Shown here: positions 1 through 64,000 of the stretch, piece by piece
Layout: each line of letters opens with the position of its first letter
Numbering within the stretch: position 1 is the stretch's first letter
Assembly: GCA_017463985.1 (NCBI GenBank)
Contig: JAFUEH010000008.1
Location: 101,182 to 165,181 of the forward strand
Length of the DNA: 64,000 nt
DNA from: Eubacterium sp.
GTDB taxonomy: Bacteria; Bacillota; Clostridia; Oscillospirales; Acutalibacteraceae
Reading direction: 5' to 3'
Program-made: the position numbers and the translations under genes
The notes under the pieces: model-generated
What the model saw: only the letters and a program-made list of their open reading frames with translations
Database searches by the model: none
Told to the model about the DNA's origin: nothing

Positions 1-20
1 ACGGGGAGAATCATAGTATA

Positions 21-53
21 ATAAAGGTTAGGCAACTAACCTTTATTTTTTTA
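21..53 (+). terminator. Intrinsic terminator or attenuator before glpK
   Basis: An 11-bp perfect stem (21-31 with 36-46) closes on a GCAA tetraloop and runs into seven T residues. It either ends an upstream gene outside the window or acts as an attenuator in the glpK leader, since a TATAAT-like hexamer lies just before it at 17-22. The sequence alone does not decide between these. Confidence 0.75.
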
Positions 54-72
54 ATAGAAAGAGGAAGACATT

Positions 73-1587
73 ATGGCAGAAAAATATGTAATGGCGCTCG
101 ATCAGGGAACCACCAGCTCCCGTGCGATTATTTTTAACAAAAGAGGCGAAATTTTAGCCAAGGGCCAAAACGAATTTACGCAGTATTATCCGCAGAACGG
201 TTGGGTTGAGCATGACCCGAACGAAATTCTGTTCTCCGTGATTCAGGCGATGATCGCCTGCCTGCGTCCTGCCGGCACCGAGGAGGCCGTAAACCCGCGC
301 CACATCGCCGGTATCGGTATCACCAATCAGAGAGAAACCACCATTATTTGGGATAAGGAAACCGGCAAGCCGATCTATAATGCCATTGTTTGGCAGTGCA
401 GAAGAACCGCCGACTACTGCGAAAAGTTAAAGGAAGAAGGTCTGGGTGACTACATTAAGCAAAAGACCGGTCTGCTGATCGACGCTTACTTCAGCGCCAC
501 GAAGATCAAATGGATCCTGGACAACGTAGAGGGTGCGCGTGAAAGAGCCGAAAAGGGCGAGCTGCTGTTCGGTACGATCGACACCTGGATCATCTGGAAT
601 CTTACCGGCGGCAAGGCCCACGTGACCGACTATTCCAATGCCTGCCGTACCATGCTGTTTGATATTGACAAGCTCTGTTGGGACGAGACCCTTTGCGAAA
701 AGCTCGGCATTCCGATGTGTATGCTGCCAGAGGTGAAGCCATCCAGCTGTGTATACGGCTACATGAGCCGCATCACCGGTATTGAGGAGCTGACCGGTAT
801 CCCGATCGCCGGCGCCATCGGTGACCAGCCCGGCGCACTGTTCGGCCAGGGCTGCTTTGAAAAGGGTCAGGCTAAGAACACCTACGGCACCGGCTGCTTC
901 CTGCTGATGAACACCGGCGAGGAAAGGATCGACAGCAAGTCCAACCTGCTTTCCGGTATCGCCTGGGGTCTTGACGGTAAGGTAACCTACGATCTCGAGG
1001 GTTCTGCATTCAACGCCGGCTCCGTTATCAAATGGCTGCGCGATGAATTAGAGCTGATCGACTCCGCTCAGGAATGCGATATCTTTGCAGAGGAGGTTCC
1101 TGACACGAACGGCCTTTACCTTGTACCGGCCTTCACCGGTCTCGGCGCGCCGTACTGGGATATGTACGCTCGCGGTATCATGGTCGGCATTACCCGTTCC
1201 ATCAACAAGCGCCATATCTGCCGCGCTGTATTGGAAAGCATCACCTATCAGATGACGGACCTGCTGGAAGCGATGATGGCGGACAGCGACATTATGCTGA
1301 AGGATCTCCGTGTTGACGGCGGCGCTTCGGTTTCTAATATCATGATGCAGATGCAGGCGGATATGACGGGCTGCAACGTAAACCGCCCGGTGAACAGAGA
1401 AGCCACCGCGCTCGGCGCAGCTTACTGCGCAGGTCTGGCGACCGGCGTATGGGAGAGCACCGCAGAGATTGAGGAAAACCGCAAGGTTGACAAGATTTTT
1501 GTTCCCTCCATGCCGACCGACGTCAGAAACAAGAAATATGCCGACTGGAAGCGTGCTGTTGAGCGTTCACGCAACTGGGAGAGATAA
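73..1587 (+). CDS. glpK: Glycerol kinase
   Basis: Phosphorylates glycerol with ATP to sn-glycerol 3-phosphate in the cytosol. The 504-residue length is that of the family (about 500). The FGGY-kinase phosphate-1 motif DQGTTSSR is at residues 10-17, the segment [13 protein letters not shown] sits mid-protein, and the adenosine-binding segment VDGGASVSN is near residue 415. The ATG has an AGAGGA ribosome site about 7 bases upstream. No glpF or glpD is adjacent, so the glycerol source and oxidation step are encoded elsewhere. Two glycerophosphodiesterase homologues at 16-18 kb could release glycerol phosphate. It is a single-gene unit, closed by a strong terminator at 1696. The family assignment is certain; the physiological role is inferred. 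Confidence 0.97.
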
Positions 1588-1695
1588 GACTGTCGAAAAA
1601 GCGCATAAACACGCAGGCTTATTCAAGGCGCTAGGTTAACGTCCGTAGCGGCTAGTTACAAATAAATTTATGTTACGCAACGACTAGACTATATT

Positions 1696-1739
1696 AAAGG
1701 CCTTGCAAGCATCGAGCTTGCAAGGCCTTTGGCGTTTTC
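1696..1739 (+). terminator. Intrinsic terminator of glpK
   Basis: A 15-bp perfect stem, 1696-1710 with 1716-1730, loop ATCGA, followed by a short T-rich stretch. It lies about 110 bases after the glpK stop. The rest of the 1588-1956 gap holds no ORF that I can support. Confidence 0.85.
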
Positions 1740-1886
1740 CGTCTTTTGCTCGGGGGCGGTACCGATGTACAGCTCCCGCTCGCAAAAAACGAAATTCTGC
1801 ATCTTTTTCGAAAGTCTACTTGAGAATTTTGCTATAATGAACAGTTTCCGATTTTGTTCTTGCGAGGATATTGTTAAAAATTTAAC

Positions 1887-1914
1887 TTGATATATTTTTT
1901 CCTTATGCTATAAT
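1887..1914 (+). promoter_or_regulatory. Sigma-A promoter for the Ldh2/malic enzyme genes
   Basis: TTGATA (1887-1892), a 16-base spacer and TATAAT (1909-1914) in an AT-rich stretch, about 40 bases before the ATG at 1957. The AAAAGGAGAT ribosome site follows at about 1941. Confidence 0.75.
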
Positions 1915-1956
1915 ATATGTCGGTAAATTTTATTTTAAATAAAAGGAGATTTTATT

Positions 1957-3117
1957 ATGCCAAAAGTAGTATGTCCATGGAATCTGATCACTGACTTTGT
2001 AACCGACGCTTTCGTTGGCTACGGTATTCCGAGAGACGAGGCAGAAATGTGCACAGACGTGCTTCTTGAATCCGATAAGAGAGGCATCGAGAGCCACGGC
2101 TGCAACCGCTTTAAGCCCATCTATCTTGACAGAATCAAGGCAGGAATCCAGTCACCTACCACTAACTTTGAAATTCTGAAGGAAACAGAAACCACCGCAG
2201 TGGTTGACGGCCACAACGGTATGGGTCAGGTCATCGGCACCAAGGCGATGCAGATGGCAATCGACAAGGCGAAGAAATACGGTATGGGTATGGTCGTTGT
2301 CCGCAACTCCTGCCACTACGGTATCGCCGGTTATTACACCTCCATGGCAACCGAGCAGGGCTGCATCGGCATGACCGGTACCAACGCCCGTCCGTCCGTT
2401 GCACCGACCTTTGGCACAGAGGGTATGTTCGGTACCAATCCGTTCACGCTTGGCGTTCCGTCCGACGAAGCCTTTGACTTCAACTTTGACTGCGCTACCT
2501 CTATCACCCAGAACGGTAAGATCGAATATTACGCCAGAATTGACGAGCCGGTTCACCCGGGCACGATCATCAATATCGACGGCACCCCGGTAGAGGGCGA
2601 CGCAGGTGAAGCACTCAAGAAGATCCGCGGCGGCACAGCAGCGCTGACCACCCTGGGCGGCATCGGTGAAGCACTCGGCGGCTACAAGGGCTACGGCTTT
2701 GCGATGTTTGTAGAGTTCCTTTCCTCCGTTCTGCAGGACGGCGAATACGGCAAGGCGCTCGACGGTAAGGACGAAGAGGGCAACATCAGACCGTATCACC
2801 TCGGTCACTTCTTCATCGCGATCGACACCAACCACTTCCTTGGCGAAGAGATCTGCCGCAAGAAGACCGGCGACATCATCCGCACCATCAGAGCCTCTAG
2901 AAAGGCACCGGGCGAGGACAGAATTTATATCGCAGGCGAAAAGGAATACGAAATCTGGAAGGAAAGAGAGCCGCACGGTGTACCGATCAATGAATCCGTA
3001 CAGGGCGAAATCAACGCCGTAAGAGACGAGCTCGGCCTTGACTACACCTTCCCGTGGGAAGAGAACTACACCCCGTATCCGGAAACCAAAAAGATCAAGT
3101 CACACATCGAAAGATAA
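1957..3117 (+). CDS. Ldh2 family malate/L-lactate/sulfolactate dehydrogenase
   Basis: NAD(P)-dependent 2-hydroxyacid dehydrogenase of the Ldh2/YlbC-type fold, unrelated to classical LDH/MDH. Family marks are visible: RGIESHG with the conserved His47, RNSCHYG with catalytic His120, and the segment FGTNPFTLGVP. The C-terminal half has the Gly-rich GGIGEALGGYKGYG stretch. At 386 residues it is slightly longer than usual (about 340-360). The next gene is a malic enzyme 63 bases downstream, and both can be read from the promoter at 1887, so malate is the most likely substrate: oxaloacetate or malate interconversion feeding pyruvate formation. Members also use L-lactate, ureidoglycolate or sulfolactate, so the exact substrate is open. 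Confidence 0.88.
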   Translation: MPKVVCPWNLITDFVTDAFVGYGIPRDEAEMCTDVLLESDKRGIESHGCNRFKPIYLDRIKAGIQSPTTNFEILKETETTAVVDGHNGMGQVIGTKAMQMAIDKAKKYGMGMVVVRNSCHYGIAGYYTSMATEQGCIGMTGTNARPSVAPTFGTEGMFGTNPFTLGVPSDEAFDFNFDCATSITQNGKIEYYARIDEPVHPGTIINIDGTPVEGDAGEALKKIRGGTAALTTLGGIGEALGGYKGYGFAMFVEFLSSVLQDGEYGKALDGKDEEGNIRPYHLGHFFIAIDTNHFLGEEICRKKTGDIIRTIRASRKAPGEDRIYIAGEKEYEIWKEREPHGVPINESVQGEINAVRDELGLDYTFPWEENYTPYPETKKIKSHIER

Positions 3118-3180
3118 GTATTTCTATGAAGGATTTCGGTAGCGAAATTCCAACCAGCAGATAACAAGGAGAATTATATT

Positions 3181-4353
3181 ATGGATTACAGAAAAGAATC
3201 ATTAAGACTGCACGGCGAGTGGAAGGGCAAGGTTGAAGTCGTTGCCCGCGCAAAGGTTGACAACAAGGACGCCCTTTCGCTGGCATATACCCCCGGCGTA
3301 GCAGAGCCCTGCCTTGCTATTCAGGATGATTATACCAAGAGCTGGGAGCTCACTAGACGTTGGAACATGGTAGCCGTTGTCACCGACGGTACCGCTGTGC
3401 TCGGCCTTGGCGACATCGGTCCGGAGGCAGGTATGCCGGTAATGGAGGGCAAATGTGTGCTCTTCAAAGAGTTTGGTGATGTTGACGCCTTCCCACTTTG
3501 CGTCAGAACCAAGGATGTTGACGAGATCGTTGACGTTGTTTACAAAATCAGCGGCTCCTTCGGCGGCGTAAACCTCGAGGATATTTCTGCACCGCGCTGC
3601 TTTGAGATCGAAAAGAAGCTCAAGGAAAAGTGCGATATTCCGATTTTCCACGATGACCAGCACGGCACGGCTGTTGTTACCTCTGCGGCGCTGATTAATG
3701 CCATGAAACTGACCGGCAGAACCCTTGGCGACTGCAAGGCTGTTATCAACGGCTCCGGCGCAGCCGGCGTGGCAATTGCCAAGCTGCTGATGAAGCTCGG
3801 TCTGAAGGACGTTATCCTTTGCGACAGAACCGGCGCGATCTACGAGGGCAGAGAGAACCTCAACCCGTTCAAGGAGGAGATCGCTAAGGTCACCAACAGA
3901 GGTATGGTCAAGGGCGGCCTGAAGGAAGCCATGGTAGGCACCGATATTTTCATCGGCGTTTCTGCTCCCGGCATCGTATCTCAGGATATGATCAAGTCCA
4001 TGAACCCGAACCCGATCGTCATGCCGATGGCTAACCCGACGCCGGAAATCATGCCGGACGAGGCAAAGGCTGCCGGTGCGGCAATCGTAGGCACCGGCCG
4101 TTCCGACTTCCCGAACCAGATCAACAACGTACTGGCTTTCCCGGGCATCTTCCGCGGTACGCTTGACGTTCGCGCCAGCGATATTACTGAGAACATGAAG
4201 ATCGCCGCTGCGTACGCGATCGCGTCTCTGGTTTCTGACGACGAGCTGAACGCAGATTACATCCTGCCGCACGCTTTTGATCCGAGAATCATGAACACCG
4301 TCGCTGCCGCTGTTGCTGAAGCAGCCCGCAAGGACGGCGTTGCCAGAATCTAA
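3181..4353 (+). CDS. NAD(P)-dependent malic enzyme
   Basis: Oxidative decarboxylation of malate to pyruvate and CO2. The 390-residue length matches the short bacterial malic enzymes that lack a phosphotransacetylase domain. The segment LAYTPGVAEPC carries the catalytic Tyr, GKCVLFKEFGDVDAF the catalytic Lys, EDISAPRCFEIE and HDDQHGTAV the metal ligands, and INGSGAAGVA the Rossmann dinucleotide motif. It is co-directional with the Ldh2 gene and has its own AAGGAGA site. A strong terminator follows 13 bases after the stop, so these two genes form the transcription unit. Cofactor preference (NAD or NADP) cannot be read with confidence. Confidence 0.95.
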   Translation: MDYRKESLRLHGEWKGKVEVVARAKVDNKDALSLAYTPGVAEPCLAIQDDYTKSWELTRRWNMVAVVTDGTAVLGLGDIGPEAGMPVMEGKCVLFKEFGDVDAFPLCVRTKDVDEIVDVVYKISGSFGGVNLEDISAPRCFEIEKKLKEKCDIPIFHDDQHGTAVVTSAALINAMKLTGRTLGDCKAVINGSGAAGVAIAKLLMKLGLKDVILCDRTGAIYEGRENLNPFKEEIAKVTNRGMVKGGLKEAMVGTDIFIGVSAPGIVSQDMIKSMNPNPIVMPMANPTPEIMPDEAKAAGAAIVGTGRSDFPNQINNVLAFPGIFRGTLDVRASDITENMKIAAAYAIASLVSDDELNADYILPHAFDPRIMNTVAAAVAEAARKDGVARI

Positions 4354-4366
4354 CCGCTATTCATCC

Positions 4367-4405
4367 AAAGAGCCTGACTCATGCAAACGAGTCAGGCTCT
4401 TTTTT
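4367..4405 (+). terminator. Intrinsic terminator after malic enzyme gene
   Basis: A 14-bp perfect stem, 4367-4380 with 4389-4402, followed by a T run. It faces the convergent gene ending at 4425 and may serve both strands. Confidence 0.92.
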
Positions 4406-4424
4406 ACGATTTGCTATCAACGGC

Positions 4425-4913
4425 TTACTGCTTCCCCTGCTGCTGAGCAAGAAGCATATTTTTTACGTCGGACACATCCTCCGCCGCTTGCGCCAGCATC
4501 ATCATCAGCGCCTGTGCCACAACAGCCAGGACGGTTCCGACAATGATAATCGCTATCGCGGCCAGGAAACCCTCTCCGCCGCCGATCACAACGCCGGCCG
4601 CCACACCGCCGATCAGCGCGCCGAGAATATCCAGAACCATCGTGATCATCGCCACCGTTCTGACGATGCCGATCCAACGGTTCGTGCTGCCGGAGGTTGG
4701 CTGATAAACAGGCGCTGTCGGCGGCACTGTGGCCCCTGCCGATGGCTGAGGTGCCGTGCCTGTCGGCTGCTGTGACGGCTGTTGCGCCGCAGCCTTAGCG
4801 TGTTTCTTCTCCTCCAGTGTTTTGAACATACACTCTTCACACTGAAGATAACCGTTTGTATGATACTCCTCGAAAGGACTGAGCTTTTTACCGCAGGTTG
4901 TACATTGTTTCAT
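4425..4913 (-). CDS. Small membrane protein with N-terminal zinc ribbon
   Basis: A 162-residue protein of unknown function. The N-terminus carries two CxxC pairs (CTTCGKK near residue 4 and CEECMF near residue 26), a treble-clef or zinc-ribbon pattern. A Pro/Gln/Ala/Thr-rich linker follows (about 40-80). Two hydrophobic segments rich in Ile, Val, Ala and Gly come next (about 85-140), then a Gln-rich tail. This layout, cytosolic zinc finger plus membrane hairpin, recurs in Firmicutes proteins of unknown role. It stands alone, convergent with the malic enzyme gene and divergent from uxuA. The start has AAGGAGA upstream. Confidence 0.75.
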   Translation of the reverse strand: MKQCTTCGKKLSPFEEYHTNGYLQCEECMFKTLEEKKHAKAAAQQPSQQPTGTAPQPSAGATVPPTAPVYQPTSGSTNRWIGIVRTVAMITMVLDILGALIGGVAAGVVIGGGEGFLAAIAIIIVGTVLAVVAQALMMMLAQAAEDVSDVKNMLLAQQQGKQ

Positions 4914-5018
4914 ACAGATTCTCCTTTTGAATGATTTCAGGTTTATTGTAGCACATCATCTATCGACCGTCAAGGAGATACGGAGGCACCTAAGCCAGGC
5001 ATTTTCATCATTTTGCAG

Positions 5019-5047
5019 TTGCGAAAGTGCGCGCGGTGTGATAGAAT
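5019..5047 (+). promoter_or_regulatory. Promoter of the mannonate dehydratase operon
   Basis: TTGCGA (5019-5024), 17-base spacer, TAGAAT (5042-5047), followed by an AAAGGAGGG ribosome site at 5056-5064. This supports translation from the ATG at 5071 rather than from any upstream in-frame start. Confidence 0.6.
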
Positions 5048-5070
5048 TGTTTTATAAAGGAGGGATAGCC

Positions 5071-6147
5071 ATGCAAATGACTTTTCGATGGTTCGGCAAG
5101 GACAAGGATACGGTTACGCTCGAACAAATTAAACAAATCCCCAACGTAGTCGGCGTCGTGCCGGCGCTGCACGATCTGCCTGCCGGCGCGGCATGGACGA
5201 TGGACAGAGTACAGGCAATGTACGATGAAATCACCGCTGCCGGACTGACGATGGAGTGTATTGAAAGCGTCAACGTACACGAGGATATTAAAATCGGTCT
5301 GCCGACCAGAGATCAATACATTGAGAACTACAAGGAGTCGATCCGCAATTTGGCAAAGGTCGGCGTTAAAGTGATCTGCTATAATTTTATGCCGGTATTT
5401 GACTGGACGCGCACTGATCTGTATATGCCGCTGCCGGACGGCTCTACCTGTCTTTGCTACGACGGCAAGCAGGTGGAGGGCAAAAGTCCCGAGGATATGT
5501 TCCGCGAAATCGACGATAACTCTAACGGCTACGCCATGCCCGGCTGGGAAACCGAGCGTATGGGCGAAATTAAGGCGCTTTTTGAAAAATACAAAGACGT
5601 CACGGCCGACGACCTGTGGGCCAACCTGCAATATTTCTTAGAAGCAATCATGCCGGTCTGCGAGGAATGCGACGTAAAGATGGCCATTCATCCGGACGAT
5701 CCGCCGTGGGGCATCTTTGGCCTACCGCGCATCATCACCGGCAAGGAGGCAATCGAAAAGCTCTTTGCCCTGGTGCCCAGCAAATACAATGGCTTAACGC
5801 TATGCACCGGTTCGCTCGGCGCCAGCCCTGACAACGATATGGTAGAGATCATTCACACCGCCAAGGACAGAATTTATTTTGCCCATCTGCGCAACGTACA
5901 GCACAACGACCAGTGGTTTAACGAAACGGCGCACGAGAGCAACGCCGGCTCGCTGGATATGTACGAAATTGTGAAGGCGCTGCAGGAGGAGGGCTTTGAC
6001 GGCTATATCCGCCCTGACCACGGCAGAATGCTGTGGGGTGAAGTGGCACGACCGGGCTACGGTCTGTATGACCGCGCGCTGGGCGTCTGTTACCTGAACG
6101 GCCTGTGGGAGGCTGTTGAAAAATCACGCAAGGAGAAAGAATTATGA
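5071..6147 (+). CDS. uxuA: D-mannonate dehydratase
   Basis: Dehydrates D-mannonate to 2-keto-3-deoxy-D-gluconate in the hexuronate pathway. The start is ATG 5071, since the open frame extends to 4927 but only this ATG has a strong AAAGGAGGG site, which gives 358 residues, the family length. Conserved UxuA stretches are seen: GVVPALHD near the N-terminus, CYNFMPVFDWTRTD mid-protein, MAIHPDDPPW, LTLCTGSLGA and HLRNVQ with metal-binding His and Cys residues, and YIRPDHGRM near the C-terminus. It overlaps the next gene by ATGA (6144-6147), so the two are translationally coupled. Pectin or glucuronate use is implied. Confidence 0.96.
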   Translation: MQMTFRWFGKDKDTVTLEQIKQIPNVVGVVPALHDLPAGAAWTMDRVQAMYDEITAAGLTMECIESVNVHEDIKIGLPTRDQYIENYKESIRNLAKVGVKVICYNFMPVFDWTRTDLYMPLPDGSTCLCYDGKQVEGKSPEDMFREIDDNSNGYAMPGWETERMGEIKALFEKYKDVTADDLWANLQYFLEAIMPVCEECDVKMAIHPDDPPWGIFGLPRIITGKEAIEKLFALVPSKYNGLTLCTGSLGASPDNDMVEIIHTAKDRIYFAHLRNVQHNDQWFNETAHESNAGSLDMYEIVKALQEEGFDGYIRPDHGRMLWGEVARPGYGLYDRALGVCYLNGLWEAVEKSRKEKEL

Positions 6148-6992
6148 TACACGAGAATTTAAAGGGCAGAGTAGCGGTTGTCACCGGCGGCGGCGGCGTG
6201 CTTTGCGGTGCATTTTCCAAAACGCTGGCAAAGCAGGGCTGCAAGGTAGCTGTGCTTGACCTGAACGAAGCGGCGGCACAGCAATGCGCAGATGAAATCA
6301 ACGCGGCGGGCGGCGAAGCGATCGCGGTCGGCTGCAACGTACTGGAGCAGGAATCCATGGAAAAAGCACGTGCCATCATTAATGAAAAGCTCGGCACCTG
6401 TGATATATTACTCAATGGCGCTGGCGGCAATAATCCGAAGGGCACCACGACGAAGGATACACTGGAACGGATCGACCTGCTGCAAAAGGACGACAGCATC
6501 AAGACCTTCTTTGATTTAGATCCTGCCGGCATCAGCTTTGTATTCAACCTGAACTTCCTCGGCACACTGATCCCCACCCAGGTGTTCGCACGCGATATGG
6601 TGGAAAAAGAGAACACCTGCATCGTGATGATCACCTCCATGAACGCCTTCCGTCCGCTGACGCGTATTCCGGCTTACTCGGCTGCCAAGGCAGCAGTGAA
6701 GAATTTTACGGAATGGATGGCGGTACACTTTGCACCGATGGGTATCCGCGTCAATGCGATCGCGCCGGGCTTCTTCTCGACAAAGCAGAACGCCGCGCTG
6801 CTGTGGAACGAGGACGGTTCACCGACCGAGCGAACCGGCAAAATCCTTGCGGCAACACCAATGAACCGCTTCGGCAAGCCGGAGGAGCTGGACGGTGCGC
6901 TGTTGTTCTTAGTGGACGAGGCCTTCAGCGGTTTTATCACCGGCGTGAATATTCCGGTGGACGGCGGCTTCAACGCCTATTCCGGCGTATAA
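6144..6992 (+). CDS. SDR family oxidoreductase, probable fructuronate reductase
   Basis: Short-chain dehydrogenase of 282 residues. The Rossmann motif TGGGGVLCGAF is at residues 15-25, NAG-like LLNGAGG near 91-97, and the catalytic Tyr-x3-Lys is in AYSAAKAAV with Ser upstream (MITSMNA). Coupled by ATGA overlap to uxuA, it most likely converts D-fructuronate to D-mannonate, as the SDR-type UxuB of Bacillus-like species does; the E. coli UxuB belongs to a different family. The substrate is inferred from context. The unit ends at the hairpin at 7024. Confidence 0.88.
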   Translation: MIHENLKGRVAVVTGGGGVLCGAFSKTLAKQGCKVAVLDLNEAAAQQCADEINAAGGEAIAVGCNVLEQESMEKARAIINEKLGTCDILLNGAGGNNPKGTTTKDTLERIDLLQKDDSIKTFFDLDPAGISFVFNLNFLGTLIPTQVFARDMVEKENTCIVMITSMNAFRPLTRIPAYSAAKAAVKNFTEWMAVHFAPMGIRVNAIAPGFFSTKQNAALLWNEDGSPTERTGKILAATPMNRFGKPEELDGALLFLVDEAFSGFITGVNIPVDGGFNAYSGV

Positions 6993-7023
6993 ACAGAGTG
7001 AGTGAAATCCAAACTGTCAAAAT

Positions 7024-7060
7024 AAAAAGCTATTTCACGAAGTTCGTGAAATAGCTTTTT
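7024..7060. terminator. Bidirectional terminator between convergent genes
   Basis: A long near-perfect palindrome, 7024-7041 with 7043-7060, with A-rich and T-rich flanks on both sides. It separates the SDR gene from the convergent PurF-like gene and can end both. Confidence 0.9.
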
Positions 7061-7061
7061 A

Positions 7062-8474
7062 TTATTCTTTTCCGTCCCAACAGTAGGTACAAAGCTTGTC
7101 GGGGTCAACGCCGATGGCGTCGATCATATCGTCCAGGCGGTTATAGCGCAGCGTCGTAAATTTTTGCTGCTGCCGAATACCTTCCACCATGGCGGCATAT
7201 TTTTCGGTATCGGGATTGATATACTCCTGAAGCGTAGCGTCGTCAGGATCGCCGCCCTCCAGCTCACGGATCACACGGCGCGTGATCAGCTCCATCTCAC
7301 TGGTAGAACGAGAGAAATTCAGATACTTACAGCCATAGAAGATCGGCGGACAGGCCGGGCGGATATGTACCTCCTTCGCGCCGCTGGCAAACAAGTATTC
7401 CGTCGTTTCGCGCAGCTGGGTACCGCGGACGATCGAATCGTCGATCATCAGCAAGCTCTTGCCCTCGATCAGCTCGCGGATCGGCAGGAGCTTCATTTTT
7501 GCAATCAGGTTTCGCTTTGTTTGGTGCGTCGGCATAAAGGAGCGCGGCCAGGTTGGCGTATATTTTACAAACGGACGGGTATAGGGAATCCCGCTTTCAT
7601 TAGCATACCCGATTGCATGGGCAATACCGGAATCAGGCACACCGGCAACCACATCCGGCTTGACGGAACCGGCATCACGCTTAGCAAGCGCTGCACCGCA
7701 GTGATAACGCATATCCTCTACGTTGACGCCCTCGTAGGTCGAGGACGGATAACCGTAGTACACCCACAGGAAGGTACAAATCTTCATTTTGTCACCGCCG
7801 GGAACCAGCGTTTTGATACCCTCCGGCGTTATCACGACGATCTCGCCGGCACGAAGCTCTCTGTCCGGCGTATAACCGAGGTTCAGGAAGGCAAAGCTCT
7901 CAAAGCAGGCGCAATAGCCGTCGTCCTTTTGCCCGAGGACAACCGGCGTTCTGCCGAACTTATCACGTGCCGCATAGACGCCCTTCGGCGTGAGCAGCAG
8001 CATACTCATCGACCCGTCGATCAGCTCCTGTGCATATCGAATGCCGTCGATAAAATTATCCTTTTGGTTAATGATCGCAGCCACCAGCTCAGTCTGGTTG
8101 ATCTCGCCGCCATGCATCTCAAAAAAATGCGCGCCCTTGGCGATGATCTTTTCAACAATTTCCGCACTGTTGTTGATTTTACCGACGGTTGCGATTGCAA
8201 ACGAGCCGTGATGTGACCGCACAAAGATCGGCTGCGCCTCATAGTCGCTGATCACGCCAATGCCCAGCTGTCCCTTCATTTCGTTGGATTCCTTAGCAAA
8301 TTTCGTTCTGAACGGCGAATTCTCAATATTGTGAATCGCTCTGTCAAAACCGTTTTCGCTGTCATAAACAGCCATGCCGGCGCGCCGTGTGCCGAGATGC
8401 GAATGATAGTCCGTACCGAAAAAAAGGTCGAATACGCAGTCTGTTTTGGAAACTGCTCCGAAAAATCCTCCCAT
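7062..8474 (-). CDS. PurF-like amidophosphoribosyltransferase paralogue lacking the catalytic cysteine
   Basis: Homologous along its 470 residues to glutamine PRPP amidotransferase: N-terminal class II glutaminase fold, C-terminal phosphoribosyltransferase domain with the PRPP loop MIDDSIVRGTQ. The four cysteines that hold the 4Fe-4S cluster in Bacillus-type PurF have counterparts (KICTFLW, FYGCKY, and the pair in LCTYCW). The nucleophile is missing: PurF begins M-C-G and this protein begins MGGFFGA, so Cys2 is Gly. No other cysteine lies in that strand. Family members with this N-terminus exist in several gut anaerobes (from memory). It may use free ammonia or have a different role. A stand-alone gene with its own promoter at 8517-8544. 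Confidence 0.88.
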   Translation of the reverse strand: MGGFFGAVSKTDCVFDLFFGTDYHSHLGTRRAGMAVYDSENGFDRAIHNIENSPFRTKFAKESNEMKGQLGIGVISDYEAQPIFVRSHHGSFAIATVGKINNSAEIVEKIIAKGAHFFEMHGGEINQTELVAAIINQKDNFIDGIRYAQELIDGSMSMLLLTPKGVYAARDKFGRTPVVLGQKDDGYCACFESFAFLNLGYTPDRELRAGEIVVITPEGIKTLVPGGDKMKICTFLWVYYGYPSSTYEGVNVEDMRYHCGAALAKRDAGSVKPDVVAGVPDSGIAHAIGYANESGIPYTRPFVKYTPTWPRSFMPTHQTKRNLIAKMKLLPIRELIEGKSLLMIDDSIVRGTQLRETTEYLFASGAKEVHIRPACPPIFYGCKYLNFSRSTSEMELITRRVIRELEGGDPDDATLQEYINPDTEKYAAMVEGIRQQQKFTTLRYNRLDDMIDAIGVDPDKLCTYCWDGKE

Positions 8475-8516
8475 AAGCTTGTCCTCCGTTGGGGTATTAT
8501 TTAGTTTGTTGAAAGT

Positions 8517-8544
8517 ATTATAACAGATAATGCACTAAAGTAAA
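8517..8544 (-). promoter_or_regulatory. Promoter of the PurF-like gene
   Basis: On the minus strand, TTTACT (8544-8539), 16-base spacer, TATAAT (8522-8517), about 40 bases before the start codon. ACGGAGGACA serves as the ribosome site. Confidence 0.6.
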
Positions 8545-8580
8545 ACATTAATTTGACAAAAAGAATAATTTCAGAAAATA

Positions 8581-8618
8581 AACCAAAAGACGCCTTTTTG
8601 CAGAGGCGTCTTTTGGTT
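8581..8618 (-). terminator. Strong hairpin upstream of the PurF-like promoter
   Basis: A perfect 15-bp stem, 8581-8595 with 8604-8618. On the minus strand it is followed by a T-rich stretch. It lies within the 8475-8837 gap and insulates the PurF-like gene from the heat-shock operon, or ended a gene now lost. Confidence 0.75.
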
Positions 8619-8687
8619 ATTTGTTGCCACCCTTTCAATCGCTGATCAACCAGTGTATGTGCGCAATTTCTATCGTATAAACAGTGA

Positions 8688-8798
8688 CAGCCGGTGGCCT
8701 TGCTTATTTCAGATGACTATCATTGTGGTGATCCGGAGGCAATGAGCTTTGAATATATCGATTTGGCGACCTATCAGCAACAACACCCATCATCATAA
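8688..8798 (+). pseudogene. Possible C-terminal remnant of a lost gene
   Basis: A 36-codon open stretch between TGA 8685 and TAA 8796 with protein-like composition (SDDYHCGDPEAMSF is typical), but with no ribosome site and only an internal Met. It lies between two terminator hairpins in an otherwise empty gap, which suggests the tail of a deleted plus-strand gene. I recognise no family. Confidence 0.25.
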
Positions 8799-8802
8799 AG
8801 TT

Positions 8803-8831
8803 AGCGGCCTGATCCTTTGGGACAGGCCGCT
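8803..8831 (-). terminator. Terminator of the heat-shock operon
   Basis: A 9-bp GC-rich stem, 8803-8811 with 8823-8831, seven bases after the dnaJ stop. T-rich sequence on the plus side is better than on the minus side, so it may work in both directions. Confidence 0.65.
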
Positions 8832-8837
8832 GCTATT

Positions 8838-9968
8838 TTATTTGAATTTATCAAAAAAGTTCTTTTTGCTGTTGCCGCTCTTAGGTGGCGTATAGCTTGC
8901 GTCAAACTGGCGGAGAATATTCTTTTGCTCACTTGTAAGCGATTTCGGTATATCGACCACGATGCGCACATACATATCGCCCTTACCGACGGCACGCACG
9001 CGCTGAATGCCCTTACCCTTCAAGCGGAATACTTCGCCGGGCTGCGTACCGGCAGGGATTGAATACTTAATATCCCCGTCCAGCGTCGGCACGCGAACCT
9101 CCGCACCGAGCGTCGCCTCGACAATGCTGACGTGCTTATTGTACAGCAGATCATAGCCGTCGCGCTCAAACTCCTTATGCGCCTTGACGTTCACAATCAC
9201 GTGCAGGTTACCGGCAGGACCACCGTTAGCGCCGGTGTCGCCCAGCCCTCTGATCACCACGGTCTCGCGGTTATCAATACCGGCAGGAATATCCACCTTC
9301 GTTTTATTGCGGATACGTACTTTGCCCTTGCCGCCGCACTTTTGGCACGGATGGTCAATGATTTTACCCTTGCCGCCGCAGCGTGTACACGGACGGGAGG
9401 TCATAAAGATACCCTGCCGTGAGGTAACCTGACCGGTGCCGTGACAGTCAGGACAGGTATGCACTGCACCGTCGGTGGAACCGGTTCCATGGCACTGTGA
9501 GCAATCCTCTACACGCGGCACTTCCACTGTCTTAGAGCAGCCCTTTGCTGCCTCCTCAAAGGTGATCGTCACCGTAGCCTGTATATCCCGTCCCTTACGC
9601 GGTGCGTTCGGATCGCGCGCGGTAGCACCGCCGAAGCCGCCGCCGAACACCTGTGAAAAGATGTCGCCCAGGTCAAAATCAGCGTCAAAACCGCCGAAGC
9701 CGCCTCCGTAACCGCCGGCACCGGCGCCGTAGTTCGGATCCACGCCGGCAAAGCCGAATTGGTCATAGCGCGCTTTCTTTTCGGCGTCGGACAGCACCTC
9801 ATAAGCCTCGTTGCACTCCTTGAACTTTGCCTCTGCCTCCGGATCGTCCGGATGCAGGTCAGGGTGATACTGGCGCGCCGCCTTACGGTATGCTTTTTTG
9901 ATTTCATCGTCCGAAGCGCCCTTGCTTACGCCGAGCACTTCATAGTAATCGCGTTTATTTTCAGCCAT
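8838..9968 (-). CDS. dnaJ: Chaperone protein DnaJ
   Basis: Co-chaperone that delivers unfolded substrates to DnaK and stimulates its ATPase. The J domain has HPD at residues 35-37. A Gly/Phe-rich linker follows (about 75-115), then four CxxCxGxG zinc-binding repeats (from CSQCHGTG to CQKCGGKG, about 150-210), then the C-terminal substrate-binding domain. At 376 residues it is full length for type I DnaJ. Last gene of hrcA-grpE-dnaK-dnaJ, about 100 bases after dnaK with a GC-rich hairpin between. An unusual Gly-rich FGG-repeat stretch is within the normal range for the linker. Confidence 0.98.
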
Positions 9969-10012
9969 AATAGCTCCAATGTTTCTGAATAAAATGTACT
10001 AATGCGCGGTAT

Positions 10013-10032
10013 CCCGCCGATCGCTCGGCGGG
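10013..10032 (-). other. GC-rich hairpin between dnaK and dnaJ
   Basis: An 8-bp perfect stem of G-C and A-T pairs (10013-10020 with 10025-10032) in the dnaK-dnaJ gap. No T run follows on the transcribed strand, so it is more likely an mRNA processing or stabilising structure that sets dnaK above dnaJ than a full terminator. This is inference. Confidence 0.45.
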
Positions 10033-10069
10033 GTACGCTCATTTTTAAAAGGGGAAAATAATGAAAAGC

Positions 10070-11902
10070 TTAGTTATCGTCTACATCATTGTAATCGGCA
10101 TCGGTATAGCCCTGGTCCGCCTGTGCGCCTTCAAACGGATTGCCCTGCGGTGCGCCCTGCTCGCCGCCGGCTGCCTGATAAAGCTTCTGCGATACCTCAT
10201 AGAACTTGTTGGTCAGATCCTCCTGCGCCGACTTCATCGCGTCAACATTGTCGCTTTCGATTGCAGACTTGAGGGCGGCCAACTTCGTTTCCAGTGCGGA
10301 CTTATCGTCAGAGGAGAACTTATCGCCGTTTTCGCTGAGCAGCTTTTCCGTTTCATAAACCATCTGATCGGCGCTGTTCTTCGCATCAACCGCTTCTTTT
10401 CTCTTCTTGTCCTCAGCAGCAAACTGCTCCGCCTCACGGACAGCCTTTTCGATATCGTCCTTGCTCATGTTGGAGGAAGCGGTGATCGAGATCTGCTGTT
10501 CCTTGCCGGTACCCTTATCCTTAGCGGATACGTGCACAATGCCGTTAGCGTCGATATCAAAGGTTACCTCGATCTGCGGCACACCTCTTCTTGCCGGCAT
10601 AATGCCATCCAGATGGAAGCGCCCCAGCGTCTTGTTGTCAGCGGCGAATTCTCTTTCGCCCTGCAGTACGTGTACCTCAACGCTGGTCTGATTGTCCGCA
10701 GCGGTGGAGAAGATCTGGCTCTTCTTCGTAGGAATTGTCGTGTTTCTTTCAATGATAACGGTGTTAACACCGCCCATTGTTTCAATACCGAGTGACAGCG
10801 GTGTTACGTCGAGCAGCAGCAGACCGTCGGTAATATCCTGGTTGAGCACACCACCCTGGATCGCAGCACCCATGGCTACGCACTCGTCTGGGTTAATGCC
10901 CTTGAACGGCTCTTTGCCAGAGAATTTCTTGATCGCATCCTGAACAGCCGGAATTCTGGTAGAACCGCCGACCAGCAGGATCTTGTCGATCTCGCTCATG
11001 GAGAGGCCGGAGTCGCTCATCGCCTGACGAACAGGACCCATTGTCTTTTCAACAAGGTCAGCCGTCATTTCGTTGAACTTCGCTCTGGTAAGCGTTGCCT
11101 CTAAGTGCTTCGGGCCGGTGGCGTCCGCGGTAATGAAGGGCAGTGAGATCTGTGCGGTAGTCATACCGGAAAGGTCGATTTTTGCCTTTTCAGCCGCTTC
11201 TTTAATACGCTGCATAGCCATCTTGTCGCCGGAAAGATCGATACCGTTAGAGGCCTTAAAATCAGCTACCAACCAGTTCATGATCTTTTCATCGAAGTCG
11301 TCACCGCCAAGACGGTTGTTACCGGCTGTGGCAAGTACCTCCTGTACGCCGTCGCCCATCTCGATGATCGAGACATCGAAGGTACCGCCGCCAAGGTCGT
11401 ATACCATGACCTTTTGGTCGTCTTCCTTGTCAATACCGAAGGCAAGCGCAGCCGCTGTCGGCTCGTTGATAATTCTCTTAACGTCAAGGCCTGCGATCCT
11501 ACCGGCATCCTTGGTAGCCTGACGCTGTGCGTCGGTGAAGTAAGCAGGAACGGTGATGACCGCCTCTCTTACCGGCTCGCCAAGATAAGCCTCTGCGTCG
11601 CTCTTCAGCTTTTGCAGAATGATCGAGCTGATCTCCTGCGGCGTGTAAGCCTTACCGTCAATGTTGACCTTGTAGTCAGAACCCATGTGACGCTTGATGG
11701 AAGCGATCGTCTTATCCGGATTGGTGATAGCCTGACGCTTTGCTACCGCGCCGACCATTCTTTCGCCATCCTTGGTGAACGCGACAACAGACGGTGTCGT
11801 TCTGGCGCCCTCTGCATTCGCGATGATCACCGGCTCGCCGCCCTCAATAACGGACACACAGCTGTTTGTTGTACCTAAATCAATACCAATAATCTTAGAC
11901 AT
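10070..11902 (-). CDS. dnaK: Chaperone protein DnaK (Hsp70)
   Basis: ATP-driven chaperone. The N-terminal nucleotide-binding domain starts with [10 protein letters not shown] and has the Hsp70 signatures [11 protein letters not shown] and [11 protein letters not shown]. The interdomain linker region [15 protein letters not shown], the substrate-binding domain and the helical lid end in an acidic Asp-rich tail ([10 protein letters not shown]). The 610-residue length is typical of Firmicutes DnaK. It lies 52 bases after grpE and is transcribed with it from the CIRCE-controlled promoter at 13568. No separate promoter was recognised. Confidence 0.99.
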
Positions 11903-11954
11903 AATCTTTATCTCCTTTGTCAGTTAGTTTTATATTATTATGTGCGGTTTTGCA

Positions 11955-12479
11955 CTAATTTGCCGTTTTTACCATGGCCGGTCTGACGACGCGGTCACCG
12001 ACCTTATAGCCCTTTTGGAAAACATCGGTGATGATATTTTCCTCCAGCGACTCATCCTCGATGTGCATAACAGCATTATGCAGGTTCGGGTCAAAGGTGT
12101 CGCCGGGCTCGCCGTATTGCTCCACACCGAGCTTATCCAGCGCCGCCATCAGGCCGGTCATTGTCATTTCTACACCCTTTTTCAGTGCTTCGTAATCAGA
12201 GTCCGCACTGAGCGCGCGCTCCAGGTTATCGATCACCGGCAGTATCTCTGCAATAACAGTACCCTTAGCGTTGGTAAAGGTCAGTTCCTTTTCCTTCGCA
12301 CTTCTTGCACGGTAGTTTGCATATTCCGCCGCGGTGCGCAGCAGCTTTTCCTTTGTGTCAGCCAGCTCCGCAGCTACCGGATCCGTTTCCTCCGTTACCG
12401 CTTCTTCCTGAGCGGCGGCTGTCGCCTCCTGCTCCTGCGGCCGTTCCTTTTCCGGTGTTGGTTCTTGCTTCTTACTCAT
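11955..12479 (-). CDS. grpE: Nucleotide exchange factor GrpE
   Basis: Promotes ADP release from DnaK. The 174-residue protein has an acidic, low-complexity Glu/Ala-rich N-terminal region (about 1-45), then the long dimerisation helix (AELADTKEKLLRTAAEYANY) and the C-terminal beta domain containing NLHNAVMHIED near the family signature. It overlaps the end of hrcA by 8 bases, so translation is probably coupled. Its place between hrcA and dnaK is the canonical order. Confidence 0.98.
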   Translation of the reverse strand: MSKKQEPTPEKERPQEQEATAAAQEEAVTEETDPVAAELADTKEKLLRTAAEYANYRARSAKEKELTFTNAKGTVIAEILPVIDNLERALSADSDYEALKKGVEMTMTGLMAALDKLGVEQYGEPGDTFDPNLHNAVMHIEDESLEENIITDVFQKGYKVGDRVVRPAMVKTAN

Positions 12480-13509
12480 ATTTCAATCCGCCTTCCTTCA
12501 GCAGCATTGCTGTAACTTTCATAATATAATCTACCCGCGGCAGCACATTTTTATAGTCGATCCGCAGTGAGCCAAGACAGCCCAGTGTAGCAAGCTGTGT
12601 GCCGTTATAGCGGAAACGGGCGATCGCCGTCACGGTGTTTTTCAGCTCATAGACCGGATTTTCGTCTCCGATAAAGAGGGCTGAGCTGACATTCGCTTTT
12701 GCAAAATCATTGAGCAGCCCCTCCAGCTTCTTCTTACGCGCCAGCAGCACCAGCAGGCTGTAAGCATCCTGCCCCAGCTCCGACTGCGACAGCAGCTTTG
12801 TTTCGCCTTCAATGACCAGCGTTCCCTCGCTTGCCTCCATACACAGTGAGCACAGCGTTGACAGGAGCGGCAGCATTTCAAATATGCGTTCGCCCAGCGC
12901 GCCGGCAGTAGACTGCAGCAGGGACAGGTTAATATCGCTGAGCGGCACTCCGATAAAATATTGCCGCGCCAGCTCATAAAATACGCGCTTAAATTCGCCG
13001 TCCACCGTACAGTTGAGCCGGCAGACAGAGGACTTGATCTTGCCGCCGACCGACAGCATCACCAGCATGACCTTGCCGTTACCGGTGGGGATCAGCTCAA
13101 CGCCCTGCACACAGTCATACGGGTCCTTTACGGTGGAGTAGAAGGCCGCACAGCCGGTCACCTCTGACAGCAAACGGGCAGCGTCCGCCAAAAGCCGTTC
13201 CGGATCAGACGCATTCACGGACAGGCGCTCATTGATCTGTTCGCGTTCATAAGGGCTGAGCTTGGCCGCCTGCAGCAGGTTGTCAACATAGTAGCGGTAA
13301 GCCGCCTTCGTCGGTACCCTGCCGCCGCTGGTGTGGCGTTGTTCCAAATAGCCGACGCTTGTCAAATACGCCATTTCGTTCCTGACCGTCGCGGAGCTGA
13401 TGGTATAAGGGAGCATCATGCACAGGTTTTTGGAGCCGAGCGGCTCGCCGGTTTTGATATAATAATCGGTTATCAAACCCAGAATAGCCGAACGTCTTTC
13501 GCCTAGCAT
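12472..13509 (-). CDS. hrcA: Heat-inducible transcription repressor HrcA
   Basis: Represses class I heat-shock genes by binding CIRCE; its folding depends on GroEL, which gives feedback. The 345-residue protein has the N-terminal winged helix (MLGERRSAILGLITDYY, TISSATVRNEMAYL, and the wing EQRHTSGGRVPT), then the GAF-like domain and the inserted dimerisation domain. The start ATG follows AGGGAGGAG. A perfect CIRCE lies 22 bases upstream, so the operon is autoregulated. No groESL is present in the window. Confidence 0.98.
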   Translation of the reverse strand: MLGERRSAILGLITDYYIKTGEPLGSKNLCMMLPYTISSATVRNEMAYLTSVGYLEQRHTSGGRVPTKAAYRYYVDNLLQAAKLSPYEREQINERLSVNASDPERLLADAARLLSEVTGCAAFYSTVKDPYDCVQGVELIPTGNGKVMLVMLSVGGKIKSSVCRLNCTVDGEFKRVFYELARQYFIGVPLSDINLSLLQSTAGALGERIFEMLPLLSTLCSLCMEASEGTLVIEGETKLLSQSELGQDAYSLLVLLARKKKLEGLLNDFAKANVSSALFIGDENPVYELKNTVTAIARFRYNGTQLATLGCLGSLRIDYKNVLPRVDYIMKVTAMLLKEGGLKYE

Positions 13510-13530
13510 CTTAACTCCTCCCTTTGCGTT

Positions 13531-13557
13531 TTAGCACTCTAACCTGCCGAGTGCTAA
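13531..13557 (-). promoter_or_regulatory. CIRCE operator (HrcA binding site)
   Basis: A perfect inverted repeat TTAGCACTC-N9-GAGTGCTAA with arms at 13531-13539 and 13549-13557, identical to the CIRCE consensus. It lies between the promoter at 13568 and the hrcA start. Confidence 0.98.
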
Positions 13558-13567
13558 CTCTATTTGT

Positions 13568-13596
13568 ATATTATATCCATTTTCCTGTTTTGTCAA
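13568..13596 (-). promoter_or_regulatory. Sigma-A promoter of the hrcA operon
   Basis: On the minus strand TTGACA (13596-13591), then overlapping -10 candidates TATAAT (15-base spacer) or TAATAT (17-base spacer, 13573-13568). The CIRCE starts about 11 bases downstream, over the probable start site. Confidence 0.85.
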
Positions 13597-13621
13597 TAGT
13601 TTTTTGCAAAATTTACAAAAA

Positions 13622-13656
13622 AGAAAAAATCCGACTGTTACAAATACAGTCGGATT
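13622..13656 (-). terminator. Terminator of the FAD oxidoreductase gene
   Basis: A 10-bp perfect stem, 13629-13638 with 13646-13655; on the minus strand it is followed by a T-rich tract (A-rich at 13615-13628 on plus). It lies 20 bases after the stop of the gene at 13676. Confidence 0.9.
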
Positions 13657-13675
13657 AGCACTTACGAGTACAAAA

Positions 13676-14986
13676 TTATAGCGACCGATAGGCCTTGATC
13701 CACTTATCGACCTTCTTTTCGTCATACTGCTCCGGTATGCTGCCACACACAGCAGGCAGCAGCGGCAATGTTTTCAGGCAGGCAGCGACAGAGGGGATAT
13801 GCTTAATGAACTTTGGCAATGACGTCACCAACCGCTTCACATAGTCCGGCGTGATGTTCGGTGCTTTGCCGTCCGGAATTGCCAGCATATCGGCATTCAG
13901 AATTCCCTTTTCCATCAGGTAATCCACGGCTTCGCCGTTGATATAGGTAAACACGGTCTTGATCACATCGATCAGCACCAGATCCTTACCGAGCTGCGTA
14001 AAATAGCGGTATTCATAAGGCCACAGCTTTGCGCGCGTATAGTCGCCGTCGGCCTCCTTCACAGCGTCCGCCAAAAGCTTACCGGCGTTCATGCTGAGGA
14101 TAATGCCGCTGCCATTGAGCGGTACCGTCATACCGGCGCTGTCACCGATCGCAGCGTAACCGTCCGCCACGAGCATCGGCAGCATCCGCGTGATCGGAAT
14201 ATCCTCAAAGCTGCCGCCCCTGACGATTTCCTCGCCAATGAACGGAAAATCCGCACGGAAGGACGCCAGCGCGGCGTCTACCTCCTCCTGCGTCAGCGCG
14301 CCGGACTGGCTGAATTTGCCGACCAGAATGTCTACATAGTCCTTTTTTGTGATCACCCAGTCAATGCCCGGTCGGTATTCATGAAACGCATGAATGGAAT
14401 AGGACGGTGTGTTGATGGTGCCGTCCAGATTTTTAAAATAGGCGCGATAAACGTGGAAAACGCTGCGCTTGTTAATTTCGTTATCAATGCCAAACACGGC
14501 CGGCAGCCGGCTGCGCAGCGGCGAATACATGCCGGCACTATCGACGATCAGGTCGGCCTTGATCAGACTCAAGTGACCCTTGCGCTTGGCGATCACACCC
14601 GTAACGGCACGGCCCTCCGTATACGGCGCCAGCAGCGTTGTCTCAAAGCGCAGCTCTGCACCGGCCTCCTCCGCTAACGTGAGCAGATAACGGATCAGCT
14701 CTTTGCGGTCCATCATGATCGAATCCTCGCGGTGCGGCATCACGACCTCCACCGTGCCGCGCGGATTGTGAAAGCTCTGATCCTCCGCCGTGTAGATCAT
14801 CTCTGCCGGCGGCTGCGGCAGATCAGCGCCGTCAAACGCTGACAGATCCAGCCAATCATGCCAGTCATGGCCCATTTCCTCGCGCTTTTTACGCTCCAAG
14901 ACTGTTACGTCATATCCTGCCTTAGCCAGGTGGTACGCTGCCACCAGTCCGCCGTGACCGGCGCCAGCAATCAAAATCTTTTTCAT
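13676..14986 (-). CDS. FAD-dependent oxidoreductase, geranylgeranyl-reductase-like
   Basis: A 436-residue flavoprotein. The FAD-binding Rossmann motif GAGHGGLVAA is at residues 7-16, ending in a Glu-bearing strand (VLERKK), and a second FAD contact, AAIGDSAGMTVPLNGSG, is near residue 290. This arrangement belongs to the group that includes geranylgeranyl reductases, halogenases and PHBH-like enzymes. The substrate cannot be told. The C-terminal third is helical with two proline-rich segments and no obvious membrane anchor. It is monocistronic, divergent from the EEP-family gene, with a TTATAAT -10 box near 15030. Confidence 0.75.
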   Translation of the reverse strand: MKKILIAGAGHGGLVAAYHLAKAGYDVTVLERKKREEMGHDWHDWLDLSAFDGADLPQPPAEMIYTAEDQSFHNPRGTVEVVMPHREDSIMMDRKELIRYLLTLAEEAGAELRFETTLLAPYTEGRAVTGVIAKRKGHLSLIKADLIVDSAGMYSPLRSRLPAVFGIDNEINKRSVFHVYRAYFKNLDGTINTPSYSIHAFHEYRPGIDWVITKKDYVDILVGKFSQSGALTQEEVDAALASFRADFPFIGEEIVRGGSFEDIPITRMLPMLVADGYAAIGDSAGMTVPLNGSGIILSMNAGKLLADAVKEADGDYTRAKLWPYEYRYFTQLGKDLVLIDVIKTVFTYINGEAVDYLMEKGILNADMLAIPDGKAPNITPDYVKRLVTSLPKFIKHIPSVAACLKTLPLLPAVCGSIPEQYDEKKVDKWIKAYRSL

Positions 14987-15104
14987 AACGTCACGTCACC
15001 CTTCTTAGATTTATTAGACAATAGTATTATAACGCACGCCCGTTTCTTTGTCAATGCTCGAAAAGTGTCAGACTGTTGCCGACTGCGTCGTCACCGGTCA
15101 CAAG

Positions 15105-15133
15105 TTGACAATTCCGGTGGGTAACGATATAAT
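15105..15133 (+). promoter_or_regulatory. Consensus sigma-A promoter
   Basis: Perfect TTGACA (15105-15110), 17-base spacer, perfect TATAAT (15128-15133), 20 bases before the ATG at 15154. The transcript leader would be very short. Confidence 0.85.
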
Positions 15134-15153
15134 GAGCACAGGGAGATGATCAA

Positions 15154-16050
15154 ATGAAAAAGACGCTGCTTGTGCTCGGCTGCCTGCTATTGGCGGCGAT
15201 CCTGACCGTCAGTGTGCTGAACCTGGCTTATTATCCGGCCTATCGCAACGCCAACGACCGTTACGAAGGCGACGCCGCTACGACAGAGAGCATCACCGTT
15301 ATGAGCGCTAACGTGCGCACCTGGAGCCCGACGGATGTGCTGAAAAAGAGTTGGTTCTACCGCGCGCCGCTGGTGCTGCAAAATATTGAAGCGGTACAGC
15401 CGGACATCCTTGGCTTTCAGGAGGTCACCAAAATGCACTACCGCTACCTCACTGACGCACTGCCGGACTATGACAGTGTGCTGGAATACCGCGACAATAG
15501 CCCCTTTTCCGAAGCCTGTCCGGTATTTTACCGCACAGATCGCTTTGACCTGAATGAAAAGGGCTCGTTTTGGCTCAGCGAAACGCCGGAGGAAATGAGC
15601 AAGGACTGGGGCGCAGCCTGCTACCGTATCTGTTCTTATGTCATTTTAACAGAAAAGGAAACCGGCAAGCAGCTAGTGGTGTTCAACACCCATCTTGACC
15701 ATATCAGCGACGAAGCGCGTATCAACGGCATTCAGGTGGTACTGGATAAAATCGCAGCGTTCGGCGGTCTGCCGAGCATTATCATGGGCGATTTTAATGC
15801 CGAGGAGGACAGCGAAACCTATCGCGCAGCGACCGAAAATTTTTATGACGCAAAGTATCAGACAGAAAACACCGCCTCCGGCGCTACCTATCAGAATTGG
15901 GGCAAGGCGCTTGACCGTGAAAACATCGACTATTTTATGATCTCTAAAGAGGGCATTGCGGTCGAGCAGTACCGTATTATTGACACCACCTACGACGGCG
16001 TATATCCCAGCGATCACTTCCCGATTGCCGTAACCGTCACTTTAACTTAG
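15154..16050 (+). CDS. Exported endonuclease/exonuclease/phosphatase family protein
   Basis: A 298-residue member of the EEP superfamily (DNase I/exonuclease III/inositol phosphatase fold). The N-terminal hydrophobic segment (KTLLVLGCLLLAAILTVSV, residues 3-21) is a signal anchor or signal peptide. Catalytic motifs: MSANVRTW (Asn), GFQEVT (metal-binding Glu), NTHLDH (His, Asp), GDFNAEE (Asp, Asn), and YPSDHFPI (Asp-His). The substrate may be nucleic acid, phospholipid or a phosphoester; it cannot be chosen from sequence. Neighbouring minus-strand genes are glycerophosphodiesterases, so a phosphodiester function at the cell surface is plausible but inferred. Confidence 0.88.
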   Translation: MKKTLLVLGCLLLAAILTVSVLNLAYYPAYRNANDRYEGDAATTESITVMSANVRTWSPTDVLKKSWFYRAPLVLQNIEAVQPDILGFQEVTKMHYRYLTDALPDYDSVLEYRDNSPFSEACPVFYRTDRFDLNEKGSFWLSETPEEMSKDWGAACYRICSYVILTEKETGKQLVVFNTHLDHISDEARINGIQVVLDKIAAFGGLPSIIMGDFNAEEDSETYRAATENFYDAKYQTENTASGATYQNWGKALDRENIDYFMISKEGIAVEQYRIIDTTYDGVYPSDHFPIAVTVTLT

Positions 16051-16106
16051 GCATAATGTAGGTGCATGCCTGATGTTGCGCTTTGTTTTTTTATCCAGCG
16101 ACAACA

Positions 16107-16135
16107 AAGAAGGACTGCCACAGGCAGTCCTTCTT
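16107..16135. terminator. Bidirectional terminator
   Basis: A 13-bp stem, 16107-16119 with 16123-16135, with A-rich and T-rich flanks. It separates the convergent EEP and GDPD genes. Confidence 0.88.
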
Positions 16136-16146
16136 CTTATCAGTAA

Positions 16147-17010
16147 TTAGTATGTAATGCAGTTGGTCGTGATATAACGCGTACCGGCATCCACGAGCTT
16201 TTCCATCAGATCAATACGGTCGCAGGTCCAGGTAGCAGTCTTGAGGCCGTTTTCGTGTACGCGGCGAATCATTTCGCAGTTATTGGCGGTATTCGCCGGC
16301 AGGTTGCAGTCATAGCTGATGCCGCAGTCGCTGAGCGTTTTTGCCCGCGCAATCTTTTCATCGGTAATATCATCCACCAGGTAATACAGCTCCGCGTCGG
16401 TGAGCTTGCGAAGATCGACCAGATCCTCAAAGCTGAAGGCAATGTAGGTAGTCTCCACGCCGTATTTTTCCTGCAGGGCAAGCATTTTGTCGTAATGCTT
16501 ACGGTTGCGGTTATATTTGATCTCTACCGTAGCGTGCATTCCGTACTCGGCGCACTTTTTGAAGAAATCCTCCAGCGTGCATATCTTCAGATCAGGATAC
16601 TTGTCGATATTGTGACCGTTATTATAATTCAGCTTCAGCAGCTCATCATAAGAGGCCAGCTCCAACGATTTCGTGCCGTCCATCATACGGGTAGTCAGCG
16701 GATCATGGTGAACGACCCACACGCCGTCGCGCGTCATATAGGTGTCGCACTCCGCGCCCCAGTAGCCAGCCTTACCGGCTTCTTCATAAGCCGGCAGCGT
16801 ATTTTCAGGCGCTACCGCACGGAAGCCGCGGTGCGCCGTCAGCACAAACGCGTCGCTGTCGCGGAGCTTTTCAGACTCCTTGACGCTTCTTACCTCATAA
16901 GGCACCAGCTTACAATAATTTTTAAACCATTCTACTTTCGTGCCGACGTAATAGCCGCCAACCGCTGCACCGGTCACCAACGCCAGCTTTCCTAGCCCCT
17001 TTAAAAGCAT
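16147..17010 (-). CDS. Membrane-anchored glycerophosphodiester phosphodiesterase
   Basis: Hydrolyses glycerophosphodiesters to sn-glycerol 3-phosphate plus alcohol. A hydrophobic N-terminus (about 5-25) probably anchors it. The GDPD motif is complete: His60-Arg61, Glu69 in PENT, Glu87 and Asp89 in GAECD, and the HHDP histidines near 101-102. The TIM-barrel remainder includes TVEIKYN, with the Glu and Lys of the family. At 287 residues it is full length. A second, divergent paralogue is immediately upstream (17155-17988), which indicates an old tandem duplication. Confidence 0.94.
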   Translation of the reverse strand: MLLKGLGKLALVTGAAVGGYYVGTKVEWFKNYCKLVPYEVRSVKESEKLRDSDAFVLTAHRGFRAVAPENTLPAYEEAGKAGYWGAECDTYMTRDGVWVVHHDPLTTRMMDGTKSLELASYDELLKLNYNNGHNIDKYPDLKICTLEDFFKKCAEYGMHATVEIKYNRNRKHYDKMLALQEKYGVETTYIAFSFEDLVDLRKLTDAELYYLVDDITDEKIARAKTLSDCGISYDCNLPANTANNCEMIRRVHENGLKTATWTCDRIDLMEKLVDAGTRYITTNCITY

Positions 17011-17114
17011 ATCAAAGCACCTCGCTTGTCATTCATGATACCTGTATTATAGCATTTACAGCAGGTTTGTCAATTGTTAAATAACAATATTGTAATTAAT
17101 ATTTTAATATATTA

Positions 17115-17141
17115 TTGCCGACCGGAATACCCGGTCGGCAA
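17115..17141 (-). terminator. Hairpin between the two GDPD genes
   Basis: An 11-bp perfect stem, 17115-17125 with 17131-17141, starting 14 bases after the stop of the upstream paralogue. The T run is better on the plus side; on the minus side it is only A/T-rich. Confidence 0.6.
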
Positions 17142-17154
17142 TTTTTTGTAACGG

Positions 17155-17988
17155 TTATGTTCCCCAGTTATCGATCGTTTCCTGCAGCTTATCCACGTGG
17201 TGCGTGGTGATATTGTCGGGTGAATTGACCAGCGCGCGCTTCATTTCATAAGTGCGATCCACCGTCCATTCCGACAGCTTATAGCCGTGCTCATGCAACA
17301 AGATCGACAGGGTACGCGAGGCGTATACGTGGTTGCAATTGATCCCGATCGCGCCGGTTTCCTCCAGCAGATCCAGGATCTTTTCCTGATAATCCTCAGA
17401 GAAAATGCTGATACGGCTGGGAGAATAGTTGATATAATAGTCGACGCCGGGGCATTTGTCTGCCGCCGTCTTTGCCTGATAGGGTTCGATACCGGTCATA
17501 AAGACCTTGTCGAACAGGTCATACGCCTGAACCAGCTGATACAGCTCGGGCAGTACGCGCACATCCTTAATATCGAGGTTCACCTTGATCGGATTCGCCT
17601 TGACCAGTTCAAATACCGAGGACAGCTCTACGCCGTCCGTATTCGTCGTGATAATATCGTGTCCCATCACGACCGTACCGTCCAGTCGCTGGCGCACATC
17701 CACCTCTACCACATCAGCGCCGTGATCGATCGCCACCTGCACGCCCTCCAGCGAATTATCCGGCGTATCGTACGCGCCGCTGTGCGCTGTGACCGTAAAG
17801 TCATCTGCCAGGGTCAAGGTGCGTTCATCATAAGTTTTATAAAAAGCATACATAGCAACACCGGCAACCATTGCCACAGAAATCAGAAAGGATAATACCT
17901 GATACGTAAAGCGCTTTGCCCACAGGGGCGTCATGTTCCTTTTCAGGAACCGTTTAAAGCGCTCCCAGCGTGATATTTTTTCAGCCAT
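17155..17988 (-). CDS. GDPD-family membrane protein with altered active site
   Basis: A 277-residue paralogue of the next gene. It has a cytoplasmic basic N-terminus, one membrane segment (about 29-50) and an extracytoplasmic GDPD-like TIM barrel. Canonical positions differ: His69 is followed by Ser70 instead of Arg, and the PENT motif reads PDNS (Asp77 in place of Glu). The metal ligands Glu95 and Asp97 and His110 remain. In known GDPDs the His-Arg pair contacts the phosphate, so substrate or activity may have changed. The Lys-bearing strand VNLDIKD is present. It lies 16 bases after guaB on the same strand and may share its transcript. Confidence 0.85.
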   Translation of the reverse strand: MAEKISRWERFKRFLKRNMTPLWAKRFTYQVLSFLISVAMVAGVAMYAFYKTYDERTLTLADDFTVTAHSGAYDTPDNSLEGVQVAIDHGADVVEVDVRQRLDGTVVMGHDIITTNTDGVELSSVFELVKANPIKVNLDIKDVRVLPELYQLVQAYDLFDKVFMTGIEPYQAKTAADKCPGVDYYINYSPSRISIFSEDYQEKILDLLEETGAIGINCNHVYASRTLSILLHEHGYKLSEWTVDRTYEMKRALVNSPDNITTHHVDKLQETIDNWGT

Positions 17989-18004
17989 TCAATCACCAAA
18001 TCTA

Positions 18005-19507
<1,503 letters not shown>

Positions 19508-19546
19508 TTACTATAATACCATGTTATACCGCTAAAGGCAAGTGTT

Positions 19547-20839
19547 TTATTGCCCGTCAAAAAACTTTGGTTGTTTTGCCAAAGCGTTTGGCACTGTACA
19601 CCGCCGCAGGGTGCTGCCTTCATACCTTCCAATCCCCTCCAAACAGCGGTAGCTTTTGCCGTAAAGAAGGCAGGTCGTTGTCCGGTAATCACGTCCCTCG
19701 CTCAGCGCTACGCCGGCCGGTGTGCGTACCGCGTACTGTCCGCTGTCGGCCTTGCCGCCAAGCTGCGGCGTCAAAATACAGTTAGACAGCAGCCGTTCCT
19801 CCGCCGCGTCATAGCCAGAGACAGCTGCATACGCCTGATAATTTTCGTTAAAATAATCCGTATCGAAATAGAGCGGATCCGGCGTGTGCTCCTTTGCCGC
19901 ACTGTCGTATTGCTGCAGCGCAGCCGCCGTCACCAAAAAGCAATACAGGTCACCCTTGCCGGTGCGCCCGTCGATCGCTTCATCGTCCCAGGTGAGATCA
20001 GCGGCATAATACACACCGTTCAGCGCGATCAGGTTCCAAGCATGATTGCCGGCATTTTTGGCGGAGGTAATGATCCGTGTACGGTAGCCAAGCGCGCGTG
20101 CTATGCGGAAAAAGGCGGCCGCATAGCCCTGACAGGTGGCCTTCCCTCCCAGCAGCGCACCGTAGGCGGAAAAGGCCGCCGGATTGGCCGTCGGATCAGC
20201 CGCAGCCTTGCTGTCATACACAGCGCGGTCACAGATATAGGTGTGTACGCGCGTCAGCCGCTGATAATCGGTCAGTGCCTTTGTATTCAGCTCGCTGACA
20301 AAGCGCGCCACCGCCTTATCCACCTGTTGCTCCTGTGCTGCCGTGGAATAATAGGTAACGCTCGCCGTGACCGTATAATAATACAGGCCGCCGGTATGGC
20401 GATCCTCGGTGAACGCAGTATAGCCGTAGCCCGCTACCGCCAAGCGCAGATAATCGCCGTCATTCACGCGATCGGAGCGCTGATCATCCGTAGCGGCAAA
20501 AAACAGCCGCCGTACCAGCCCGAGCCGTTCGGACTTCGTGCTCATCCGCTGCGCTGTCACCACGTGCAGCGTAAAGGAGCCGGCGCGCTGTAAGAGGTAT
20601 CGCTTCATGCTGCGGTACAGCGCTTCGCCCTCGGCATAATACACCGCCTCGCCGGTGTTCACGTCCGCCGTTGCAGCCGCTGCTGTCGAATACGCAGCCT
20701 CTACCTTTTCACCGCTGTAAAGCGCATTATCCTCAAACGCAGGCGCAGCAGCGCTCTCCGCGGCCAGCACGGTCCATCCGCCTGCCGGGGAGGTAATCAG
20801 CAATATCCAGATACTCAGTACTGCTAACGCCCGTTTCAT
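19547..20839 (-). CDS. Exported transglutaminase-like cysteine protein
   Basis: A 430-residue protein with a signal peptide (residues 1-27, ending near VLAAES). The C-terminal half has a transglutaminase-like fold: Cys in GGKATCQGYA, His in AGNHAWN and Asp in YYAADLTWDD, the papain-like triad in the usual order, at roughly residues 230, 265 and 285. The N-terminal half is Ala/Thr/Tyr-rich without a recognised domain. These bacterial proteins act as cysteine proteases or peptide crosslinkers at the cell wall; which one cannot be said. Nine bases separate it from aroK upstream, so it is probably in the same operon. Confidence 0.86.
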   Translation of the reverse strand: MKRALAVLSIWILLITSPAGGWTVLAAESAAAPAFEDNALYSGEKVEAAYSTAAAATADVNTGEAVYYAEGEALYRSMKRYLLQRAGSFTLHVVTAQRMSTKSERLGLVRRLFFAATDDQRSDRVNDGDYLRLAVAGYGYTAFTEDRHTGGLYYYTVTASVTYYSTAAQEQQVDKAVARFVSELNTKALTDYQRLTRVHTYICDRAVYDSKAAADPTANPAAFSAYGALLGGKATCQGYAAAFFRIARALGYRTRIITSAKNAGNHAWNLIALNGVYYAADLTWDDEAIDGRTGKGDLYCFLVTAAALQQYDSAAKEHTPDPLYFDTDYFNENYQAYAAVSGYDAAEERLLSNCILTPQLGGKADSGQYAVRTPAGVALSEGRDYRTTTCLLYGKSYRCLEGIGRYEGSTLRRCTVPNALAKQPKFFDGQ

Positions 20840-20848
20840 AAGCTTCTC

Positions 20849-21352
20849 CTACTGTCCTGCCGCCGCCACAATGCGCGCCACAGTCTCCTCCACGGTGCCG
20901 TCATTACCGTCGATCTCTACATCCGCATAGCGCCGATACAGCGGCAGCCGTTCGCGGTACATATCCTCCAGCGTATTCCCCTGCCGCACCACAATACCGC
21001 GCGTCGTAAAATTGTTAATACGCTGCAGCATGGTTTCATAATCTAAATGCAGGTAGATCACCTTGCCGAGGGAGCGCAGGTGCTGCATCGCCGCGTCGGA
21101 ATAAATCACGCTGCCGCCGGTGGCGATCACCGTGGCCTCCAGCTGTAAGGAACAGATCGCCCGTTCCTCCGCTACATAAAAATATTCCGTTCCCTTCGTG
21201 TCGATCAGGTCCTGCAAACGGCTTTGCTCCAGTCCCTGCAGCAGTAAATCTGTATCAAAAAAGTTTTTCAGCATCACCTTTGCGGCAATGACGCCGCAGG
21301 TGCTTTTGCCCGAGCCGGGCGGTCCGATCAATATTACATTGCTTTTGTCCAT
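20849..21352 (-). CDS. aroK: Shikimate kinase homologue
   Basis: A 167-residue P-loop kinase of the shikimate kinase family. Walker A GPPGSGKST is at residues 10-18, the DxD-like FDTDLLL near 33-39, and the ATGGS segment near 97-101. The lid region differs: where shikimate kinases usually have R-P-L-L there is TRGIVVRQGNT. This variant is often called shikimate kinase in Clostridia, but substrate specificity is not proven by sequence. No other shikimate-pathway gene is adjacent. It is packed between a transglutaminase gene and nth. Confidence 0.78.
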   Translation of the reverse strand: MDKSNVILIGPPGSGKSTCGVIAAKVMLKNFFDTDLLLQGLEQSRLQDLIDTKGTEYFYVAEERAICSLQLEATVIATGGSVIYSDAAMQHLRSLGKVIYLHLDYETMLQRINNFTTRGIVVRQGNTLEDMYRERLPLYRRYADVEIDGNDGTVEETVARIVAAAGQ

Positions 21353-21353
21353 C

Positions 21354-21986
21354 TTATTTTACACCGACCCTTTTGCAGTTTTCCGCCATCGGACAGCCGT
21401 CGCACTTTGGCTTTCTGGCCGAGCAGGTATCGCGCCCAAACAGCACGATACGGTGACAGAAATCGCTGCCCTCCTCGGGCGGAATGAGTTTTTTAAGCGC
21501 CATTTCAATCTTCACCGGCTCCTTTACCTCTACCAGCCCGATACGGTTGGCGATACGGATCATGTGCGTATCCACCACGATACTCTCCTTGCCGTACACA
21601 TCGCCCACGATCAGGTTAGCGGTCTTACGGCCGACGCCGGGAAGCTTTACCAGCTCCTCGATCGTATCCGGCACCGTGCCGCCGAATTCGTCGCGTACCA
21701 TCTGTGCCATGCCGATGATGGACTTGGCCTTATCGTGATAAAATCCGCACGATTTGATGAGCTGCTCCACGTCTGCCAGCTCCGCGCCGGCATAATCATC
21801 CAGTGTTCTGTATTTTGCAAAAAGAGCGGGGGTGACTAAATTCACCCTCGCGTCCGTACATTGCGCAGAAAGGCGCACCGCCACCAACAGCTCGAACGGA
21901 TTGCCGGCCGTCAGTGAACAGATCGCCTCCGGATATTCTTTTTTTAAGATTGCTACCGCATTCAGTGCGCGTTGCTTTTTAGTCAT
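21354..21986 (-). CDS. nth: Endonuclease III
   Basis: DNA glycosylase/AP lyase for oxidised pyrimidines. The helix-hairpin-helix LPGVGRKTAN contains the catalytic Lys, VVDTHM the catalytic Asp, and the C-terminal 4Fe-4S loop has Cys-x6-Cys-x2-Cys-x5-Cys (from CSARKPKC to CPMAENC). At 210 residues it is full length. Its start overlaps the 3' end of rarA by 8 bases, giving a rarA-nth-aroK transcription unit. Confidence 0.97.
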   Translation of the reverse strand: MTKKQRALNAVAILKKEYPEAICSLTAGNPFELLVAVRLSAQCTDARVNLVTPALFAKYRTLDDYAGAELADVEQLIKSCGFYHDKAKSIIGMAQMVRDEFGGTVPDTIEELVKLPGVGRKTANLIVGDVYGKESIVVDTHMIRIANRIGLVEVKEPVKIEMALKKLIPPEEGSDFCHRIVLFGRDTCSARKPKCDGCPMAENCKRVGVK

Positions 21987-23253
21987 GGCTGTTCTTTACC
22001 TTATCCCAGTATTGCTTATATGCCTGTTCGCTCTTATTATCGCCGTATTCATAATAGCGGCGGTCCTTGATGGCGTCCGGCAGGTACTGCTGGTACGTCC
22101 AGTGATGAGGATAATCGTGCGGATAAAGGTAATGCTGCCCTTTTACCGCCGCGTCCTCGCCGTCATAATGCTTATTTTGCAGCTGACGGGGGATCGGTCC
22201 GCTCTTGCCGGCCCGAATATCCGCCAGCGCCAGATCGATCGCACCGGCGCCGCTGTTGCTCTTAGGCGACGTTGCTACCAAAATCACGGCGTCCGCCAGC
22301 GGGATACGCGCTTCCGGCAGGCCAACCATCATGGCAGCGTCCACCGCCGCCTTGACGATCGGAATGATCTGCGGATAGGCCAGCCCAACATCTTCGCAAG
22401 CACACACCATTAGCCGTCGGCACGCGCTGGGCAGGTCGCCCGCCTCGAGCAAACGCGCTAAATAATGCAGCGCCGCGTCCGGATCGCTGCCGCGCATACT
22501 TTTTTGAAAGGCGGAGACAATGTCATAGTGCTCGTCGCCGTCACGGTCGTACTTCATCGAGGATTTTTGCGACAGCTCCTCTGCCGTTGCCAGGGTAATG
22601 ACCTTTTTGCCGTCGGCGGCACGGGTAGCCAGATAGCAGTTTTCCACCGTGTTCAGCGCCTTGCGGACATCGCCGCCGCAGCCGAACGCGATCTTACGCA
22701 GCACCTCGTCGCTGTATTCAACAGCAATACCGTTTTCCGCACGCAAGCAGTCAAAGCCGCGCTGTACGGCCGGCACAATCTCCTCAGGCGTGATCGCCTT
22801 AAATTCAAACACGGTCGACCGTGAAAGGATCGCCGGGTACACATAAAAATACGGGTTTTCTGTCGTAGAGGCGATCAACGTGATCTTGCCGTTTTCAATA
22901 AACTCCAGCAGGCTCTGCTGCTGGCGCTTGTTAAAGTACTGTATCTCGTCAAGGTACAGCAAAATACCGTTCGGTGCCGTAAAGGTATCGATCTCGGCAA
23001 CGATATCGCGGATATCTTGGGTAGAGGCGGTGGTGCCGTTGAGCTTGCGCAGGGCGCGGTTCGTCTTACCGGCAATGATCGACGCTACCGTTGTTTTGCC
23101 GACGCCGGAAGGTCCGTAAAAAATCAGGTTCGGCACCTCGCCGTTTTCAATCATATTATACAGCGCCTTACCGGGGGTAAGCAGATGGCGCTGTCCCACC
23201 ACCTCGCTGAGCTCCCGCGGGCGTATTCTGTCTGCAAGCGGATTGATATTCAA
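21979..23253 (-). CDS. rarA: Replication-associated recombination protein A (RarA/MgsA)
   Basis: AAA+ ATPase of the clamp-loader clade that acts at stalled replication forks. The 424-residue protein has the N-terminal segment LADRIRPRELSEVVGQ, Walker A GPSGVGKTT (about 49-57), Walker B LYLDEIQYF, sensor 1 ASTTENP, and the C-terminal tetramerisation domain with KKPIPR-like text. Its ATG overlaps the queH stop by ATGA (23250-23253), so the two are coupled. Confidence 0.97.
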   Translation of the reverse strand: MNINPLADRIRPRELSEVVGQRHLLTPGKALYNMIENGEVPNLIFYGPSGVGKTTVASIIAGKTNRALRKLNGTTASTQDIRDIVAEIDTFTAPNGILLYLDEIQYFNKRQQQSLLEFIENGKITLIASTTENPYFYVYPAILSRSTVFEFKAITPEEIVPAVQRGFDCLRAENGIAVEYSDEVLRKIAFGCGGDVRKALNTVENCYLATRAADGKKVITLATAEELSQKSSMKYDRDGDEHYDIVSAFQKSMRGSDPDAALHYLARLLEAGDLPSACRRLMVCACEDVGLAYPQIIPIVKAAVDAAMMVGLPEARIPLADAVILVATSPKSNSGAGAIDLALADIRAGKSGPIPRQLQNKHYDGEDAAVKGQHYLYPHDYPHHWTYQQYLPDAIKDRRYYEYGDNKSEQAYKQYWDKVKNSHD

Positions 23254-23876
23254 GCTTCGTTCTCCTTTGCCTTACGGGAATAGCGGCAGCCGCAAAAATT
23301 CTGCCGATAGAGCCGGTATGTGCGTGACAGCTCGATCGAGCGCTTATAGCCCTCGTGCTTTTTGAAATCGGACGGCAGCCAGGCCACGCCGTACTGCGCG
23401 CCGAGCGCCTCCCCGATCTCGTTGATTTTTTGCGCGTTTTTCAGCGGACTGATCGACAGTGTGGTACAAAAATAATCAAAGCCGTTTTCCTTCGCCAGCC
23501 GCGCCGTATGCTCCAACCGCAGCCGATAGCATCGAAAGCAGCGCTCGCCGCCCTCCGGTACTGCCTCCAGTCCCTTAGCAATCGCCTCAAAATCAGCGGC
23601 GCAATAGGCGCCTCTCACCAGCCGGACGGGATGCTTCGTCGGCAGCGCCTCGATCAGACGCTGCTGCTCCCGAAAGCGCTTGTCAAACTCGTCCTCCGGA
23701 GAGATATTAGGGTTATAATAATAGACCGTTATGTCAAAATAATCTGAAAGATATTCGAGGGTATAGCTGGAACACGGCGCACAGCAGGAATGTAGCAGCA
23801 GCCGCGGCGGCGCAGCGTTTTCCTCCAGCTGCGCCAAAACACGCTCCAGCTCCCGTTGATAGTTGATTTTATTCAT
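23250..23876 (-). CDS. queH: Epoxyqueuosine reductase QueH
   Basis: Reduces epoxyqueuosine to queuosine in tRNA without cobalamin. The 208-residue protein shows the family signatures: the vicinal Cys pair in LHSCCAPCS, CFRCYRLRL mid-protein and the C-terminal FCGCRYS, which provide ligands for the 4Fe-4S cluster and second metal. Formerly DUF208. It heads the queH-rarA-nth-aroK set. No other queuosine gene is nearby, so preQ1 or queuine is obtained elsewhere. Confidence 0.95.
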   Translation of the reverse strand: MNKINYQRELERVLAQLEENAAPPRLLLHSCCAPCSSYTLEYLSDYFDITVYYYNPNISPEDEFDKRFREQQRLIEALPTKHPVRLVRGAYCAADFEAIAKGLEAVPEGGERCFRCYRLRLEHTARLAKENGFDYFCTTLSISPLKNAQKINEIGEALGAQYGVAWLPSDFKKHEGYKRSIELSRTYRLYRQNFCGCRYSRKAKENEA

Positions 23877-23885
23877 GATATTGCA

Positions 23886-25340
23886 TTATAAATAATTCCG
23901 CGGATTCACGCGCGTATCGCTGACGCGCACCTCAAAGTGGCAATGCGGACCGGTAGAATTGCCAGTACTGCCGCTCTTAGCAAGCACGGTGCCCTTATAC
24001 ACTGCCTGACCGACCTTTACCAGCAAGGTAGAATTGTGCGCATACAGCGTACAAATCCTTCTGCCGGAGGCGTCCGTACCGTGGTAAACCATCACATAAT
24101 AACCGTAGCTGTAATGCCATTCCGAGCGAATAACGATACCCTTCTGTGCGGCAACAACGCTGGTACCGGAGGGACACGGAATATCCATGCCGCCGTGCGC
24201 CTTGCCTTGGAAGTAGTGACCGAATTCCTGTGAAACGCCGCTGTGGCCGGGAACAGGCCAGCCAAGCGAAAGCGCTGCATTCGAATTCACAAAGACCTCG
24301 CCCGTCTGGTTCGCCAGCTCCACCTCGTCCTTGTCCTTCAGCTCTGGATTTTCTGCTGTGGTGACCTCGTCGGCGGACTTCCTGCCGCTGAGGAGGGCGT
24401 CAATTTCAGCGTCAATATTGGCAAGCGCTGCCTCGCTGTCATCGGAATAATCAAGATATATCTGATTGTTAATGGCGTAGTCCATAAAGAGCTTGTCATA
24501 AGTGGCGCGCTCCGCCGCCAGCACCTGCTTTTTGCTTTCCAACTCCGCTGCCTTGGCATTGACGGAGGTCTTTTCGGCTTCGTATTCCGCCTTCGCGGTG
24601 TCCAGCTCAGCTTTCGCCGCGTCCAGCGCCGCCTGCTTGGCTTCCAAGCCGTCCTGCTTCGTCATGATCTCGTCCATCTGCTCCGTGACCTGCTGCAAGA
24701 GCGCCGTATCACTTTTAGAAACAGCCTTGATCATTTCAAACCGGTTGAGGAACTGTGAAATGTCCTTGCTGGTCAGCAGGGCGACAATGATACTGCTGTT
24801 GCCGCTGACGTACATCGCACGCAGCCGCAGGCAGTAAGCCTTGTAGGTGATGTTAAAATTATCCTCCAGCGCGTCATATTCCGCCTTGGCAACATCGTAT
24901 TCCGCCTGCAGCGCATCCAGCTGCTCCTGCAGCGGCGCGATCTGTTCGTCCAGCTCTGCAATCTTTACATTCGCGGCCGCTACCTCGTTTTGCAGTAAAA
25001 TCAGCTCCTCGTTCATATAGCCGATCTTTTCGTCCAGCGCGACCATATATTCTTCTGTGTCCTTTGCGCCGTCGCCCAGCTCCTTGAGCTTTTCCTCGCT
25101 CGCCTTCAGTCCGGCTTCAATCGTCGCACGCTGCTCCTCGAGTGTTTTCTGCGCTTCGGCCTTGGCCTGCTCCGCCTCTTCCGCGCTTTGCGTCGTGGTA
25201 ACGATCGGGTCAATCTCTTGCTCCGTCGTACTCTCCGGTACCGTCGTTTCCTCCGCCAGCGCACGGTAGCCGCCGGCACTGCACGCGCACACAGCAGCGA
25301 GCGCCAGCGCCAAGCCCTTCTTGAATATGCTTATTTTCAC
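23886..25340 (-). CDS. Exported M23 peptidoglycan hydrolase with coiled coil
   Basis: A 484-residue EnvC/CwlO-like protein. I choose GTG at 25340 because AAGAGG lies 9 bases upstream and it starts directly with a signal peptide (KISIFKKGLALALAAV, cleavage after about residue 33); the open frame extends further but lacks a ribosome site. Residues 60-340 are a long Ala/Glu/Lys/Gln coiled coil in two halves. The C-terminal M23 LytM domain has the zinc ligands HGGMD and HCHFE, with QEFGHYF before them and YAHNS between. Likely cleaves peptide bridges in peptidoglycan for daughter-cell separation or growth. Monocistronic. Confidence 0.93.
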   Translation of the reverse strand: MKISIFKKGLALALAAVCACSAGGYRALAEETTVPESTTEQEIDPIVTTTQSAEEAEQAKAEAQKTLEEQRATIEAGLKASEEKLKELGDGAKDTEEYMVALDEKIGYMNEELILLQNEVAAANVKIAELDEQIAPLQEQLDALQAEYDVAKAEYDALEDNFNITYKAYCLRLRAMYVSGNSSIIVALLTSKDISQFLNRFEMIKAVSKSDTALLQQVTEQMDEIMTKQDGLEAKQAALDAAKAELDTAKAEYEAEKTSVNAKAAELESKKQVLAAERATYDKLFMDYAINNQIYLDYSDDSEAALANIDAEIDALLSGRKSADEVTTAENPELKDKDEVELANQTGEVFVNSNAALSLGWPVPGHSGVSQEFGHYFQGKAHGGMDIPCPSGTSVVAAQKGIVIRSEWHYSYGYYVMVYHGTDASGRRICTLYAHNSTLLVKVGQAVYKGTVLAKSGSTGNSTGPHCHFEVRVSDTRVNPRNYL

Positions 25341-25433
25341 GTCGTAAGACCTCTTATCTTTAAAATATAAATAGACATGATTATCATAACATATCAAGCT
25401 TCATTTTTAAAGGGGAAAAACGAAAATAATTGT

Positions 25434-25466
25434 TACAAAAATCCCTGCAACCGGCGTTGCAGGGAT
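25434..25466 (-). terminator. Terminator of the GPH transporter gene
   Basis: An 11-bp perfect stem, 25441-25451 with 25456-25466, loop CGGC, followed on the minus strand by a T run. It starts 13 bases after the stop at 25479. Confidence 0.92.
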
Positions 25467-25478
25467 GACATTTTGCGG

Positions 25479-26963
25479 TTATTCAAATTTCTCCGTAATG
25501 TCTGCCGTCGTCTCCATTTCCGGCAGGCTCTCCTCCGGCTCATCGCTGTGCAGCATCGCCTCGTTGTCTGCCTGTACCTTCTCGTAGATCGGCACCAGCT
25601 TCTCTTTCGTTAACGGATAGGCAAAGCGGTAGAGCAGCCAAATCGCGGTATAGGTGATCGCCGGGATCAGCGTACAAAGCCACAGTATACCTTCGCTGAC
25701 GCCGGCCTTATAACCGATTTGCGACATCTCAACGGAATCGTAACCGATTTTGCCCAGCAGGGCCATGCCAATATAGTCGGCAAGCGTCTGGCCGAACTTA
25801 CGGGCAAAGGTATAGACGGCGTAGATGGCGCTTTCGCTGCGCACACCCGTCTTAACATACTGATAGTCGATGACGTCAGCTACCACAGCCCAGTTGGTGA
25901 TCGATACAAAGGAGTAACCGAAGCCGATCACAAACAGTACGATCATAAAGATCCACGCCTGATCCGGCTTGGGCTTAATGATAAAGCAGGCAATCGCGGC
26001 GATCGCTGAGAACATAGAACCGAAGCCTGCCAGCTCCTTTTTGCCGAACCTTTTCACCAGCATCGGCGTAATCGGAATCATCAACGCCATCGGCAGGTAC
26101 TGCGCGATTGCGCCAAGGGTGTTCAGGTTGGAGTTTTCAAAATAGTTTTTATAAAGATACGCGTTATAGGAGGCGAACTGCAGCTGACCGCTGATCAGCA
26201 CGCCGGTGATCGCCAGCACCACAAACGGACGGCTTTTCAGCATACCGAGATAGGTGCTCTTCATGTTCACAGACGGCTTTTCGTCTGACTTGACGCGTTC
26301 CTTTGTTGTTGCATAACAAGAGAAGTAGAAAATAATCGCCAGCACGCACATCGCCGCAGCAAAATAGAACATTCTGTTTCCGTTAACCGTTACCTTATCG
26401 CTATTGTAGATAATGAACGGTGCCAGCAACAGCGGTGCCGCACCGCCAATACCGCCGCCGATGGAGCGGAAGGTCGACAGCAGCGTTCTGCCGCTGGGAT
26501 CATCCGTAATCACCGAGGCAAGCGAGCCGAACGGCACGTTAATACCGGTATACATCATGCCGAAGCAAATATACGTCACATAAGCAAACAGCAGTATCAA
26601 CGCCGGACTGTCAGTGTGTCGTGTAATATCGTAAAAGCAAGCCAGCTGCGCCACCGCAACCGGTACGGCTATCCACTTCAGATACGGACGGAATTTTCCG
26701 TCCTTGCTCGGCGGTCGTTTTGCCACGATACCGCCCCACAGCGGATCGTTGACAGCGTCCCATAAACGCGTGATCAGGAACAGCCGCTTGAGCTGGTCGG
26801 GATCAATATGTAAAACCTCTGTATAAAACAGCTTTAACGCATACGAAACGTAAGTCAGCACAAACAGGTTGCCGGCGTCACCGAGCGCATAACCTGCGGC
26901 CTCCTTAATACCGATCTTGTTCGGATGCTGATTGACGGCCTTTGTTTTTTCTTTTTTTGCCAT
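25479..26963 (-). CDS. GPH-family sugar:cation symporter
   Basis: A 494-residue transporter with about 12 membrane segments in the glycoside-pentoside-hexuronide family (MelB-like, MFS superfamily). The N-terminal AGYALGDAGNLF and the loop DAVNDPLWGGIV match the family's conserved cation-binding and loop regions. A second paralogue is encoded at 36127. The N-terminal Lys-rich tail and the Glu-rich C-terminal tail are cytosolic. Possible substrates are glycosides or hexuronides; the mannonate pathway at 5 kb makes a hexuronide plausible, but this is inference. Confidence 0.9.
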   Translation of the reverse strand: MAKKEKTKAVNQHPNKIGIKEAAGYALGDAGNLFVLTYVSYALKLFYTEVLHIDPDQLKRLFLITRLWDAVNDPLWGGIVAKRPPSKDGKFRPYLKWIAVPVAVAQLACFYDITRHTDSPALILLFAYVTYICFGMMYTGINVPFGSLASVITDDPSGRTLLSTFRSIGGGIGGAAPLLLAPFIIYNSDKVTVNGNRMFYFAAAMCVLAIIFYFSCYATTKERVKSDEKPSVNMKSTYLGMLKSRPFVVLAITGVLISGQLQFASYNAYLYKNYFENSNLNTLGAIAQYLPMALMIPITPMLVKRFGKKELAGFGSMFSAIAAIACFIIKPKPDQAWIFMIVLFVIGFGYSFVSITNWAVVADVIDYQYVKTGVRSESAIYAVYTFARKFGQTLADYIGMALLGKIGYDSVEMSQIGYKAGVSEGILWLCTLIPAITYTAIWLLYRFAYPLTKEKLVPIYEKVQADNEAMLHSDEPEESLPEMETTADITEKFE

Positions 26964-27031
26964 GGAAATCTCTCCTCAAAACAGTATAACACTATTATAG
27001 CACAACAAACGAATATTGCAACCTTGTCGCC

Positions 27032-28174
27032 TCACTGCTGCGCCATTACCCTTTGATAGAAGGCCAGTGCGCCGTCGATCGCTTCCGCGCCGTCAGCACC
27101 GAACGGATCCAGTACGCTGAACACGTGTGCCAGCGGCTTACCGTCTTCGCCGTCGCCGTAATTCACCAGCTCTGTCTGAACGCCCTTGCTTTCCAGCAAT
27201 TCTGCCGCGCGCAGCGTTTGATCGTGCGCCAAGGCGTCGCCGTCGCTGGTGATCAGGTATGTCGGCGGCAGCTGAACCTCTTCCACCAGCGCGTCCAAAT
27301 CCATATACGAATAGGTCGCCTTCTGCCGATAATCGCTGCCCCACATCGGTCTGGTATACAGCGAAAATGCGCCGCCGTCCTTCATAAAGGCAACCGGCGA
27401 GGTCAGCAGCAGCGCCGTCAGATCCAGCTGTCCGTCCACCACGTCAAACGTTTCGCGCAAGGAGGGACTTTCGAGCAGCGCAGCGGAATATACCGCCATC
27501 TGTCCGCCGGCAGAGTCACCGGTGAGCATAATATTCTTACCGTCGCACGGATAATTATTCATGTTTTCACTGATCCACTGCAGCGCCTGCGCGCAGTCCT
27601 GCAGCTGCTCGTTCACCGTAACATCCGGCACCAGACGGTAGCTGATGTTGAACACCACATAACCGCGGTGCGCCAGCTCCAAACAATAGTATTTATTCAG
27701 ATCCTTATCGCCGTAGATCCAACCGCCGCCGTGGATATCAATAATGACCGGCAGCTGACTGTCCGTTGACTGACTGCCGTACACGGCACTTTCGGGATAA
27801 TAGACGTCTAAACGGTGATAAATATTGCCGTCGTCAATATAGGCAATATCATTATCTTCAATAACATCCTCCGGTGGCGTCTGCACAGCGTGCTTAGCGG
27901 CGTCACCGTCAGCGCAAAAGCGCCACACCATCTGCATCATCCGCACCATCGGGTTATGGCGGATACCTTTGCCGCTTTCCGTCTGATATTCCACCGTATC
28001 GGAATAGACCATGCCGCCGACGGCATAGCGGTTTTCGTCCGTATCAAGCACCGGCTTCGTCACGATATTAATAAATATCACCGCGACGACAGCAATCAGC
28101 ACGATCACGCCAAGGATAATGAGCAGCACCTTGCGCCCCTTACCCGTCTTCTTTTTTTCTTTTACAGCAGCCAT
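27032..28174 (-). CDS. Membrane-anchored alpha/beta hydrolase (esterase)
   Basis: A 380-residue member of the hormone-sensitive-lipase-like esterases. After a Lys-rich start there is one membrane segment (about 17-37), placing the catalytic domain outside. HGGGW forms the oxyanion hole, GDSAGG has the nucleophile Ser, and a C-terminal Asp (SDGDALAHD) and His (LAHVFS) complete the triad. It could be a carbohydrate deacetylase or lipid esterase. It is the last of a minus-strand run after the Gx-transporter gene, 18 bases apart, and may be read with the Rnf operon. Confidence 0.88.
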   Translation of the reverse strand: MAAVKEKKKTGKGRKVLLIILGVIVLIAVVAVIFINIVTKPVLDTDENRYAVGGMVYSDTVEYQTESGKGIRHNPMVRMMQMVWRFCADGDAAKHAVQTPPEDVIEDNDIAYIDDGNIYHRLDVYYPESAVYGSQSTDSQLPVIIDIHGGGWIYGDKDLNKYYCLELAHRGYVVFNISYRLVPDVTVNEQLQDCAQALQWISENMNNYPCDGKNIMLTGDSAGGQMAVYSAALLESPSLRETFDVVDGQLDLTALLLTSPVAFMKDGGAFSLYTRPMWGSDYRQKATYSYMDLDALVEEVQLPPTYLITSDGDALAHDQTLRAAELLESKGVQTELVNYGDGEDGKPLAHVFSVLDPFGADGAEAIDGALAFYQRVMAQQ

Positions 28175-28192
28175 AGTAGGTTCCTCCTGTTA

Positions 28193-28705
28193 TTAATGAT
28201 CCGGCGGTAATACCGCCTGCAGCCGGTTCACCACCGGCTTTGCCGCCAAGCCGATCAGCAGCCCGGTCACCAAACCGGCCACCAACAGCACCGGCAGATA
28301 ATAAGCGATACGGTACGTGCCCATCAGCACCGCCGCCACCGCAATTTGCCCGATGTTGTGCGTTACGCCGCCGAGCATACTCACGCCGAACACGGACAGT
28401 CCGGAGCGCCGCCGCACCAGTGCCATCACGGCAAAGGACAGCAGGCCGCCGGCCAACGAATACACCAGGCTGTAGGTATTGCCGAAGGTCAGACCGGCCA
28501 GCACAATACGCACCACCGCCACCGGCAACGCCGTCTTTTCGCCCACCGTAAAGAGCGCCACCACGACTACCAGATTCGCCAAACCAAGCTTCACACCGGG
28601 AACGCCGAGGTTAAACGGCAGCAGGCTTTCCAGATAGCTCAGCACAAAGGCCAACGCCACCAATAGCCCAAACAGGGCGGCTTTTTTTGCTTTACTGTTT
28701 TTCAT
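28193..28705 (-). CDS. Gx transporter family membrane protein (HepS component I-like)
   Basis: A 170-residue hydrophobic protein with about five membrane segments, similar to the family annotated as heptaprenyl diphosphate synthase component I or Gx transporter. The stretches FNLGVPGVKLGLANLVVV and GGVTHNIGQIAVA are typical and resemble S components of ECF transporters. It follows the NusG-II gene by 3 bases. The same family pair accompanies ApbE-dependent flavinylation loci (EetB in the Listeria extracellular electron-transfer locus, from memory), so it may support flavin delivery or export. Confidence 0.82.
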   Translation of the reverse strand: MKNSKAKKAALFGLLVALAFVLSYLESLLPFNLGVPGVKLGLANLVVVVALFTVGEKTALPVAVVRIVLAGLTFGNTYSLVYSLAGGLLSFAVMALVRRRSGLSVFGVSMLGGVTHNIGQIAVAAVLMGTYRIAYYLPVLLVAGLVTGLLIGLAAKPVVNRLQAVLPPDH

Positions 28706-28708
28706 CTG

Positions 28709-29074
28709 TCACCCTGCTATATCAATTTCACTGTCGCCGCCGTCCTTCACCACGCTGACCGTCAGCCGGTGCGGCAGACAGATCACCGATTCGCCGCTAC
28801 GGCTGATCGGCGCGTGGCCGACGCAGATCTTATCCGGACAGTTCGCCTCGGTAATTGCCGCCGTCCCCTGATGAATGACGAGACGGTTTTCTCCGCCGTC
28901 GGCAGTGGTTATTATTTTTTCACAATCCCGATCAAGCGGCAGGACCTCAACGACCGTGCCGTCCACCTCTACCTGTACATATTGGCCGGTATGCGGCACC
29001 GCATACAGGAACAGGCACAGCACGCCGGCCAGCGCCAGCACCGCCGCCATCACGATAACGTCTGCTTTTTTCAT
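28709..29074 (-). CDS. NusG domain II-containing exported protein
   Basis: A 121-residue protein with one N-terminal membrane segment (about 5-25) and an extracytoplasmic NusG-II-like beta domain. The conserved CPDKICV and CLPHRL motifs (two Cys) are present. The function of this family is not settled; it often sits between apbE and the Gx-transporter gene, as here (it abuts apbE with no gap and the next gene by 3 bases), and resembles EetA. It may handle an extracellular flavin or redox cofactor. Confidence 0.85.
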   Translation of the reverse strand: MKKADVIVMAAVLALAGVLCLFLYAVPHTGQYVQVEVDGTVVEVLPLDRDCEKIITTADGGENRLVIHQGTAAITEANCPDKICVGHAPISRSGESVICLPHRLTVSVVKDGGDSEIDIAG

Positions 29075-30121
29075 TTACTGATACTGTTCAAAACCGCCGG
29101 TGGTCTCCACCGTGTGCTCCTGGGTCTGCCAAAGCGCCTCTACGCCGTCCAGTCGTTCCACCAGCGCCTTGCCCTCCTCGATCGGCAGGTTAAACAGCGC
29201 GGTGGACAGGGCGTCCGCAACAGCACTGTCCTCACAGATCACGGAAACAGAGGCCGTATACTCGCTCGGGAACAAGGTCGACGGATTAATAATATGGCAG
29301 TAGCGCTTGCCGTCCACGGTGTAATAACGCTGGTTTTCAGCGCTGGTCACGACCGCCAGATTCGCCACGTGCACGGTCTCCGTCGCCGGTTCGCCGTCCT
29401 GATACGGGTTTTCCAGCTGTACGTTCCACAGCGTTTTACCGTCGTCATTTTTATAGCCGACCGTATAGACGTTGCCGCCGATACTGATCGCCGCCGCGCT
29501 CCACAGGTTTTCTGCCGCCCAGCGGCAGACCTCGCGCACGGCAAAGCCCTTTGCCACCGCACCGACATCCAGCTGCAGCAGCGGATCGGCAAAATAGACA
29601 GTGGACGCAGCCTCGTCCAGCACCAGATCGTTAATATCGGTATGGGCTGCCGCCGCCGTCAGTGCTGCCGCGTCCGGCAGGTAAGCAGTGTCGGGGTCCG
29701 CATCAGCCGCCTCGCGCGCCGCGTGCCACAGCTGCAGCACCGCACCGAAGGCAACATTGGTATTGCCCTCGGTCAGCGTATAGGCCTCCTTGGCAAACAC
29801 CAGCAGCGCCATGATCTTTTCATCGACCTTCACCGGCGCCTGTGCGGCCGCCGCGTTCACCGTGCACAGGTTTGTGAGGCCGTCGTAAGTATGATAAATA
29901 TCATAGAGCTGGTCATACTTCTGCAGCTCCGCCTCCAGCTGTGACAGATGTTCGTCAAACGCTGCCTGAGAGTCATCGTACGCAACGACAGTAGAAACCG
30001 TGTCAAACAGCTCATAAAAGCTGCCGGTATAGCGTTCCTTGCTCAGCCACGGTCCCTGACACGCGCTGAGCGACAGCAGGAGCAGCGCCGCCGATAATAT
30101 AAGGCAAAACGGTTTTTTCAT
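29075..30121 (-). CDS. apbE: FAD:protein FMN transferase (lipoprotein)
   Basis: Transfers FMN from FAD to Thr/Ser of target proteins outside the membrane. The 348-residue protein has a lipoprotein signal with lipobox LSAC (Cys21). The family marks are a FYELFDTVST start, the segment DVGAVAKGFAV with the Mg/FAD-binding residues, and SIGGNVYTVG. Downstream of rnfB with no gap, its targets are almost certainly RnfG and RnfD encoded just upstream. Confidence 0.96.
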   Translation of the reverse strand: MKKPFCLILSAALLLLSLSACQGPWLSKERYTGSFYELFDTVSTVVAYDDSQAAFDEHLSQLEAELQKYDQLYDIYHTYDGLTNLCTVNAAAAQAPVKVDEKIMALLVFAKEAYTLTEGNTNVAFGAVLQLWHAAREAADADPDTAYLPDAAALTAAAAHTDINDLVLDEAASTVYFADPLLQLDVGAVAKGFAVREVCRWAAENLWSAAAISIGGNVYTVGYKNDDGKTLWNVQLENPYQDGEPATETVHVANLAVVTSAENQRYYTVDGKRYCHIINPSTLFPSEYTASVSVICEDSAVADALSTALFNLPIEEGKALVERLDGVEALWQTQEHTVETTGGFEQYQ

Positions 30122-30922
30122 TTATTCGTATATCTTAATGATCTTCACCGGACACTTCTGTGCGCACAAACCGCACTTGGTGCACTTAGAATAATCAATT
30201 TTCGCGATGTTGTTTTCAAAAACGATAGCCTCTGACGGGCAGTTTCTTGCGCACATACCGCAGCCGATACAGCCGGCGGTACAAGCGTTTTTGACTTCCT
30301 TGCCGCGCGCCAGTGAGGAACACTGCACACGGTATTGACTGTCGGCAGGGATCAGCTCGATCAGGTTGTGCGGACAAACGCGCAGGCACTTGCCGCAGGC
30401 AATACAAAGCGCCTCGTCCACAACGGCCTTCTTATCCACGATACGGATAGCGCCGTGATCACACACCTTTACGCAAGAGCCGAAGCCAAGACAGCCGTAC
30501 TTGCAGGCATACGGGCTTGAGCCGGGCATTTTAGCGGCATAAATGCAGCTGTCGATGCCGAAATAATCGTAATCGGTCTCCCGTTTTTCGCAGGTGCCGT
30601 CGCACTTAACGTAGGCCACCTTGCGCTCCATTTCGCCAACCTCCTGGCCCATGATGGCGGCAATTTTTTCCGCCACCTGCTTGCCGCCGACAGGACACTG
30701 GGTCACCGGCGCCTCGCCCTTAGCGATCGCAGCCGCCAGCGCGTCGCAGCCGGCATAGCCGCAGCCGCCGCAGTTTGAACCGGGCAGTTCCTCGCGGATT
30801 GCCACCTCTTTTTCGTCTACCTCTACCTTAAACACCTTTTCGGCCACGGAGAGGATAATGCCGATGATCAGGGCAACGATCGCCAGTACAACGATCGCAA
30901 TGATAATTGCCTTGGTATCCAT
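30122..30922 (-). CDS. rnfB: Rnf complex subunit RnfB (ferredoxin-type)
   Basis: Electron-entry subunit of the Rnf ferredoxin:NAD oxidoreductase. One N-terminal membrane helix (about 5-27) is followed by the 4Fe-4S region CGGCGYAGC with a later Cys (QCPVGG), then CDHGAI, and two further ferredoxin-like clusters (CIACGKCLRVCP, then CIGCGMCARNCP and CTKCGLCAQKCP). At 266 residues it is the Clostridium-type long form. Separated from rnfA by 12 bases. Confidence 0.97.
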   Translation of the reverse strand: MDTKAIIIAIVVLAIVALIIGIILSVAEKVFKVEVDEKEVAIREELPGSNCGGCGYAGCDALAAAIAKGEAPVTQCPVGGKQVAEKIAAIMGQEVGEMERKVAYVKCDGTCEKRETDYDYFGIDSCIYAAKMPGSSPYACKYGCLGFGSCVKVCDHGAIRIVDKKAVVDEALCIACGKCLRVCPHNLIELIPADSQYRVQCSSLARGKEVKNACTAGCIGCGMCARNCPSEAIVFENNIAKIDYSKCTKCGLCAQKCPVKIIKIYE

Positions 30923-30934
30923 ATCCTATCCTCC

Positions 30935-31525
30935 TTATTTGGGTAATACGCCGAAGCCGTAGAAGGCAATGGACATCAGACACGCCGTCAGCAAAACCGC
31001 CGGGGTTCCCTTAAAGGCGCTTGGGAAGTTATTGTTTTCCGTCTTTTCACGGATACCGGCCATGATCACGATCGCAATACAGAAGCCGACAGCCGTACCA
31101 AAGCCGGCGATCACGCTGGTGAGGATATCGTAGTCCTTTTGCACGTTGGTCAGCGCTACGCCGAGCACCGCGCAGTTCGTCGTGATCAGGGGCAGGTATA
31201 CGCCGAGCGCTTTATAAAGCGGCGGCACAAACTTTTTGAGGAACAGCTCCACCAGCTGCACCAAAAAAGCAATAACCATAATAAAAACGATGGTTTTTAA
31301 GTATTCCAGCCCAAATTTTACCAGCACAAATTTATACAGCGTCGCCGCTACAGCGGAAGCGATGGTAATAACGAAGATCACCGCGCCGCCCATACCGCCG
31401 GCGGTTTTCATACTCTTAGAAACGCCGAGGAACGGACAAATGCCGAGGAACTGCGCCAGCACGACGTTGTTCACGAGCGCCGTTGAGATCAATACTAAGA
31501 ATAAAGTGCTTGCCGTACTAGACAT
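30935..31525 (-). CDS. rnfA: Rnf complex subunit RnfA
   Basis: A 196-residue integral membrane subunit with six predicted helices. The family signature NNVVLAQFLGICPFLGVSK is near the N-terminus, with a Cys that takes part in the membrane FeS site shared with RnfE. TTNCAVLGVAL is the second conserved Cys region. It overlaps rnfE by 8 bases. Confidence 0.98.
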   Translation of the reverse strand: MSSTASTLFLVLISTALVNNVVLAQFLGICPFLGVSKSMKTAGGMGGAVIFVITIASAVAATLYKFVLVKFGLEYLKTIVFIMVIAFLVQLVELFLKKFVPPLYKALGVYLPLITTNCAVLGVALTNVQKDYDILTSVIAGFGTAVGFCIAIVIMAGIREKTENNNFPSAFKGTPAVLLTACLMSIAFYGFGVLPK

Positions 31526-32216
31526 TTTCCTTGGCCTCCTTTTCTTCTAGTTCCTTCATCGGACAGGTTGCACAGTCGCCGTTGCAGCCGCCATTGCCCT
31601 TAACATGGCGGTTAGCGCCCTTGAGCTTCAGCTTGTTCTGCACCGCGCAGAGCATCGCCAGCACAAAGAAAGCGCCGGGTGCCATAATGAAGATCGCGAT
31701 CGGCTCATAGCTTTCCGGCATGACGCGCAAGCCAAACACCGAGCCGTTACCGAGCAGCTCACGGACAATACCGATCGTCGTCAGACCGATGGTAAAGCCA
31801 AGGCCGATACCCACGCCGTCAAACATAGAAAGCAGCGGCTTATTTTTATTGGCATACGCCTCTGCTCTACCGAGAATAATACAGTTAACAACGATCAGTG
31901 GAATATAAATGCCGAGGCTGTCGTACAGTTCCTTCACATAAGCGTGCATTACCATTTCGATCACCGTTACAAATGAGGCGATAATGGTAATATATACCGG
32001 TACGCGGACAGCGTCCGGAATGATCTTGCGCAGCAGCGAGATCATCAGGTTAGACATTACCAGCACCACCATCGTGGCCAGGCCCATGCCGATACCGTTT
32101 TTGGCGCTGGTGGTTACCGCCAGCGTCGGGCACATACCGAGCATCAGTACAAAGGTCGGGTTCTCTTTGACGATACCGTTATACAGCCGTTCCCAAATAC
32201 CCTTCATCTGTCTCAC
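31518..32216 (-). CDS. rnfE: Rnf complex subunit RnfE
   Basis: A 232-residue homologue of RnfA in inverted topology, with NPTFVLMLGMCPTLAVTTSA and VNCIILGRAEAYA carrying the paired Cys of the membrane FeS cluster. The C-terminal tail is longer than usual and Cys-rich (CNGDCATCPMKE), a probable extra metal-binding extension of unknown use. Its 5' end overlaps rnfG by ATGA. Confidence 0.97.
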   Translation of the reverse strand: MRQMKGIWERLYNGIVKENPTFVLMLGMCPTLAVTTSAKNGIGMGLATMVVLVMSNLMISLLRKIIPDAVRVPVYITIIASFVTVIEMVMHAYVKELYDSLGIYIPLIVVNCIILGRAEAYANKNKPLLSMFDGVGIGLGFTIGLTTIGIVRELLGNGSVFGLRVMPESYEPIAIFIMAPGAFFVLAMLCAVQNKLKLKGANRHVKGNGGCNGDCATCPMKELEEKEAKENV

Positions 32217-32827
32217 GCTCCTTTCATCGCATTGAACAGCGCAATCGCCTCGTTCACCGCCTGCTGTACAGCCGTCGTGGTGATCGTAGCGCCGCTGATA
32301 GCGTCAAATTCGTTATTGTCACGGTTAGCGCCGGTTTTGGAAAACGCCACCGGTGCGAGGGCCGACAGGCCTGCAAACTCCGACTGGAATTCCTCCTCTG
32401 TGGATCTGGCGCCGAGGCCGGGCGTTTCGTTAGCAGCAGAAATCACGGTAAAGTTCGTGATCTCACCCTCATTGGTGATACCCAAGGCAACACGGACATC
32501 GCCGCCGTAGCCGTTCGGAGAGGTGACATCGTATACATAACCGACCTGTGCGTCGCCCTTGTAAGCCTCCAGCGCAGCGTTGACCGTCACACCGGCATCC
32601 GGCGACGGCAACTCATAAGCGGTCAGAAGCTCCTCCAGATTTTCCACATCCTCAAACCGATCCGCCTCATAGACCTTCATATAGGCCGCTTGTCTGGCTT
32701 CCTCCTCCGCGGCGGCGATCGGTTCCATCGTCACCTGATTCAGTACGGCCAAAATAGCGACCGAGATCAGCGCCACCACAAACAGAACGATAATGTTCTT
32801 GGCGGCATTGGATTTTGCTTTTGCCAT
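32213..32827 (-). CDS. rnfG: Rnf complex subunit RnfG (covalent FMN)
   Basis: Membrane-anchored periplasm-side flavoprotein of 204 residues with one N-terminal helix (about 10-30). The FMN attachment motif SGATITTTAV is near residue 180, where the Thr of SGAT is the site modified by ApbE. Overlaps rnfD by one base. The gene order C-D-G-E-A-B is that of Clostridia and Acetobacterium. Confidence 0.96.
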   Translation of the reverse strand: MAKAKSNAAKNIIVLFVVALISVAILAVLNQVTMEPIAAAEEEARQAAYMKVYEADRFEDVENLEELLTAYELPSPDAGVTVNAALEAYKGDAQVGYVYDVTSPNGYGGDVRVALGITNEGEITNFTVISAANETPGLGARSTEEEFQSEFAGLSALAPVAFSKTGANRDNNEFDAISGATITTTAVQQAVNEAIALFNAMKGA

Positions 32828-33810
32828 TATTTACTCTCCTCCTTTGCCGTCTTCACTTTCTTAACCCTTTCACAGCCGAAAGGAAGAGAAATCGTTTTCT
32901 TTTCAATGATCGGCACCAGCAGATTGCCGATGATGATCGCGTAGGACACGCCCTCCGCCGTAGAGCCGAGCGTACGGAACAGCGCCGTCAGCAGACCAAG
33001 CAGCAGACCGAACACGATCTTACCCTTGAAGGTGATCGGGCTGGTGACATAATCGGTCGCCATAAAGAACGCACCGACCAGCAGGCCGCCGGAAAGCAGC
33101 TGCGCCGCCAAATAGTTCACGGTCACCTCGTCGCCGGACAGCAGGCGGATCACCGCGATCAGCACCACCGTGGTAGCAATATACACGCACGGGATCGCCG
33201 GAGAAATAATCTTTTTAATCAGCAGATAGGCCGCGCCGATCAGAATACACAGCGCCGAGAGCTCTCCGATACAGCCATTGTGGTTGCCCAAAAACAGCTG
33301 CAGCAGAGGCATCTTCTGCAGGGCGTCCATCCCTTTCATCTCCGCCAGCGGCGTTGCAGCGGAAACCACGTCCGCCGGGAAAAAGCTTGTCATCCGCTGC
33401 GTAAACGAAATCATCAGGAAGCAGCGGCCGGCCAACGCAGGATTCATAAAGTTTTGACCCAGTCCGCCGAACAGCAGCTTGGCAGCAATGATGCCAAACG
33501 CCGCGCCAAGCACCGGCATCCACCAGGTGGCTCCCGGCGGCAGGTTCACGGCAAGAATCAGTCCGGTAACGACAGCAGAATAGTCGAATACGGTAATCGG
33601 TCGTTTGGTAAGATATTCAAATACCGCTTCAAAGGCAACGCAGCTTGCCACGCTGATGAAAATCAGCATCAGCGGCCACGGACCGTAGTCCTTCCAGTAA
33701 TGGTACACACCGTAGCCAAGGGTGGGGATCAACGCAATGGCCACGTCACGCATGATCGACTTAGTTGAGCTTTTGTCGCGCACGTGCGGCGACACGGAAA
33801 CATGATACAT
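32827..33810 (-). CDS. rnfD: Rnf complex subunit RnfD (covalent FMN)
   Basis: A 327-residue integral membrane subunit. I choose ATG 33810 because AAGGAGGGAGG lies just upstream; the longer open frame overlaps rnfC and lacks a site. The family segment FDYSAVVTGLILAVNLPP and the loop FGGLGQNFMNPALAGR are present. The flavinylation motif SAATPL carries the modified Thr position near residue 155-165. Works with RnfG in electron transfer coupled to Na+ or H+ export. Confidence 0.96.
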   Translation of the reverse strand: MYHVSVSPHVRDKSSTKSIMRDVAIALIPTLGYGVYHYWKDYGPWPLMLIFISVASCVAFEAVFEYLTKRPITVFDYSAVVTGLILAVNLPPGATWWMPVLGAAFGIIAAKLLFGGLGQNFMNPALAGRCFLMISFTQRMTSFFPADVVSAATPLAEMKGMDALQKMPLLQLFLGNHNGCIGELSALCILIGAAYLLIKKIISPAIPCVYIATTVVLIAVIRLLSGDEVTVNYLAAQLLSGGLLVGAFFMATDYVTSPITFKGKIVFGLLLGLLTALFRTLGSTAEGVSYAIIIGNLLVPIIEKKTISLPFGCERVKKVKTAKEESK

Positions 33811-33824
33811 AACGTCCTCCCTCC

Positions 33825-35150
33825 TTACTTTTTTTTCGCATTTTGCTCGCGCAGCTGGATCTTGCCGAGCTTGAACATCTGGGTAAGCGGAATTTTGGCA
33901 GGACAGCCGTAGGCACAGCAGCCGCACTCAATACATTCCATCATACCGAGCTTTTCGTAATCTTCGATCTTCTGCGCCTTCACCGCGCGGCCCATCAGCT
34001 GCGGCACCAGGCGCTGCGGACAGTTCTTTGCGCAACGGCCGCAGTGGATACAGGCCGTCTCCTTCGCGTCCGCTACCTCGTCGTGCGCATAAGCCAAAAT
34101 CGAGGAGCTTGTTTTCACTACCGGCACGTCCAGACTGCCGAGCGCAAAGCCCATCATCGGTCCGCCGGAAATAAACTTCACCACATTGTCCTTAGCGCCG
34201 CCGGCCTGCTCAAGCACATAGCTGTGGCTCACGCCGAGAGGCACATCAAAGTTACCGGGCTTGTTTACCGCCTCGCCGGTAACGGTCATCACGTTATGTA
34301 TCAGCGGCATATTTTTATAGACTGCCTCATAGATCGCAAACACCGTACCTACATTGACGACAACGCAGCCCTTGTCCGCCGGCAGCATTTTTGAATTGAT
34401 CTTGCGTCCGGTCACGGCGTTGATCAGCTGGCGCTCACCGCCCTGCGGATACTTTGTTTTCAAGGTGATAACGTCCACCCTGTCGTCGATCCGCGCGACC
34501 GCCGTCATGGTTTGGATCGCCTCCGGCTTGTTATCCTCAATGCCGATCATCGCGTGCGCGTTCGGCAGTGCCTTGAGCAGTGCCTGAATACCCAGCAGCA
34601 GCTCATCCGGCCGCTCCAGCATCACGCGGTAGTCAGAAGTCAGATACGGCTCGCACTCTGCGCCGTTGATAATCAAAAAATCAATATCGTTCGCGTTCTT
34701 CGGGGATACCTTCACGCCGGTTGGGAAGCCGGCACCGCCAAGGCCGACGATACCGCAGTCCTTAATGATCTGCACGACCTCCTCACCGGTCAGCGACGCT
34801 GCATCGCGCTCCTCGCCAAAGCCCTCCACGGCCTCGTCCAGGCCGTCGTTGTCAACCACAATGCAATCTACCTTGCTGCCGTTGATCACCAGGCGCTTCT
34901 CAATCGCCTTGACCGTGCCGGACACCGATGAAAAAATCGGAGCAGAAATAAAACCGCCTGCCTCCGCAAGGCACTGTCCCTTCAGCACGCGATCGCCTTT
35001 TTTGACCACCGGCTTTGCCGGCGCGCCAATACTCTGCGACAACGGATAGACCATCACCGCTTCCGGTTCCAGAAACGCGATAGGACAGTCTGCGGCCAGC
35101 TCCTTGCCGCCGTAGGGGTGTACGCCCCTTCTGAATGTCTTTGCTTTCAT
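33825..35150 (-). CDS. rnfC: Rnf complex subunit RnfC (NADH-binding)
   Basis: A 441-residue peripheral subunit with flavin/NADH-binding Gly-rich GLGGAGFPTGVK near residue 140 and two C-terminal 4Fe-4S motifs (CIHCGRCAKNCP and CIECGCCAYGCP). I choose ATG 35150 (MKAKTFRRGVHP is the family start), with AAAGAGG upstream; the frame extends further without a good site. First gene of the operon, 14 bases before rnfD, behind the minus-strand promoter at 35216-35243. Confidence 0.97.
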   Translation of the reverse strand: MKAKTFRRGVHPYGGKELAADCPIAFLEPEAVMVYPLSQSIGAPAKPVVKKGDRVLKGQCLAEAGGFISAPIFSSVSGTVKAIEKRLVINGSKVDCIVVDNDGLDEAVEGFGEERDAASLTGEEVVQIIKDCGIVGLGGAGFPTGVKVSPKNANDIDFLIINGAECEPYLTSDYRVMLERPDELLLGIQALLKALPNAHAMIGIEDNKPEAIQTMTAVARIDDRVDVITLKTKYPQGGERQLINAVTGRKINSKMLPADKGCVVVNVGTVFAIYEAVYKNMPLIHNVMTVTGEAVNKPGNFDVPLGVSHSYVLEQAGGAKDNVVKFISGGPMMGFALGSLDVPVVKTSSSILAYAHDEVADAKETACIHCGRCAKNCPQRLVPQLMGRAVKAQKIEDYEKLGMMECIECGCCAYGCPAKIPLTQMFKLGKIQLREQNAKKK

Positions 35151-35215
35151 TGCCTCTTTTCCTTTCGTAAGTACATTGGTAATGATGTAAATACATACAT
35201 AATCATACAGTTTAT

Positions 35216-35243
35216 ATTGTAACATAATATTTTCAAAAATCAA
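35216..35243 (-). promoter_or_regulatory. Promoter of the rnf operon
   Basis: Minus strand TTGATT (35243-35238), 16-base spacer, TACAAT (35221-35216), 66 bases before the rnfC start. The AT-rich leader between is about 60 bases with no clear structure. Confidence 0.65.
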
Positions 35244-35274
35244 TTGTTATTGTCTGATAAATATTTCACAAATA

Positions 35275-35303
35275 TTGTCAATTGCTGTCGTCGGTGATAT
35301 AAT
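35275..35303 (+). promoter_or_regulatory. Divergent promoter for the metallohydrolase gene
   Basis: TTGTCA (35275-35280), 17-base spacer, TGA-extended TATAAT (35298-35303), then GAGGTGAT as the ribosome site for ATG 35321. It lies back to back with the rnf promoter. Confidence 0.8.
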
Positions 35304-35320
35304 CAGTTTGAGGTGATACC

Positions 35321-36121
35321 ATGACCCTTTTGCAGCCGCCGTACCGGCGGATCGCTGACGGCGTTTATCTGATCAATGAATTCGACGGCACCAATTGCTA
35401 TTTGCTCATCGGCAGCCGGAAGGCGCTGCTGATCGACTGCGGCACCGGCTTTTGCGACCTGCGCGGCACGGTGGAATCGCTCACGAACCTGCCGGTGACC
35501 GTTGCCGCTACGCACGGTCACGTCGATCACTGCGGCGGCGCCGGTCAGTTTGAAGCGCTGTACCTTCACCAAAACGACTGCACGCCGCTCTATCGCTTGC
35601 AGCGCACACGTCCCGTCCGCCGACTGTTTACGGCGTTCAACGGTGCGGTGAAGGCGCACGGCATTACGGCTGCGGCCGTAACAAAGCCGCGCTTCCATAC
35701 AAAAATTGTTCCGTTTGCGGACGGTTTTCGCTTTGAGCTGGGCGGCAAAACCGTTACCGCGCACCTGACGCCCGGTCACACAAAGGGCAGCGTGGCGTTT
35801 GTGGACGAAGCGGATCGGCTCATTTTCAGCGGCGATAATGTGTGCGACGCGCTATGGCTGCATCTGCCGGGTCGAACCAGCGTAGAGGAATGGCTGCCCT
35901 CCGCGCGCTGGCTATATGCCAAAAGTGCCGATTACCGTATCTTTTGGGGTCACCGCACGCCCGAGCTGACGCGCGACTATATTCACACCGTGATTAGCTG
36001 GGGCGAGGCGATCCTGCGCCGCCAGCCGCGCAACACCCTGCTGCCGCGGACAAAGCAATATCCGCCGCAGCCTGACGGCATTTTATACAAAACAAACACT
36101 GTACATCAAAAAAGGAAGTGA
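35321..36121 (+). CDS. MBL-fold metallohydrolase
   Basis: A 266-residue metallo-beta-lactamase-fold enzyme. The binuclear metal motif THGHVDHCGG (HxHxDH) is near residue 65, later ligands are in TPGHTKGSV and FSGDNV, and a last His in GHRTPE. The family includes glyoxalase II-like thioesterases and lactonases; the substrate is not evident. It heads a plus-strand set with the GPH transporter gene, overlapping or nearly overlapping it. Confidence 0.88.
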   Translation: MTLLQPPYRRIADGVYLINEFDGTNCYLLIGSRKALLIDCGTGFCDLRGTVESLTNLPVTVAATHGHVDHCGGAGQFEALYLHQNDCTPLYRLQRTRPVRRLFTAFNGAVKAHGITAAAVTKPRFHTKIVPFADGFRFELGGKTVTAHLTPGHTKGSVAFVDEADRLIFSGDNVCDALWLHLPGRTSVEEWLPSARWLYAKSADYRIFWGHRTPELTRDYIHTVISWGEAILRRQPRNTLLPRTKQYPPQPDGILYKTNTVHQKRK

Positions 36122-36126
36122 ACACT

Positions 36127-37500
36127 GTGGCAACCAAACCGTCCACCACTGTTAATGAAGAAAAAATCAAGCTTTCGAGCAAGCTGTGGCTCTGCTCGGC
36201 CGACTGCCTGTGCTCCGCCGCCAGCGGTCTGATCACCGGCGGCGCCATGACCTATTTTTTTACGAAGTTTTTAGGTCTGTCCGAGGAGCTGGCCAGCACG
36301 GTGTGGATCATCTTCGCCGTGTGGAACGCGTTGAACGATCCGCTGTTCGGCTATATTTCTGACCGCACGAAGTCCAAGCTCGGCAGACGGATCCCCTACA
36401 TCCGTTACGGCTCGTTTTTCTACGCGCTGTTCTTTATCCTCACGTGGGTCAGGTGGCCGCTCGGCGCCTCGCAAGGCGCGCTGTTTGTACAAATGCTGGC
36501 CACGCTGTTCCTGTTTGATACCTTTTATACAGCCATCGCCACCTCGCTATACGTGATGCCGTACACGATGGCGGTTTCTAACAAAGCGCGCGGTAATTTG
36601 TTCATCATGAAGATTTTCTTTACCCTGCTGTCGATGGGCATTCCGCTGGTACTCTTCCCGCTGATCAAGCCGGACGTGGGCGAGGATCCGAAGCGCTTTC
36701 AGCTCATCATGGTCGTGATCGGCGTGGTGACCTTTGCCGTCATCTTTACCTCCACTTTTTTCTATAAAGAAAAGGTGACGACAGACATTGACGAAAATCC
36801 GGAAAATATTTTCCGCTCCACGTTGGACTGTCTCAAAAACCGCTCTTTTTTGATTTTTGAAATACTGTCCTTTACGGTGATTTTCATTCAGACGATCCTG
36901 ATGCAGGGCGTCAATTATTATTTTGATGAGTTCAGTATGCCGATGGCGGCGGCCTACGGGCTGCTCGGTGCCGGCGCTGTGTTCGGCGTCATACTGTGGA
37001 GCCGTAAGGTAAAGCCGTGGGGCGTCAGGAACTGTACGCTCCTGATGTGCATCATCTTTGCGGCAGGCGCCGGCGCCATGACCTTCTTCGGCGGTAACAG
37101 CATCGTGGCAGGCGTCGGCTTTTTTGCGGCAGGCATGGGCTTTGCCGGCGGAATGTACCTGATCCCGCTGATGAACGGCGATGTCATTGACTACGATGAG
37201 ACCGTTACCGGCAAACGTCGGGAGGGTATGTATGCCGGCGTCAACAGTCTGATCACCAAGCCGGCGATCAGCTTTGCTAACGCCGCCTTTATCATGATCG
37301 CCAAGGGGTTCGGCTACGACACGACGGTGGCCGCCGGTCAACAGTCCGCCGCCGCCAAGCAAGGCCTGCTGGTCGCCTGGATGGCACTGCCGGCCGTGCT
37401 GTTGATCATCTGCGCCATTTCACTCAAGTTTTATCCCCTGACCGGCGCAAAATGGAACGAAACCAAGCAGCAGCTGGAAACAAAACACCGTTCTGAATGA
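36127..37500 (+). CDS. GPH-family sugar:cation symporter (second paralogue)
   Basis: A 457-residue, 12-segment transporter of the glycoside-pentoside-hexuronide family. The frame is open from GTG 36118, but AAGGAAG at 36112-36118 fits GTG 36127 with a normal spacing, so I choose the latter. The loop WNALNDPLFGYISDRTKSK is the family's conserved cytoplasmic motif. It is coupled to the upstream metallohydrolase gene, which may process the imported compound. Distinct in sequence from the transporter at 25479. Confidence 0.88.
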   Translation: MATKPSTTVNEEKIKLSSKLWLCSADCLCSAASGLITGGAMTYFFTKFLGLSEELASTVWIIFAVWNALNDPLFGYISDRTKSKLGRRIPYIRYGSFFYALFFILTWVRWPLGASQGALFVQMLATLFLFDTFYTAIATSLYVMPYTMAVSNKARGNLFIMKIFFTLLSMGIPLVLFPLIKPDVGEDPKRFQLIMVVIGVVTFAVIFTSTFFYKEKVTTDIDENPENIFRSTLDCLKNRSFLIFEILSFTVIFIQTILMQGVNYYFDEFSMPMAAAYGLLGAGAVFGVILWSRKVKPWGVRNCTLLMCIIFAAGAGAMTFFGGNSIVAGVGFFAAGMGFAGGMYLIPLMNGDVIDYDETVTGKRREGMYAGVNSLITKPAISFANAAFIMIAKGFGYDTTVAAGQQSAAAKQGLLVAWMALPAVLLIICAISLKFYPLTGAKWNETKQQLETKHRSE

Positions 37501-37517
37501 TTTTTGAGGAGTAAAAT

Positions 37518-38597
37518 ATGGGTATTTTTAAAGCAGCAACCGGCGCGCTCGGCGGCACCCTTGCGGATCAATGGCTGGAAATGTTTTACTGCGACAGTAT
37601 GCCGCAGGACGTGCTGGCGCAGCGCGGCGTCAAGCGCGTCAGCGCGAGCACCGCTAACACGAAGGGCGATGAAAACGTCATCAGCGACGGCTCGCTGATC
37701 ACCGTCAACGAAGGACAATGCGCCCTTGTGGTGGAGCTGGGCAAGGTACTTGCTGTCTATACCGAGGCGGGCGAAAACACCTTCCACAGTAAAAAATCAG
37801 GCAGCCTCTTTTCCGGCGGCGGATTAGGCGGTGTCGGCCGTCAGATATCAGAGCGTATCAGCTTTGGCGGCGACGTAGCGATTCATCAGTTTGTGATGTA
37901 TCTTGACATGAAGGAGCACCACGGCAATCCGTTTTCTGTTGCCGTACCGCTTTCCGTGAGCGATCCGCGCACCGGCCTTGACTATTGCGCTACGGTAAAC
38001 ATGAACGGCGTCTTTTCCTATCGCATTACCGATCCGGCCGTGTTCTATAAGAACATCTGCGGCAACCGCACCGGCACTGTTTATAAAAGCGAGGTGCAGC
38101 CCCAACTGGAGGCGGAGCTAAAAAGCGCTGCCGCGGTAGCACTGAACCGGCTCTGCGGCGGCGGCGTCAGACCAACGGAGCTGTCGGGCAGCACTGACGC
38201 TATCACCCAGGCCATACAGGAGACCATGACGGAGCAATGGGCTCGTCTGCGCGGCTTTACCGTCACCGCTGTCGCCATTGGCGCGGTCGCCTTACGCCCC
38301 GAGGATCTCGCGGTGCTCCAATCTGCACAGCGGGCCGAAATGCTGACCGACCCGTCCATGGCCGCCGCTACCCTCATTACAGCACAGGCGGATGCAACGA
38401 CTGCCGCTGCGCAAAACCAAAGCGGTGCCGGTATATACGGTATAGCAGCCGTGCAAAGCACCACTGCACAGTCTGTCAAGCCGACGAATATCTTTCTGCA
38501 GAAGGATACGACCGGTCCGTCACTTTGGCGCTGCCCGTGCGGCAGCATGAACACCGGCAATTTCTGCGAAAACTGCGGCACCCGTCGGCCAAATTAG
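37518..38597 (+). CDS. SPFH-domain protein with C-terminal zinc ribbon
   Basis: A 359-residue soluble protein. It resembles the group annotated as virion core protein or SPFH domain: an N-terminal SPFH/band-7-like region (about 20-250) with VNEGQCALVVELGKV, and a C-terminal double CxxC ribbon (CPCGSMNTGNFCENCG). Between them is an Ala/Gln/Thr-rich helical stretch. The start follows TTTGAGGAGTAAAAT. SPFH proteins form membrane-associated oligomers; here no membrane segment is seen. It lies just upstream of the repeat-protein promoter and may be functionally linked to it, but this is inference. Confidence 0.85.
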   Translation: MGIFKAATGALGGTLADQWLEMFYCDSMPQDVLAQRGVKRVSASTANTKGDENVISDGSLITVNEGQCALVVELGKVLAVYTEAGENTFHSKKSGSLFSGGGLGGVGRQISERISFGGDVAIHQFVMYLDMKEHHGNPFSVAVPLSVSDPRTGLDYCATVNMNGVFSYRITDPAVFYKNICGNRTGTVYKSEVQPQLEAELKSAAAVALNRLCGGGVRPTELSGSTDAITQAIQETMTEQWARLRGFTVTAVAIGAVALRPEDLAVLQSAQRAEMLTDPSMAAATLITAQADATTAAAQNQSGAGIYGIAAVQSTTAQSVKPTNIFLQKDTTGPSLWRCPCGSMNTGNFCENCGTRRPN

Positions 38598-38631
38598 TGC
38601 AAAAATAGACAAAAACAGACAAAAAACAGGA

Positions 38632-38661
38632 TTGACACCGTTTTATACACTATGCTATAAT
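38632..38661 (+). promoter_or_regulatory. Consensus sigma-A promoter for the repeat protein
   Basis: Perfect TTGACA (38632-38637), 18-base spacer, perfect TATAAT (38656-38661). The start codon ATG 38712 follows about 50 bases later with AAAGG as ribosome site. Predicts strong expression. Confidence 0.85.
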
Positions 38662-38711
38662 ATGTAGAAAGAAAAATATTTTTATACTTTTAGCGCGAAA
38701 GGATGATCATT

Positions 38712-39014
38712 ATGGGATACAGCGAAGGCTCCGGCAGCAGCGGCGGCGGCAACAACAGCGGCGGCTACAGCAGCAGAGACAGCTACGGCGGCTACTACAA
38801 CTCTAACTCCGGTTATACCAGCAAGGACAGCTACGGCGGTTATTACAACTCCACCTACGGCTACACGGCTGCAGACAGCTACGGCGGCTACTATTCCAAC
38901 GGTTCCGGATACACCAGCAAGGACAGCTACGGCGGCTACTATAATTCCAACACCGGTTACACCTCGCCGGACAGCTACGGCGGCTATTACAACAGCGGCG
39001 GCAGCGGCAAATAG
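38712..39014 (+). CDS. Gly/Tyr/Ser-rich tandem-repeat protein
   Basis: A 100-residue protein composed of Gly, Ser, Tyr, Asn and Thr with almost no hydrophobic aliphatic residues. ATG 38712 is preferred over ATG 38703 because AAAGG is 9 bases upstream of it. After a 21-residue Gly/Ser-rich head come five repeats of a 16-residue unit with core DSYGGYYN and tail GYTS. There is no signal peptide, Cys, or leader cleavage motif. Composition resembles the G/S-Y-G/S low-complexity domains that phase-separate, and also tyrosine-rich structural proteins. It is followed by a terminator and then by the ACP/radical SAM operon. I do not recognise the family. Confidence 0.8.
   Translation: MGYSEGSGSSGGGNNSGGYSSRDSYGGYYNSNSGYTSKDSYGGYYNSTYGYTAADSYGGYYSNGSGYTSKDSYGGYYNSNTGYTSPDSYGGYYNSGGSGK
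38775..39011 (+). repeat. Five 48-bp tandem repeats within the Gly/Tyr-rich gene
   Basis: Units begin at 38775, 38823, 38871, 38919 and 38967; each encodes x-D-S-Y-G-G-Y-Y followed by eight variable residues ending GYT. Conservation is highest over GACAGCTACGGCGGCTA. The in-frame 48-bp period means unit number can change without frameshift. Confidence 0.93.
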
Positions 39015-39100
39015 CGCGACCGCAGTATCCGCTTCCGCCAAAATACCGCTTCCGGCGGCAGCAGGCGGAATGACCGTCTATCGATACCGCAATCACATAA

Positions 39101-39141
39101 CCTCTGGGAATTACAAAGGTTTATTCTCAGAGGCTATTTTT
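39101..39141 (+). terminator. Intrinsic terminator/attenuator before the ACP operon
   Basis: A stem CCTCTG-GAAT with one mismatch (39101-39110 paired with 39123-39133), followed by T-rich 39136-39141. It lies 87 bases after the repeat-protein stop and 15 before the ACP start. Probably limits readthrough into the operon; no separate promoter was recognised for the ACP gene. Confidence 0.75.
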
Positions 39142-39155
39142 ATAAAGGGACTACC

Positions 39156-39380
39156 ATGACTTATGAAAGATTACAGGCAATGATTGCCGCAGCAGCCGAC
39201 ATCGATCCGGCCACCGTCAGCCGGCAGGCGCGCTTGCGCGAGGAGCTGGGCCTGTGCTCCGTTGACATGATGCTGTTGGCATCGGCACTGGCCGCGGAAT
39301 ACGGCGACGCCGCTGCACAGCTCACCCCCTCTATGACGGTGGAGGAAATACTATCTGTGCTGGGAGAAGAAAATGGCTAA
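39156..39380 (+). CDS. Acyl carrier protein-like protein
   Basis: A 74-residue carrier protein. The four-helix ACP pattern is visible, with the phosphopantetheine-bearing Ser35 in LGLCSVDMMLL; the residue before it is Cys instead of the usual Asp. The C-terminal helix begins MTVEEILSVL. AAAGGGA is the ribosome site. It overlaps the radical SAM gene by 8 bases. It is not the fatty-acid ACP, because it stands apart from any fab gene and is joined to a ligase and modifying enzymes; it probably carries a specialised acyl or amino acyl group. Confidence 0.87.
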   Translation: MTYERLQAMIAAAADIDPATVSRQARLREELGLCSVDMMLLASALAAEYGDAAAQLTPSMTVEEILSVLGEENG

Positions 39381-40419
39381 TATTATGGTGACGGATGTTT
39401 GCAACCTGCACTGTCCTTACTGCTTTGCAAACGAATTTGTCAATAAAAGTAAAAATGAAATTTCCTTGGAAGCTTTTCAGAAGGCTGTGGATTTTATCGT
39501 GAGGGACAACGCCCACAAAACCGTCGGCATCATCGGCGGCGAGCCGACTGTCCATTCTCAGTTTGAGCTGCTGATGCAGACGCTGATCAAGGATACCCGC
39601 GTGGAGCGCGTAATGCTCTACACCAACGGTGTGCTGCTCGACAGATTTTGGGACGTATGCTGCCACGCCAAGGTCGCGATGCTGATCAACTGTAACGCAC
39701 CTTCCTTTATCGGTGACAAGGCCTACCAACGCACCGTGGAGAACCTCGACACGCTGTTTAACCAAAAGCTGTGCCGCGAGCGCGTCACACTGGGCATCAA
39801 CCTGTATCAGCCCGATTTTCAGTATGACTATATGATCGAGCTGCTGGAGCGCTATGACCTGCACAAGGTGCGCGTATCCGTCACCGTGCCCAATATGGAT
39901 GACCAGCGCAACATCAACGCGCACGCATACTTTTTATCCATGAAGCCGCAGCTGCTGGCGTTTTTCCACGCGCTGCTGAGTCGGGATATTATCCCCCATT
40001 TTGACTGTAACAAGATCCCCTCCTGCCTGCTGACAGAGGAGGAGCTGCGCGGCTTTGACCGATACCTTCAAAGCGACTATATCAAGGCGCATATCGGCGA
40101 CAGCAACATTGCAGACACACGCGTGGTCTGCTCTCCCGTCGTGGACATCCGTCAGGACCTGACCGCTGTCCGCTGCTTTGGTCTGTCCGACAGCACAAAG
40201 CAGCCGATCGAGGCCTTTCACGATCTCACCGAGCTGGAAAAATTCTATACCGGCACGGTCGACGCCTTTGCTTATAACACCGTTTATGCGAAGGCGTGTA
40301 CCGACTGTCACCTGCGCAAGGTATTAAAATGCACCGGCGGCTGTCTTGCTTTTAAAATTAATGCGATCAATGCGCTGCAGCAGGCGGCGCAGCGGAAAAT
40401 GGAGGCCGTCAATGACTGA
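39373..40419 (+). CDS. Radical SAM protein with C-terminal auxiliary-cluster cysteines
   Basis: A 348-residue radical SAM enzyme. The CxxxCxxC motif is at Cys10, Cys14 and Cys17 (VCNLHCPYC), very close to the N-terminus, and GGEPTVH near residue 57 is the SAM-binding GGE. The C-terminus has Cys309, Cys312, Cys320 and Cys324 in ACTDCHLRKVLKCTGGCLA, plus earlier Cys, which resembles a SPASM or Twitch auxiliary-cluster domain. Such enzymes modify peptides or carrier-bound substrates. The start overlaps the ACP gene, the end overlaps the acetyltransferase gene by 8 bases. Confidence 0.88.
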   Translation: MANIMVTDVCNLHCPYCFANEFVNKSKNEISLEAFQKAVDFIVRDNAHKTVGIIGGEPTVHSQFELLMQTLIKDTRVERVMLYTNGVLLDRFWDVCCHAKVAMLINCNAPSFIGDKAYQRTVENLDTLFNQKLCRERVTLGINLYQPDFQYDYMIELLERYDLHKVRVSVTVPNMDDQRNINAHAYFLSMKPQLLAFFHALLSRDIIPHFDCNKIPSCLLTEEELRGFDRYLQSDYIKAHIGDSNIADTRVVCSPVVDIRQDLTAVRCFGLSDSTKQPIEAFHDLTELEKFYTGTVDAFAYNTVYAKACTDCHLRKVLKCTGGCLAFKINAINALQQAAQRKMEAVND

Positions 40420-40963
40420 ACATTTCGGCATGAAACCGTCCGTAAGTCTGGAGCCTCTCTGCTGGGAGAAGGATCTGGCGGCGCTGTACCGTTATATGAC
40501 AACGGAGGAGCAATACCTGTTTTCCACCAAGGTGCTTCACCTCTCGCCGCAGCGGTTTGAGGAGTGGCTGGCGGCCAAGCTGGACAGCGATTTTCACGAT
40601 TTTTACATGGTCAGAGGTACTGACGGCACGACGGTAGGCTATGTACACAATTACGGCTTTTCGACCGTCAATCGCCACTGCAAGCTGGTCACCTATATCG
40701 TACCGGAGCAGCGGCAATACGGGCTCGGTGCACAGGCAACCGTGCTGTTTATGGACAACCTGTTTCGCCGCTATCCGCTCGAGAAGCTCTATTCCACGGT
40801 ATATGCTTACAACGAGGAAAGCCTGCAGTGCAATCGCCGTGCCGGCTTTGTTTACGAAGGCACACTGAAGGATTTTCGCTATTATGACGGCAAGCACTGG
40901 CCGCTGGCGTATTTTTCGATTACCCGTGAGCAGTTTTATCACCGATTCGGGAGGTTTTTGTAA
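40412..40963 (+). CDS. GNAT family N-acetyltransferase (first)
   Basis: A 183-residue acetyltransferase-fold protein. The acetyl-CoA pyrophosphate-binding region is QRQYGLGAQATVLFMDNLF, and YAYNEESLQCNRRAGFVYEG is the RimI/RimJ-like C-terminal motif. ATG 40412 overlaps the radical SAM stop, with GGAGG 7 bases upstream. It may acylate an amine on the carrier-bound product or a peptide. A second, weaker GNAT lies at 42810. Confidence 0.85.
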   Translation: MTEHFGMKPSVSLEPLCWEKDLAALYRYMTTEEQYLFSTKVLHLSPQRFEEWLAAKLDSDFHDFYMVRGTDGTTVGYVHNYGFSTVNRHCKLVTYIVPEQRQYGLGAQATVLFMDNLFRRYPLEKLYSTVYAYNEESLQCNRRAGFVYEGTLKDFRYYDGKHWPLAYFSITREQFYHRFGRFL

Positions 40964-41863
40964 TTGGATACTTGTCTGAATGTATGCGATCTGCTGGCGG
41001 TATCTGCTGACACAGAGGCTATCGCAGACAGCATAGCGCAGCTGGCAGAGGCGGCCGGCTGTCCGCTGCCCTGCCGTGTGTATCTCGGTTCCTATTTTTG
41101 CGCCGGCTATTTCTTAAAGCTCCGGCGAACGGTCCTGGCAGCCGTGCTGCAGCAATGCCGCTGCGTTTCCGGCGTCACACTAGTGGTTCCGGTGTTCACA
41201 CAAAAGGATCTGGCGGCCGGTAAGCGCGCCGTCACAGCGCTCGCCGATGCGTTGGGCGATCGGCTTGACGAGATCACCGTCAACGATATCGGTATGCTGC
41301 AAACCGTCAAGGCTCTCTGTCCGCAGCTGACCGTCAACCTCGGCCGCTTGTTTTTTAAAGACCCGCGCGACGTCCGCTTGTCGGAAGCCTTGGCGCGCGT
41401 AACGATTCCTGCGCAGCTGACGGACGAAACCTTTCGGGCATGGCGTGACGACGCACTGCCTGCCGAACGGGAAAACGGCTTAGTAGAGCTGGATCCCGTC
41501 AGCGCACAAATTTCCGTACCGGAGGGCTTTCGCGGCCGGATCTGTCTGCACACCCCATACTGCTATATGTCCTACGGTCATATCTGCAAGTTCGCCTCGT
41601 TGCACAAGCCGCCGTCGAAGAAGTTCCGTCCGAACGCGCCGTGTAACGCCGAATGTCTCCGTATCCACGAGCGCTTTTCCGATCCGAACAAGCCGGAATG
41701 GGGTACGCTGCTGAAAATCGGACGGGCGCTGTATTTTGAACAGCCGGACGCGGTTCTGACCGACGCAACGCCGCAGCGGCTGATTTATTTTCCGTTCCGG
41801 GAATGGATAATGTTAAAAGAAGGAAACAACAAAAGCGATGAAAATATTAACGCCGTTAAATGA
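40964..41863 (+). CDS. U32 family protein, UbiV-like
   Basis: A 299-residue protein starting at TTG 40964, directly after the GNAT stop with GGAGGT 8 bases upstream; no ATG fits. The C-terminal half has the U32 cysteine signature (YCYMSYGHICKFASLHKP, then APCNAEC), expected to bind a 4Fe-4S cluster. Members once called peptidases include UbiU/UbiV, TrhP and RlhA, which carry out oxygen-independent hydroxylations. It overlaps the next U32 gene by 26 bases, so the two proteins probably work together. Confidence 0.82.
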   Translation: MDTCLNVCDLLAVSADTEAIADSIAQLAEAAGCPLPCRVYLGSYFCAGYFLKLRRTVLAAVLQQCRCVSGVTLVVPVFTQKDLAAGKRAVTALADALGDRLDEITVNDIGMLQTVKALCPQLTVNLGRLFFKDPRDVRLSEALARVTIPAQLTDETFRAWRDDALPAERENGLVELDPVSAQISVPEGFRGRICLHTPYCYMSYGHICKFASLHKPPSKKFRPNAPCNAECLRIHERFSDPNKPEWGTLLKIGRALYFEQPDAVLTDATPQRLIYFPFREWIMLKEGNNKSDENINAVK

Positions 41864-42797
41864 TGTAAGCCTGCTGGCAGATTACAGCCGTCTCGGTGCA
41901 GAGGAATTTTATCTGGGCTTTTACGACGAGACATGGCAGGCGCGCTTTGGCAAGCTGGCGGATATTAACCGGATGACCGGTTTCGGCAAGCTGGCCAACC
42001 GCAACAGCTTTGAAGAGGCCGTTGCTGCCGTCCGTCAGATCAAGGACGCCGACAAGAGCGCCTTTATTACGTTGAACGCTAACTGCTACAGCGCAGCGCA
42101 GCGCGCCTATCTGCGCGAGCACTATCTTCCTGTACTACGCGAAGCAGGGGCTGACGGCGTCATCGTGTCGGATCTGCCGACAGCACTGACCGTTGCGCAA
42201 GGCGGCTTAGAGCCGGTAGCCAGTACTATGTGCGCGATTTATAACAGCGATATTGCCAATGAATATAAACAGGCCGGCATTCGCCGGATGATTCTTCCGC
42301 GCGACCTTTCGCTGGCGGAAATTGAAAGCATTATTGCCGCCTGTCCCGACGTCAGCTATGAGGTATTCTTTATGCGCAACGGCTGTATCTATGCCGACAG
42401 CTACTGTCTGGGGATGCACCGACCGGAGCTAGGCGCTACGTGTGCCTTTACCCGTTTTAAAAACATTGAAGCGCGCAGTGAATTCACCGGCTTTGCCGAC
42501 GCGCACGACGAGGACGTCAACAACCTGCTGTATAACACGATGTTCCATCACGAGGCGTGTGCGATGTGCGCCCTCTACCGGCTGCTGCACATCGGTGTTA
42601 CCTCGCTGAAAATCGTCGGACGGGCGGACGACACAGAGGGCATCCGGCGCGACATCAGCCTGACGGCGGAAAACCTGGCGATTGCCGCGGAATGCCGCAG
42701 TGAGCAGGAATACCTTGATCGGATGCAGTTTGCTGAAAACTGTCCGCAAAAATGCCGCTTTGGCTTTTCCTGCTATTATCCCGAGGTCCGATTTTAA
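41838..42797 (+). CDS. U32 family protein, UbiU-like
   Basis: A 319-residue protein of the same family as the preceding one. The N-terminal TIM-barrel strand SRLGAEEFYLGF is the usual U32 start. The cluster region has GCIYADSYCLGMHRPELG with Cys, then ATCAF, EACAMCAL and NCPQKCRFGFSC. The order of two adjacent, overlapping U32 genes mirrors the UbiU-UbiV heterodimer, in which both halves hold FeS clusters. The substrate is unknown here. A GNAT gene follows after 12 bases. Confidence 0.86.
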   Translation: MKILTPLNDVSLLADYSRLGAEEFYLGFYDETWQARFGKLADINRMTGFGKLANRNSFEEAVAAVRQIKDADKSAFITLNANCYSAAQRAYLREHYLPVLREAGADGVIVSDLPTALTVAQGGLEPVASTMCAIYNSDIANEYKQAGIRRMILPRDLSLAEIESIIAACPDVSYEVFFMRNGCIYADSYCLGMHRPELGATCAFTRFKNIEARSEFTGFADAHDEDVNNLLYNTMFHHEACAMCALYRLLHIGVTSLKIVGRADDTEGIRRDISLTAENLAIAAECRSEQEYLDRMQFAENCPQKCRFGFSCYYPEVRF

Positions 42798-42809
42798 GAG
42801 GTATCCTAC

Positions 42810-43307
42810 ATGAAGCTACAACTCAGACGTTTTTTACAACCGGACGCTGCACTGCTGTATCAGATCACGCGCGACAGCATACAGCTCGGTGATACGGAAA
42901 ACAAAATATATGTTAACAGCGACCGTGAGTTTTTCGGTCGGCTGGCAGCCGATCTGCAGCACTTTTACCACGATTTTTTTGTCATCGAGTCCGCAGACAG
43001 CGATATGCCGACGGTGCTGGGCTATGTCTATTCCTACGATTATCGCCCCAACGACCGCCACTGTCAGCTGGCGGTACGCATGAACGGCACGACGCTCGTT
43101 ACCGAGGCGGTCAACGCCTTCACCGCGTACCTTTTCCGGGAATATCCGCTGATAAAGGTCTTTGTGCAGGTGACTGACCCTACGTTGCTCCCCTGCCTCA
43201 CGGCCGCCGGCTTTGCAGCGGAGCTCACCTTAAAGGACTACTGCTATGAAAACGGCCGCGCTGTCGATATGACGGTGCTGAGCCGTTATGCTAAGGAAAC
43301 GCTATGA
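42810..43307 (+). CDS. GNAT-like acetyltransferase (second)
   Basis: A 165-residue protein with GNAT-like secondary-structure order: LLYQITRDS, a VLGYVYSYDYRPNDRH strand pair and LPCLTAAGFAAEL at the C-terminal motif. The acetyl-CoA loop R/Q-x-x-G-x-G/A is not clear, so activity is doubtful; it may be degenerate or bind a different acyl-CoA. It resembles the GNAT at 40412 in overall layout, a likely paralogue. AGAGGT precedes ATG 42810. Its stop overlaps the ligase start by ATGA. Confidence 0.72.
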   Translation: MKLQLRRFLQPDAALLYQITRDSIQLGDTENKIYVNSDREFFGRLAADLQHFYHDFFVIESADSDMPTVLGYVYSYDYRPNDRHCQLAVRMNGTTLVTEAVNAFTAYLFREYPLIKVFVQVTDPTLLPCLTAAGFAAELTLKDYCYENGRAVDMTVLSRYAKETL

Positions 43308-44689
43308 CCAACTATCCGCTTTATCCGGTGGACGCCTGTGCCGACACCGCTGCCTATTTGGCTACGCTGCGAGCAAAGCACGCTGACCGTATTGCCTTTG
43401 AAACCGTTGATACAAACTGGACCTACCGGCAGCTGACGGACAGCGTTGCGCACTGCGCGGCTGCCCTTGCCGATCGGCAGCAGCAGCGCCTTCGCATTCA
43501 GACAGACCACCCTTTTTACTTTGCCGTTGCTTTTTTTGCAGTACTGTTATCCGGCAATATTGCCGTACTGTGCGACGTTCCGACAGCTGCAACACTGGAC
43601 GAACCAACGCTGCTTCGTCTGTTGAACCAAACCGTCAGCGAACCTGCTGCACCAGCGTGCGGAGATCCGAATGCGCCTGCGGTCATCGTCGGCAGCTCCG
43701 GCACCACATCCGTAGCTAAAGCAGTCGTGCTGTCACAAGCCAATCTGTACAGCGATATGGCGGCGGTGATGGCCACGCTGGAATATAAACAAACCGCACG
43801 CTATCTGAACGTGATTCCGTTCAGCCATCTGTTCGGCGTTGTGGGAGCAATCATGATTCCGCTCTATGCCGGCAGCACCGTTTGCTTCGGCAAAAGCAAG
43901 TATACCTTTTTTGAGGACCTGAAACGCTTTCGCCCGACCATGCTGAACCTGCCGCCGCAGCTTTGCAGCCGCCTGCATCAGCTGATTGCAGCCGCAGGAG
44001 AGGCTGACGCAGTTACCGGCGGAAGGCTGGAAAAAATCATCTGCGGCGGCGCACAGGCAGACGACAGCCTCAATAATCTATTTGCGCAATACGGCATCCG
44101 GATGTACGCCACCTACGGGCTGACAGAATGCGCACCTTGCATCAGCGTTAACCGCGATCGGTATTATAAAATCGGCAGCGGCGGTGTCGTCATTCCCTGC
44201 TGCGAGGTCCGGATTGACAACGGAGAGATCGCCGTGCGCGGCAGTAATGTGATGCTCGGTTATCTGGACGATCCGGCAGCCACGGCGCGCGTCCTTCGCG
44301 ACGGCTGGCTTTACACAGGCGACCTGGGATATCTTGACGACGATGGCTTTTTGTTCGTCACCGGCAGGAAGAGCAATATACTGGTGCTGTCCTCCGGCAA
44401 AAAGGTGATCCCCGAGCAGGTGGAGGCGGTGCTGAGCCGGCTTCCCTGCGTAAAGGAGTGTCTGGTGCGCGCCTGCAATGACCGCGGCGACGTTGCCGCC
44501 GAGCTGGTATGTGTACCGAACGGATCGGCGGCTGCGGCTGAATCGCAGCTACGGCAAGCCCTTAACCGACACGGTTATGATTTTATTCGCCGTCTGACCT
44601 TTACAGACAGCCTGCCAAAAAGCAGTCTCGGCAAGGTGCTGCGCACGCCGCGTTCAACAGCCGAAAAAACGCTCGCTGATACGGAATAA
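43304..44689 (+). CDS. AMP-forming acyl ligase (ANL superfamily)
   Basis: Activates a carboxylic acid as acyl-AMP and loads it on CoA or a carrier. The 461-residue protein has the core motifs SSGTTSVAKAV (P-loop), YGLTEC (A5), YTGDLGYLDDDG (A7), TGRKSN and the catalytic Lys in PKSSLGKVLR near the C-terminus. The N-terminal domain is shorter than in fatty acyl-CoA ligases. Last gene of the ACP operon; a natural partner of the ACP at 39156. Ends before a terminator at 44710. Confidence 0.93.
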   Translation: MTNYPLYPVDACADTAAYLATLRAKHADRIAFETVDTNWTYRQLTDSVAHCAAALADRQQQRLRIQTDHPFYFAVAFFAVLLSGNIAVLCDVPTAATLDEPTLLRLLNQTVSEPAAPACGDPNAPAVIVGSSGTTSVAKAVVLSQANLYSDMAAVMATLEYKQTARYLNVIPFSHLFGVVGAIMIPLYAGSTVCFGKSKYTFFEDLKRFRPTMLNLPPQLCSRLHQLIAAAGEADAVTGGRLEKIICGGAQADDSLNNLFAQYGIRMYATYGLTECAPCISVNRDRYYKIGSGGVVIPCCEVRIDNGEIAVRGSNVMLGYLDDPAATARVLRDGWLYTGDLGYLDDDGFLFVTGRKSNILVLSSGKKVIPEQVEAVLSRLPCVKECLVRACNDRGDVAAELVCVPNGSAAAAESQLRQALNRHGYDFIRRLTFTDSLPKSSLGKVLRTPRSTAEKTLADTE

Positions 44690-44709
44690 CAAGACACAAA
44701 CGTTCTCGG

Positions 44710-44746
44710 GCAAGAAGCCGCTTTGGTTTCTTGCTTTTATTTTTAT
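44710..44746 (+). terminator. Terminator of the ACP/radical SAM operon
   Basis: A 7-bp stem GCAAGAA (44710-44716) with TTCTTGC (44728-44734), followed by a long T-rich tract. Confidence 0.8.
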
Positions 44747-44754
44747 CACGGATG

Positions 44755-44763
44755 TGATATAAT
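44755..44763 (+). promoter_or_regulatory. Extended -10 promoter element
   Basis: TGATATAAT, an extended -10 with no good -35 at 17 bases. It precedes the ribosome site GGGGAGGA and ATG 44801. The same extended -10 occurs before 48733. Confidence 0.6.
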
Positions 44764-44800
44764 GATACCAACAAACATCGTTAGCAACGGGGAGGATAGC

Positions 44801-45649
44801 ATGATTACGGTGAATAAGCCTTCTGACTGTGAAGCAAAATATATTCTTATACCGTTCGGGCGTCATAAAATCAAGGTATTGACCGTTAAGCCGAAGGGGC
44901 TTGGGCAGCAGGACCGCGTGCCCGGTGTGCTTTGGCTGCACGGCGGCGGCTATTTGACCGGTATGTGCGAAATGGTATATATGTCGCGCGCGATCGACCT
45001 TGTCGCCCGATGCGGCGCTGTCGTTGTGTGTCCGGAATACACGCTGTCCCCGATCGCACCGTATCCGAGAGCCTTAAAGGAATGTTACACAGCGCTGCTA
45101 TACATGAAGGAGCACGCCAACGCGCTGAACATACGGCCGGATCAGATCATTGTCGGCGGCGAAAGTGCCGGCGGCGGACTGACGGCAGCGCTCTGTATGT
45201 ACGCGCGGGATAAAGGCACGGTCAACATTGCCTTTCAGCTGCCGCTTTATCCGATGCTGGACTGTTACGATACAGACTCCTCCAAGGACAATCACGCCAA
45301 GGTTTGGAACACAAAGCGAAATCACTATGCCTGGCAGCTCTATTTAAGAAGCATTAAGGACAAATCAAGGGTTCCTGCTTATGCTTCGCCTGCCAGGCAG
45401 ACAGATTACGCCAACCTGCCGCCGTGTTACACCTTCGTCGGGGATATAGAGCCGTTCTACTGTGAAACGCTGGCGTATATAAATAATTTAAAAAACGCAG
45501 GCGTTGACGCAAGGGTGGATGTTTACGAAGGCTTTTACCACGCCTTCGATATGATGCAGCCGCAAGACGAACGTGCCAAGCAAGCGGCAGATCAGTTTGT
45601 GACGTGCTTCAAGGAATATTGCGCCAAGTATTATGCAAAGCAGGACTAA
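44801..45649 (+). CDS. Alpha/beta hydrolase (carboxylesterase)
   Basis: A 282-residue cytosolic esterase of the hormone-sensitive-lipase group. Start ATG 44801 is set by GGGGAGGATAGC; earlier in-frame starts lack a site. HGGGYLTG forms the oxyanion hole, GGESAGGG holds the nucleophile Ser, and YHAFDMM carries the catalytic His. Related in family, not closely in sequence, to the membrane-anchored esterase at 27032. Substrate unknown. Followed 14 bases later by an HD-domain gene, and probably co-transcribed. Confidence 0.93.
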   Translation: MITVNKPSDCEAKYILIPFGRHKIKVLTVKPKGLGQQDRVPGVLWLHGGGYLTGMCEMVYMSRAIDLVARCGAVVVCPEYTLSPIAPYPRALKECYTALLYMKEHANALNIRPDQIIVGGESAGGGLTAALCMYARDKGTVNIAFQLPLYPMLDCYDTDSSKDNHAKVWNTKRNHYAWQLYLRSIKDKSRVPAYASPARQTDYANLPPCYTFVGDIEPFYCETLAYINNLKNAGVDARVDVYEGFYHAFDMMQPQDERAKQAADQFVTCFKEYCAKYYAKQD

Positions 45650-45663
45650 CGGGAGGAAGAAAA

Positions 45664-46230
45664 ATGGATTATTTATCACTGGAAAAAGCAAAGGAAATCA
45701 ACGCAACGATGGTGACTGCAGACAACCTTCTTTTACATGCGGCTAATGTTGCTGCAGCCATGGAGGCGATGGCGGAGCACTTTGGCGCAGACAAGGAGCA
45801 TTGGGCCGCCGTCGGCTGGCTGCATGATTACGACTACGAAAAATTCCCCGAGGAGCACTTGGCTCATACGGAAGAGCCGCTCCGCGCGCTCGGCGTACCG
45901 GAGGAAGATATCCGCGCCATTCTCGCGCACGGATATACGATCTGCACCGATGTGGAACCGATTACCGACATGGAGAAAAGTCTGTTTACCGTTGATGAGC
46001 TGACGGGTATCGTGCAGGCAGCCGCACGGATGCGGCCGAACGGGATCACCGACATGAATCTGAAAAGCTTTATGAAAAAATGGAAGGACAAGAAGTTTGC
46101 CGCCGGCTGTAACCGCGAGCTCATATTAAAAGGCTGTGAGATGCTGAACATGGAGATCCGCGAGGTAGCGGATATCGTGATCGGCGGTATGAAGGCGCAC
46201 GCAGAAGCATTACAGCTGACGGGAGAATAA
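45664..46230 (+). CDS. HD-domain hydrolase
   Basis: A 188-residue metal-dependent phosphohydrolase-like protein. HD motif residues: HAANVAAAMEAMAEHFG (His), WLHDYDYEKFPEEH (His-Asp) and ILAHGY. Family members act on nucleotides or unknown substrates; this subgroup is mostly annotated as HDIG-domain protein. The start has GGGAGGAAG upstream. Cotranscription with the upstream esterase is likely. Confidence 0.87.
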   Translation: MDYLSLEKAKEINATMVTADNLLLHAANVAAAMEAMAEHFGADKEHWAAVGWLHDYDYEKFPEEHLAHTEEPLRALGVPEEDIRAILAHGYTICTDVEPITDMEKSLFTVDELTGIVQAAARMRPNGITDMNLKSFMKKWKDKKFAAGCNRELILKGCEMLNMEIREVADIVIGGMKAHAEALQLTGE

Positions 46231-46324
46231 TGTGTCAACAAACAAAGGTAGGGAGCAGCGTGTTCCTTGCCTTTTTTGTAATAAAGACACTATGAATAGC
46301 AACTGTATATTATCATCCGGGCAC

Positions 46325-46353
46325 TTGCATTTGTGCGAATAGTGTGATATAGT
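46325..46353 (+). promoter_or_regulatory. Promoter for the 46.4-48.6 kb genes
   Basis: TTGCAT (46325-46330), 17-base spacer, TATAGT (46348-46353), 62 bases before ATG 46415. Confidence 0.6.
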
Positions 46354-46414
46354 AAAATAAATTGCACACCATTCAATTTTGCAAAATCTTAATAGCAGAA
46401 AGGCAGGCCTTCTA

Positions 46415-47050
46415 ATGCGTAAGCGATACAACCTATTATCCCTGTTTTTTAATGCGGTCAATGTAGTGCTGGTTCTTTTTTCAATGATTGGCTTCTTCAT
46501 AAGCACCGGTAGCGGAAACATGCAGGTTGCCGGCGTAAAAAGCTTTATGTTTTTTACGATTGATTCCAATATTCTTGCAGCATTCGCTTCAGCGTGTATG
46601 GTTGTTCTGAATCTTAAACACATCAAAGAGAAAACCGTCAACATACCGAAGTGGCTGTCGCTATTAAAATTTGTCGGAACAACGGCGGTAACCGTCACAT
46701 TTTTAACTGTCATATTTTTCTTAGGACCAACGATGGGTTATAGTTTAATGTTTGCCGGCAGTTCCTTGTTCCTTCATTTGATCGACCCATTGCTTTGCAT
46801 CATATCCTATACTCTTTTTGAAAGAAGCCCTGTGTTGCCGACGAAATATTCCTTGCTCGGTATATTACCTACTGTGCTATACGGAGCGGTCTATGTGATA
46901 ATGGTCGTGATCACTGAAAAATGGCCTGATTTTTATGGCTTCAATACCGGCGGCTTCTGGTATGTCAGCCTTCCGGTAATGATCTTAGCAACTTATTTGT
47001 TTGCGATTTGTTTATGGAAAATCCATCAAAAGATTTCTGAAAGGAGCTAA
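46415..47050 (+). CDS. Six-helix membrane protein (Pr6Pr/AIG1-like)
   Basis: A 211-residue hydrophobic protein with about six membrane segments. The spaced polar residues FFTIDSNIL and HLIDPLLCIISY (Asn, and a His followed by Asp-Pro) match the FAR-17a/AIG1-like group annotated as Pr6Pr family in bacteria, some eukaryotic members of which hydrolyse fatty acid esters of hydroxy fatty acids. Function in bacteria is unknown. ATG 46415 is preferred although its ribosome site is weak. Flavodoxin follows after 2 bases. Confidence 0.7.
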   Translation: MRKRYNLLSLFFNAVNVVLVLFSMIGFFISTGSGNMQVAGVKSFMFFTIDSNILAAFASACMVVLNLKHIKEKTVNIPKWLSLLKFVGTTAVTVTFLTVIFFLGPTMGYSLMFAGSSLFLHLIDPLLCIISYTLFERSPVLPTKYSLLGILPTVLYGAVYVIMVVITEKWPDFYGFNTGGFWYVSLPVMILATYLFAICLWKIHQKISERS

Positions 47051-47052
47051 AT

Positions 47053-47448
47053 ATGAATATAGCAGTACGGTATTATTCCCAATCAGGCAGAACCGAAAAA
47101 ATTGCGAAAGCGATCGCCGGCGGTGCAGGTGTCGAGGCTGTTTCGATCACCGATGAGCCTGTGTTAACAGAAAAGACAGACCTTTTGTTTCTCGGCGGCG
47201 CGCCGTATGCCAATATTATGGCGCACGATTTGAAGGTCTATGCAGAAAAGCTGACGTCCGACAACGTGAAAAAGGTGGTGCTTTTTACAACCTCTAACTG
47301 GTCCAGGAGAACCGTTTTAGCATTAAAAAAGCTGCTCAAAGCAAACGGAGTAGCGGTTGCAGACGATAGTTTCTATGCGCAGGCAGCAAAGATTGATAGC
47401 CGGCTGGCCGCTGCCGAAGCATTTGGAAGAAGCGTCAGTAAGGAGTAA
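47053..47448 (+). CDS. Flavodoxin-like protein
   Basis: A 131-residue flavodoxin-fold protein. The FMN phosphate loop is SQSGRTEK (residues 9-16), and FLGGAPYAN and FTTSNWSRRTV contribute the isoalloxazine-binding loops. Short for flavodoxin but complete in motif order. It is a likely electron donor for, or partner of, the nitroreductase encoded 3 bases downstream. Confidence 0.88.
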   Translation: MNIAVRYYSQSGRTEKIAKAIAGGAGVEAVSITDEPVLTEKTDLLFLGGAPYANIMAHDLKVYAEKLTSDNVKKVVLFTTSNWSRRTVLALKKLLKANGVAVADDSFYAQAAKIDSRLAAAEAFGRSVSKE

Positions 47449-47451
47449 CAG

Positions 47452-48267
47452 ATGGATATATTAGAACTGATCAAAAAGAGAAGAAGCGTGCGCACCTTTG
47501 ACGGCGTTTCGCTTAGTTCAGAAGACGCAAATAAGATCATGCGTTTTGCCGAAGAGGTTGAAAACCCATACAACCTACCTATTCAGTGGACGCTCCTTGA
47601 TGCGAAAGCGCATCATCTTTCCAGTCCGGTGATCGTCGGAACAGACATCTATATTGCCGGAAAAATGCATCGGTCTTTACACGCCGAAGAGGCCTTTGGC
47701 TATTCGTTTGAAAGGATTGTGCTGTTTGCCGAGTCGCTCGGCGTCGGGACCACCTGGATCGCCGGCACTATGGACAGGACGGCTTTTGAAAAGGCGGTTT
47801 CCTTAAAGGATGATGAGGTTTTGCCTTGCGTCAGCCCGTTGGGCTATCCGTCAAAGAAAATGTCTCTGCGTGAAGGAATGATGCGAAAAGGGATCAAGGC
47901 TGACACGCGCAAGGAGTTTGGCGAACTGATTTTTGACAGCTGTTACGGCTGTCCCTTGACGAAAGAGGAAGCAGGACGGCTAGCAAAACCGCTGGAAGCA
48001 GTGCTGCTTGCGCCGTCAGCAGTCAATAAACAGCCCTGGCGCATTGTCGTATGCGGAGACGCGGTGCACTTTTATGCAAAGCATGGCAGGGGCTACTCCT
48101 CAGAAAACGGATGGGATATTCAAAAAATTGATCTCGGTATAGCCCTTTGTCATTTTGAGCTTGCAGCAAAAGCGTGCGGTCTACAGATCTCGTTCACAAT
48201 TGACGAGCCTAAGCTCCTTTCGCCTCCCGAAGACGCGGAGTACGTCGCCACTTTTGCTGTTGAATAA
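47452..48267 (+). CDS. Nitroreductase family protein
   Basis: A 271-residue FMN-dependent oxidoreductase of the TM1586/NRDB group. The N-terminal IKKRRSVRTFDG is the family's FMN-binding start, and LAPSAVNKQPWRIVV is the second FMN-binding motif (Pro-Ser-x-x-Asn-x-Gln-Pro). A Cys-containing segment CYGCPLTKEE lies between the halves. Coupled with flavodoxin gene. Reduces nitro or quinone compounds in known members; the substrate is unknown here. Confidence 0.92.
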   Translation: MDILELIKKRRSVRTFDGVSLSSEDANKIMRFAEEVENPYNLPIQWTLLDAKAHHLSSPVIVGTDIYIAGKMHRSLHAEEAFGYSFERIVLFAESLGVGTTWIAGTMDRTAFEKAVSLKDDEVLPCVSPLGYPSKKMSLREGMMRKGIKADTRKEFGELIFDSCYGCPLTKEEAGRLAKPLEAVLLAPSAVNKQPWRIVVCGDAVHFYAKHGRGYSSENGWDIQKIDLGIALCHFELAAKACGLQISFTIDEPKLLSPPEDAEYVATFAVE

Positions 48268-48294
48268 TAACAGGAACAGAAAAGGAGATTTATA

Positions 48295-48630
48295 ATGAGC
48301 AAGGTAGCAAAGTTTTTGAAGGAAACTGGCGTATTCTTTTTGGCAACCGAATGCGGAAATCAGCCTTTTTAAACCTTGTCGTGTTCGAGTCTCCTATGCT
48401 TATACAAGCAATTAACGGTTAATCCGCTGGTGGAAATCGTCGCCTGCAAAGCAGACGGACATTGGCTTCGCTATACCGGAACAGCTATTTTTGAAACAGA
48501 CGAAAAGTATGCCGCCGGGCTTGGCCAAATTTATAACGACCAAACCGGCAACAAGCTGATGGCCTTTCATCTTGAAAACGCCACTGCGGTGGACATCGCC
48601 GTCATGGGCGAAGGCGAAAGCCTGCTGTAA
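48295..48630 (+). pseudogene. Broken pyridoxamine 5'-phosphate oxidase family gene
   Basis: ATG 48295 with AAAGGAGA starts a frame that reads the usual N-terminus of the small FMN-binding PPOX family (KVAKFLKETGVFFLAT) but stops after about 25 codons (TAA 48370). The rest of the protein resumes in another frame (KQLTVNPLVEIVACKADGH to the end at 48630). The piece in between, normally about 25 residues with the FMN contacts, is largely lost, so both an internal deletion and a frameshift are present. No function expected. Confidence 0.8.
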
Positions 48631-48645
48631 ACATCGCGATACACG

Positions 48646-48679
48646 CAGCCGCAGGCGAAATCCTGCGGCTGTATTTTTT
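48646..48679 (+). terminator. Terminator after the broken PPOX gene
   Basis: A 10-bp perfect stem, 48646-48655 with 48662-48671, followed by a T run. A close sequence relative occurs at 49853. Confidence 0.9.
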
Positions 48680-48689
48680 ACGCGGTATG

Positions 48690-48698
48690 TGATATAAT
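48690..48698 (+). promoter_or_regulatory. Extended -10 promoter element
   Basis: TGATATAAT, an extended -10, 34 bases before ATG 48733. AGAGGAAAG is the ribosome site. Confidence 0.6.
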
Positions 48699-48732
48699 GA
48701 AACCGACAAACCGGTATTGACAGAGGAAAGCA

Positions 48733-49029
48733 ATGGACAAGGCAAACGAACAGAACAATTATACGTATATCCTGAAATGCGCCGACGGCAGCTTTTATTG
48801 CGGCTGGACCAATCAGCTTGAAAAGCGGCTGAAAGCGCATAACGCAGGCACCGGCGCAAAATACACGCGCACAAGGCGTCCCGTTGAACTGATTTATTAT
48901 GAGACCTTTGTCACAAAGCAAGAGGCTATGAGCCGAGAATATCATATCAAAAGAATGACGAGGAAGGAAAAAGAAGCACTCGTTTCGCATCAAAAAAATC
49001 TTGACTTTGAAAAAAGCCTTATGGTATAA
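48733..49029 (+). CDS. GIY-YIG nuclease family protein (UPF0213 type)
   Basis: A 98-residue single-domain GIY-YIG protein of the YhbQ/UPF0213 group. The Y-x-Y and Y-x-G of the motif are in YTYILKCADGSFYCGWT, followed by RLKAHNAGTGAKYTR with the conserved Arg, and the Glu is in YYETF. Small stand-alone members have DNA-binding or nuclease activity in a few cases; the biological role is unclear. A promoter for the next gene lies within its 3' end. Confidence 0.93.
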   Translation: MDKANEQNNYTYILKCADGSFYCGWTNQLEKRLKAHNAGTGAKYTRTRRPVELIYYETFVTKQEAMSREYHIKRMTRKEKEALVSHQKNLDFEKSLMV

Positions 49030-49030
49030 T
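49001..49030 (+). promoter_or_regulatory. Promoter inside the GIY-YIG 3' end
   Basis: TTGACT (49001-49006), 18-base spacer, TATAAT (49025-49030). It predicts a start near 49037 and a leader of about 116 bases before ATG 49153. Confidence 0.75.
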
Positions 49031-49036
49031 CACAAA

Positions 49037-49152
49037 AAATAAATAGCATAACGACACAAGTAGCACAGGGTGTGTAAATCTGATTACGGTACATTGCAAA
49101 GCATTTTTACATCGCCTGTTGCTGCTTATTTTTTATGCAAAAGGAGAACTTT
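49037..49152 (+). ncRNA. Structured 5' leader, candidate cis-regulatory RNA
   Basis: Within the leader, 49060-49079 (GTAGCACAGGGTGTGTAAAT) can pair, with a few bulges, with 49104-49126 (ATTTTTACATCGCCTGTTGCTGC), giving a long stem topped by a 24-base loop. T-rich 49127-49135 follows directly, as in a terminator, and lies just before the ribosome site AAGGAGAA. That layout fits a transcription or translation attenuator. It matches no riboswitch consensus I know. Confidence 0.4.
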
Positions 49153-49845
49153 ATGCCAAGAAATCAGTTTCAGAGAATGGTGTTTGCCTTCATCACAGTT
49201 GTCATTACTGTACACGCTTATGTGTTTTACAGCCTGTATGTGGTGAACGGAAACACCTTAATGCAGGTTAACAACGAATCCAGCGTCATTGCCGCGATCA
49301 ACAAGCAGGGCGGCGTGTATATGTGCGGCACCTTTCTGCCTATATGGGCGTGTATTCTCATTGAATTTATCCTTGCTTATACCCTTGAAAACGTGATGGG
49401 AAGCCCGCTTTCCTTCAAGCTTGCCATCAAGGTATTCAATCCTGAAAAGAATCACCCGATGCTGTTTGAAACCGCCATTATTTGCGCGACCGTCGGGTTA
49501 ATGTGTCCGGCCATGAGCTTTATTGCCGCCTTCCTTTACTATCCGTACTATGCCGGCTTTCATTTGTTGACGCTGTTGGCAAACTGGTTAAAGCTGATGT
49601 GTTTTAACTTTCCGTTCGCCTACTTTACACAGTTATTTTTTATCCAGCCTGCCGTCAGAACCATTTTTAAGCTGCTGTTCCGAAAGGATATTGCGAAAAG
49701 GAACCAGACGGAGCACTTTGCACCCGAAAACGAGCAGGAGGCCGTTGCCGATATATACAAAAGGGTAGATGAAATCAAAGAGGAGCTGGCTCACGAGCGC
49801 AGAAGAAGAAAAGCGCTGGAGGAGCAGCTCGCAAAGGAAAACTGA
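49153..49845 (+). CDS. DUF2798-like membrane protein
   Basis: A 230-residue membrane protein built of two homologous halves. The first has FQRMVFAFITVVITVHAYVFY and the second FETAIICATVGLMCPAMSFIAA. About four membrane segments are seen, then a charged, Glu/Arg-rich helical tail (about 190-230) that may be a coiled coil. ATG 49153 is set by AAGGAGAA. Function unknown. The structured leader suggests expression is controlled by a signal. Confidence 0.75.
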   Translation: MPRNQFQRMVFAFITVVITVHAYVFYSLYVVNGNTLMQVNNESSVIAAINKQGGVYMCGTFLPIWACILIEFILAYTLENVMGSPLSFKLAIKVFNPEKNHPMLFETAIICATVGLMCPAMSFIAAFLYYPYYAGFHLLTLLANWLKLMCFNFPFAYFTQLFFIQPAVRTIFKLLFRKDIAKRNQTEHFAPENEQEAVADIYKRVDEIKEELAHERRRRKALEEQLAKEN

Positions 49846-49852
49846 CGCATAG

Positions 49853-49881
49853 CCGCAGGCGAAAGCCTGCGGTTTGTTTTT
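49853..49881 (+). terminator. Terminator after the DUF2798-like gene
   Basis: An 8-bp perfect stem CCGCAGGC with GCCTGCGG around a GAAA tetraloop, followed by T-rich sequence. Confidence 0.9.
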
Positions 49882-50066
49882 ACGTTCGCTGTCACTATCC
49901 GACGAACAACAGGAGAATTGTCTTAGCTATAAAGAGACCTGCAACACACCTGTCGCGTTCGCCAGGAAATTATGGTACCAAAAAGCGGACAGATGTTGCG
50001 TTCCCTATTTACATCCGGCGCTTTTGGTGTTACAGTAAGTACAGAAAGGCACGGAGGTGTAAAAAA

Positions 50067-50804
50067 ATGAAACCGAATGTTGTATATGTCAGCTTTGGCT
50101 ACGGAAAAATTTATCCTTACCTGAACGATCGGTTTGATCTTGCCGTAGGCGACAAGGTCTATGTGGACGGCAAGCTCGCAGGTCAGGTCGGTGAGGTTAC
50201 CGAGGTGCTGACGCAATTCAAGGTTAACCTGAAATACTACAAATACGTTCTTGCAAAGCTTGACTTTAATATGGAAGGCACCTACAAGAAGTTTGATCAC
50301 TTTGTTGTCGGAACCGATGTCAACGCCGTTCCGTTTGACAAGATGCTGGCCTGGATTCAAGCGCCGCCTTCTTCTGACGACGAGGAAGATGAGTTTATCT
50401 ACGGCGACGGATACACCATCGACCTCGCAACCCTTGACAAGGAGGACGACGAGGACGAAGATGCAGAGGGTGGTATCAGCGGCATTGTTTACTATGACGG
50501 GCAGGAGCTCGCAGAAAACGGCGAGCTGAAATTCATCTCTGTCATGAGCGGCGTCGGCAAGGCTGCTCTCATGCACAAGGACAAAATAAAAACGGTCGAT
50601 TTCCGCTTTGACGGCGAAAAGCTGACCGAGCTTTTCTGCACCTGCATCACGCCGCGGCTTTGCGAGGACATGGCGGCTGTGGCGTATGTGATCAACGAAG
50701 CAATCAAGGCGCTCGGCTTTGAAAGCACCGTAGACTTTTCCGTGATCGAAGAGGAGCTGTTTGACGATGTAACGAAAAACACGAACCCGACTATCATTAT
50801 TTAA
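50067..50804 (+). CDS. Hypothetical acidic protein
   Basis: A 245-residue soluble protein that I do not recognise. The N-terminal 80 residues are beta-rich (YVSFGYGKIYPYL, VGDKVYVDGKLAGQVGEV) and look like a small barrel that could bind a ligand. A very acidic linker (DDEEDEF, KEDDEDEDAEGG) divides it from a C-terminal alpha/beta half. ATG 50067 has GGAGGTG upstream. Only 3 bases separate it from the next, frameshifted, frame. Confidence 0.6.
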   Translation: MKPNVVYVSFGYGKIYPYLNDRFDLAVGDKVYVDGKLAGQVGEVTEVLTQFKVNLKYYKYVLAKLDFNMEGTYKKFDHFVVGTDVNAVPFDKMLAWIQAPPSSDDEEDEFIYGDGYTIDLATLDKEDDEDEDAEGGISGIVYYDGQELAENGELKFISVMSGVGKAALMHKDKIKTVDFRFDGEKLTELFCTCITPRLCEDMAAVAYVINEAIKALGFESTVDFSVIEEELFDDVTKNTNPTIII

Positions 50805-50807
50805 GCG

Positions 50808-51177
50808 ATGAAGCAAAGAGTTCCTTACCAATTTCATATCTGGAGCGTATGGGACAGGTCAAACTGGCTGATGGTTCAAGACGATAAACATGAAATAGGT
50901 GATTATGAAGATCCCTTTCTCTATTTCCTGTTATGCCTGAAGCGTCTCTATAAAGATGTGCCGGTCGCAGTTGGCGATGGACGGTATCAGTTTGAAAAAG
51001 ATCCCTGACGCTTATCTTCCGCCGGTGGACGGACAGGACGGCAACGACCGTTTTCGCACCGGCGACAGCAGTGCAGCCGTATCGTCCAACACGCAGGAGC
51101 GGCCGGAAGCAGCAGACATTATCAACCAAGAAATGGCAGAAAAAGAACAACGAAGGAAAGTCACACCTGATTGCTAA
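50808..51177 (+). pseudogene. Hypothetical gene broken by a single-base frameshift
   Basis: ATG 50808 opens a 66-codon frame (KQRVPYQFHIWSVWD start) that stops at TGA 51006. One base removed from the A5 run at 50996-51000 joins it to a second open frame to TGA 51175, giving about 122 residues with protein-like composition (IPDAYLPPVDGQDGNDRF). It follows the acidic gene by 3 bases. Either a mutation, a sequencing error, or a shorter real protein of 66 residues. Confidence 0.4.
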
Positions 51178-51183
51178 AAAGGG

Positions 51184-51219
51184 GACTGTCTCACGAAAAA
51201 CGTGGGACGGTTTCTTTTA
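51184..51219 (+). terminator. Terminator of the CTGTCTCACG family
   Basis: Stem GACTGTCTCACG (51184-51195) with CGTGGGACGGTTTC (51201-51214), some G-U pairs, followed by T-rich sequence. Sequence relatives are at 54672, 61699 and 63837. Confidence 0.7.
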
Positions 51220-51507
51220 TTTCTGCTTGGTTTCGTTATCGGGTCCTTCTGCAGCGGCTGGCACATTACGGCGACAAGGCTTGCGTTGTTATTCCATCAC
51301 AGAATATATTTTGACAAAAAGACGGCTTATGGGCGTTTATCATGTTTTGAGCCCGACCAAGGGGGATACGGTATATCTCTTGACGGACTGAATAAAAAAT
51401 GATAGTATTATACTAAGTATATATAGAGAGAGTTTTGGGTATAACGTTCTATATTTACGGAGAACGAACAAGGCAGATACAGTATTGATAAAACAGAGGT
51501 TAAAGGA
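51220..51507 (+). other. Gap with no clear gene
   Basis: A stretch between the terminator and the VTC gene. A 66-codon frame (51202-51402) starts inside the hairpin and has no ribosome site, so I do not call it. Weak -35/-10-like elements near 51385-51415 could be the promoter of the VTC operon, followed by an unstructured A-rich leader. Confidence 0.4.
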
Positions 51508-52251
51508 ATGAATTTTCAAAAAAATAATTTCTTTGCGCTTTTGAATCAAATACAGGGCTGTGATAATTACCGTCACGAATACAAGTACATTATAAACCCC
51601 TATCAGCTGGAGGATTTGAGACTGCGCTTGCCGACGATCATGCAGTCCGACGCGCATACGGACAGCGGCGGCGAATATCAGATCCGAAGCTTGTATTTCG
51701 ACGACTATGAAAACAGCAGCTTTTACGACAAGGAAAACGGAACGGATTCAAGAGAAAAATTTCGCATAAGGATATATAACGGCTCTGCGGATGTTATCAA
51801 GCTCGAGCTGAAAAAAAAGGAACGTGGCAAAACCTTAAAAAAGGCCTGCTCTTTAACGAAGGAGCAGGCAGAGCAGATTATCAGCGGCAACGGTGTTATA
51901 TGGGATGACGGTATGCCCCCGCTGCTCAAAAAGTTTTACGTCCTGCAGAAAACGGTGAATCTTCAGCCCAAGGTAATTGTGGAGTATGACAGGGCTCCGT
52001 TCGTTTGTGAAAACGGAAACGTAAGAGTAACGCTTGATCTGAATTTAAGAACGACGGCGGATATCAACCGCTTTTTTGATAAGCAGACAAATTGTGCGCT
52101 GATTTTACCGACGGGAACCAACCTGCTGGAGGTTAAGTTCGATGAGTTTCTTCCCGATTACATCTATCAAACCGTACAGCTTAACAATTTACAACAAACA
52201 TCCTTTTCAAAATTCTATTTGTGCAGACAGTTCGGAGGTATACTGATATGA
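51508..52251 (+). CDS. VTC-domain polyphosphate polymerase-like protein
   Basis: A 247-residue tunnel-fold (triphosphate tunnel metalloenzyme) protein of the VTC family, whose eukaryotic members make polyphosphate from ATP. Motifs: YRHEYKYII, QIRSLYFDDYENSS, SREKFRIRIYNGS, IKLELKKKERG with paired basic residues, and LEVKFDEFLP. It is coupled to the DUF4956 gene by ATGA overlap. Neither SPX nor membrane domains are present, as usual in bacteria. Activity is predicted, not shown. Confidence 0.92.
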   Translation: MNFQKNNFFALLNQIQGCDNYRHEYKYIINPYQLEDLRLRLPTIMQSDAHTDSGGEYQIRSLYFDDYENSSFYDKENGTDSREKFRIRIYNGSADVIKLELKKKERGKTLKKACSLTKEQAEQIISGNGVIWDDGMPPLLKKFYVLQKTVNLQPKVIVEYDRAPFVCENGNVRVTLDLNLRTTADINRFFDKQTNCALILPTGTNLLEVKFDEFLPDYIYQTVQLNNLQQTSFSKFYLCRQFGGILI

Positions 52252-52922
52252 CATTTAGCGACATTTTTAGAGAATCATTTTTAGAAAGCTTTAATACGGG
52301 TGATTTCTCCTTCAAGCACATCGGTTTTATTTTGCTGATTACCACCGTGCTTGCGGCGTACATATTTTTAGTGTATCGTTTTATTACCAAAAAGACCTTC
52401 TACAACAAGAACTTTAATATCTCTGTTGCAGCGATCGCTGTCATCGTTGCCGCTATCATTATCACCATACAATCCAGCATCGTAATATCGCTCGGTATGG
52501 TCGGCGCACTTTCTATCGTGAGATTCAGAACCGCCATTAAAGACCCTATGGATCTGGTATTTTTATTCTGGTCAATTTCTATCGGCATTATATGCGGCGC
52601 AGGATTATTCGGAATTGCTATTTTAACATCGCTTGTTTTGACTGTCGGCATTGTTGTTCTGGAGCTGCTTCCGATCGCGAAGGCACCGCTGCTGTTGGTT
52701 ATCAATGCGAACGATAAAGCGATCAAAGAGGCGGTCATTGAGAAAATTAAGCAAAACACAAAAACATATCAAATCAAATCACAGACCGTTAATAACAACA
52801 GATTAGACATGATTATAGAGGTCAAAACCAAGGAGGCAGACCAGCTGCTCGACACAGTGTCTTCCATCGAGGGCATTGAGAAATGTTCATTAATTCGCCA
52901 CGACGGTGAAACGGCGTTTTAA
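52248..52922 (+). CDS. DUF4956 membrane protein
   Basis: A 224-residue protein starting at ATG 52248, whose ATGA overlaps the VTC stop. Four N-terminal hydrophobic segments (about 20-145) are followed by a ferredoxin-like cytosolic tail of about 75 residues (NANDKAIKEAVIEKI, then LLDTVSSIEGIEKC), resembling small-molecule-binding or ACT-like domains. The conserved loop SIVRFRTAIKDPMDLVFLFW is typical. It regularly neighbours VTC and CotH genes; its function is unknown, and transport or membrane anchoring of the polymerase is a reasonable guess. Confidence 0.88.
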   Translation: MTFSDIFRESFLESFNTGDFSFKHIGFILLITTVLAAYIFLVYRFITKKTFYNKNFNISVAAIAVIVAAIIITIQSSIVISLGMVGALSIVRFRTAIKDPMDLVFLFWSISIGIICGAGLFGIAILTSLVLTVGIVVLELLPIAKAPLLLVINANDKAIKEAVIEKIKQNTKTYQIKSQTVNNNRLDMIIEVKTKEADQLLDTVSSIEGIEKCSLIRHDGETAF

Positions 52923-52931
52923 GGGTGCTTT

Positions 52932-54662
52932 ATGAGGGTAAATAATCACAGGAAAGCCCGATACGCAATCGGTGTTATACTGAGCTTTACGGTGCTTGCG
53001 GGATTGTTTTTTTTGATAGATGGCGAGAATGCTCAGCATTACTCGATAGCCGACGGCGCTGGCGAAAGCATTACTGTCAAGGCGCCCGAGCTTTCAAAGC
53101 AGAGCGGCTTTTATTCCAACGCCTTTTACCTTAAAATGTCTGCGGCAAAGGGATGCGAGGTTTACTACACGCTGGACGGCTCTGAGCCGGATGAAAGCGC
53201 CACAAAATACACTGAGCCGATATTCCTTGAAAACGCCACTTCTAACGAAAACGTTTATTCCATGCGTACCGACGTGTCAACGGGGTTTTACACGGATTTG
53301 ATTGAACAGCGTCAAACGGAGGACGCGGATCCGCACTTTAAGGCGCCCGATTACTCAGTGGATAAATGTAATATTGTCAGGGCGATATCGGTTGACGAAA
53401 AAGGGAATAAAAGCGATATCACGACCGCTTCTTATTTTGTCGGCATTTCTCCGAAGAAATATAATAACTGCAATATCCTGTCGTTAGTTTCAAGCCCCGA
53501 TAACCTCTTCGACGAAAGCAAGGGAATATATGTAACCGGCGCTACGTTCGACAGGTACAAGCAAAACAGAAAGCTCAACAGCAACTGGCGGCTTTGGAGC
53601 TCAAATTACAGCAACAGAGGCGAAAAGTGGGAGCGCCCCGCTTCGTTCGAGCTGTTCAACTCCGGCGGAAAGCTGCTATTAACCAAGGATGGCGGCATCA
53701 GAATACAGGGCGGTATCAGCAGAGGTATGCTTCCGAGGAGCTTTAACCTTTTTTCAAGATCGCAATATGATAACAGCGAAACCTTTAACTATGCGCTTTT
53801 CAAGGAGGACGACGACTTTTATCCACACTCCGTAACCTTAGCTGCAGGCGGAAATCAGACTGTTACGCAGTTTAACGACGTGATGATGAGCGACAGGACA
53901 AAGGGCCTTGATTACGCCTTGATGGATTATGAGCCATTCGTGCTGTTTATTGACGGAGAATACTGGGGCTTTTACCGGATGGCAAGCAAGGTCGACGAGT
54001 ATTTTATTCAGTACAAATACGGCGTTGACAAGGACAATGTTGCGATCATTAAAAACGGCGCTTTAGAAAACGGCACCAAGACCAGCCTTAATCATTATCA
54101 GCAAATGAAGAGCTTTATTACCGATAACGATATGAGGAATGCCGCCAATTACGAAAAAGCCTGTGAATACATGGATATCGACAGCTATCTCGATTATTAT
54201 GCAACGCAAATTTATATTGCAAGGCAGCTTGACTGGCCCATGTCCAACTTTGCGCTTTGGAGAACTGTTGAAAAACGGGACGACAAATATTCCGACGGAA
54301 AATGGCGATGGATCATGTTCGACAGTAACAGCATATCCATGAACGCTGAGGTGATTGAGCATAACACGCTGGAATACACGTTGGAAAATGATGAGATGTT
54401 CGCGTCCCTGTGGGAGAATGAGGAATTCAAAAAGGCGTTTAAAGAGCGCATAACGGATATTGCCAACAGGTGCTTTGACGCGGAGGAAATGGATGAATAC
54501 ATCGACAGCTACAGCGTAGCGATGCAGCCCATTCTGTCGGAGTCGTGGAAACGTTATTACGGCAAGGACAACAGTAAGAGCGAAGAATTTGAGCTGGCAA
54601 TGAACGGTTATAAGGCGTTTTTTGACAGACGAAAAGCAGTTGTTGAAGCTTGGTTTGAATAA
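52932..54662 (+). CDS. cotH: CotH kinase family surface protein
   Basis: A 576-residue extracellular protein: N-terminal membrane segment (about 13-30), then a chitobiase-C-like beta domain with the segment CEVYYTLDGSEPDE (about 72-86), then the CotH kinase-like domain (about 170-560). Segments include KDGGIRIQGGISRG, EPFVLFIDGEYWGFYRM and RWIMFDSNSIS. In well-studied CotH proteins the last carries Asp-x-Asp; here it reads Asp-Ser-Asn, so activity may differ. The gene ends the VTC operon, 9 bases after DUF4956. Confidence 0.87.
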   Translation: MRVNNHRKARYAIGVILSFTVLAGLFFLIDGENAQHYSIADGAGESITVKAPELSKQSGFYSNAFYLKMSAAKGCEVYYTLDGSEPDESATKYTEPIFLENATSNENVYSMRTDVSTGFYTDLIEQRQTEDADPHFKAPDYSVDKCNIVRAISVDEKGNKSDITTASYFVGISPKKYNNCNILSLVSSPDNLFDESKGIYVTGATFDRYKQNRKLNSNWRLWSSNYSNRGEKWERPASFELFNSGGKLLLTKDGGIRIQGGISRGMLPRSFNLFSRSQYDNSETFNYALFKEDDDFYPHSVTLAAGGNQTVTQFNDVMMSDRTKGLDYALMDYEPFVLFIDGEYWGFYRMASKVDEYFIQYKYGVDKDNVAIIKNGALENGTKTSLNHYQQMKSFITDNDMRNAANYEKACEYMDIDSYLDYYATQIYIARQLDWPMSNFALWRTVEKRDDKYSDGKWRWIMFDSNSISMNAEVIEHNTLEYTLENDEMFASLWENEEFKKAFKERITDIANRCFDAEEMDEYIDSYSVAMQPILSESWKRYYGKDNSKSEEFELAMNGYKAFFDRRKAVVEAWFE

Positions 54663-54671
54663 AGGAAAAGA

Positions 54672-54711
54672 AAGAGGCTGTCTCACGGGTGAACCGTGAG
54701 ACAGCCTCTTA
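54672..54711. terminator. Bidirectional terminator of the CTGTCTCACG family
   Basis: A perfect 17-bp stem, 54672-54688 with 54694-54710, core CTGTCTCACGG. It separates convergent cotH and the acidic gene at 54749. Confidence 0.92.
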
Positions 54712-54748
54712 ACTATGTTGTTCGCTGGTTTTCTTTTGTCCGGCGGCA

Positions 54749-55156
54749 TTAATCGTCGGTTTCGTCATCACCCTCATCATCAAACACTATGCTGACGGTC
54801 AGGATCGCTCCTTCTTCCTCCCCGTCCTCTTCCTTGGCTTCGTCTAAGGCCTCGTAATACTCCTCCGCCGTTTCGTATTCTTCGGGATCCAGGAGGATCA
54901 TATCGTCGGTATCCACGTCATCACGCCAGCCGTATTTTGCTTCCTCCAACACGTCCTCATAATCGCTTTCGTCGTCATAATCCTCCGGATCCACACCGTA
55001 CGCGGTGCCGTCTTCGCAGTATTCTCTCCACGAAATGTCCTCGGTTTCATCCTCCGTATCGTCGCTGTCGTTCACTGTCGCATTAGCCATAGCGATTTCC
55101 AGTAGGGTATCAAAAATATTCTTTTTACCGTCGCCGTTCCGGTCAAAAAATGCCAT
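54749..55156 (-). CDS. Asp/Glu-rich protein with an EF-hand-like loop
   Basis: A 135-residue protein starting at ATG 55156 (AAAGGAGA upstream; the frame extends further without a site). Residues 4-15 (FDRNGDGKKNIFD region) match a calcium-binding EF-hand or dockerin loop with Asp at positions 1, 5 and 12 and Asn at 3. The remainder is very acidic with Tyr (YDDESDYEDVLEEA). Unknown function; Ca2+ binding is a prediction. Convergent with cotH. Confidence 0.6.
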   Translation of the reverse strand: MAFFDRNGDGKKNIFDTLLEIAMANATVNDSDDTEDETEDISWREYCEDGTAYGVDPEDYDDESDYEDVLEEAKYGWRDDVDTDDMILLDPEEYETAEEYYEALDEAKEEDGEEEGAILTVSIVFDDEGDDETDD

Positions 55157-55292
55157 AATCGTTCTCCTTTCCATATACTCAACTTTTATTTTCATCATCT
55201 GACGCCGGAAGGCGTCCGTATCTCTTACATTTAAGCATATCACAAAAACACGGGCAAGTAAACAGAGTCTGTTTTTGTCCGACTGTCTGAGC

Positions 55293-55748
55293 TTAAAAGT
55301 CTATTAGCGCTATCTCTCCGGCATGATCCGGAAGAAAACAAATAAAGCCCTTTTTCTTTTTCCACGTCTTAATGGTATCGCTCCAATCCTCATGGCTGTC
55401 AATTCGCTGCTCGATAAACCGTGTTCCTTCTTCGGACATTACACGGTCAATGAACGCCTGCGGCAGGGCTACGTTATATTTAACAACGTATTTCCAAGTG
55501 TCTCTGTCCCAAAAATATTTGCCGTCGGTATAGATATACGGTCCAAGCAAAGTAACGCCCGCTTTGAAAGGATGCTCATACATACCGGGAGCCATTAAAA
55601 GCGGCTCTCCGCAGCGAAGATAGGCAATTACTTTTTCCGGTATCACCTGCGTTTTGTCAATCGCATCGTGAATGCTCCGCTCTCCACTGCGGAGCTCCTT
55701 GTATGGCGTTAAGTCAATCATATCCGGATAATAATCATTAATATTCAT
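55293..55748 (-). CDS. Hypothetical protein, coupled to upstream gene
   Basis: A 151-residue soluble protein from ATG 55748, which overlaps the upstream stop by ATGA. Aromatic-rich, with the segments LTPYKELRSGERSIHDAI, YIYTDGKYFWDRDTW and an acidic C-terminal end. I do not recognise the family. By size, orphan nature and coupling it resembles the small immunity-type or housekeeping proteins common in such arrays, but no toxin partner is present. Confidence 0.55.
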   Translation of the reverse strand: MNINDYYPDMIDLTPYKELRSGERSIHDAIDKTQVIPEKVIAYLRCGEPLLMAPGMYEHPFKAGVTLLGPYIYTDGKYFWDRDTWKYVVKYNVALPQAFIDRVMSEEGTRFIEQRIDSHEDWSDTIKTWKKKKGFICFLPDHAGEIALIDF

Positions 55749-56230
55749 GTTGTCTTTCTTTTTCCGTTCGGCAGGCAACAGTGTACAATTGTTGCGTCAC
55801 CGGTAACTAAATCTGTGTACAACCGTACCCAGTACGTCCAACCCCTGAACCGTGGACCTTTACGGGAACGATGACCGTCCTGCACATCATAAGCCATCAA
55901 ACACTCAAAACAAGCTCCTTTGTAGGAATAATCTACATGGGCTTTTCCGCGATATTGGTTTACAAATTCAGCGCCAAAGAGGGTCGTGCATTTATTATGA
56001 CTAAGCACAATCAACTCTTTTTCGCTCAGAAGGTTCGCTGCTTTGGGGTAGGCATTCCACTTTTTTATCACATTCTCAAGGCCGTAAGTGTTTTCATCCT
56101 CGCCGACAGAAAAGCCGCAACGCGGACAGCGAACACGGATATCAACACCGGTAAAGAAATATTCTATTGCACTGTGCTGCCGGCCACATCGAGGGCAATC
56201 CGCAGTGATCAGCTTTTGCCTACTCTTCAT
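55745..56230 (-). CDS. Zinc-ribbon hypothetical protein (Lar-like N-terminus)
   Basis: A 161-residue protein. Two CxxC pairs about 22 residues apart (CPRCGRQHS, CPRCGFSVG) form a ribbon similar to the restriction-alleviation Lar family, followed by IKKWNAYP, also seen in Lar-like proteins. A second Cys pair (ACFECLMAYD) lies mid-protein. Ends with the ATGA overlap into the next gene and its start overlaps the upstream gene by 11 bases. Confidence 0.6.
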   Translation of the reverse strand: MKSRQKLITADCPRCGRQHSAIEYFFTGVDIRVRCPRCGFSVGEDENTYGLENVIKKWNAYPKAANLLSEKELIVLSHNKCTTLFGAEFVNQYRGKAHVDYSYKGACFECLMAYDVQDGHRSRKGPRFRGWTYWVRLYTDLVTGDATIVHCCLPNGKRKTT

Positions 56231-56726
56231 GTCTCACCATTACCTCAAACCAATAGTCGTGCATCTTTTGAACAAAGAGCGCTGTCAGCTCGTAGCCGGC
56301 AGCGTCTCCAATCACGCTGTCAAGACCGCAATAGGGGCAAAGCGCCGTTAATTCGCCGTTTGATTCTGTTAGCCACGCTTCGATCTGCTGAGGAACAAAG
56401 AATTGCTCACAGTGAAAACAGGCGCATAGCGTACTGGCTTTGATTTCCTTTTCATTCCGGTAGCTGTGCAAGTGTGCTTCCACATAATCCGGTCGCTTCT
56501 TCTTTTCAATTAACCAGCCAAGGTCAATGTTGCCGAATCGGGTGCGGCATTCTCTGCACACCCACCGCTCACTGTACTTGTCAATAAAGCATCCGGCCAG
56601 CTCTGTTTCACCGCTGTTTAACTCCTTTTCCAGTCGCTCACCCCATATAGGACGTCCCCATTGTAAGCGCGCCACCTTCTTGGAGCCGCACTGTGGACAA
56701 GTTGGGCGATTACGATTGCCTTCCAT
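56220..56726 (-). CDS. Multi-CxxC zinc-binding hypothetical protein
   Basis: A 168-residue protein from ATG 56726 (AAGGGGGAG upstream). Cys pairs occur at CPQCGSKK, CRECRTRFG, CACFHCEQFF and CPYCGLDS, enough for two zinc sites. Trp/Arg-rich helix GRPIWGERLEKEL. Unrelated to a family I know; its zinc-ribbon content suggests nucleic-acid or protein binding. Its end overlaps the next gene start by 11 bases. Confidence 0.55.
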   Translation of the reverse strand: MEGNRNRPTCPQCGSKKVARLQWGRPIWGERLEKELNSGETELAGCFIDKYSERWVCRECRTRFGNIDLGWLIEKKKRPDYVEAHLHSYRNEKEIKASTLCACFHCEQFFVPQQIEAWLTESNGELTALCPYCGLDSVIGDAAGYELTALFVQKMHDYWFEVMVRHEE

Positions 56727-56742
56727 ACGCTCCCCCCTTCCG

Positions 56743-57270
56743 CTATCTATCTGCTTTTCGCCGGTTCTGTCTGTTTTTCTGAACAACTTTCCTTTTTTCC
56801 AGCTGACCGCTCGGATCGGCAATCATCTCAAATTTTACTTCGGCGTTTTCATCCTTGCTTAACGGAAATCCGACATAATCGGTAAACTCCCCATCGTCAA
56901 TAATGCCGCCGACGATCCATTGACCGTTCTCCTGGTACATCGGCACATAGTAGCACCTGCCGTTAGTAAAACAATCATTATCCGTTCCGAGGTATTGAAT
57001 AATCCCCCACTTCGATTTATCGTTCATTAAACGCAGAGAGGTTTTGTATTTGGCAATAATCTCCTTGGCGCTCGGGAAAGAAACGGATAGCTCGTCCAGA
57101 TAAGCAAAGTACGCCTCATAAGAGTGATAGCCATAGGGCATTGCGCTCTCGCCAATCTCCTGCTCCAGCGCGAATAGCAGTTTGCTATCATAAGCAAACA
57201 CCTCACGGCCGTCAGCCCGTGAAGCAGGAAGAATGTCATATTGTCTATGTTCCTTTGGTATAAAAGCCAT
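56743..57270 (-). CDS. Hypothetical protein
   Basis: A 175-residue soluble protein from ATG 57270; GAGGA sits 6 bases upstream of this ATG and directly abuts ATG 57276, so the former is preferred. It has the segments FIPKEHRQYDILP, WGIIQYLGTDND and GGIIDDGEFTDYVGFPL, and a basic Lys/Arg tail that may contact nucleic acid. No family recognised. Sixteen bases upstream of the zinc protein, so probably in the same operon. Confidence 0.55.
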   Translation of the reverse strand: MAFIPKEHRQYDILPASRADGREVFAYDSKLLFALEQEIGESAMPYGYHSYEAYFAYLDELSVSFPSAKEIIAKYKTSLRLMNDKSKWGIIQYLGTDNDCFTNGRCYYVPMYQENGQWIVGGIIDDGEFTDYVGFPLSKDENAEVKFEMIADPSGQLEKRKVVQKNRQNRRKADR

Positions 57271-57306
57271 ATCCATTCCTCAGATACAAACAGTAGCAGG
57301 TCGTCC

Positions 57307-57426
57307 TCAGTCACAGAAATCAACCGGTTCCAGTTCGTTTTTTAATTCTGCACGAGCAAATTTCGCAGAATCAGGTCCAAGTTTCCATGCTAAATCACGG
57401 TTCCTATTTGAGAACGCTGCGGTTAT
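57307..57426 (-). pseudogene. Gene remnant in the 57.3-57.4 kb gap
   Basis: A 39-codon open stretch on the minus strand ending at TGA 57307 with protein-like text (NRDLAWKLGPDSAKFA) but no start codon or ribosome site. It looks like the C-terminal part of a decayed gene. Family not recognised. Confidence 0.3.
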
Positions 57427-57430
57427 TTAT

Positions 57431-57967
57431 TCAATATCCAAACAATTTCGACAGCGTTCTTGCGCTGTTTTTTGTTTTTGTAAACCAAGCGTTCTCCACA
57501 TTCTGTGTCTCCTCAAGCAGGAAGGAAATACTGGTGGAAGCTTTCCCGTTGTCATAACCAGTCAACTGAAAATATTCGCCGTCAATAATCCTGCAGCTTC
57601 GACGGTGCCGGTGGATGTGCGCCGGTGCACGCTTAAAATGCGTCTGCAGCTGTAACACAGCTTCCTTCTTTAAACTTATGCTGCCGCACACAACCCTGAC
57701 GGCCGCCATCGGTTTATGGCTCAACGCCTTTGTCATTCTGAAAGACAGCGCGCCGTAAGGGCGATCCGCATCTGCTTCCATTTCCGTTTTAGCATAGTGC
57801 ATATAATAGTTGCCGCCGTCCATTCCGATCTGCGCAAAATAGGTTTGCGCATTGACAGACGGGTAATAATATAGTTCAAAAATCAATTGCTGAAAAGGAA
57901 ATAATAACATACATTCAGAAAGCTTTTCTCTGGCTATCGCGATTTCCTCGTCATAACAAAAATCCAT
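57431..57967 (-). CDS. Hypothetical protein
   Basis: A 178-residue protein from ATG 57967 (AGGAGA upstream). Segments: REKLSECMLLFPFQQLIFEL, FAQIGMDGGNYYMHYA and a His/Arg-rich turn (HIHRHRRSC). No family recognised. Preceded by a 42-codon ORF that ends 10 bases upstream. Confidence 0.5.
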   Translation of the reverse strand: MDFCYDEEIAIAREKLSECMLLFPFQQLIFELYYYPSVNAQTYFAQIGMDGGNYYMHYAKTEMEADADRPYGALSFRMTKALSHKPMAAVRVVCGSISLKKEAVLQLQTHFKRAPAHIHRHRRSCRIIDGEYFQLTGYDNGKASTSISFLLEETQNVENAWFTKTKNSARTLSKLFGY

Positions 57968-57977
57968 TGGTCTTCTC

Positions 57978-58106
57978 CTAGGCAAACAGCGGCAGGTCGT
58001 CCTCATCGGGCAGGTTGAGCAGATAGTTGAGTGCCCAGATCACCTCCGCCTCCGGCGAAGTGCCGCCGGTTAAATCAATCGTTTGTAAGCGCTCGTCGTC
58101 AGTCAT
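57978..58106 (-). CDS. Small acidic ORF of 42 codons
   Basis: ATG 58106 lies inside the last codons of the upstream gene (8-base overlap) and the frame runs to TAG 57978. The product is Asp/Glu-rich with the ends MTDDERLQTIDLTGG and LPDEDDLPLFA. GAGGAG is about 13 bases upstream; coupling to the upstream stop could help translation. The spacing to the next gene is 10 bases. Short, so uncertain. Confidence 0.45.
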   Translation of the reverse strand: MTDDERLQTIDLTGGTSPEAEVIWALNYLLNLPDEDDLPLFA

Positions 58107-58923
58107 CGGTATGCCACATCTCCTCGATCCTTAGTTTTTCCTGTCGGGCCAGTTCAACCGCCTCTGCCAGCTGCCATTGCTTCTGCCGGAGGCCTTCCTC
58201 CTCCAGTCTTGTCCTGCGGAGGCTTCTGGTCCACAAGCTAAGGCCAATCAGCGGCGGACTGAACAGGACTACAAAAATCCACCCATCCTTATCACCGGTA
58301 AAAACGCACATAAAGCCGAAAAGAACATAAATCACCGCAAATATCATCGACAGTATGGCGACCGCCCTTATGGCCAGCTGACGGCCGCGCGGCTGTCGGT
58401 GCGCTGCCACATATTCGTCAAATGCTGCTGCCTCCGCGACAGCACGGTCAATTTGGTCTTGCGCACTGCGTAACCGCTGCGCATATTGGGCTAGGTTTGC
58501 TTCCTTGACAGCCGTCAGCTCGTCGTATTCCTCCCCTTTTGCAAAGCGCAGCGCTTTTTGAAAAAACGCGCACCGTTCAACCGGTCGCTGATAACCGCTC
58601 ACCATCTCGCTGACACTGCGATAACGCTTTTGAACCAACAGCTTTCCCATATAAGCCCTTGCGCATTTAGGATTAGCATCCAACACTCTTTCAAAATACT
58701 TGTCAGCACTGTCATAATCTGCATCCTCCAGAAAGAGGAACGCCCGCTCCAATAAGGACTGCTCGCCGGCGATACCGGTGACGGTCACATTACCGGAAAT
58801 ATTGATATTCAGTTGTTCCTTTTCAATTTTAGCACCGCAGTACTGACAGAAGAAGGCGCCTCTGTCCGGAACATAAGAGATCGCAGCGCCGCACTGCGGG
58901 CAGGTAACCGCTTGATATGCCAT
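58099..58923 (-). CDS. Zinc-ribbon, TPR and transmembrane protein
   Basis: A 274-residue protein. The N-terminus has CPQCGAAIS and CQYCGAKIE (zinc ribbon, residues 8-33). A TPR-like helical region follows (LLERAFLFLEDADYDSADKY, about 56-130). Then come two membrane segments (about 190-235) and a charged coiled-coil tail. This zinc-ribbon/TPR/membrane layout is frequent in Firmicutes proteins of unknown function. First gene of the minus-strand array. Confidence 0.7.
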   Translation of the reverse strand: MAYQAVTCPQCGAAISYVPDRGAFFCQYCGAKIEKEQLNINISGNVTVTGIAGEQSLLERAFLFLEDADYDSADKYFERVLDANPKCARAYMGKLLVQKRYRSVSEMVSGYQRPVERCAFFQKALRFAKGEEYDELTAVKEANLAQYAQRLRSAQDQIDRAVAEAAAFDEYVAAHRQPRGRQLAIRAVAILSMIFAVIYVLFGFMCVFTGDKDGWIFVVLFSPPLIGLSLWTRSLRRTRLEEEGLRQKQWQLAEAVELARQEKLRIEEMWHTDD

Positions 58924-59136
58924 GGTAACACCTCCAAAGGCCTCTGTCCGTCATCACCTTATCATGAAAAATTGCCCTTGTAAATAGAACGCCTGTTCCG
59001 TGTCCCAAACTTTGGACAGCAATCGCCGCACAAGTTTTTGGAGCTCATTTTTCCTATACTTAACAATGGATTTCAACCACAACCAAGATTTTACGAATTT
59101 GTTACTTTTTACGGTTGTATAACTTCCTGTCAGGGC

Positions 59137-59170
59137 ATAAAAATACCGCCGGCAACGGGATGCCGACGGT
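59137..59170 (-). terminator. Terminator of the XRE-kinase-CYTH gene
   Basis: A 10-position stem with one mismatch (59145-59154 with 59161-59170), followed on the minus strand by a T run. The rest of 58924-59136 shows no gene. Confidence 0.8.
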
Positions 59171-59182
59171 GATGCTGACGGT

Positions 59183-60493
59183 TTATTCTTTAATTTGAGC
59201 TAAGGAGGCGTTTTTGTACTGCTCCTCCTCGGTGACCTCTCGGATGACCTTGATAAAGTCAGGGAAATCGACGGTTTCGTTTTCATCGTTTAATTCGATC
59301 TCGCAGATCGCCCGATCGGTCCAGAACGGGTAGACGTCGATTTCAAAATACCGGTTGTGATAGGTAAGACAATAGCGGTCCTTGCGGATCTGGCGCTTGG
59401 CGGTATCGGCGTTCATCAGGTTCGCCAGATACTCCTGCTGTGACAGGCGTTCCTCTATTTCGATCCGCTTCAGGGCGCTGACCGTTTTCTTCACGGTTTT
59501 ATAATAGATATAGTTCCCGTTTTCTCCGCGCTGTCTTACTCTGACCTCGTCGCCGTTATCGGACGTCAGATACGTCTGAATGATCTCGACTCTTTGACAG
59601 TTCGGATTATTGACAAGCGCTTGTATATCGGGATACTCGATTAAAAACTTCCGTTCAATTTCATACGGCTCCGGCTCTCCCAGGAACGTAGAGATCTCCT
59701 TGATCAGGCGCTTCATTTTATTTTCAAAATCGGTGGCGTTGTCGATCACGCGAAAATGCGGATGACCGGTCCAGGCCGAAATAAATCGGTCGTCCAGCGC
59801 CGCCGCCTGCGCCGCTGTTTCTGTTCTGGCGCTATTGTTGGCGGTGGTATAAAACGCTTCCGCGCCCTTGGCGGCTGTAACCAGATGAAATACTGCGTCG
59901 TAGCTGTCGCGCAGCTCGACCTCGTTGGCGTCAACGGCGCGCAATACCTCCTCAAATTCCGCGTCGGTCACATACGCCCGGTTATCCATTGCGCCTCTGT
60001 CACAGACAATCAGCACCTTGTCCGCAGCCATGCTGCGCGCCGCCTCTGTAAAAACGCGTTCTTTTTCGACCTGCAGTCTTGCAATGCACTTTTGAAAATC
60101 AAGATTGCTGGCGCAGGTCCACGGCGCCACGCCACCGGTGATCAGCTCTGTCGCGGTTTCCGGCACAAAAAGAACGGCGTAGCCCCTTTCGGTAAACGCC
60201 TTTTGGATCCAGCTCATCGCCGTTGACTTACCGCCGCAGGGACCGCCGGTGATGACGATCTTGTGGATCGACGGCGCCTTGTCCGTTGTTTCTACCTGCA
60301 GCAGCTCATCGAGCGAAACGCCAAAAACAGCGGCCAGCCGCCGGAGCGTATCGGTCTTTGGCTTTGCCTTGCCGTTTTCCCATTTTGAAACAGCCTTATC
60401 GGTGACCCCCAGCAGCTTGGACAGCTGCGTCTGCGTCAGGCCCTTTTTTTCGCGCTGCTTCAACAGGTAATTGCCAAAATGAAAATCGTTCAT
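59183..60493 (-). CDS. XRE-type regulator fused to AAA kinase and CYTH domain
   Basis: A 436-residue three-domain protein. Residues 1-65 are an XRE helix-turn-helix (TQTQLSKLLGVTDKAVSKWE). Residues 78-270 form a P-loop NTPase of the NadR/deoxynucleotide-kinase-like type (Walker A GGPCGGKST at 83-91, VCDRGAMDNRAYV). Residues 277-436 are a CYTH triphosphate-tunnel domain starting with EIERKFLI (ExExK). The kinase-CYTH pair is known in eukaryotic TTD14 and in bacterial proteins, but the added HTH suggests a transcription regulator that senses a nucleotide or triphosphate. The frame is continuous. Starts with AGGAAAC upstream. Monocistronic. Confidence 0.88.
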   Translation of the reverse strand: MNDFHFGNYLLKQREKKGLTQTQLSKLLGVTDKAVSKWENGKAKPKTDTLRRLAAVFGVSLDELLQVETTDKAPSIHKIVITGGPCGGKSTAMSWIQKAFTERGYAVLFVPETATELITGGVAPWTCASNLDFQKCIARLQVEKERVFTEAARSMAADKVLIVCDRGAMDNRAYVTDAEFEEVLRAVDANEVELRDSYDAVFHLVTAAKGAEAFYTTANNSARTETAAQAAALDDRFISAWTGHPHFRVIDNATDFENKMKRLIKEISTFLGEPEPYEIERKFLIEYPDIQALVNNPNCQRVEIIQTYLTSDNGDEVRVRQRGENGNYIYYKTVKKTVSALKRIEIEERLSQQEYLANLMNADTAKRQIRKDRYCLTYHNRYFEIDVYPFWTDRAICEIELNDENETVDFPDFIKVIREVTEEEQYKNASLAQIKE

Positions 60494-60578
60494 AAGCGTT
60501 TCCTCCTACAACACAATATACCATAACCGGCGCGGTTTTTCAACATAAGGCCAGTTGAATAACGGTAGAAGTATCACA

Positions 60579-60616
60579 AAACGCAGCCGTTATCTCTTAT
60601 AGATAACAACTGCGTT
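60579..60616 (-). terminator. Terminator of the DUF1232 gene
   Basis: An interrupted stem (AACGCAG, GTTATCT with AGATAAC, CTGCGTT) between 60580 and 60616, followed by TTTTG on the minus strand. Confidence 0.8.
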
Positions 60617-60626
60617 CTCTGTACGG

Positions 60627-60929
60627 TTATGACTGCTCCTCGTTTTGCTCGGACAAGGCCTTTTTCAGCCGACGGTTATCCCGTACCTTCACGGCAAACG
60701 GAATCACGGTCGCCAAAATGGCCACGATGTCATCGGCGTAGCCGGCGATCGGGATCGCGTCGTTCACGATATCCGCCGGAAAAACAGCATACGCAACCGC
60801 CAGCGCAACCAGCACGCCGCGGATAATTAAACCCTTTTTGCCGGCCTTCAGGCTTTCGGGGAGGCTGGCGTTCAGCTTTTCCGCCTTTTTGACAGAATCG
60901 GCAAGCTGCTTATCTTTCTTTTCACTCAT
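60627..60929 (-). CDS. DUF1232 (YkvA-like) membrane protein
   Basis: A 100-residue protein from ATG 60929; GAGGTG is 7 bases upstream of this ATG, while ATG 60935 is too close. One or two membrane segments, with the DUF1232 signature FPADIVNDAIPIAGYADD in the middle. Function unknown; many Firmicutes have it. It stands alone. Confidence 0.88.
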   Translation of the reverse strand: MSEKKDKQLADSVKKAEKLNASLPESLKAGKKGLIIRGVLVALAVAYAVFPADIVNDAIPIAGYADDIVAILATVIPFAVKVRDNRRLKKALSEQNEEQS

Positions 60930-61021
60930 TGTCATCACCTCAAGGGCTATTATAGCATAAGCCGGCGCAAAAGGCAATTCTGCCGGCTGCAACCACCGCC
61001 AAAGGGGAATGAAATGGGGGG

Positions 61022-61050
61022 GTGACAAGCGGCCGGCGGTATGGTAAAAT
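61022..61050 (+). promoter_or_regulatory. Promoter of the phosphopantetheinyl transferase gene
   Basis: GTGACA (61022-61027), 17-base spacer, TAAAAT (61045-61050), 33 bases before ATG 61084. Confidence 0.55.
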
Positions 61051-61083
61051 ACAGGTAAGCAACCAGAGATCGGCGGTGAAGCA

Positions 61084-61686
61084 ATGCAACTTTGGATTAT
61101 GAATACCGACAGGGAGAGCGCACGGATAGACGCTTACCTGGCGCAGTTGACGGTAGCGGAGCAGGAAAAGGCGCTGCGCCTGCGCTTTGAGGCGGACCGC
61201 GAACGGTCAGTGCTCGGCGCAACCCTGATCCACCGCGCGTTTCAGGAGGACTTTCCGAACAGGGACTATGCGCTGACGGTGAACGCCTACGGCAAGCCCT
61301 GTTACCCAGCACAGCTGACCGAACAGCGGCCGGCCTATTTTAACCTGTCCCATTCCGGCAAGCTGGTGGTGCTGGCCAAAGGCACGTGTGCGCTTGGCGT
61401 TGACGTGGAGGCGATCCGCTCCGTGGACATCAGCCGGTTCGCACGGGTGTTTTCCGAGGAGGAGATGGCCTCGCTGCAAGGCTCTCCAACGCCGGACGAA
61501 AGCTTCTTTACGCTTTGGACGCGCAAAGAAGCCTTTGTAAAGTGCCTCGGCAAGGGGCTGTCAGCGCTGGACGAGTATGCCGCTAAGGGAGAGGATTTTT
61601 ATTACCACACACTGCGCCATGAGGGTCATATCATTACAGTGTGCTCCGAGCGGCCGGGCGGCGCGCCGGAAGTGACGTTTTTTTGA
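61084..61686 (+). CDS. 4'-phosphopantetheinyl transferase (Sfp-like)
   Basis: Transfers phosphopantetheine from CoA to carrier-protein Ser. The 200-residue protein has the Sfp-type motifs: FNLSHSGKLVVLA (phosphate/ACP binding), LGVDVEAIRS with Mg-binding Asp and Glu, and LWTRKEAFVKCLGKG (WxxKEA). The N-terminal half resembles Sfp rather than AcpS. GGCGGTGA is upstream of ATG 61084. It is the only such gene here and may serve the ACP at 39156, 22 kb away; that is inference. Confidence 0.93.
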   Translation: MQLWIMNTDRESARIDAYLAQLTVAEQEKALRLRFEADRERSVLGATLIHRAFQEDFPNRDYALTVNAYGKPCYPAQLTEQRPAYFNLSHSGKLVVLAKGTCALGVDVEAIRSVDISRFARVFSEEEMASLQGSPTPDESFFTLWTRKEAFVKCLGKGLSALDEYAAKGEDFYYHTLRHEGHIITVCSERPGGAPEVTFF

Positions 61687-61698
61687 ATAGCGCCTAGC

Positions 61699-61739
61699 AA
61701 AAAGAAGCTGCCTCACTCCCGTGAGACAGCTTCTTTTTC
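61699..61739. terminator. Bidirectional terminator of the CTGTCTCACG family
   Basis: A 16-bp stem with one mismatch, 61701-61716 with 61721-61736, core GCTGCCTCAC/GTGAGACAGC, with A and T flanks. It ends the transferase gene and the convergent XRE gene. Confidence 0.9.
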
Positions 61740-61743
61740 TATG

Positions 61744-61959
61744 CTATTTACTGTTCATTGCCGGGTTATCGGTGCGGTCTAAAATATAGTCGGTGGATAC
61801 TTGGTAATAATCGGCCAGCCGTATCAGTATTTCCGTCGGAATGTCAATATCGCCGCGTTCGTAGTTGCTATATACACGCTGTGAGCACTGCAGAATTTCC
61901 GCCAGTTCGCGCTGCTTTAAGTCGTGGTCTTCACGAAGTTCGCGAATCCGTTTATACAT
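61744..61959 (-). CDS. XRE-family HTH regulator
   Basis: A 71-residue single-domain Cro/CI-type repressor: LKQRELAEILQCSQRVYSNYE contains the helix-turn-helix (residues 15-35), then the family end with YYQVSTDYILDRTD. Divergent from the NlpC/P60 protein gene, with two TAGCG-type palindromes between them. It probably represses both that gene and itself. Confidence 0.92.
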   Translation of the reverse strand: MYKRIRELREDHDLKQRELAEILQCSQRVYSNYERGDIDIPTEILIRLADYYQVSTDYILDRTDNPAMNSK

Positions 61960-61987
61960 ATCGCCTCACCTCGTTACTATTATATGT

Positions 61988-62004
61988 TAGCGAAATATTC
62001 GCTA
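61988..62004. promoter_or_regulatory. Palindromic operator 1
   Basis: A 7-3-7 perfect inverted repeat TAGCGAA-ATA-TTCGCTA. It precedes the -35 of the NlpC/P60 promoter by one base and is centred near 61996. Confidence 0.75.
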
Positions 62005-62033
62005 TTGACATTTAGCGGAAAACTCGCTAAAAT
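62005..62033 (+). promoter_or_regulatory. Promoter of the NlpC/P60 protein gene
   Basis: Perfect TTGACA (62005-62010), 17-base spacer, TAAAAT (62028-62033), 31 bases before ATG 62064. The spacer is occupied by operator 2. Confidence 0.8.
62011..62031. promoter_or_regulatory. Palindromic operator 2 in the promoter spacer
   Basis: TTAGCG (62012-62017) with CGCTAA (62025-62030) around a 7-base centre. Shares the TAGCG half-site with operator 1; the centres are about 25 bases apart. Binding here would block the promoter. Confidence 0.7.
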
Positions 62034-62063
62034 AGAATTGGAATATTTTATAGAGGTGAGAAT

Positions 62064-63821
62064 ATGAAAAAAATAATCAGTTTGTTATTATCGTTGGTAA
62101 TGCTGTTGAGCACCGTAGCGGTGATGAGCCTGACGGCAGAAGCGGCAACGGTTTCTTCCACTTCTATTGTTACTTATGCAAAATCCCTGGAAGGAAAGAG
62201 TTACAAGTGGAATACCCATGGGCCGGATACCTTTGACTGCTCCGGTTTTGTCTATTATGTCTTTAAGCATTATGGAATCACTTTATCGACCGCCTCGTCG
62301 TCATATTGGAGCAATCCAACCAATTATGGCACAAAGGTAACGGGAGATAGTAATGCCAAACCTGGTGATATTTGCGTTTGGAGCGGGCACGTCGGCATAT
62401 GCATCGGCAACGGCAAAGTGGTAAACGCGCTCAATGCCAGCGCAGGGGTTTGTGAAACAACGATTAAGAATTATAAAAATTCGAGTGGTACAACCAATCC
62501 ATCACATTTTTATATCAGGGTTAAAGGCGTGAACTATGGCACGGTATCGCCTTCTCAGGTTAATTTTAACGCCAACGGCGGAAGCGGCAGTATGGCCGCA
62601 ATCAGCGTAACCTATCCCAACAAATTCACGCTTCCTGCCAATACCTTTACGAGAACAGGCTATCAATTTGCAGGTTGGAATTCTTACCGTGTTTCTGATA
62701 GCAAATGGTATACCCTGAATGGAAAGGGTTGGCAAACGGCTTCGAATATCAGCAAAAACGGTTATAGCAAAAAAGTCTATGGCGATAAATGGAGTGGGAC
62801 GTTGGATGATTCCTGGATGGCGTCCGGTGCCACCAGTGGCTCCTTTACCTTCTATGCTACATGGACACCGAACCGGTTGAACGTCACGTACAACTCAAAC
62901 GGCGGCACAGCCACCGCCTCCGGCTATTATGTGGGCAATGGGAGTAATATTTATAAGAGTGCTGACAGTACGCTGTTGACACAGGTTTGGACATATGACA
63001 CGAAGCAAACCTACGGCTTGTATAACGGCACCACTTTCGGTCTCCGGCGGACAGGCTATGTATTCAGTGGCAACTGGGCTACCACTCCCACAGGCACCAC
63101 CGGCTTTAATGAGGATGATACATCATTGCTGCCGCAGCAAATTAACGCGGCTCTGAAAAACGGAAATTGCTCGCAGACGCTGTATGCCATCTGGACCCCA
63201 TGTACGCACAGTTACAGTAGCACAGTAGAAGCAAAAGCCTCCTGTACCCAAACCGGCACAAAAAAATACACCTGCTCTATTTGTGGCTATTCTTATACGA
63301 CGACGCTCGCGAAAACATCACATAGTTATGACAGCGGCAAGGTGACAACACAGCCGACAACCACTGCCACCGGTGTCAAAACCTACACTTGCTCCGTCTG
63401 CGGCGCGACGAAAACCGAAACGCTTGATAAACTGCCTGTTGTGTCGGTCAAAAACGGCTGGATTAAGGCAGACGGTAAGTGGTATTATTATAAAAATGAC
63501 GCGAAACAGACTGGCTGGCAGAAGGTCAGCGGCAAATGGTATTATCTGAACAGCGCCGGCGTGATGCAGACGGGATGGATTAAACTGTCCGGTAAATGGT
63601 ATTATCTGAATGCCTCCGGCGCCATGCTCACCGGCTGGCAGAAAATCGGCGGCAAATGGTATTATCTGAACAGTTTGGGCGCTATGCACACGGGATGGAT
63701 TAAAGACGGCGGCAAATGGTATTATCTAAATGCCTCCGGCGCTATGCTGGCGAATACTTCGCAGAAAATCGGCAATAAAACGTATAAATTCAATGCCTCC
63801 GGCGTTTGCACCAATCCATAA
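62064..63821 (+). CDS. Secreted NlpC/P60 peptidoglycan hydrolase with cell-wall-binding repeats
   Basis: A 585-residue modular exported protein. Signal peptide residues 1-28 (ending TAEAAT). NlpC/P60 domain about 30-155: Cys in DTFDCSGFVYYVF, His in WSGHVGICIG. Two InlB-type B repeats follow (VNFNANGGSGS and VTYNSNGGTAT, about 165-365), each ending in FYATWTP or LYAIWTP. Then two small CxxC modules with TYTCSVCG-like motifs, and at the end choline-binding-type repeats (GKWYYLN, five units). Cleaves peptide stems of peptidoglycan; the repeats hold it on the cell wall. Controlled by the XRE protein and operators upstream. Confidence 0.93.
   Translation: MKKIISLLLSLVMLLSTVAVMSLTAEAATVSSTSIVTYAKSLEGKSYKWNTHGPDTFDCSGFVYYVFKHYGITLSTASSSYWSNPTNYGTKVTGDSNAKPGDICVWSGHVGICIGNGKVVNALNASAGVCETTIKNYKNSSGTTNPSHFYIRVKGVNYGTVSPSQVNFNANGGSGSMAAISVTYPNKFTLPANTFTRTGYQFAGWNSYRVSDSKWYTLNGKGWQTASNISKNGYSKKVYGDKWSGTLDDSWMASGATSGSFTFYATWTPNRLNVTYNSNGGTATASGYYVGNGSNIYKSADSTLLTQVWTYDTKQTYGLYNGTTFGLRRTGYVFSGNWATTPTGTTGFNEDDTSLLPQQINAALKNGNCSQTLYAIWTPCTHSYSSTVEAKASCTQTGTKKYTCSICGYSYTTTLAKTSHSYDSGKVTTQPTTTATGVKTYTCSVCGATKTETLDKLPVVSVKNGWIKADGKWYYYKNDAKQTGWQKVSGKWYYLNSAGVMQTGWIKLSGKWYYLNASGAMLTGWQKIGGKWYYLNSLGAMHTGWIKDGGKWYYLNASGAMLANTSQKIGNKTYKFNASGVCTNP
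63456..63775 (+). repeat. Five 60-bp cell-wall-binding repeats
   Basis: Tandem units of exactly 60 bp encode GW-x3-20-residue repeats with GKWYYLN as core. The stretch GGCAAATGGTATTATCTGAA is conserved between units. In-frame, and alternate units resemble each other more (a 120-bp super-period). Confidence 0.92.
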
Positions 63822-63836
63822 TCGTTTACAGAAGAC

Positions 63837-63856
63837 AAAAAGGAGCTGTCTCACGG
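63837..63856 (+). terminator. 5' half of a split terminator
   Basis: AAAAAGGAGCTGTCTCACGG is the left arm of the CTGTCTCACG terminator family. The right arm is absent here; the insertion sequence begins within the loop. The downstream half should lie beyond the element, outside the window. Confidence 0.75.
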
Positions 63857-63885
63857 AAAATGAACAAGTCCGTAAAAAATAGACA

Positions 63886-63915
63886 ATGACAAAAAAGGGC
63901 CTCCTATGGTAGAAT
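63886..63915 (+). promoter_or_regulatory. Internal promoter of the insertion sequence
   Basis: ATGACA (63886-63891), 18-base spacer, TAGAAT (63910-63915). Its transcript should begin near 63922, inside the hairpin described next. Confidence 0.5.
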
Positions 63916-63936
63916 TAAAGGAACTACCATAGGAGG
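63900..63936 (+). other. Perfect hairpin that covers the transposase ribosome site
   Basis: A 13-bp perfect stem, 63900-63912 with 63924-63936; its right arm contains AGGAGG (63931-63936), the ribosome site 8 bases before ATG 63945. A transcript read through from outside would fold and hide the site; one from the internal promoter lacks the left arm. Confidence 0.8.
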
Positions 63937-63944
63937 CTTAAATA

Positions 63945-64000
63945 ATGGCACGACAATACCGAAACATACAGCAGTATTCAAAAGAAATCTATGAATTGCA
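63945..64000 (+). CDS. Transposase OrfA N-terminus (partial)
   Basis: ATG 63945 opens a frame of at least 18 residues (MARQYRNIQQYSKEIYEL) that continues past the window. It resembles the start of IS3-type OrfA helix-turn-helix proteins in Clostridia, such as those beginning MARKYRNI. Only the N-terminus is available, so the family is likely but not certain. Confidence 0.65.
   Translation, partial: MARQYRNIQQYSKEIYEL

Follow-up and report, generated by a model that had tools for sequence, protein, structure and literature searches.

An eight-gene operon of Eubacterium sp. that may modify a leaderless tyrosine-repeat protein

In the Tvg and H(Y)NR clusters, a ribosomal precursor built of repeated motifs is encoded next to genes for a radical SAM enzyme and an oxidase; modification of the Tvg precursor has been shown repeat by repeat, and Aro-Xaa-Asn motifs have been noted for strained cyclophanes, according to the passages of PMC9062424 on these clusters. 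In the biphenomycin-type pathway, aromatic hydroxylation of a ribosomal peptide is followed by radical SAM C-C cross-linking, as excerpts of PMC12257519 describe it. UbiU and UbiV are an adjacent pair of U32-type FeS proteins, and U32 enzymes hydroxylate rings independently of O2, with prephenate as the oxygen source in ubiquinone synthesis (excerpts of PMC11574389 and PMC10470549).

The locus reported here lies in a 64,000-nucleotide window, the whole stretch of Eubacterium sp. DNA that was analysed, and comprises eight genes, all on the plus strand: a repeat gene at 38712-39014 followed by seven enzyme genes at 39156-44689. Like the Tvg and H(Y)NR clusters, it pairs a repeated-motif precursor with a radical SAM enzyme and an oxidase. 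Unlike in the operon, however, the oxidase of those clusters is Fe/alpha-ketoglutarate dependent, the motifs are TVGG or Tyr-Asn-Arg/His-Asn-Arg, and the passages concerned mention no U32, ACP, ligase or GNAT protein (PMC9062424). Hydroxylation followed by cross-linking of the biphenomycin type resembles what we propose, but there an MNIO hydroxylates and a B12 radical SAM enzyme cross-links, and the excerpts name no carrier protein, ligase or GNAT (PMC12257519). The operon also has an adjacent U32-type pair, as does UbiU-UbiV, but identity to that pair is 16-21% for U32b and 14-20% for the U32a rows, the gene order is reversed (a before b in the operon), no UbiT homologue occurs among the operon's Pfam matches, and the substrate is probably a protein. 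The first-pass annotation knew of no characterised pathway with this gene set, and that judgement holds: among the top matches listed from the open-access literature we found neither such a pathway nor a description of a Tyr-repeat protein combined with the enzyme set.

On balance, we consider it probable that the eight genes form a RiPP-like system whose enzymes modify the repeat protein by hydroxylation, radical oxidation or cross-linking, and acylation. What the compared sequences show directly is the gene content, the conservation, the architecture of the repeats, the selection acting on the repeat protein and the matches to transcription signals; that the repeat protein is the enzymes' substrate, and all chemical steps, are what we infer.

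Seven genes had been annotated before, and all are real: their ORFs lie on the plus strand with the junctions claimed, and encode the ACP (39156-39380), the radical SAM enzyme (39373-40419), GNAT1 (40412-40963), U32a (40964-41863, with a TTG start), U32b (41838-42797), GNAT2 (42810-43307) and the ligase (43304-44689). The first gene of the unit, at 38712-39014, had been overlooked. The genes are tightly packed, the earlier reading of a single coordinated operon holds, and, in line with the reported lack of ketosynthase and condensation domains, neither occurs among the Pfam matches of the operon genes. No operon protein reaches a family cut-off among the NCBIfam rows listed (the best 25 for the radical SAM enzyme and the ligase), and filing the proteins in known NCBIfam families was rejected for this reason.

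Gene 1 encodes a leaderless protein of 100 aa, the probable substrate, with five 16-residue repeats (DSYGGYYNSNSGYTSK; units DSYGGYYNS..., period 16, n=5), 22% tyrosine and no Cys. Its ORF is open from 38703, and the start was set at 38712 because relatives begin MGYS, MSYD, MSDS or MGDS. In all five loci with the full set (the window, L012, L013, L014 and L015), the gene immediately upstream of the enzyme genes encodes a Tyr-rich five-unit protein, and the repeat sequences differ among these loci (DSYGGYYNS, DYSYGGTYN, YYNSYNNTTYGYG, YYNSYYNTTYSPGGG and YYNSYYNTTYYSDG). Over 100 codons, gene 1 and its L013 counterpart differ synonymously at 44 and non-synonymously at 16 (pS 0.80, pN 0.16); judged by this comparison, the protein is under purifying selection. 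In a survey of ORFs of 70-300 aa (209,897 bp from 11 sources), only 5 of 497 have at least 18% Tyr, all of them such repeat proteins, and the L012 protein, at 17.6% with an extended ORF, falls just under this cut-off.

In the window, L012, L014 and L015, 8-22 residues precede the first repeat. Aro-Xaa-Asn, the motif expected of substrates of three-residue cyclophane maturases, exceeds shuffles (p<0.05) in seven of the eight proteins tested, with counts that the repeats inflate (window 5 vs 2.0, L015 9 vs 3.2, L036 21 vs 5.9), and Aro-Asn and Aro-x4-Asn are likewise enriched in several repeat proteins. As a universal repeat motif, Aro-Xaa-Asn was rejected, the L012 protein having 0; lysine was rejected as a general acylation site, the L015 repeat protein having no Lys. 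A ribosomal precursor encoded beside modifying enzymes is a RiPP feature that the locus possesses. Among the Pfam and listed NCBIfam rows at E<=1, the operon proteins gave no RRE domain and no match to a maturation peptidase bar the U32 family's own name; by these searches, the classical RiPP logic of leader, RRE and maturation peptidase fails. Because a leader with an RRE or a maturation peptidase was not found, we use the label RiPP-like, and the locus fits best among RiPP-like systems, as one that modifies a leaderless repeat protein.

Upstream of gene 1, an extended sigma70-type promoter is predicted at 38632..38661 (+) from its consensus match: TTGACA-18-TATAAT agrees at 12/12 positions and TG precedes the -10. 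It is the sole 12/12 site in 37400-45000, where 9 sites were found vs 5.1 expected in shuffles. The best matches upstream of the other repeat genes score 12/12 with TG in L013 and 11/12 in L015, with weaker ones in L012 (10/12) and L014 (9/12). Between the repeat and enzyme genes, a hairpin followed by CUAUUUUUAUA (39101..39133, +) is a candidate attenuator, and the 55-nt stretch there folds at -16.3 kcal/mol (z -3.63). A scan for terminator patterns misses this hairpin. A hairpin with a U-run occurs at this place in two of the five loci, the window and L015; L014 has a hairpin with no T-run behind its repeat gene, and the same scan, which misses the window's site too, shows no terminator-like site between the repeat and ACP genes of L012 and L013. 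At the other end, an intrinsic-terminator-like site at 44708..44736 (+), with a 13-pair stem and a T-run 19 bp past the ligase stop, has the longest stem among 11 such sites (9.5 expected in shuffles).

The 141 bp and the terminator-like hairpin that separate the repeat gene from the ACP gene might suggest an unrelated neighbour, with the promoter shared by accident. This is very improbable given that the repeat gene holds the same position in every full-set locus, with two copies in L014, and that, in 200 family genomes, the repeat protein is present in two, both known operon holders.

The radical SAM gene had been recognised correctly (PF04055 1.3e-14), and radical and FeS chemistry in the operon is upheld. 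Its product combines CX3CX2C with a SPASM-like set of C-terminal auxiliary-cluster Cys, the layout of radical SAM/SPASM peptide maturases: C10, C14, C17, C212, C218, C253, C268, C309, C312 and C324 are invariant in a 10-row alignment, and C320 is nearly so. Pfam yields radical SAM only, with no SPASM model, and no NCBIfam family reaches cut-off among the best 25 of 69 matches. Of the three FeS-enzyme genes claimed earlier, two are supported, and the third, U32a, has only its Cys layout in its favour.

The first-pass annotation also named two U32 proteins. This stands for U32b, a member of the U32 family (PF01136 3.6e-29), whereas U32a has no Pfam or NCBIfam match at E<=1. In nine rows, U32b has an invariant C183-x6-C190-x11-C202-x38-C241; E. 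coli UbiU has C169-x6-C176-x16-C193-x38-C232, which we take to be its ligands. When the two are aligned only the first three Cys coincide, the spacing to the fourth matching UbiU, and in this four-Cys spacing U32b is UbiU-like. Four conserved Cys are described for UbiU (PMC10470549, in excerpt), and CX6CX15CX3C is given as the pattern of other U32 oxidases (PMC11574389, in excerpt); the latter is absent from U32b and present in the own-genome U32 of L010. A U32b-containing profile scores 61.0 bits against E. coli UbiU and 61.9 bits against the own-genome CX6CX15CX3C-type U32, so that by score U32b is no closer to UbiU. Its best NCBIfam match is the tRNA enzyme TrhP (47.6 bits, cut-off 534), followed by UbiU (42.6, cut-off 440), both far under cut-off, and it is therefore neither enzyme itself. 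A U32b query against plasmids returned nothing at 1e-20.

U32a keeps C46, C208, C227 and C231 in 14/14 rows. These align with C39, C180, C193 and C197 of UbiV, presumably its ligands, in an alignment of 14-20% identity that may be forced. The U32a profile scores 1.5 bits against UbiV and 7.7 against UbiU, the 14-row profile 2.2 and 2.6 bits, and hhalign of U32a with U32b gives 1.2 and 3.2% probability; a Foldseek structure search found nothing at E<=0.001. By profile U32a matches neither UbiV nor UbiU; its UbiV-like character comes from the Cys layout and, tentatively, from a predicted TIM-barrel model. No U32 enzyme is known to have a peptide substrate.

The ACP has a modified motif, as claimed, with the presumed phosphopantetheine Ser in GLCSVDMM, and scores under the Pfam cut-off (PF00550, 19.2 of 20.8 bits). 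The acyl ligase is confirmed as an AMP-forming carboxylic-acid ligase (PF00501 4.2e-45) with conserved SSGT and YGLTEC/YGLSEC motifs and an invariant C-terminal GK (K444); its matches to solved sequences at E<=1e-40 (n=11) are luciferases and OSB-, 4-coumarate-, oxalyl- and fatty-acyl-CoA ligases. The amine-binding Asp of amino-acid adenylation domains is, as read by eye, presumably absent. An amino acyl product, suggested earlier, is disfavoured because the top-scoring solved relatives activate plain carboxylic acids. Of the two GNATs claimed, GNAT1 is clear (PF13420 1.1e-10) and retains an RxxGxG-type loop, here QYGLGA, which in GNATs binds the pyrophosphate of CoA or pantetheine; GNAT2 is degenerate (PF13302 0.0029, 18.7 of 25.4 bits, below cut-off), has no such loop and occurs in three full-set loci (window, L012 and L013). 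The ACP, ligase and GNAT1 are retained in 5/5 full-set loci and are therefore not accessory there; they probably acylate the repeat protein. HlyC-type ACP-dependent protein acyltransferases, which have a GNAT-like fold, also move acyl groups from ACP to protein; the operon is likened to them by description only and, unlike them, has its own dedicated ACP and ligase.

An ACP, a ligase and GNATs would equally make a plausible acyl-amine pathway, and the solved GNATs nearest to the operon's are polyamine acetylators. The earlier view of a free small molecule, in which the repeat protein would be a scaffold, binding or immunity protein, nevertheless seems unlikely, as the repeat architecture (five units, Tyr-rich, changing motif) tracks the enzymes across loci as substrates do, and no exporter appears among the Pfam matches of the eight genes.

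Far from being unique to one strain, the set occurs in four other loci. Two other contigs, L012 and L013 (the latter a contig of G037, also L011, and counted once), have all seven enzyme genes in unchanged order; L014 and L015 carry the set without GNAT2 and in a different order, the L015 ACP being identified by eye. Chance grouping is unlikely because the gene set is conserved across loci. The member count omits L022, L029 and L044, which are the window's own places, and L020-L021 and L023-L028, which hold more distant U32 pairs or matches (L025 and L028 unread); L007 (E 9.1e-4, three stops) was discarded as a chance match. The L014 operon continues into heptose-type sugar genes, a GT9 glycosyltransferase and DAHP synthase. 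The latter is the first enzyme of the route to prephenate, and its gene is only suggestive of prephenate-dependent hydroxylation. In a viral collection, the U32a profile confirmed 0/119 candidate stretches and the radical SAM profile 1/77, a 29% relative (L047) surrounded by short frames and no Tyr-rich repeat ORF.

More distant relatives bear on where the chemistry takes place. In five loci from three genomes of one genus (L036-L040), a radical SAM relative and a different U32 protein adjoin a Tyr/Asn repeat protein, with no ACP, ligase or GNAT homologue at E<0.05; at about 0.5-3 kb downstream, L038 and L039 have a lysine-aminomutase-like radical SAM gene and a GNAT-like gene (by eye) that is no homologue of the operon GNATs at E<0.05. 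The U32 pair adjoins a Gly-rich repeat protein in L016, without homologues of the other operon genes (L018 covers only the start of this protein and L017 ends before it), and in L019 it lies beside radical SAM enzymes and a YcaO protein, with no repeat protein found there. L046 has a radical SAM relative with neither a U32 match nor a Tyr-repeat protein. Because such relatives adjoin repeat proteins or YcaO without ACP, ligase or GNATs, the repeat protein is a likelier substrate of the FeS enzymes than a molecule bound to the ACP, and assembly on the carrier, as the first-pass annotation had it, is disfavoured as the operon's purpose. The same relatives tell against a scheme in which an aromatic or acyl acid, once loaded on the ACP by the ligase, is hydroxylated or oxidised in place by the U32 pair and radical SAM enzyme before the GNATs transfer it to the repeat protein, a mere acceptor. 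This scheme, which we hold to be possible though rather doubtful, is favoured by the co-occurrence of ACP, ligase, GNAT1, radical SAM enzyme and U32 pair in 5/5 full-set loci, by aryl- and OSB-CoA ligases among the ligase relatives, and by the UbiUV substrate, described as the benzene ring of a small molecule (excerpts of PMC11574389 and PMC10470549). It is slightly raised, and our main reading slightly weakened, because the U32b score fails to separate UbiU from other U32 enzymes and because a hairpin with a U-run is seen in 2/5 loci only.

If the enzymes do act on the repeat protein, gene 1 would yield an abundant leaderless protein with five Tyr-rich repeats from a consensus promoter, and the hairpin behind it would probably let only part of the transcripts reach the seven enzyme genes. 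Repeat tyrosines would be hydroxylated, probably towards DOPA, by the UbiU/UbiV-like U32 pair, which would need no O2 and would likely take the oxygen from prephenate, and the radical SAM enzyme would oxidise tyrosine or cross-link it, possibly to an Asn two residues on. The ligase would activate a carboxylic acid and load it on the ACP, and GNAT1 would then transfer the acyl group to the repeat protein. As predicted from sequence, the likely chemistry comprises O2-independent hydroxylation of tyrosine, radical cross-linking and acylation. More tentatively, and with confidence well below even, we suggest that a strictly O2-independent route leads to a structural Tyr-repeat protein that is cross-linked, acylated and bears DOPA or catechol groups. 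The U32 pair would then act on tyrosine within a protein, a dedicated ACP would be the acyl source, and the product would be what mussel-type or silk-like proteins are elsewhere, made by an anaerobe.

The U32 reaction mechanism is described as open (PMC11574389, in excerpt), and a clean substrate of 100 aa with no Cys and five repeats would make the reaction directly testable. If the proposal is true, a ribosomal pathway combines radical SAM chemistry with an ACP-ligase-GNAT module, and protein side chains are substrates of U32 hydroxylases, which would mean enzymatic tyrosine hydroxylation without oxygen.

The seven genes that the first-pass annotation had assigned to an operon at 39156..44689, and the junctions between them, match its description. 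The family scans supported its calls of a radical SAM protein (rSAM), a U32 protein (U32b), an acetyltransferase (GNAT1) and a ligase; ACP and GNAT2 were sub-threshold yet recognizable, and the first of its two U32 proteins (U32a) had no family match at E≤1. Overlooked upstream of the seven genes was a further ORF (38703-39014, start probably at 38712), here called the repeat gene. It encodes a protein of 100 residues with five DSYGGYYNS units at a period of 16, 22% Tyr and no Cys, in which no leader was seen and no secretion signal was found by eye. Directly upstream of the operon lies a gene for an SPFH/Band 7 protein (Pfam; 37518-38597) with an apparent C-terminal zinc ribbon. Just past the operon, at about 45000, GC content, about 0.55 before, drops to 0.43-0.50, and the GC skew becomes clearly positive.

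The system is real and conserved. A search of genome contigs with a U32b profile yielded 10 loci, four of which (L012-L015; L013 lies in genome G037) all contain rSAM, GNAT1, U32a, U32b, ligase and ACP, although the L015 ACP (7952-8170, GINSLKMM) was missed by the automatic comparison and found by eye; GNAT2 is present in L012 and L013 only. The records of these loci carry the labels Lachnospiraceae, goat rumen, 'Lapin' and sheep rumen. In each, a Tyr-rich repeat protein is encoded directly 5' of the enzyme genes (two in tandem in L014), with five units per protein, though the unit sequences differ. Screening 209,897 bp for ORFs of 70-300 aa gave 497, of which five have at least 18% Tyr, all of them operon-type repeat proteins; the L012 protein has 17.6% Tyr, a value lowered by its extended ORF. 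Between the window and L013, 40 codons of the repeat gene are identical, 44 differ synonymously and 16 non-synonymously (pS 0.80, pN 0.16), and units compared within one protein gave pS of 0.50-0.85 and pN of 0.15-0.20 in the four proteins tested. The repeat protein is the probable substrate of the operon enzymes. Because a probable substrate has been identified, the system is more interesting than first described, when assembly of the product on the carrier was suggested.

A promoter-like site, TTGACA-18-TATAAT (12/12 consensus match, with TG; 38632-38661), precedes the repeat gene, a hairpin plus U-run lies 3' of that gene (39101-39133), and a terminator-like site with a 13-pair stem closes the operon (44708-44736). 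Over 37400-45000 the pattern scan listed 9 promoter-like sites versus 5.1 in shuffles, and for terminator-like sites 11 versus 9.5, so both counts are close to chance; distinctive are the one perfect predicted promoter and the longest predicted stem of that region. The scan gave no + strand promoter between the repeat and ACP genes. Promoter-like sites also lie 5' of the repeat gene in L013 (12/12, with TG), L015 (11/12), L012 (10/12) and L014 (9/12). In L015 the repeat gene and rSAM are separated by a strong hairpin (z -3.44) with a T-run, and in L014 a hairpin without T-run follows the repeat gene (z -2.22); the scans of L012 and L013 list no terminator-like site at this place.

Two of these loci hold further neighbors. 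The L014 operon continues (9962-15880) with genes for a GT9 glycosyltransferase, HldE-, GmhB-, HldD- and GmhA-like proteins (ADP-heptose-type; the Hld/Gmh names are our reading of Pfam matches) and a DAHP synthase, a neighborhood that would fit a need for an aromatic acid or for some shikimate-derived compound, for example prephenate. A short NusG-like ORF (3707-3997) lies upstream of it. Downstream of the L015 operon is an SPFH-like zinc-ribbon gene (by eye; 11697-12782).

The rSAM has a CX3CX2C motif plus a SPASM-like Cys set, GNAT1 retains an RxxGxG-type loop that GNAT2 is without, and the ligase resembles acid-activating rather than amino-acid-activating enzymes in sequence. The U32b profile scored 61.0 bits against E. 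coli UbiU and 61.9 bits against an own-genome U32 protein of the CX6CX15CX3C type, and the best NCBIfam match of U32b was TrhP, with UbiU after, so score alone does not single out UbiU. Cys spacing, unlike score, points toward UbiU: U32b lacks CX6CX15CX3C, its x6 and x38 spacings are those of UbiU, and its C183, C190 and C202 align with UbiU C169, C176 and C193. Four invariant Cys of U32a align with UbiV C39, C180, C193 and C197, its predicted model is a TIM barrel (moderate confidence), and it adjoins a U32b-like gene in 14 of 14 cases compared. Since profile tests gave no link of U32a to UbiV, the pairing as UbiV/UbiU-like is an argument from layout. More distant UbiU/UbiV-like pairs occur in L023-L028; of the neighborhoods viewed (L023, L024, L026, L027), that of L024 has an apparent NRPS beside the pair, and those of L023 and L026 have rSAM genes (by eye).

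The system is rare and patchy. In surveys whose genome samples overlap one another, U32a was found in 3 of 300 family genomes (its own, G037 and one weak match containing stops) and in none of the four congeners listed there, in 1 of 394 genomes of the order (its own) and in 7 of 391 of the class (its own and six more distant). The rSAM profile at 1e-50, own genome included, matched 5 of 398 genomes in the phylum and 2 of 291 in the class, and the repeat protein occurred in 2 of 200 family genomes (its own and G037).

Relatives of the enzymes also occur outside the full set. L036-L040, from three genomes of one genus, encode a SPASM-type rSAM (by eye), a different single U32 protein (PF01136, 5.8e-10 in L036, the one locus tested), a Tyr/Asn/Trp repeat protein with a YSNYSNYSNY motif and hydrophobic N-terminus, and the relative of the operon's rSAM. 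At E<0.05 these loci showed no homologue of the ACP, the ligase, the GNATs or the U32 pair of the operon, and they are a second system; the genes that lie downstream in L038 and L039, one for a lysine-aminomutase-like rSAM and one GNAT-like (by eye), are probably a separate unit. The U32 pair is present in L016-L018; in L016 (9001-11489) the next genes encode a repeat protein rich in Gly, Pro and Met (GGYGGGNYGG, PPMGGPQGG) and a flavoprotein (PF02441), the L018 contig holds only the start of the Gly-rich protein and L017 stops short of it. L019 (6976-17493; Flavonifractor An10) encodes an rSAM, the U32 pair, two more rSAMs, an apparent B12-type rSAM (by eye) and a YcaO protein; no repeat protein or precursor was found in it. 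From these neighborhoods, the FeS enzymes seem associated with ribosomal products, while outside the full-set loci the ACP module is optional. In L046, an rSAM relative lies amid M16-peptidase-like genes (by eye). Another, in L041 (3004-14542), accompanies a repeat protein rich in Tyr, His and Cys together with a subtilase-like gene and three further rSAM genes, and this cluster adjoins apparent contractile phage-tail genes (by eye).

We regard the system as a new form of RiPP-like modification of a repeat protein and do not assign it to the UbiUV system. The repeat protein would most likely be hydroxylated, oxidized or cross-linked, and acylated. The acyl group could go to the N-terminus, to Ser, Thr or Tyr, or to a hydroxylated Tyr; Lys was ruled out as a general acceptor of the repeat proteins. 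The repeat protein may finally serve as an adhesive, envelope or storage protein, or as a signal.
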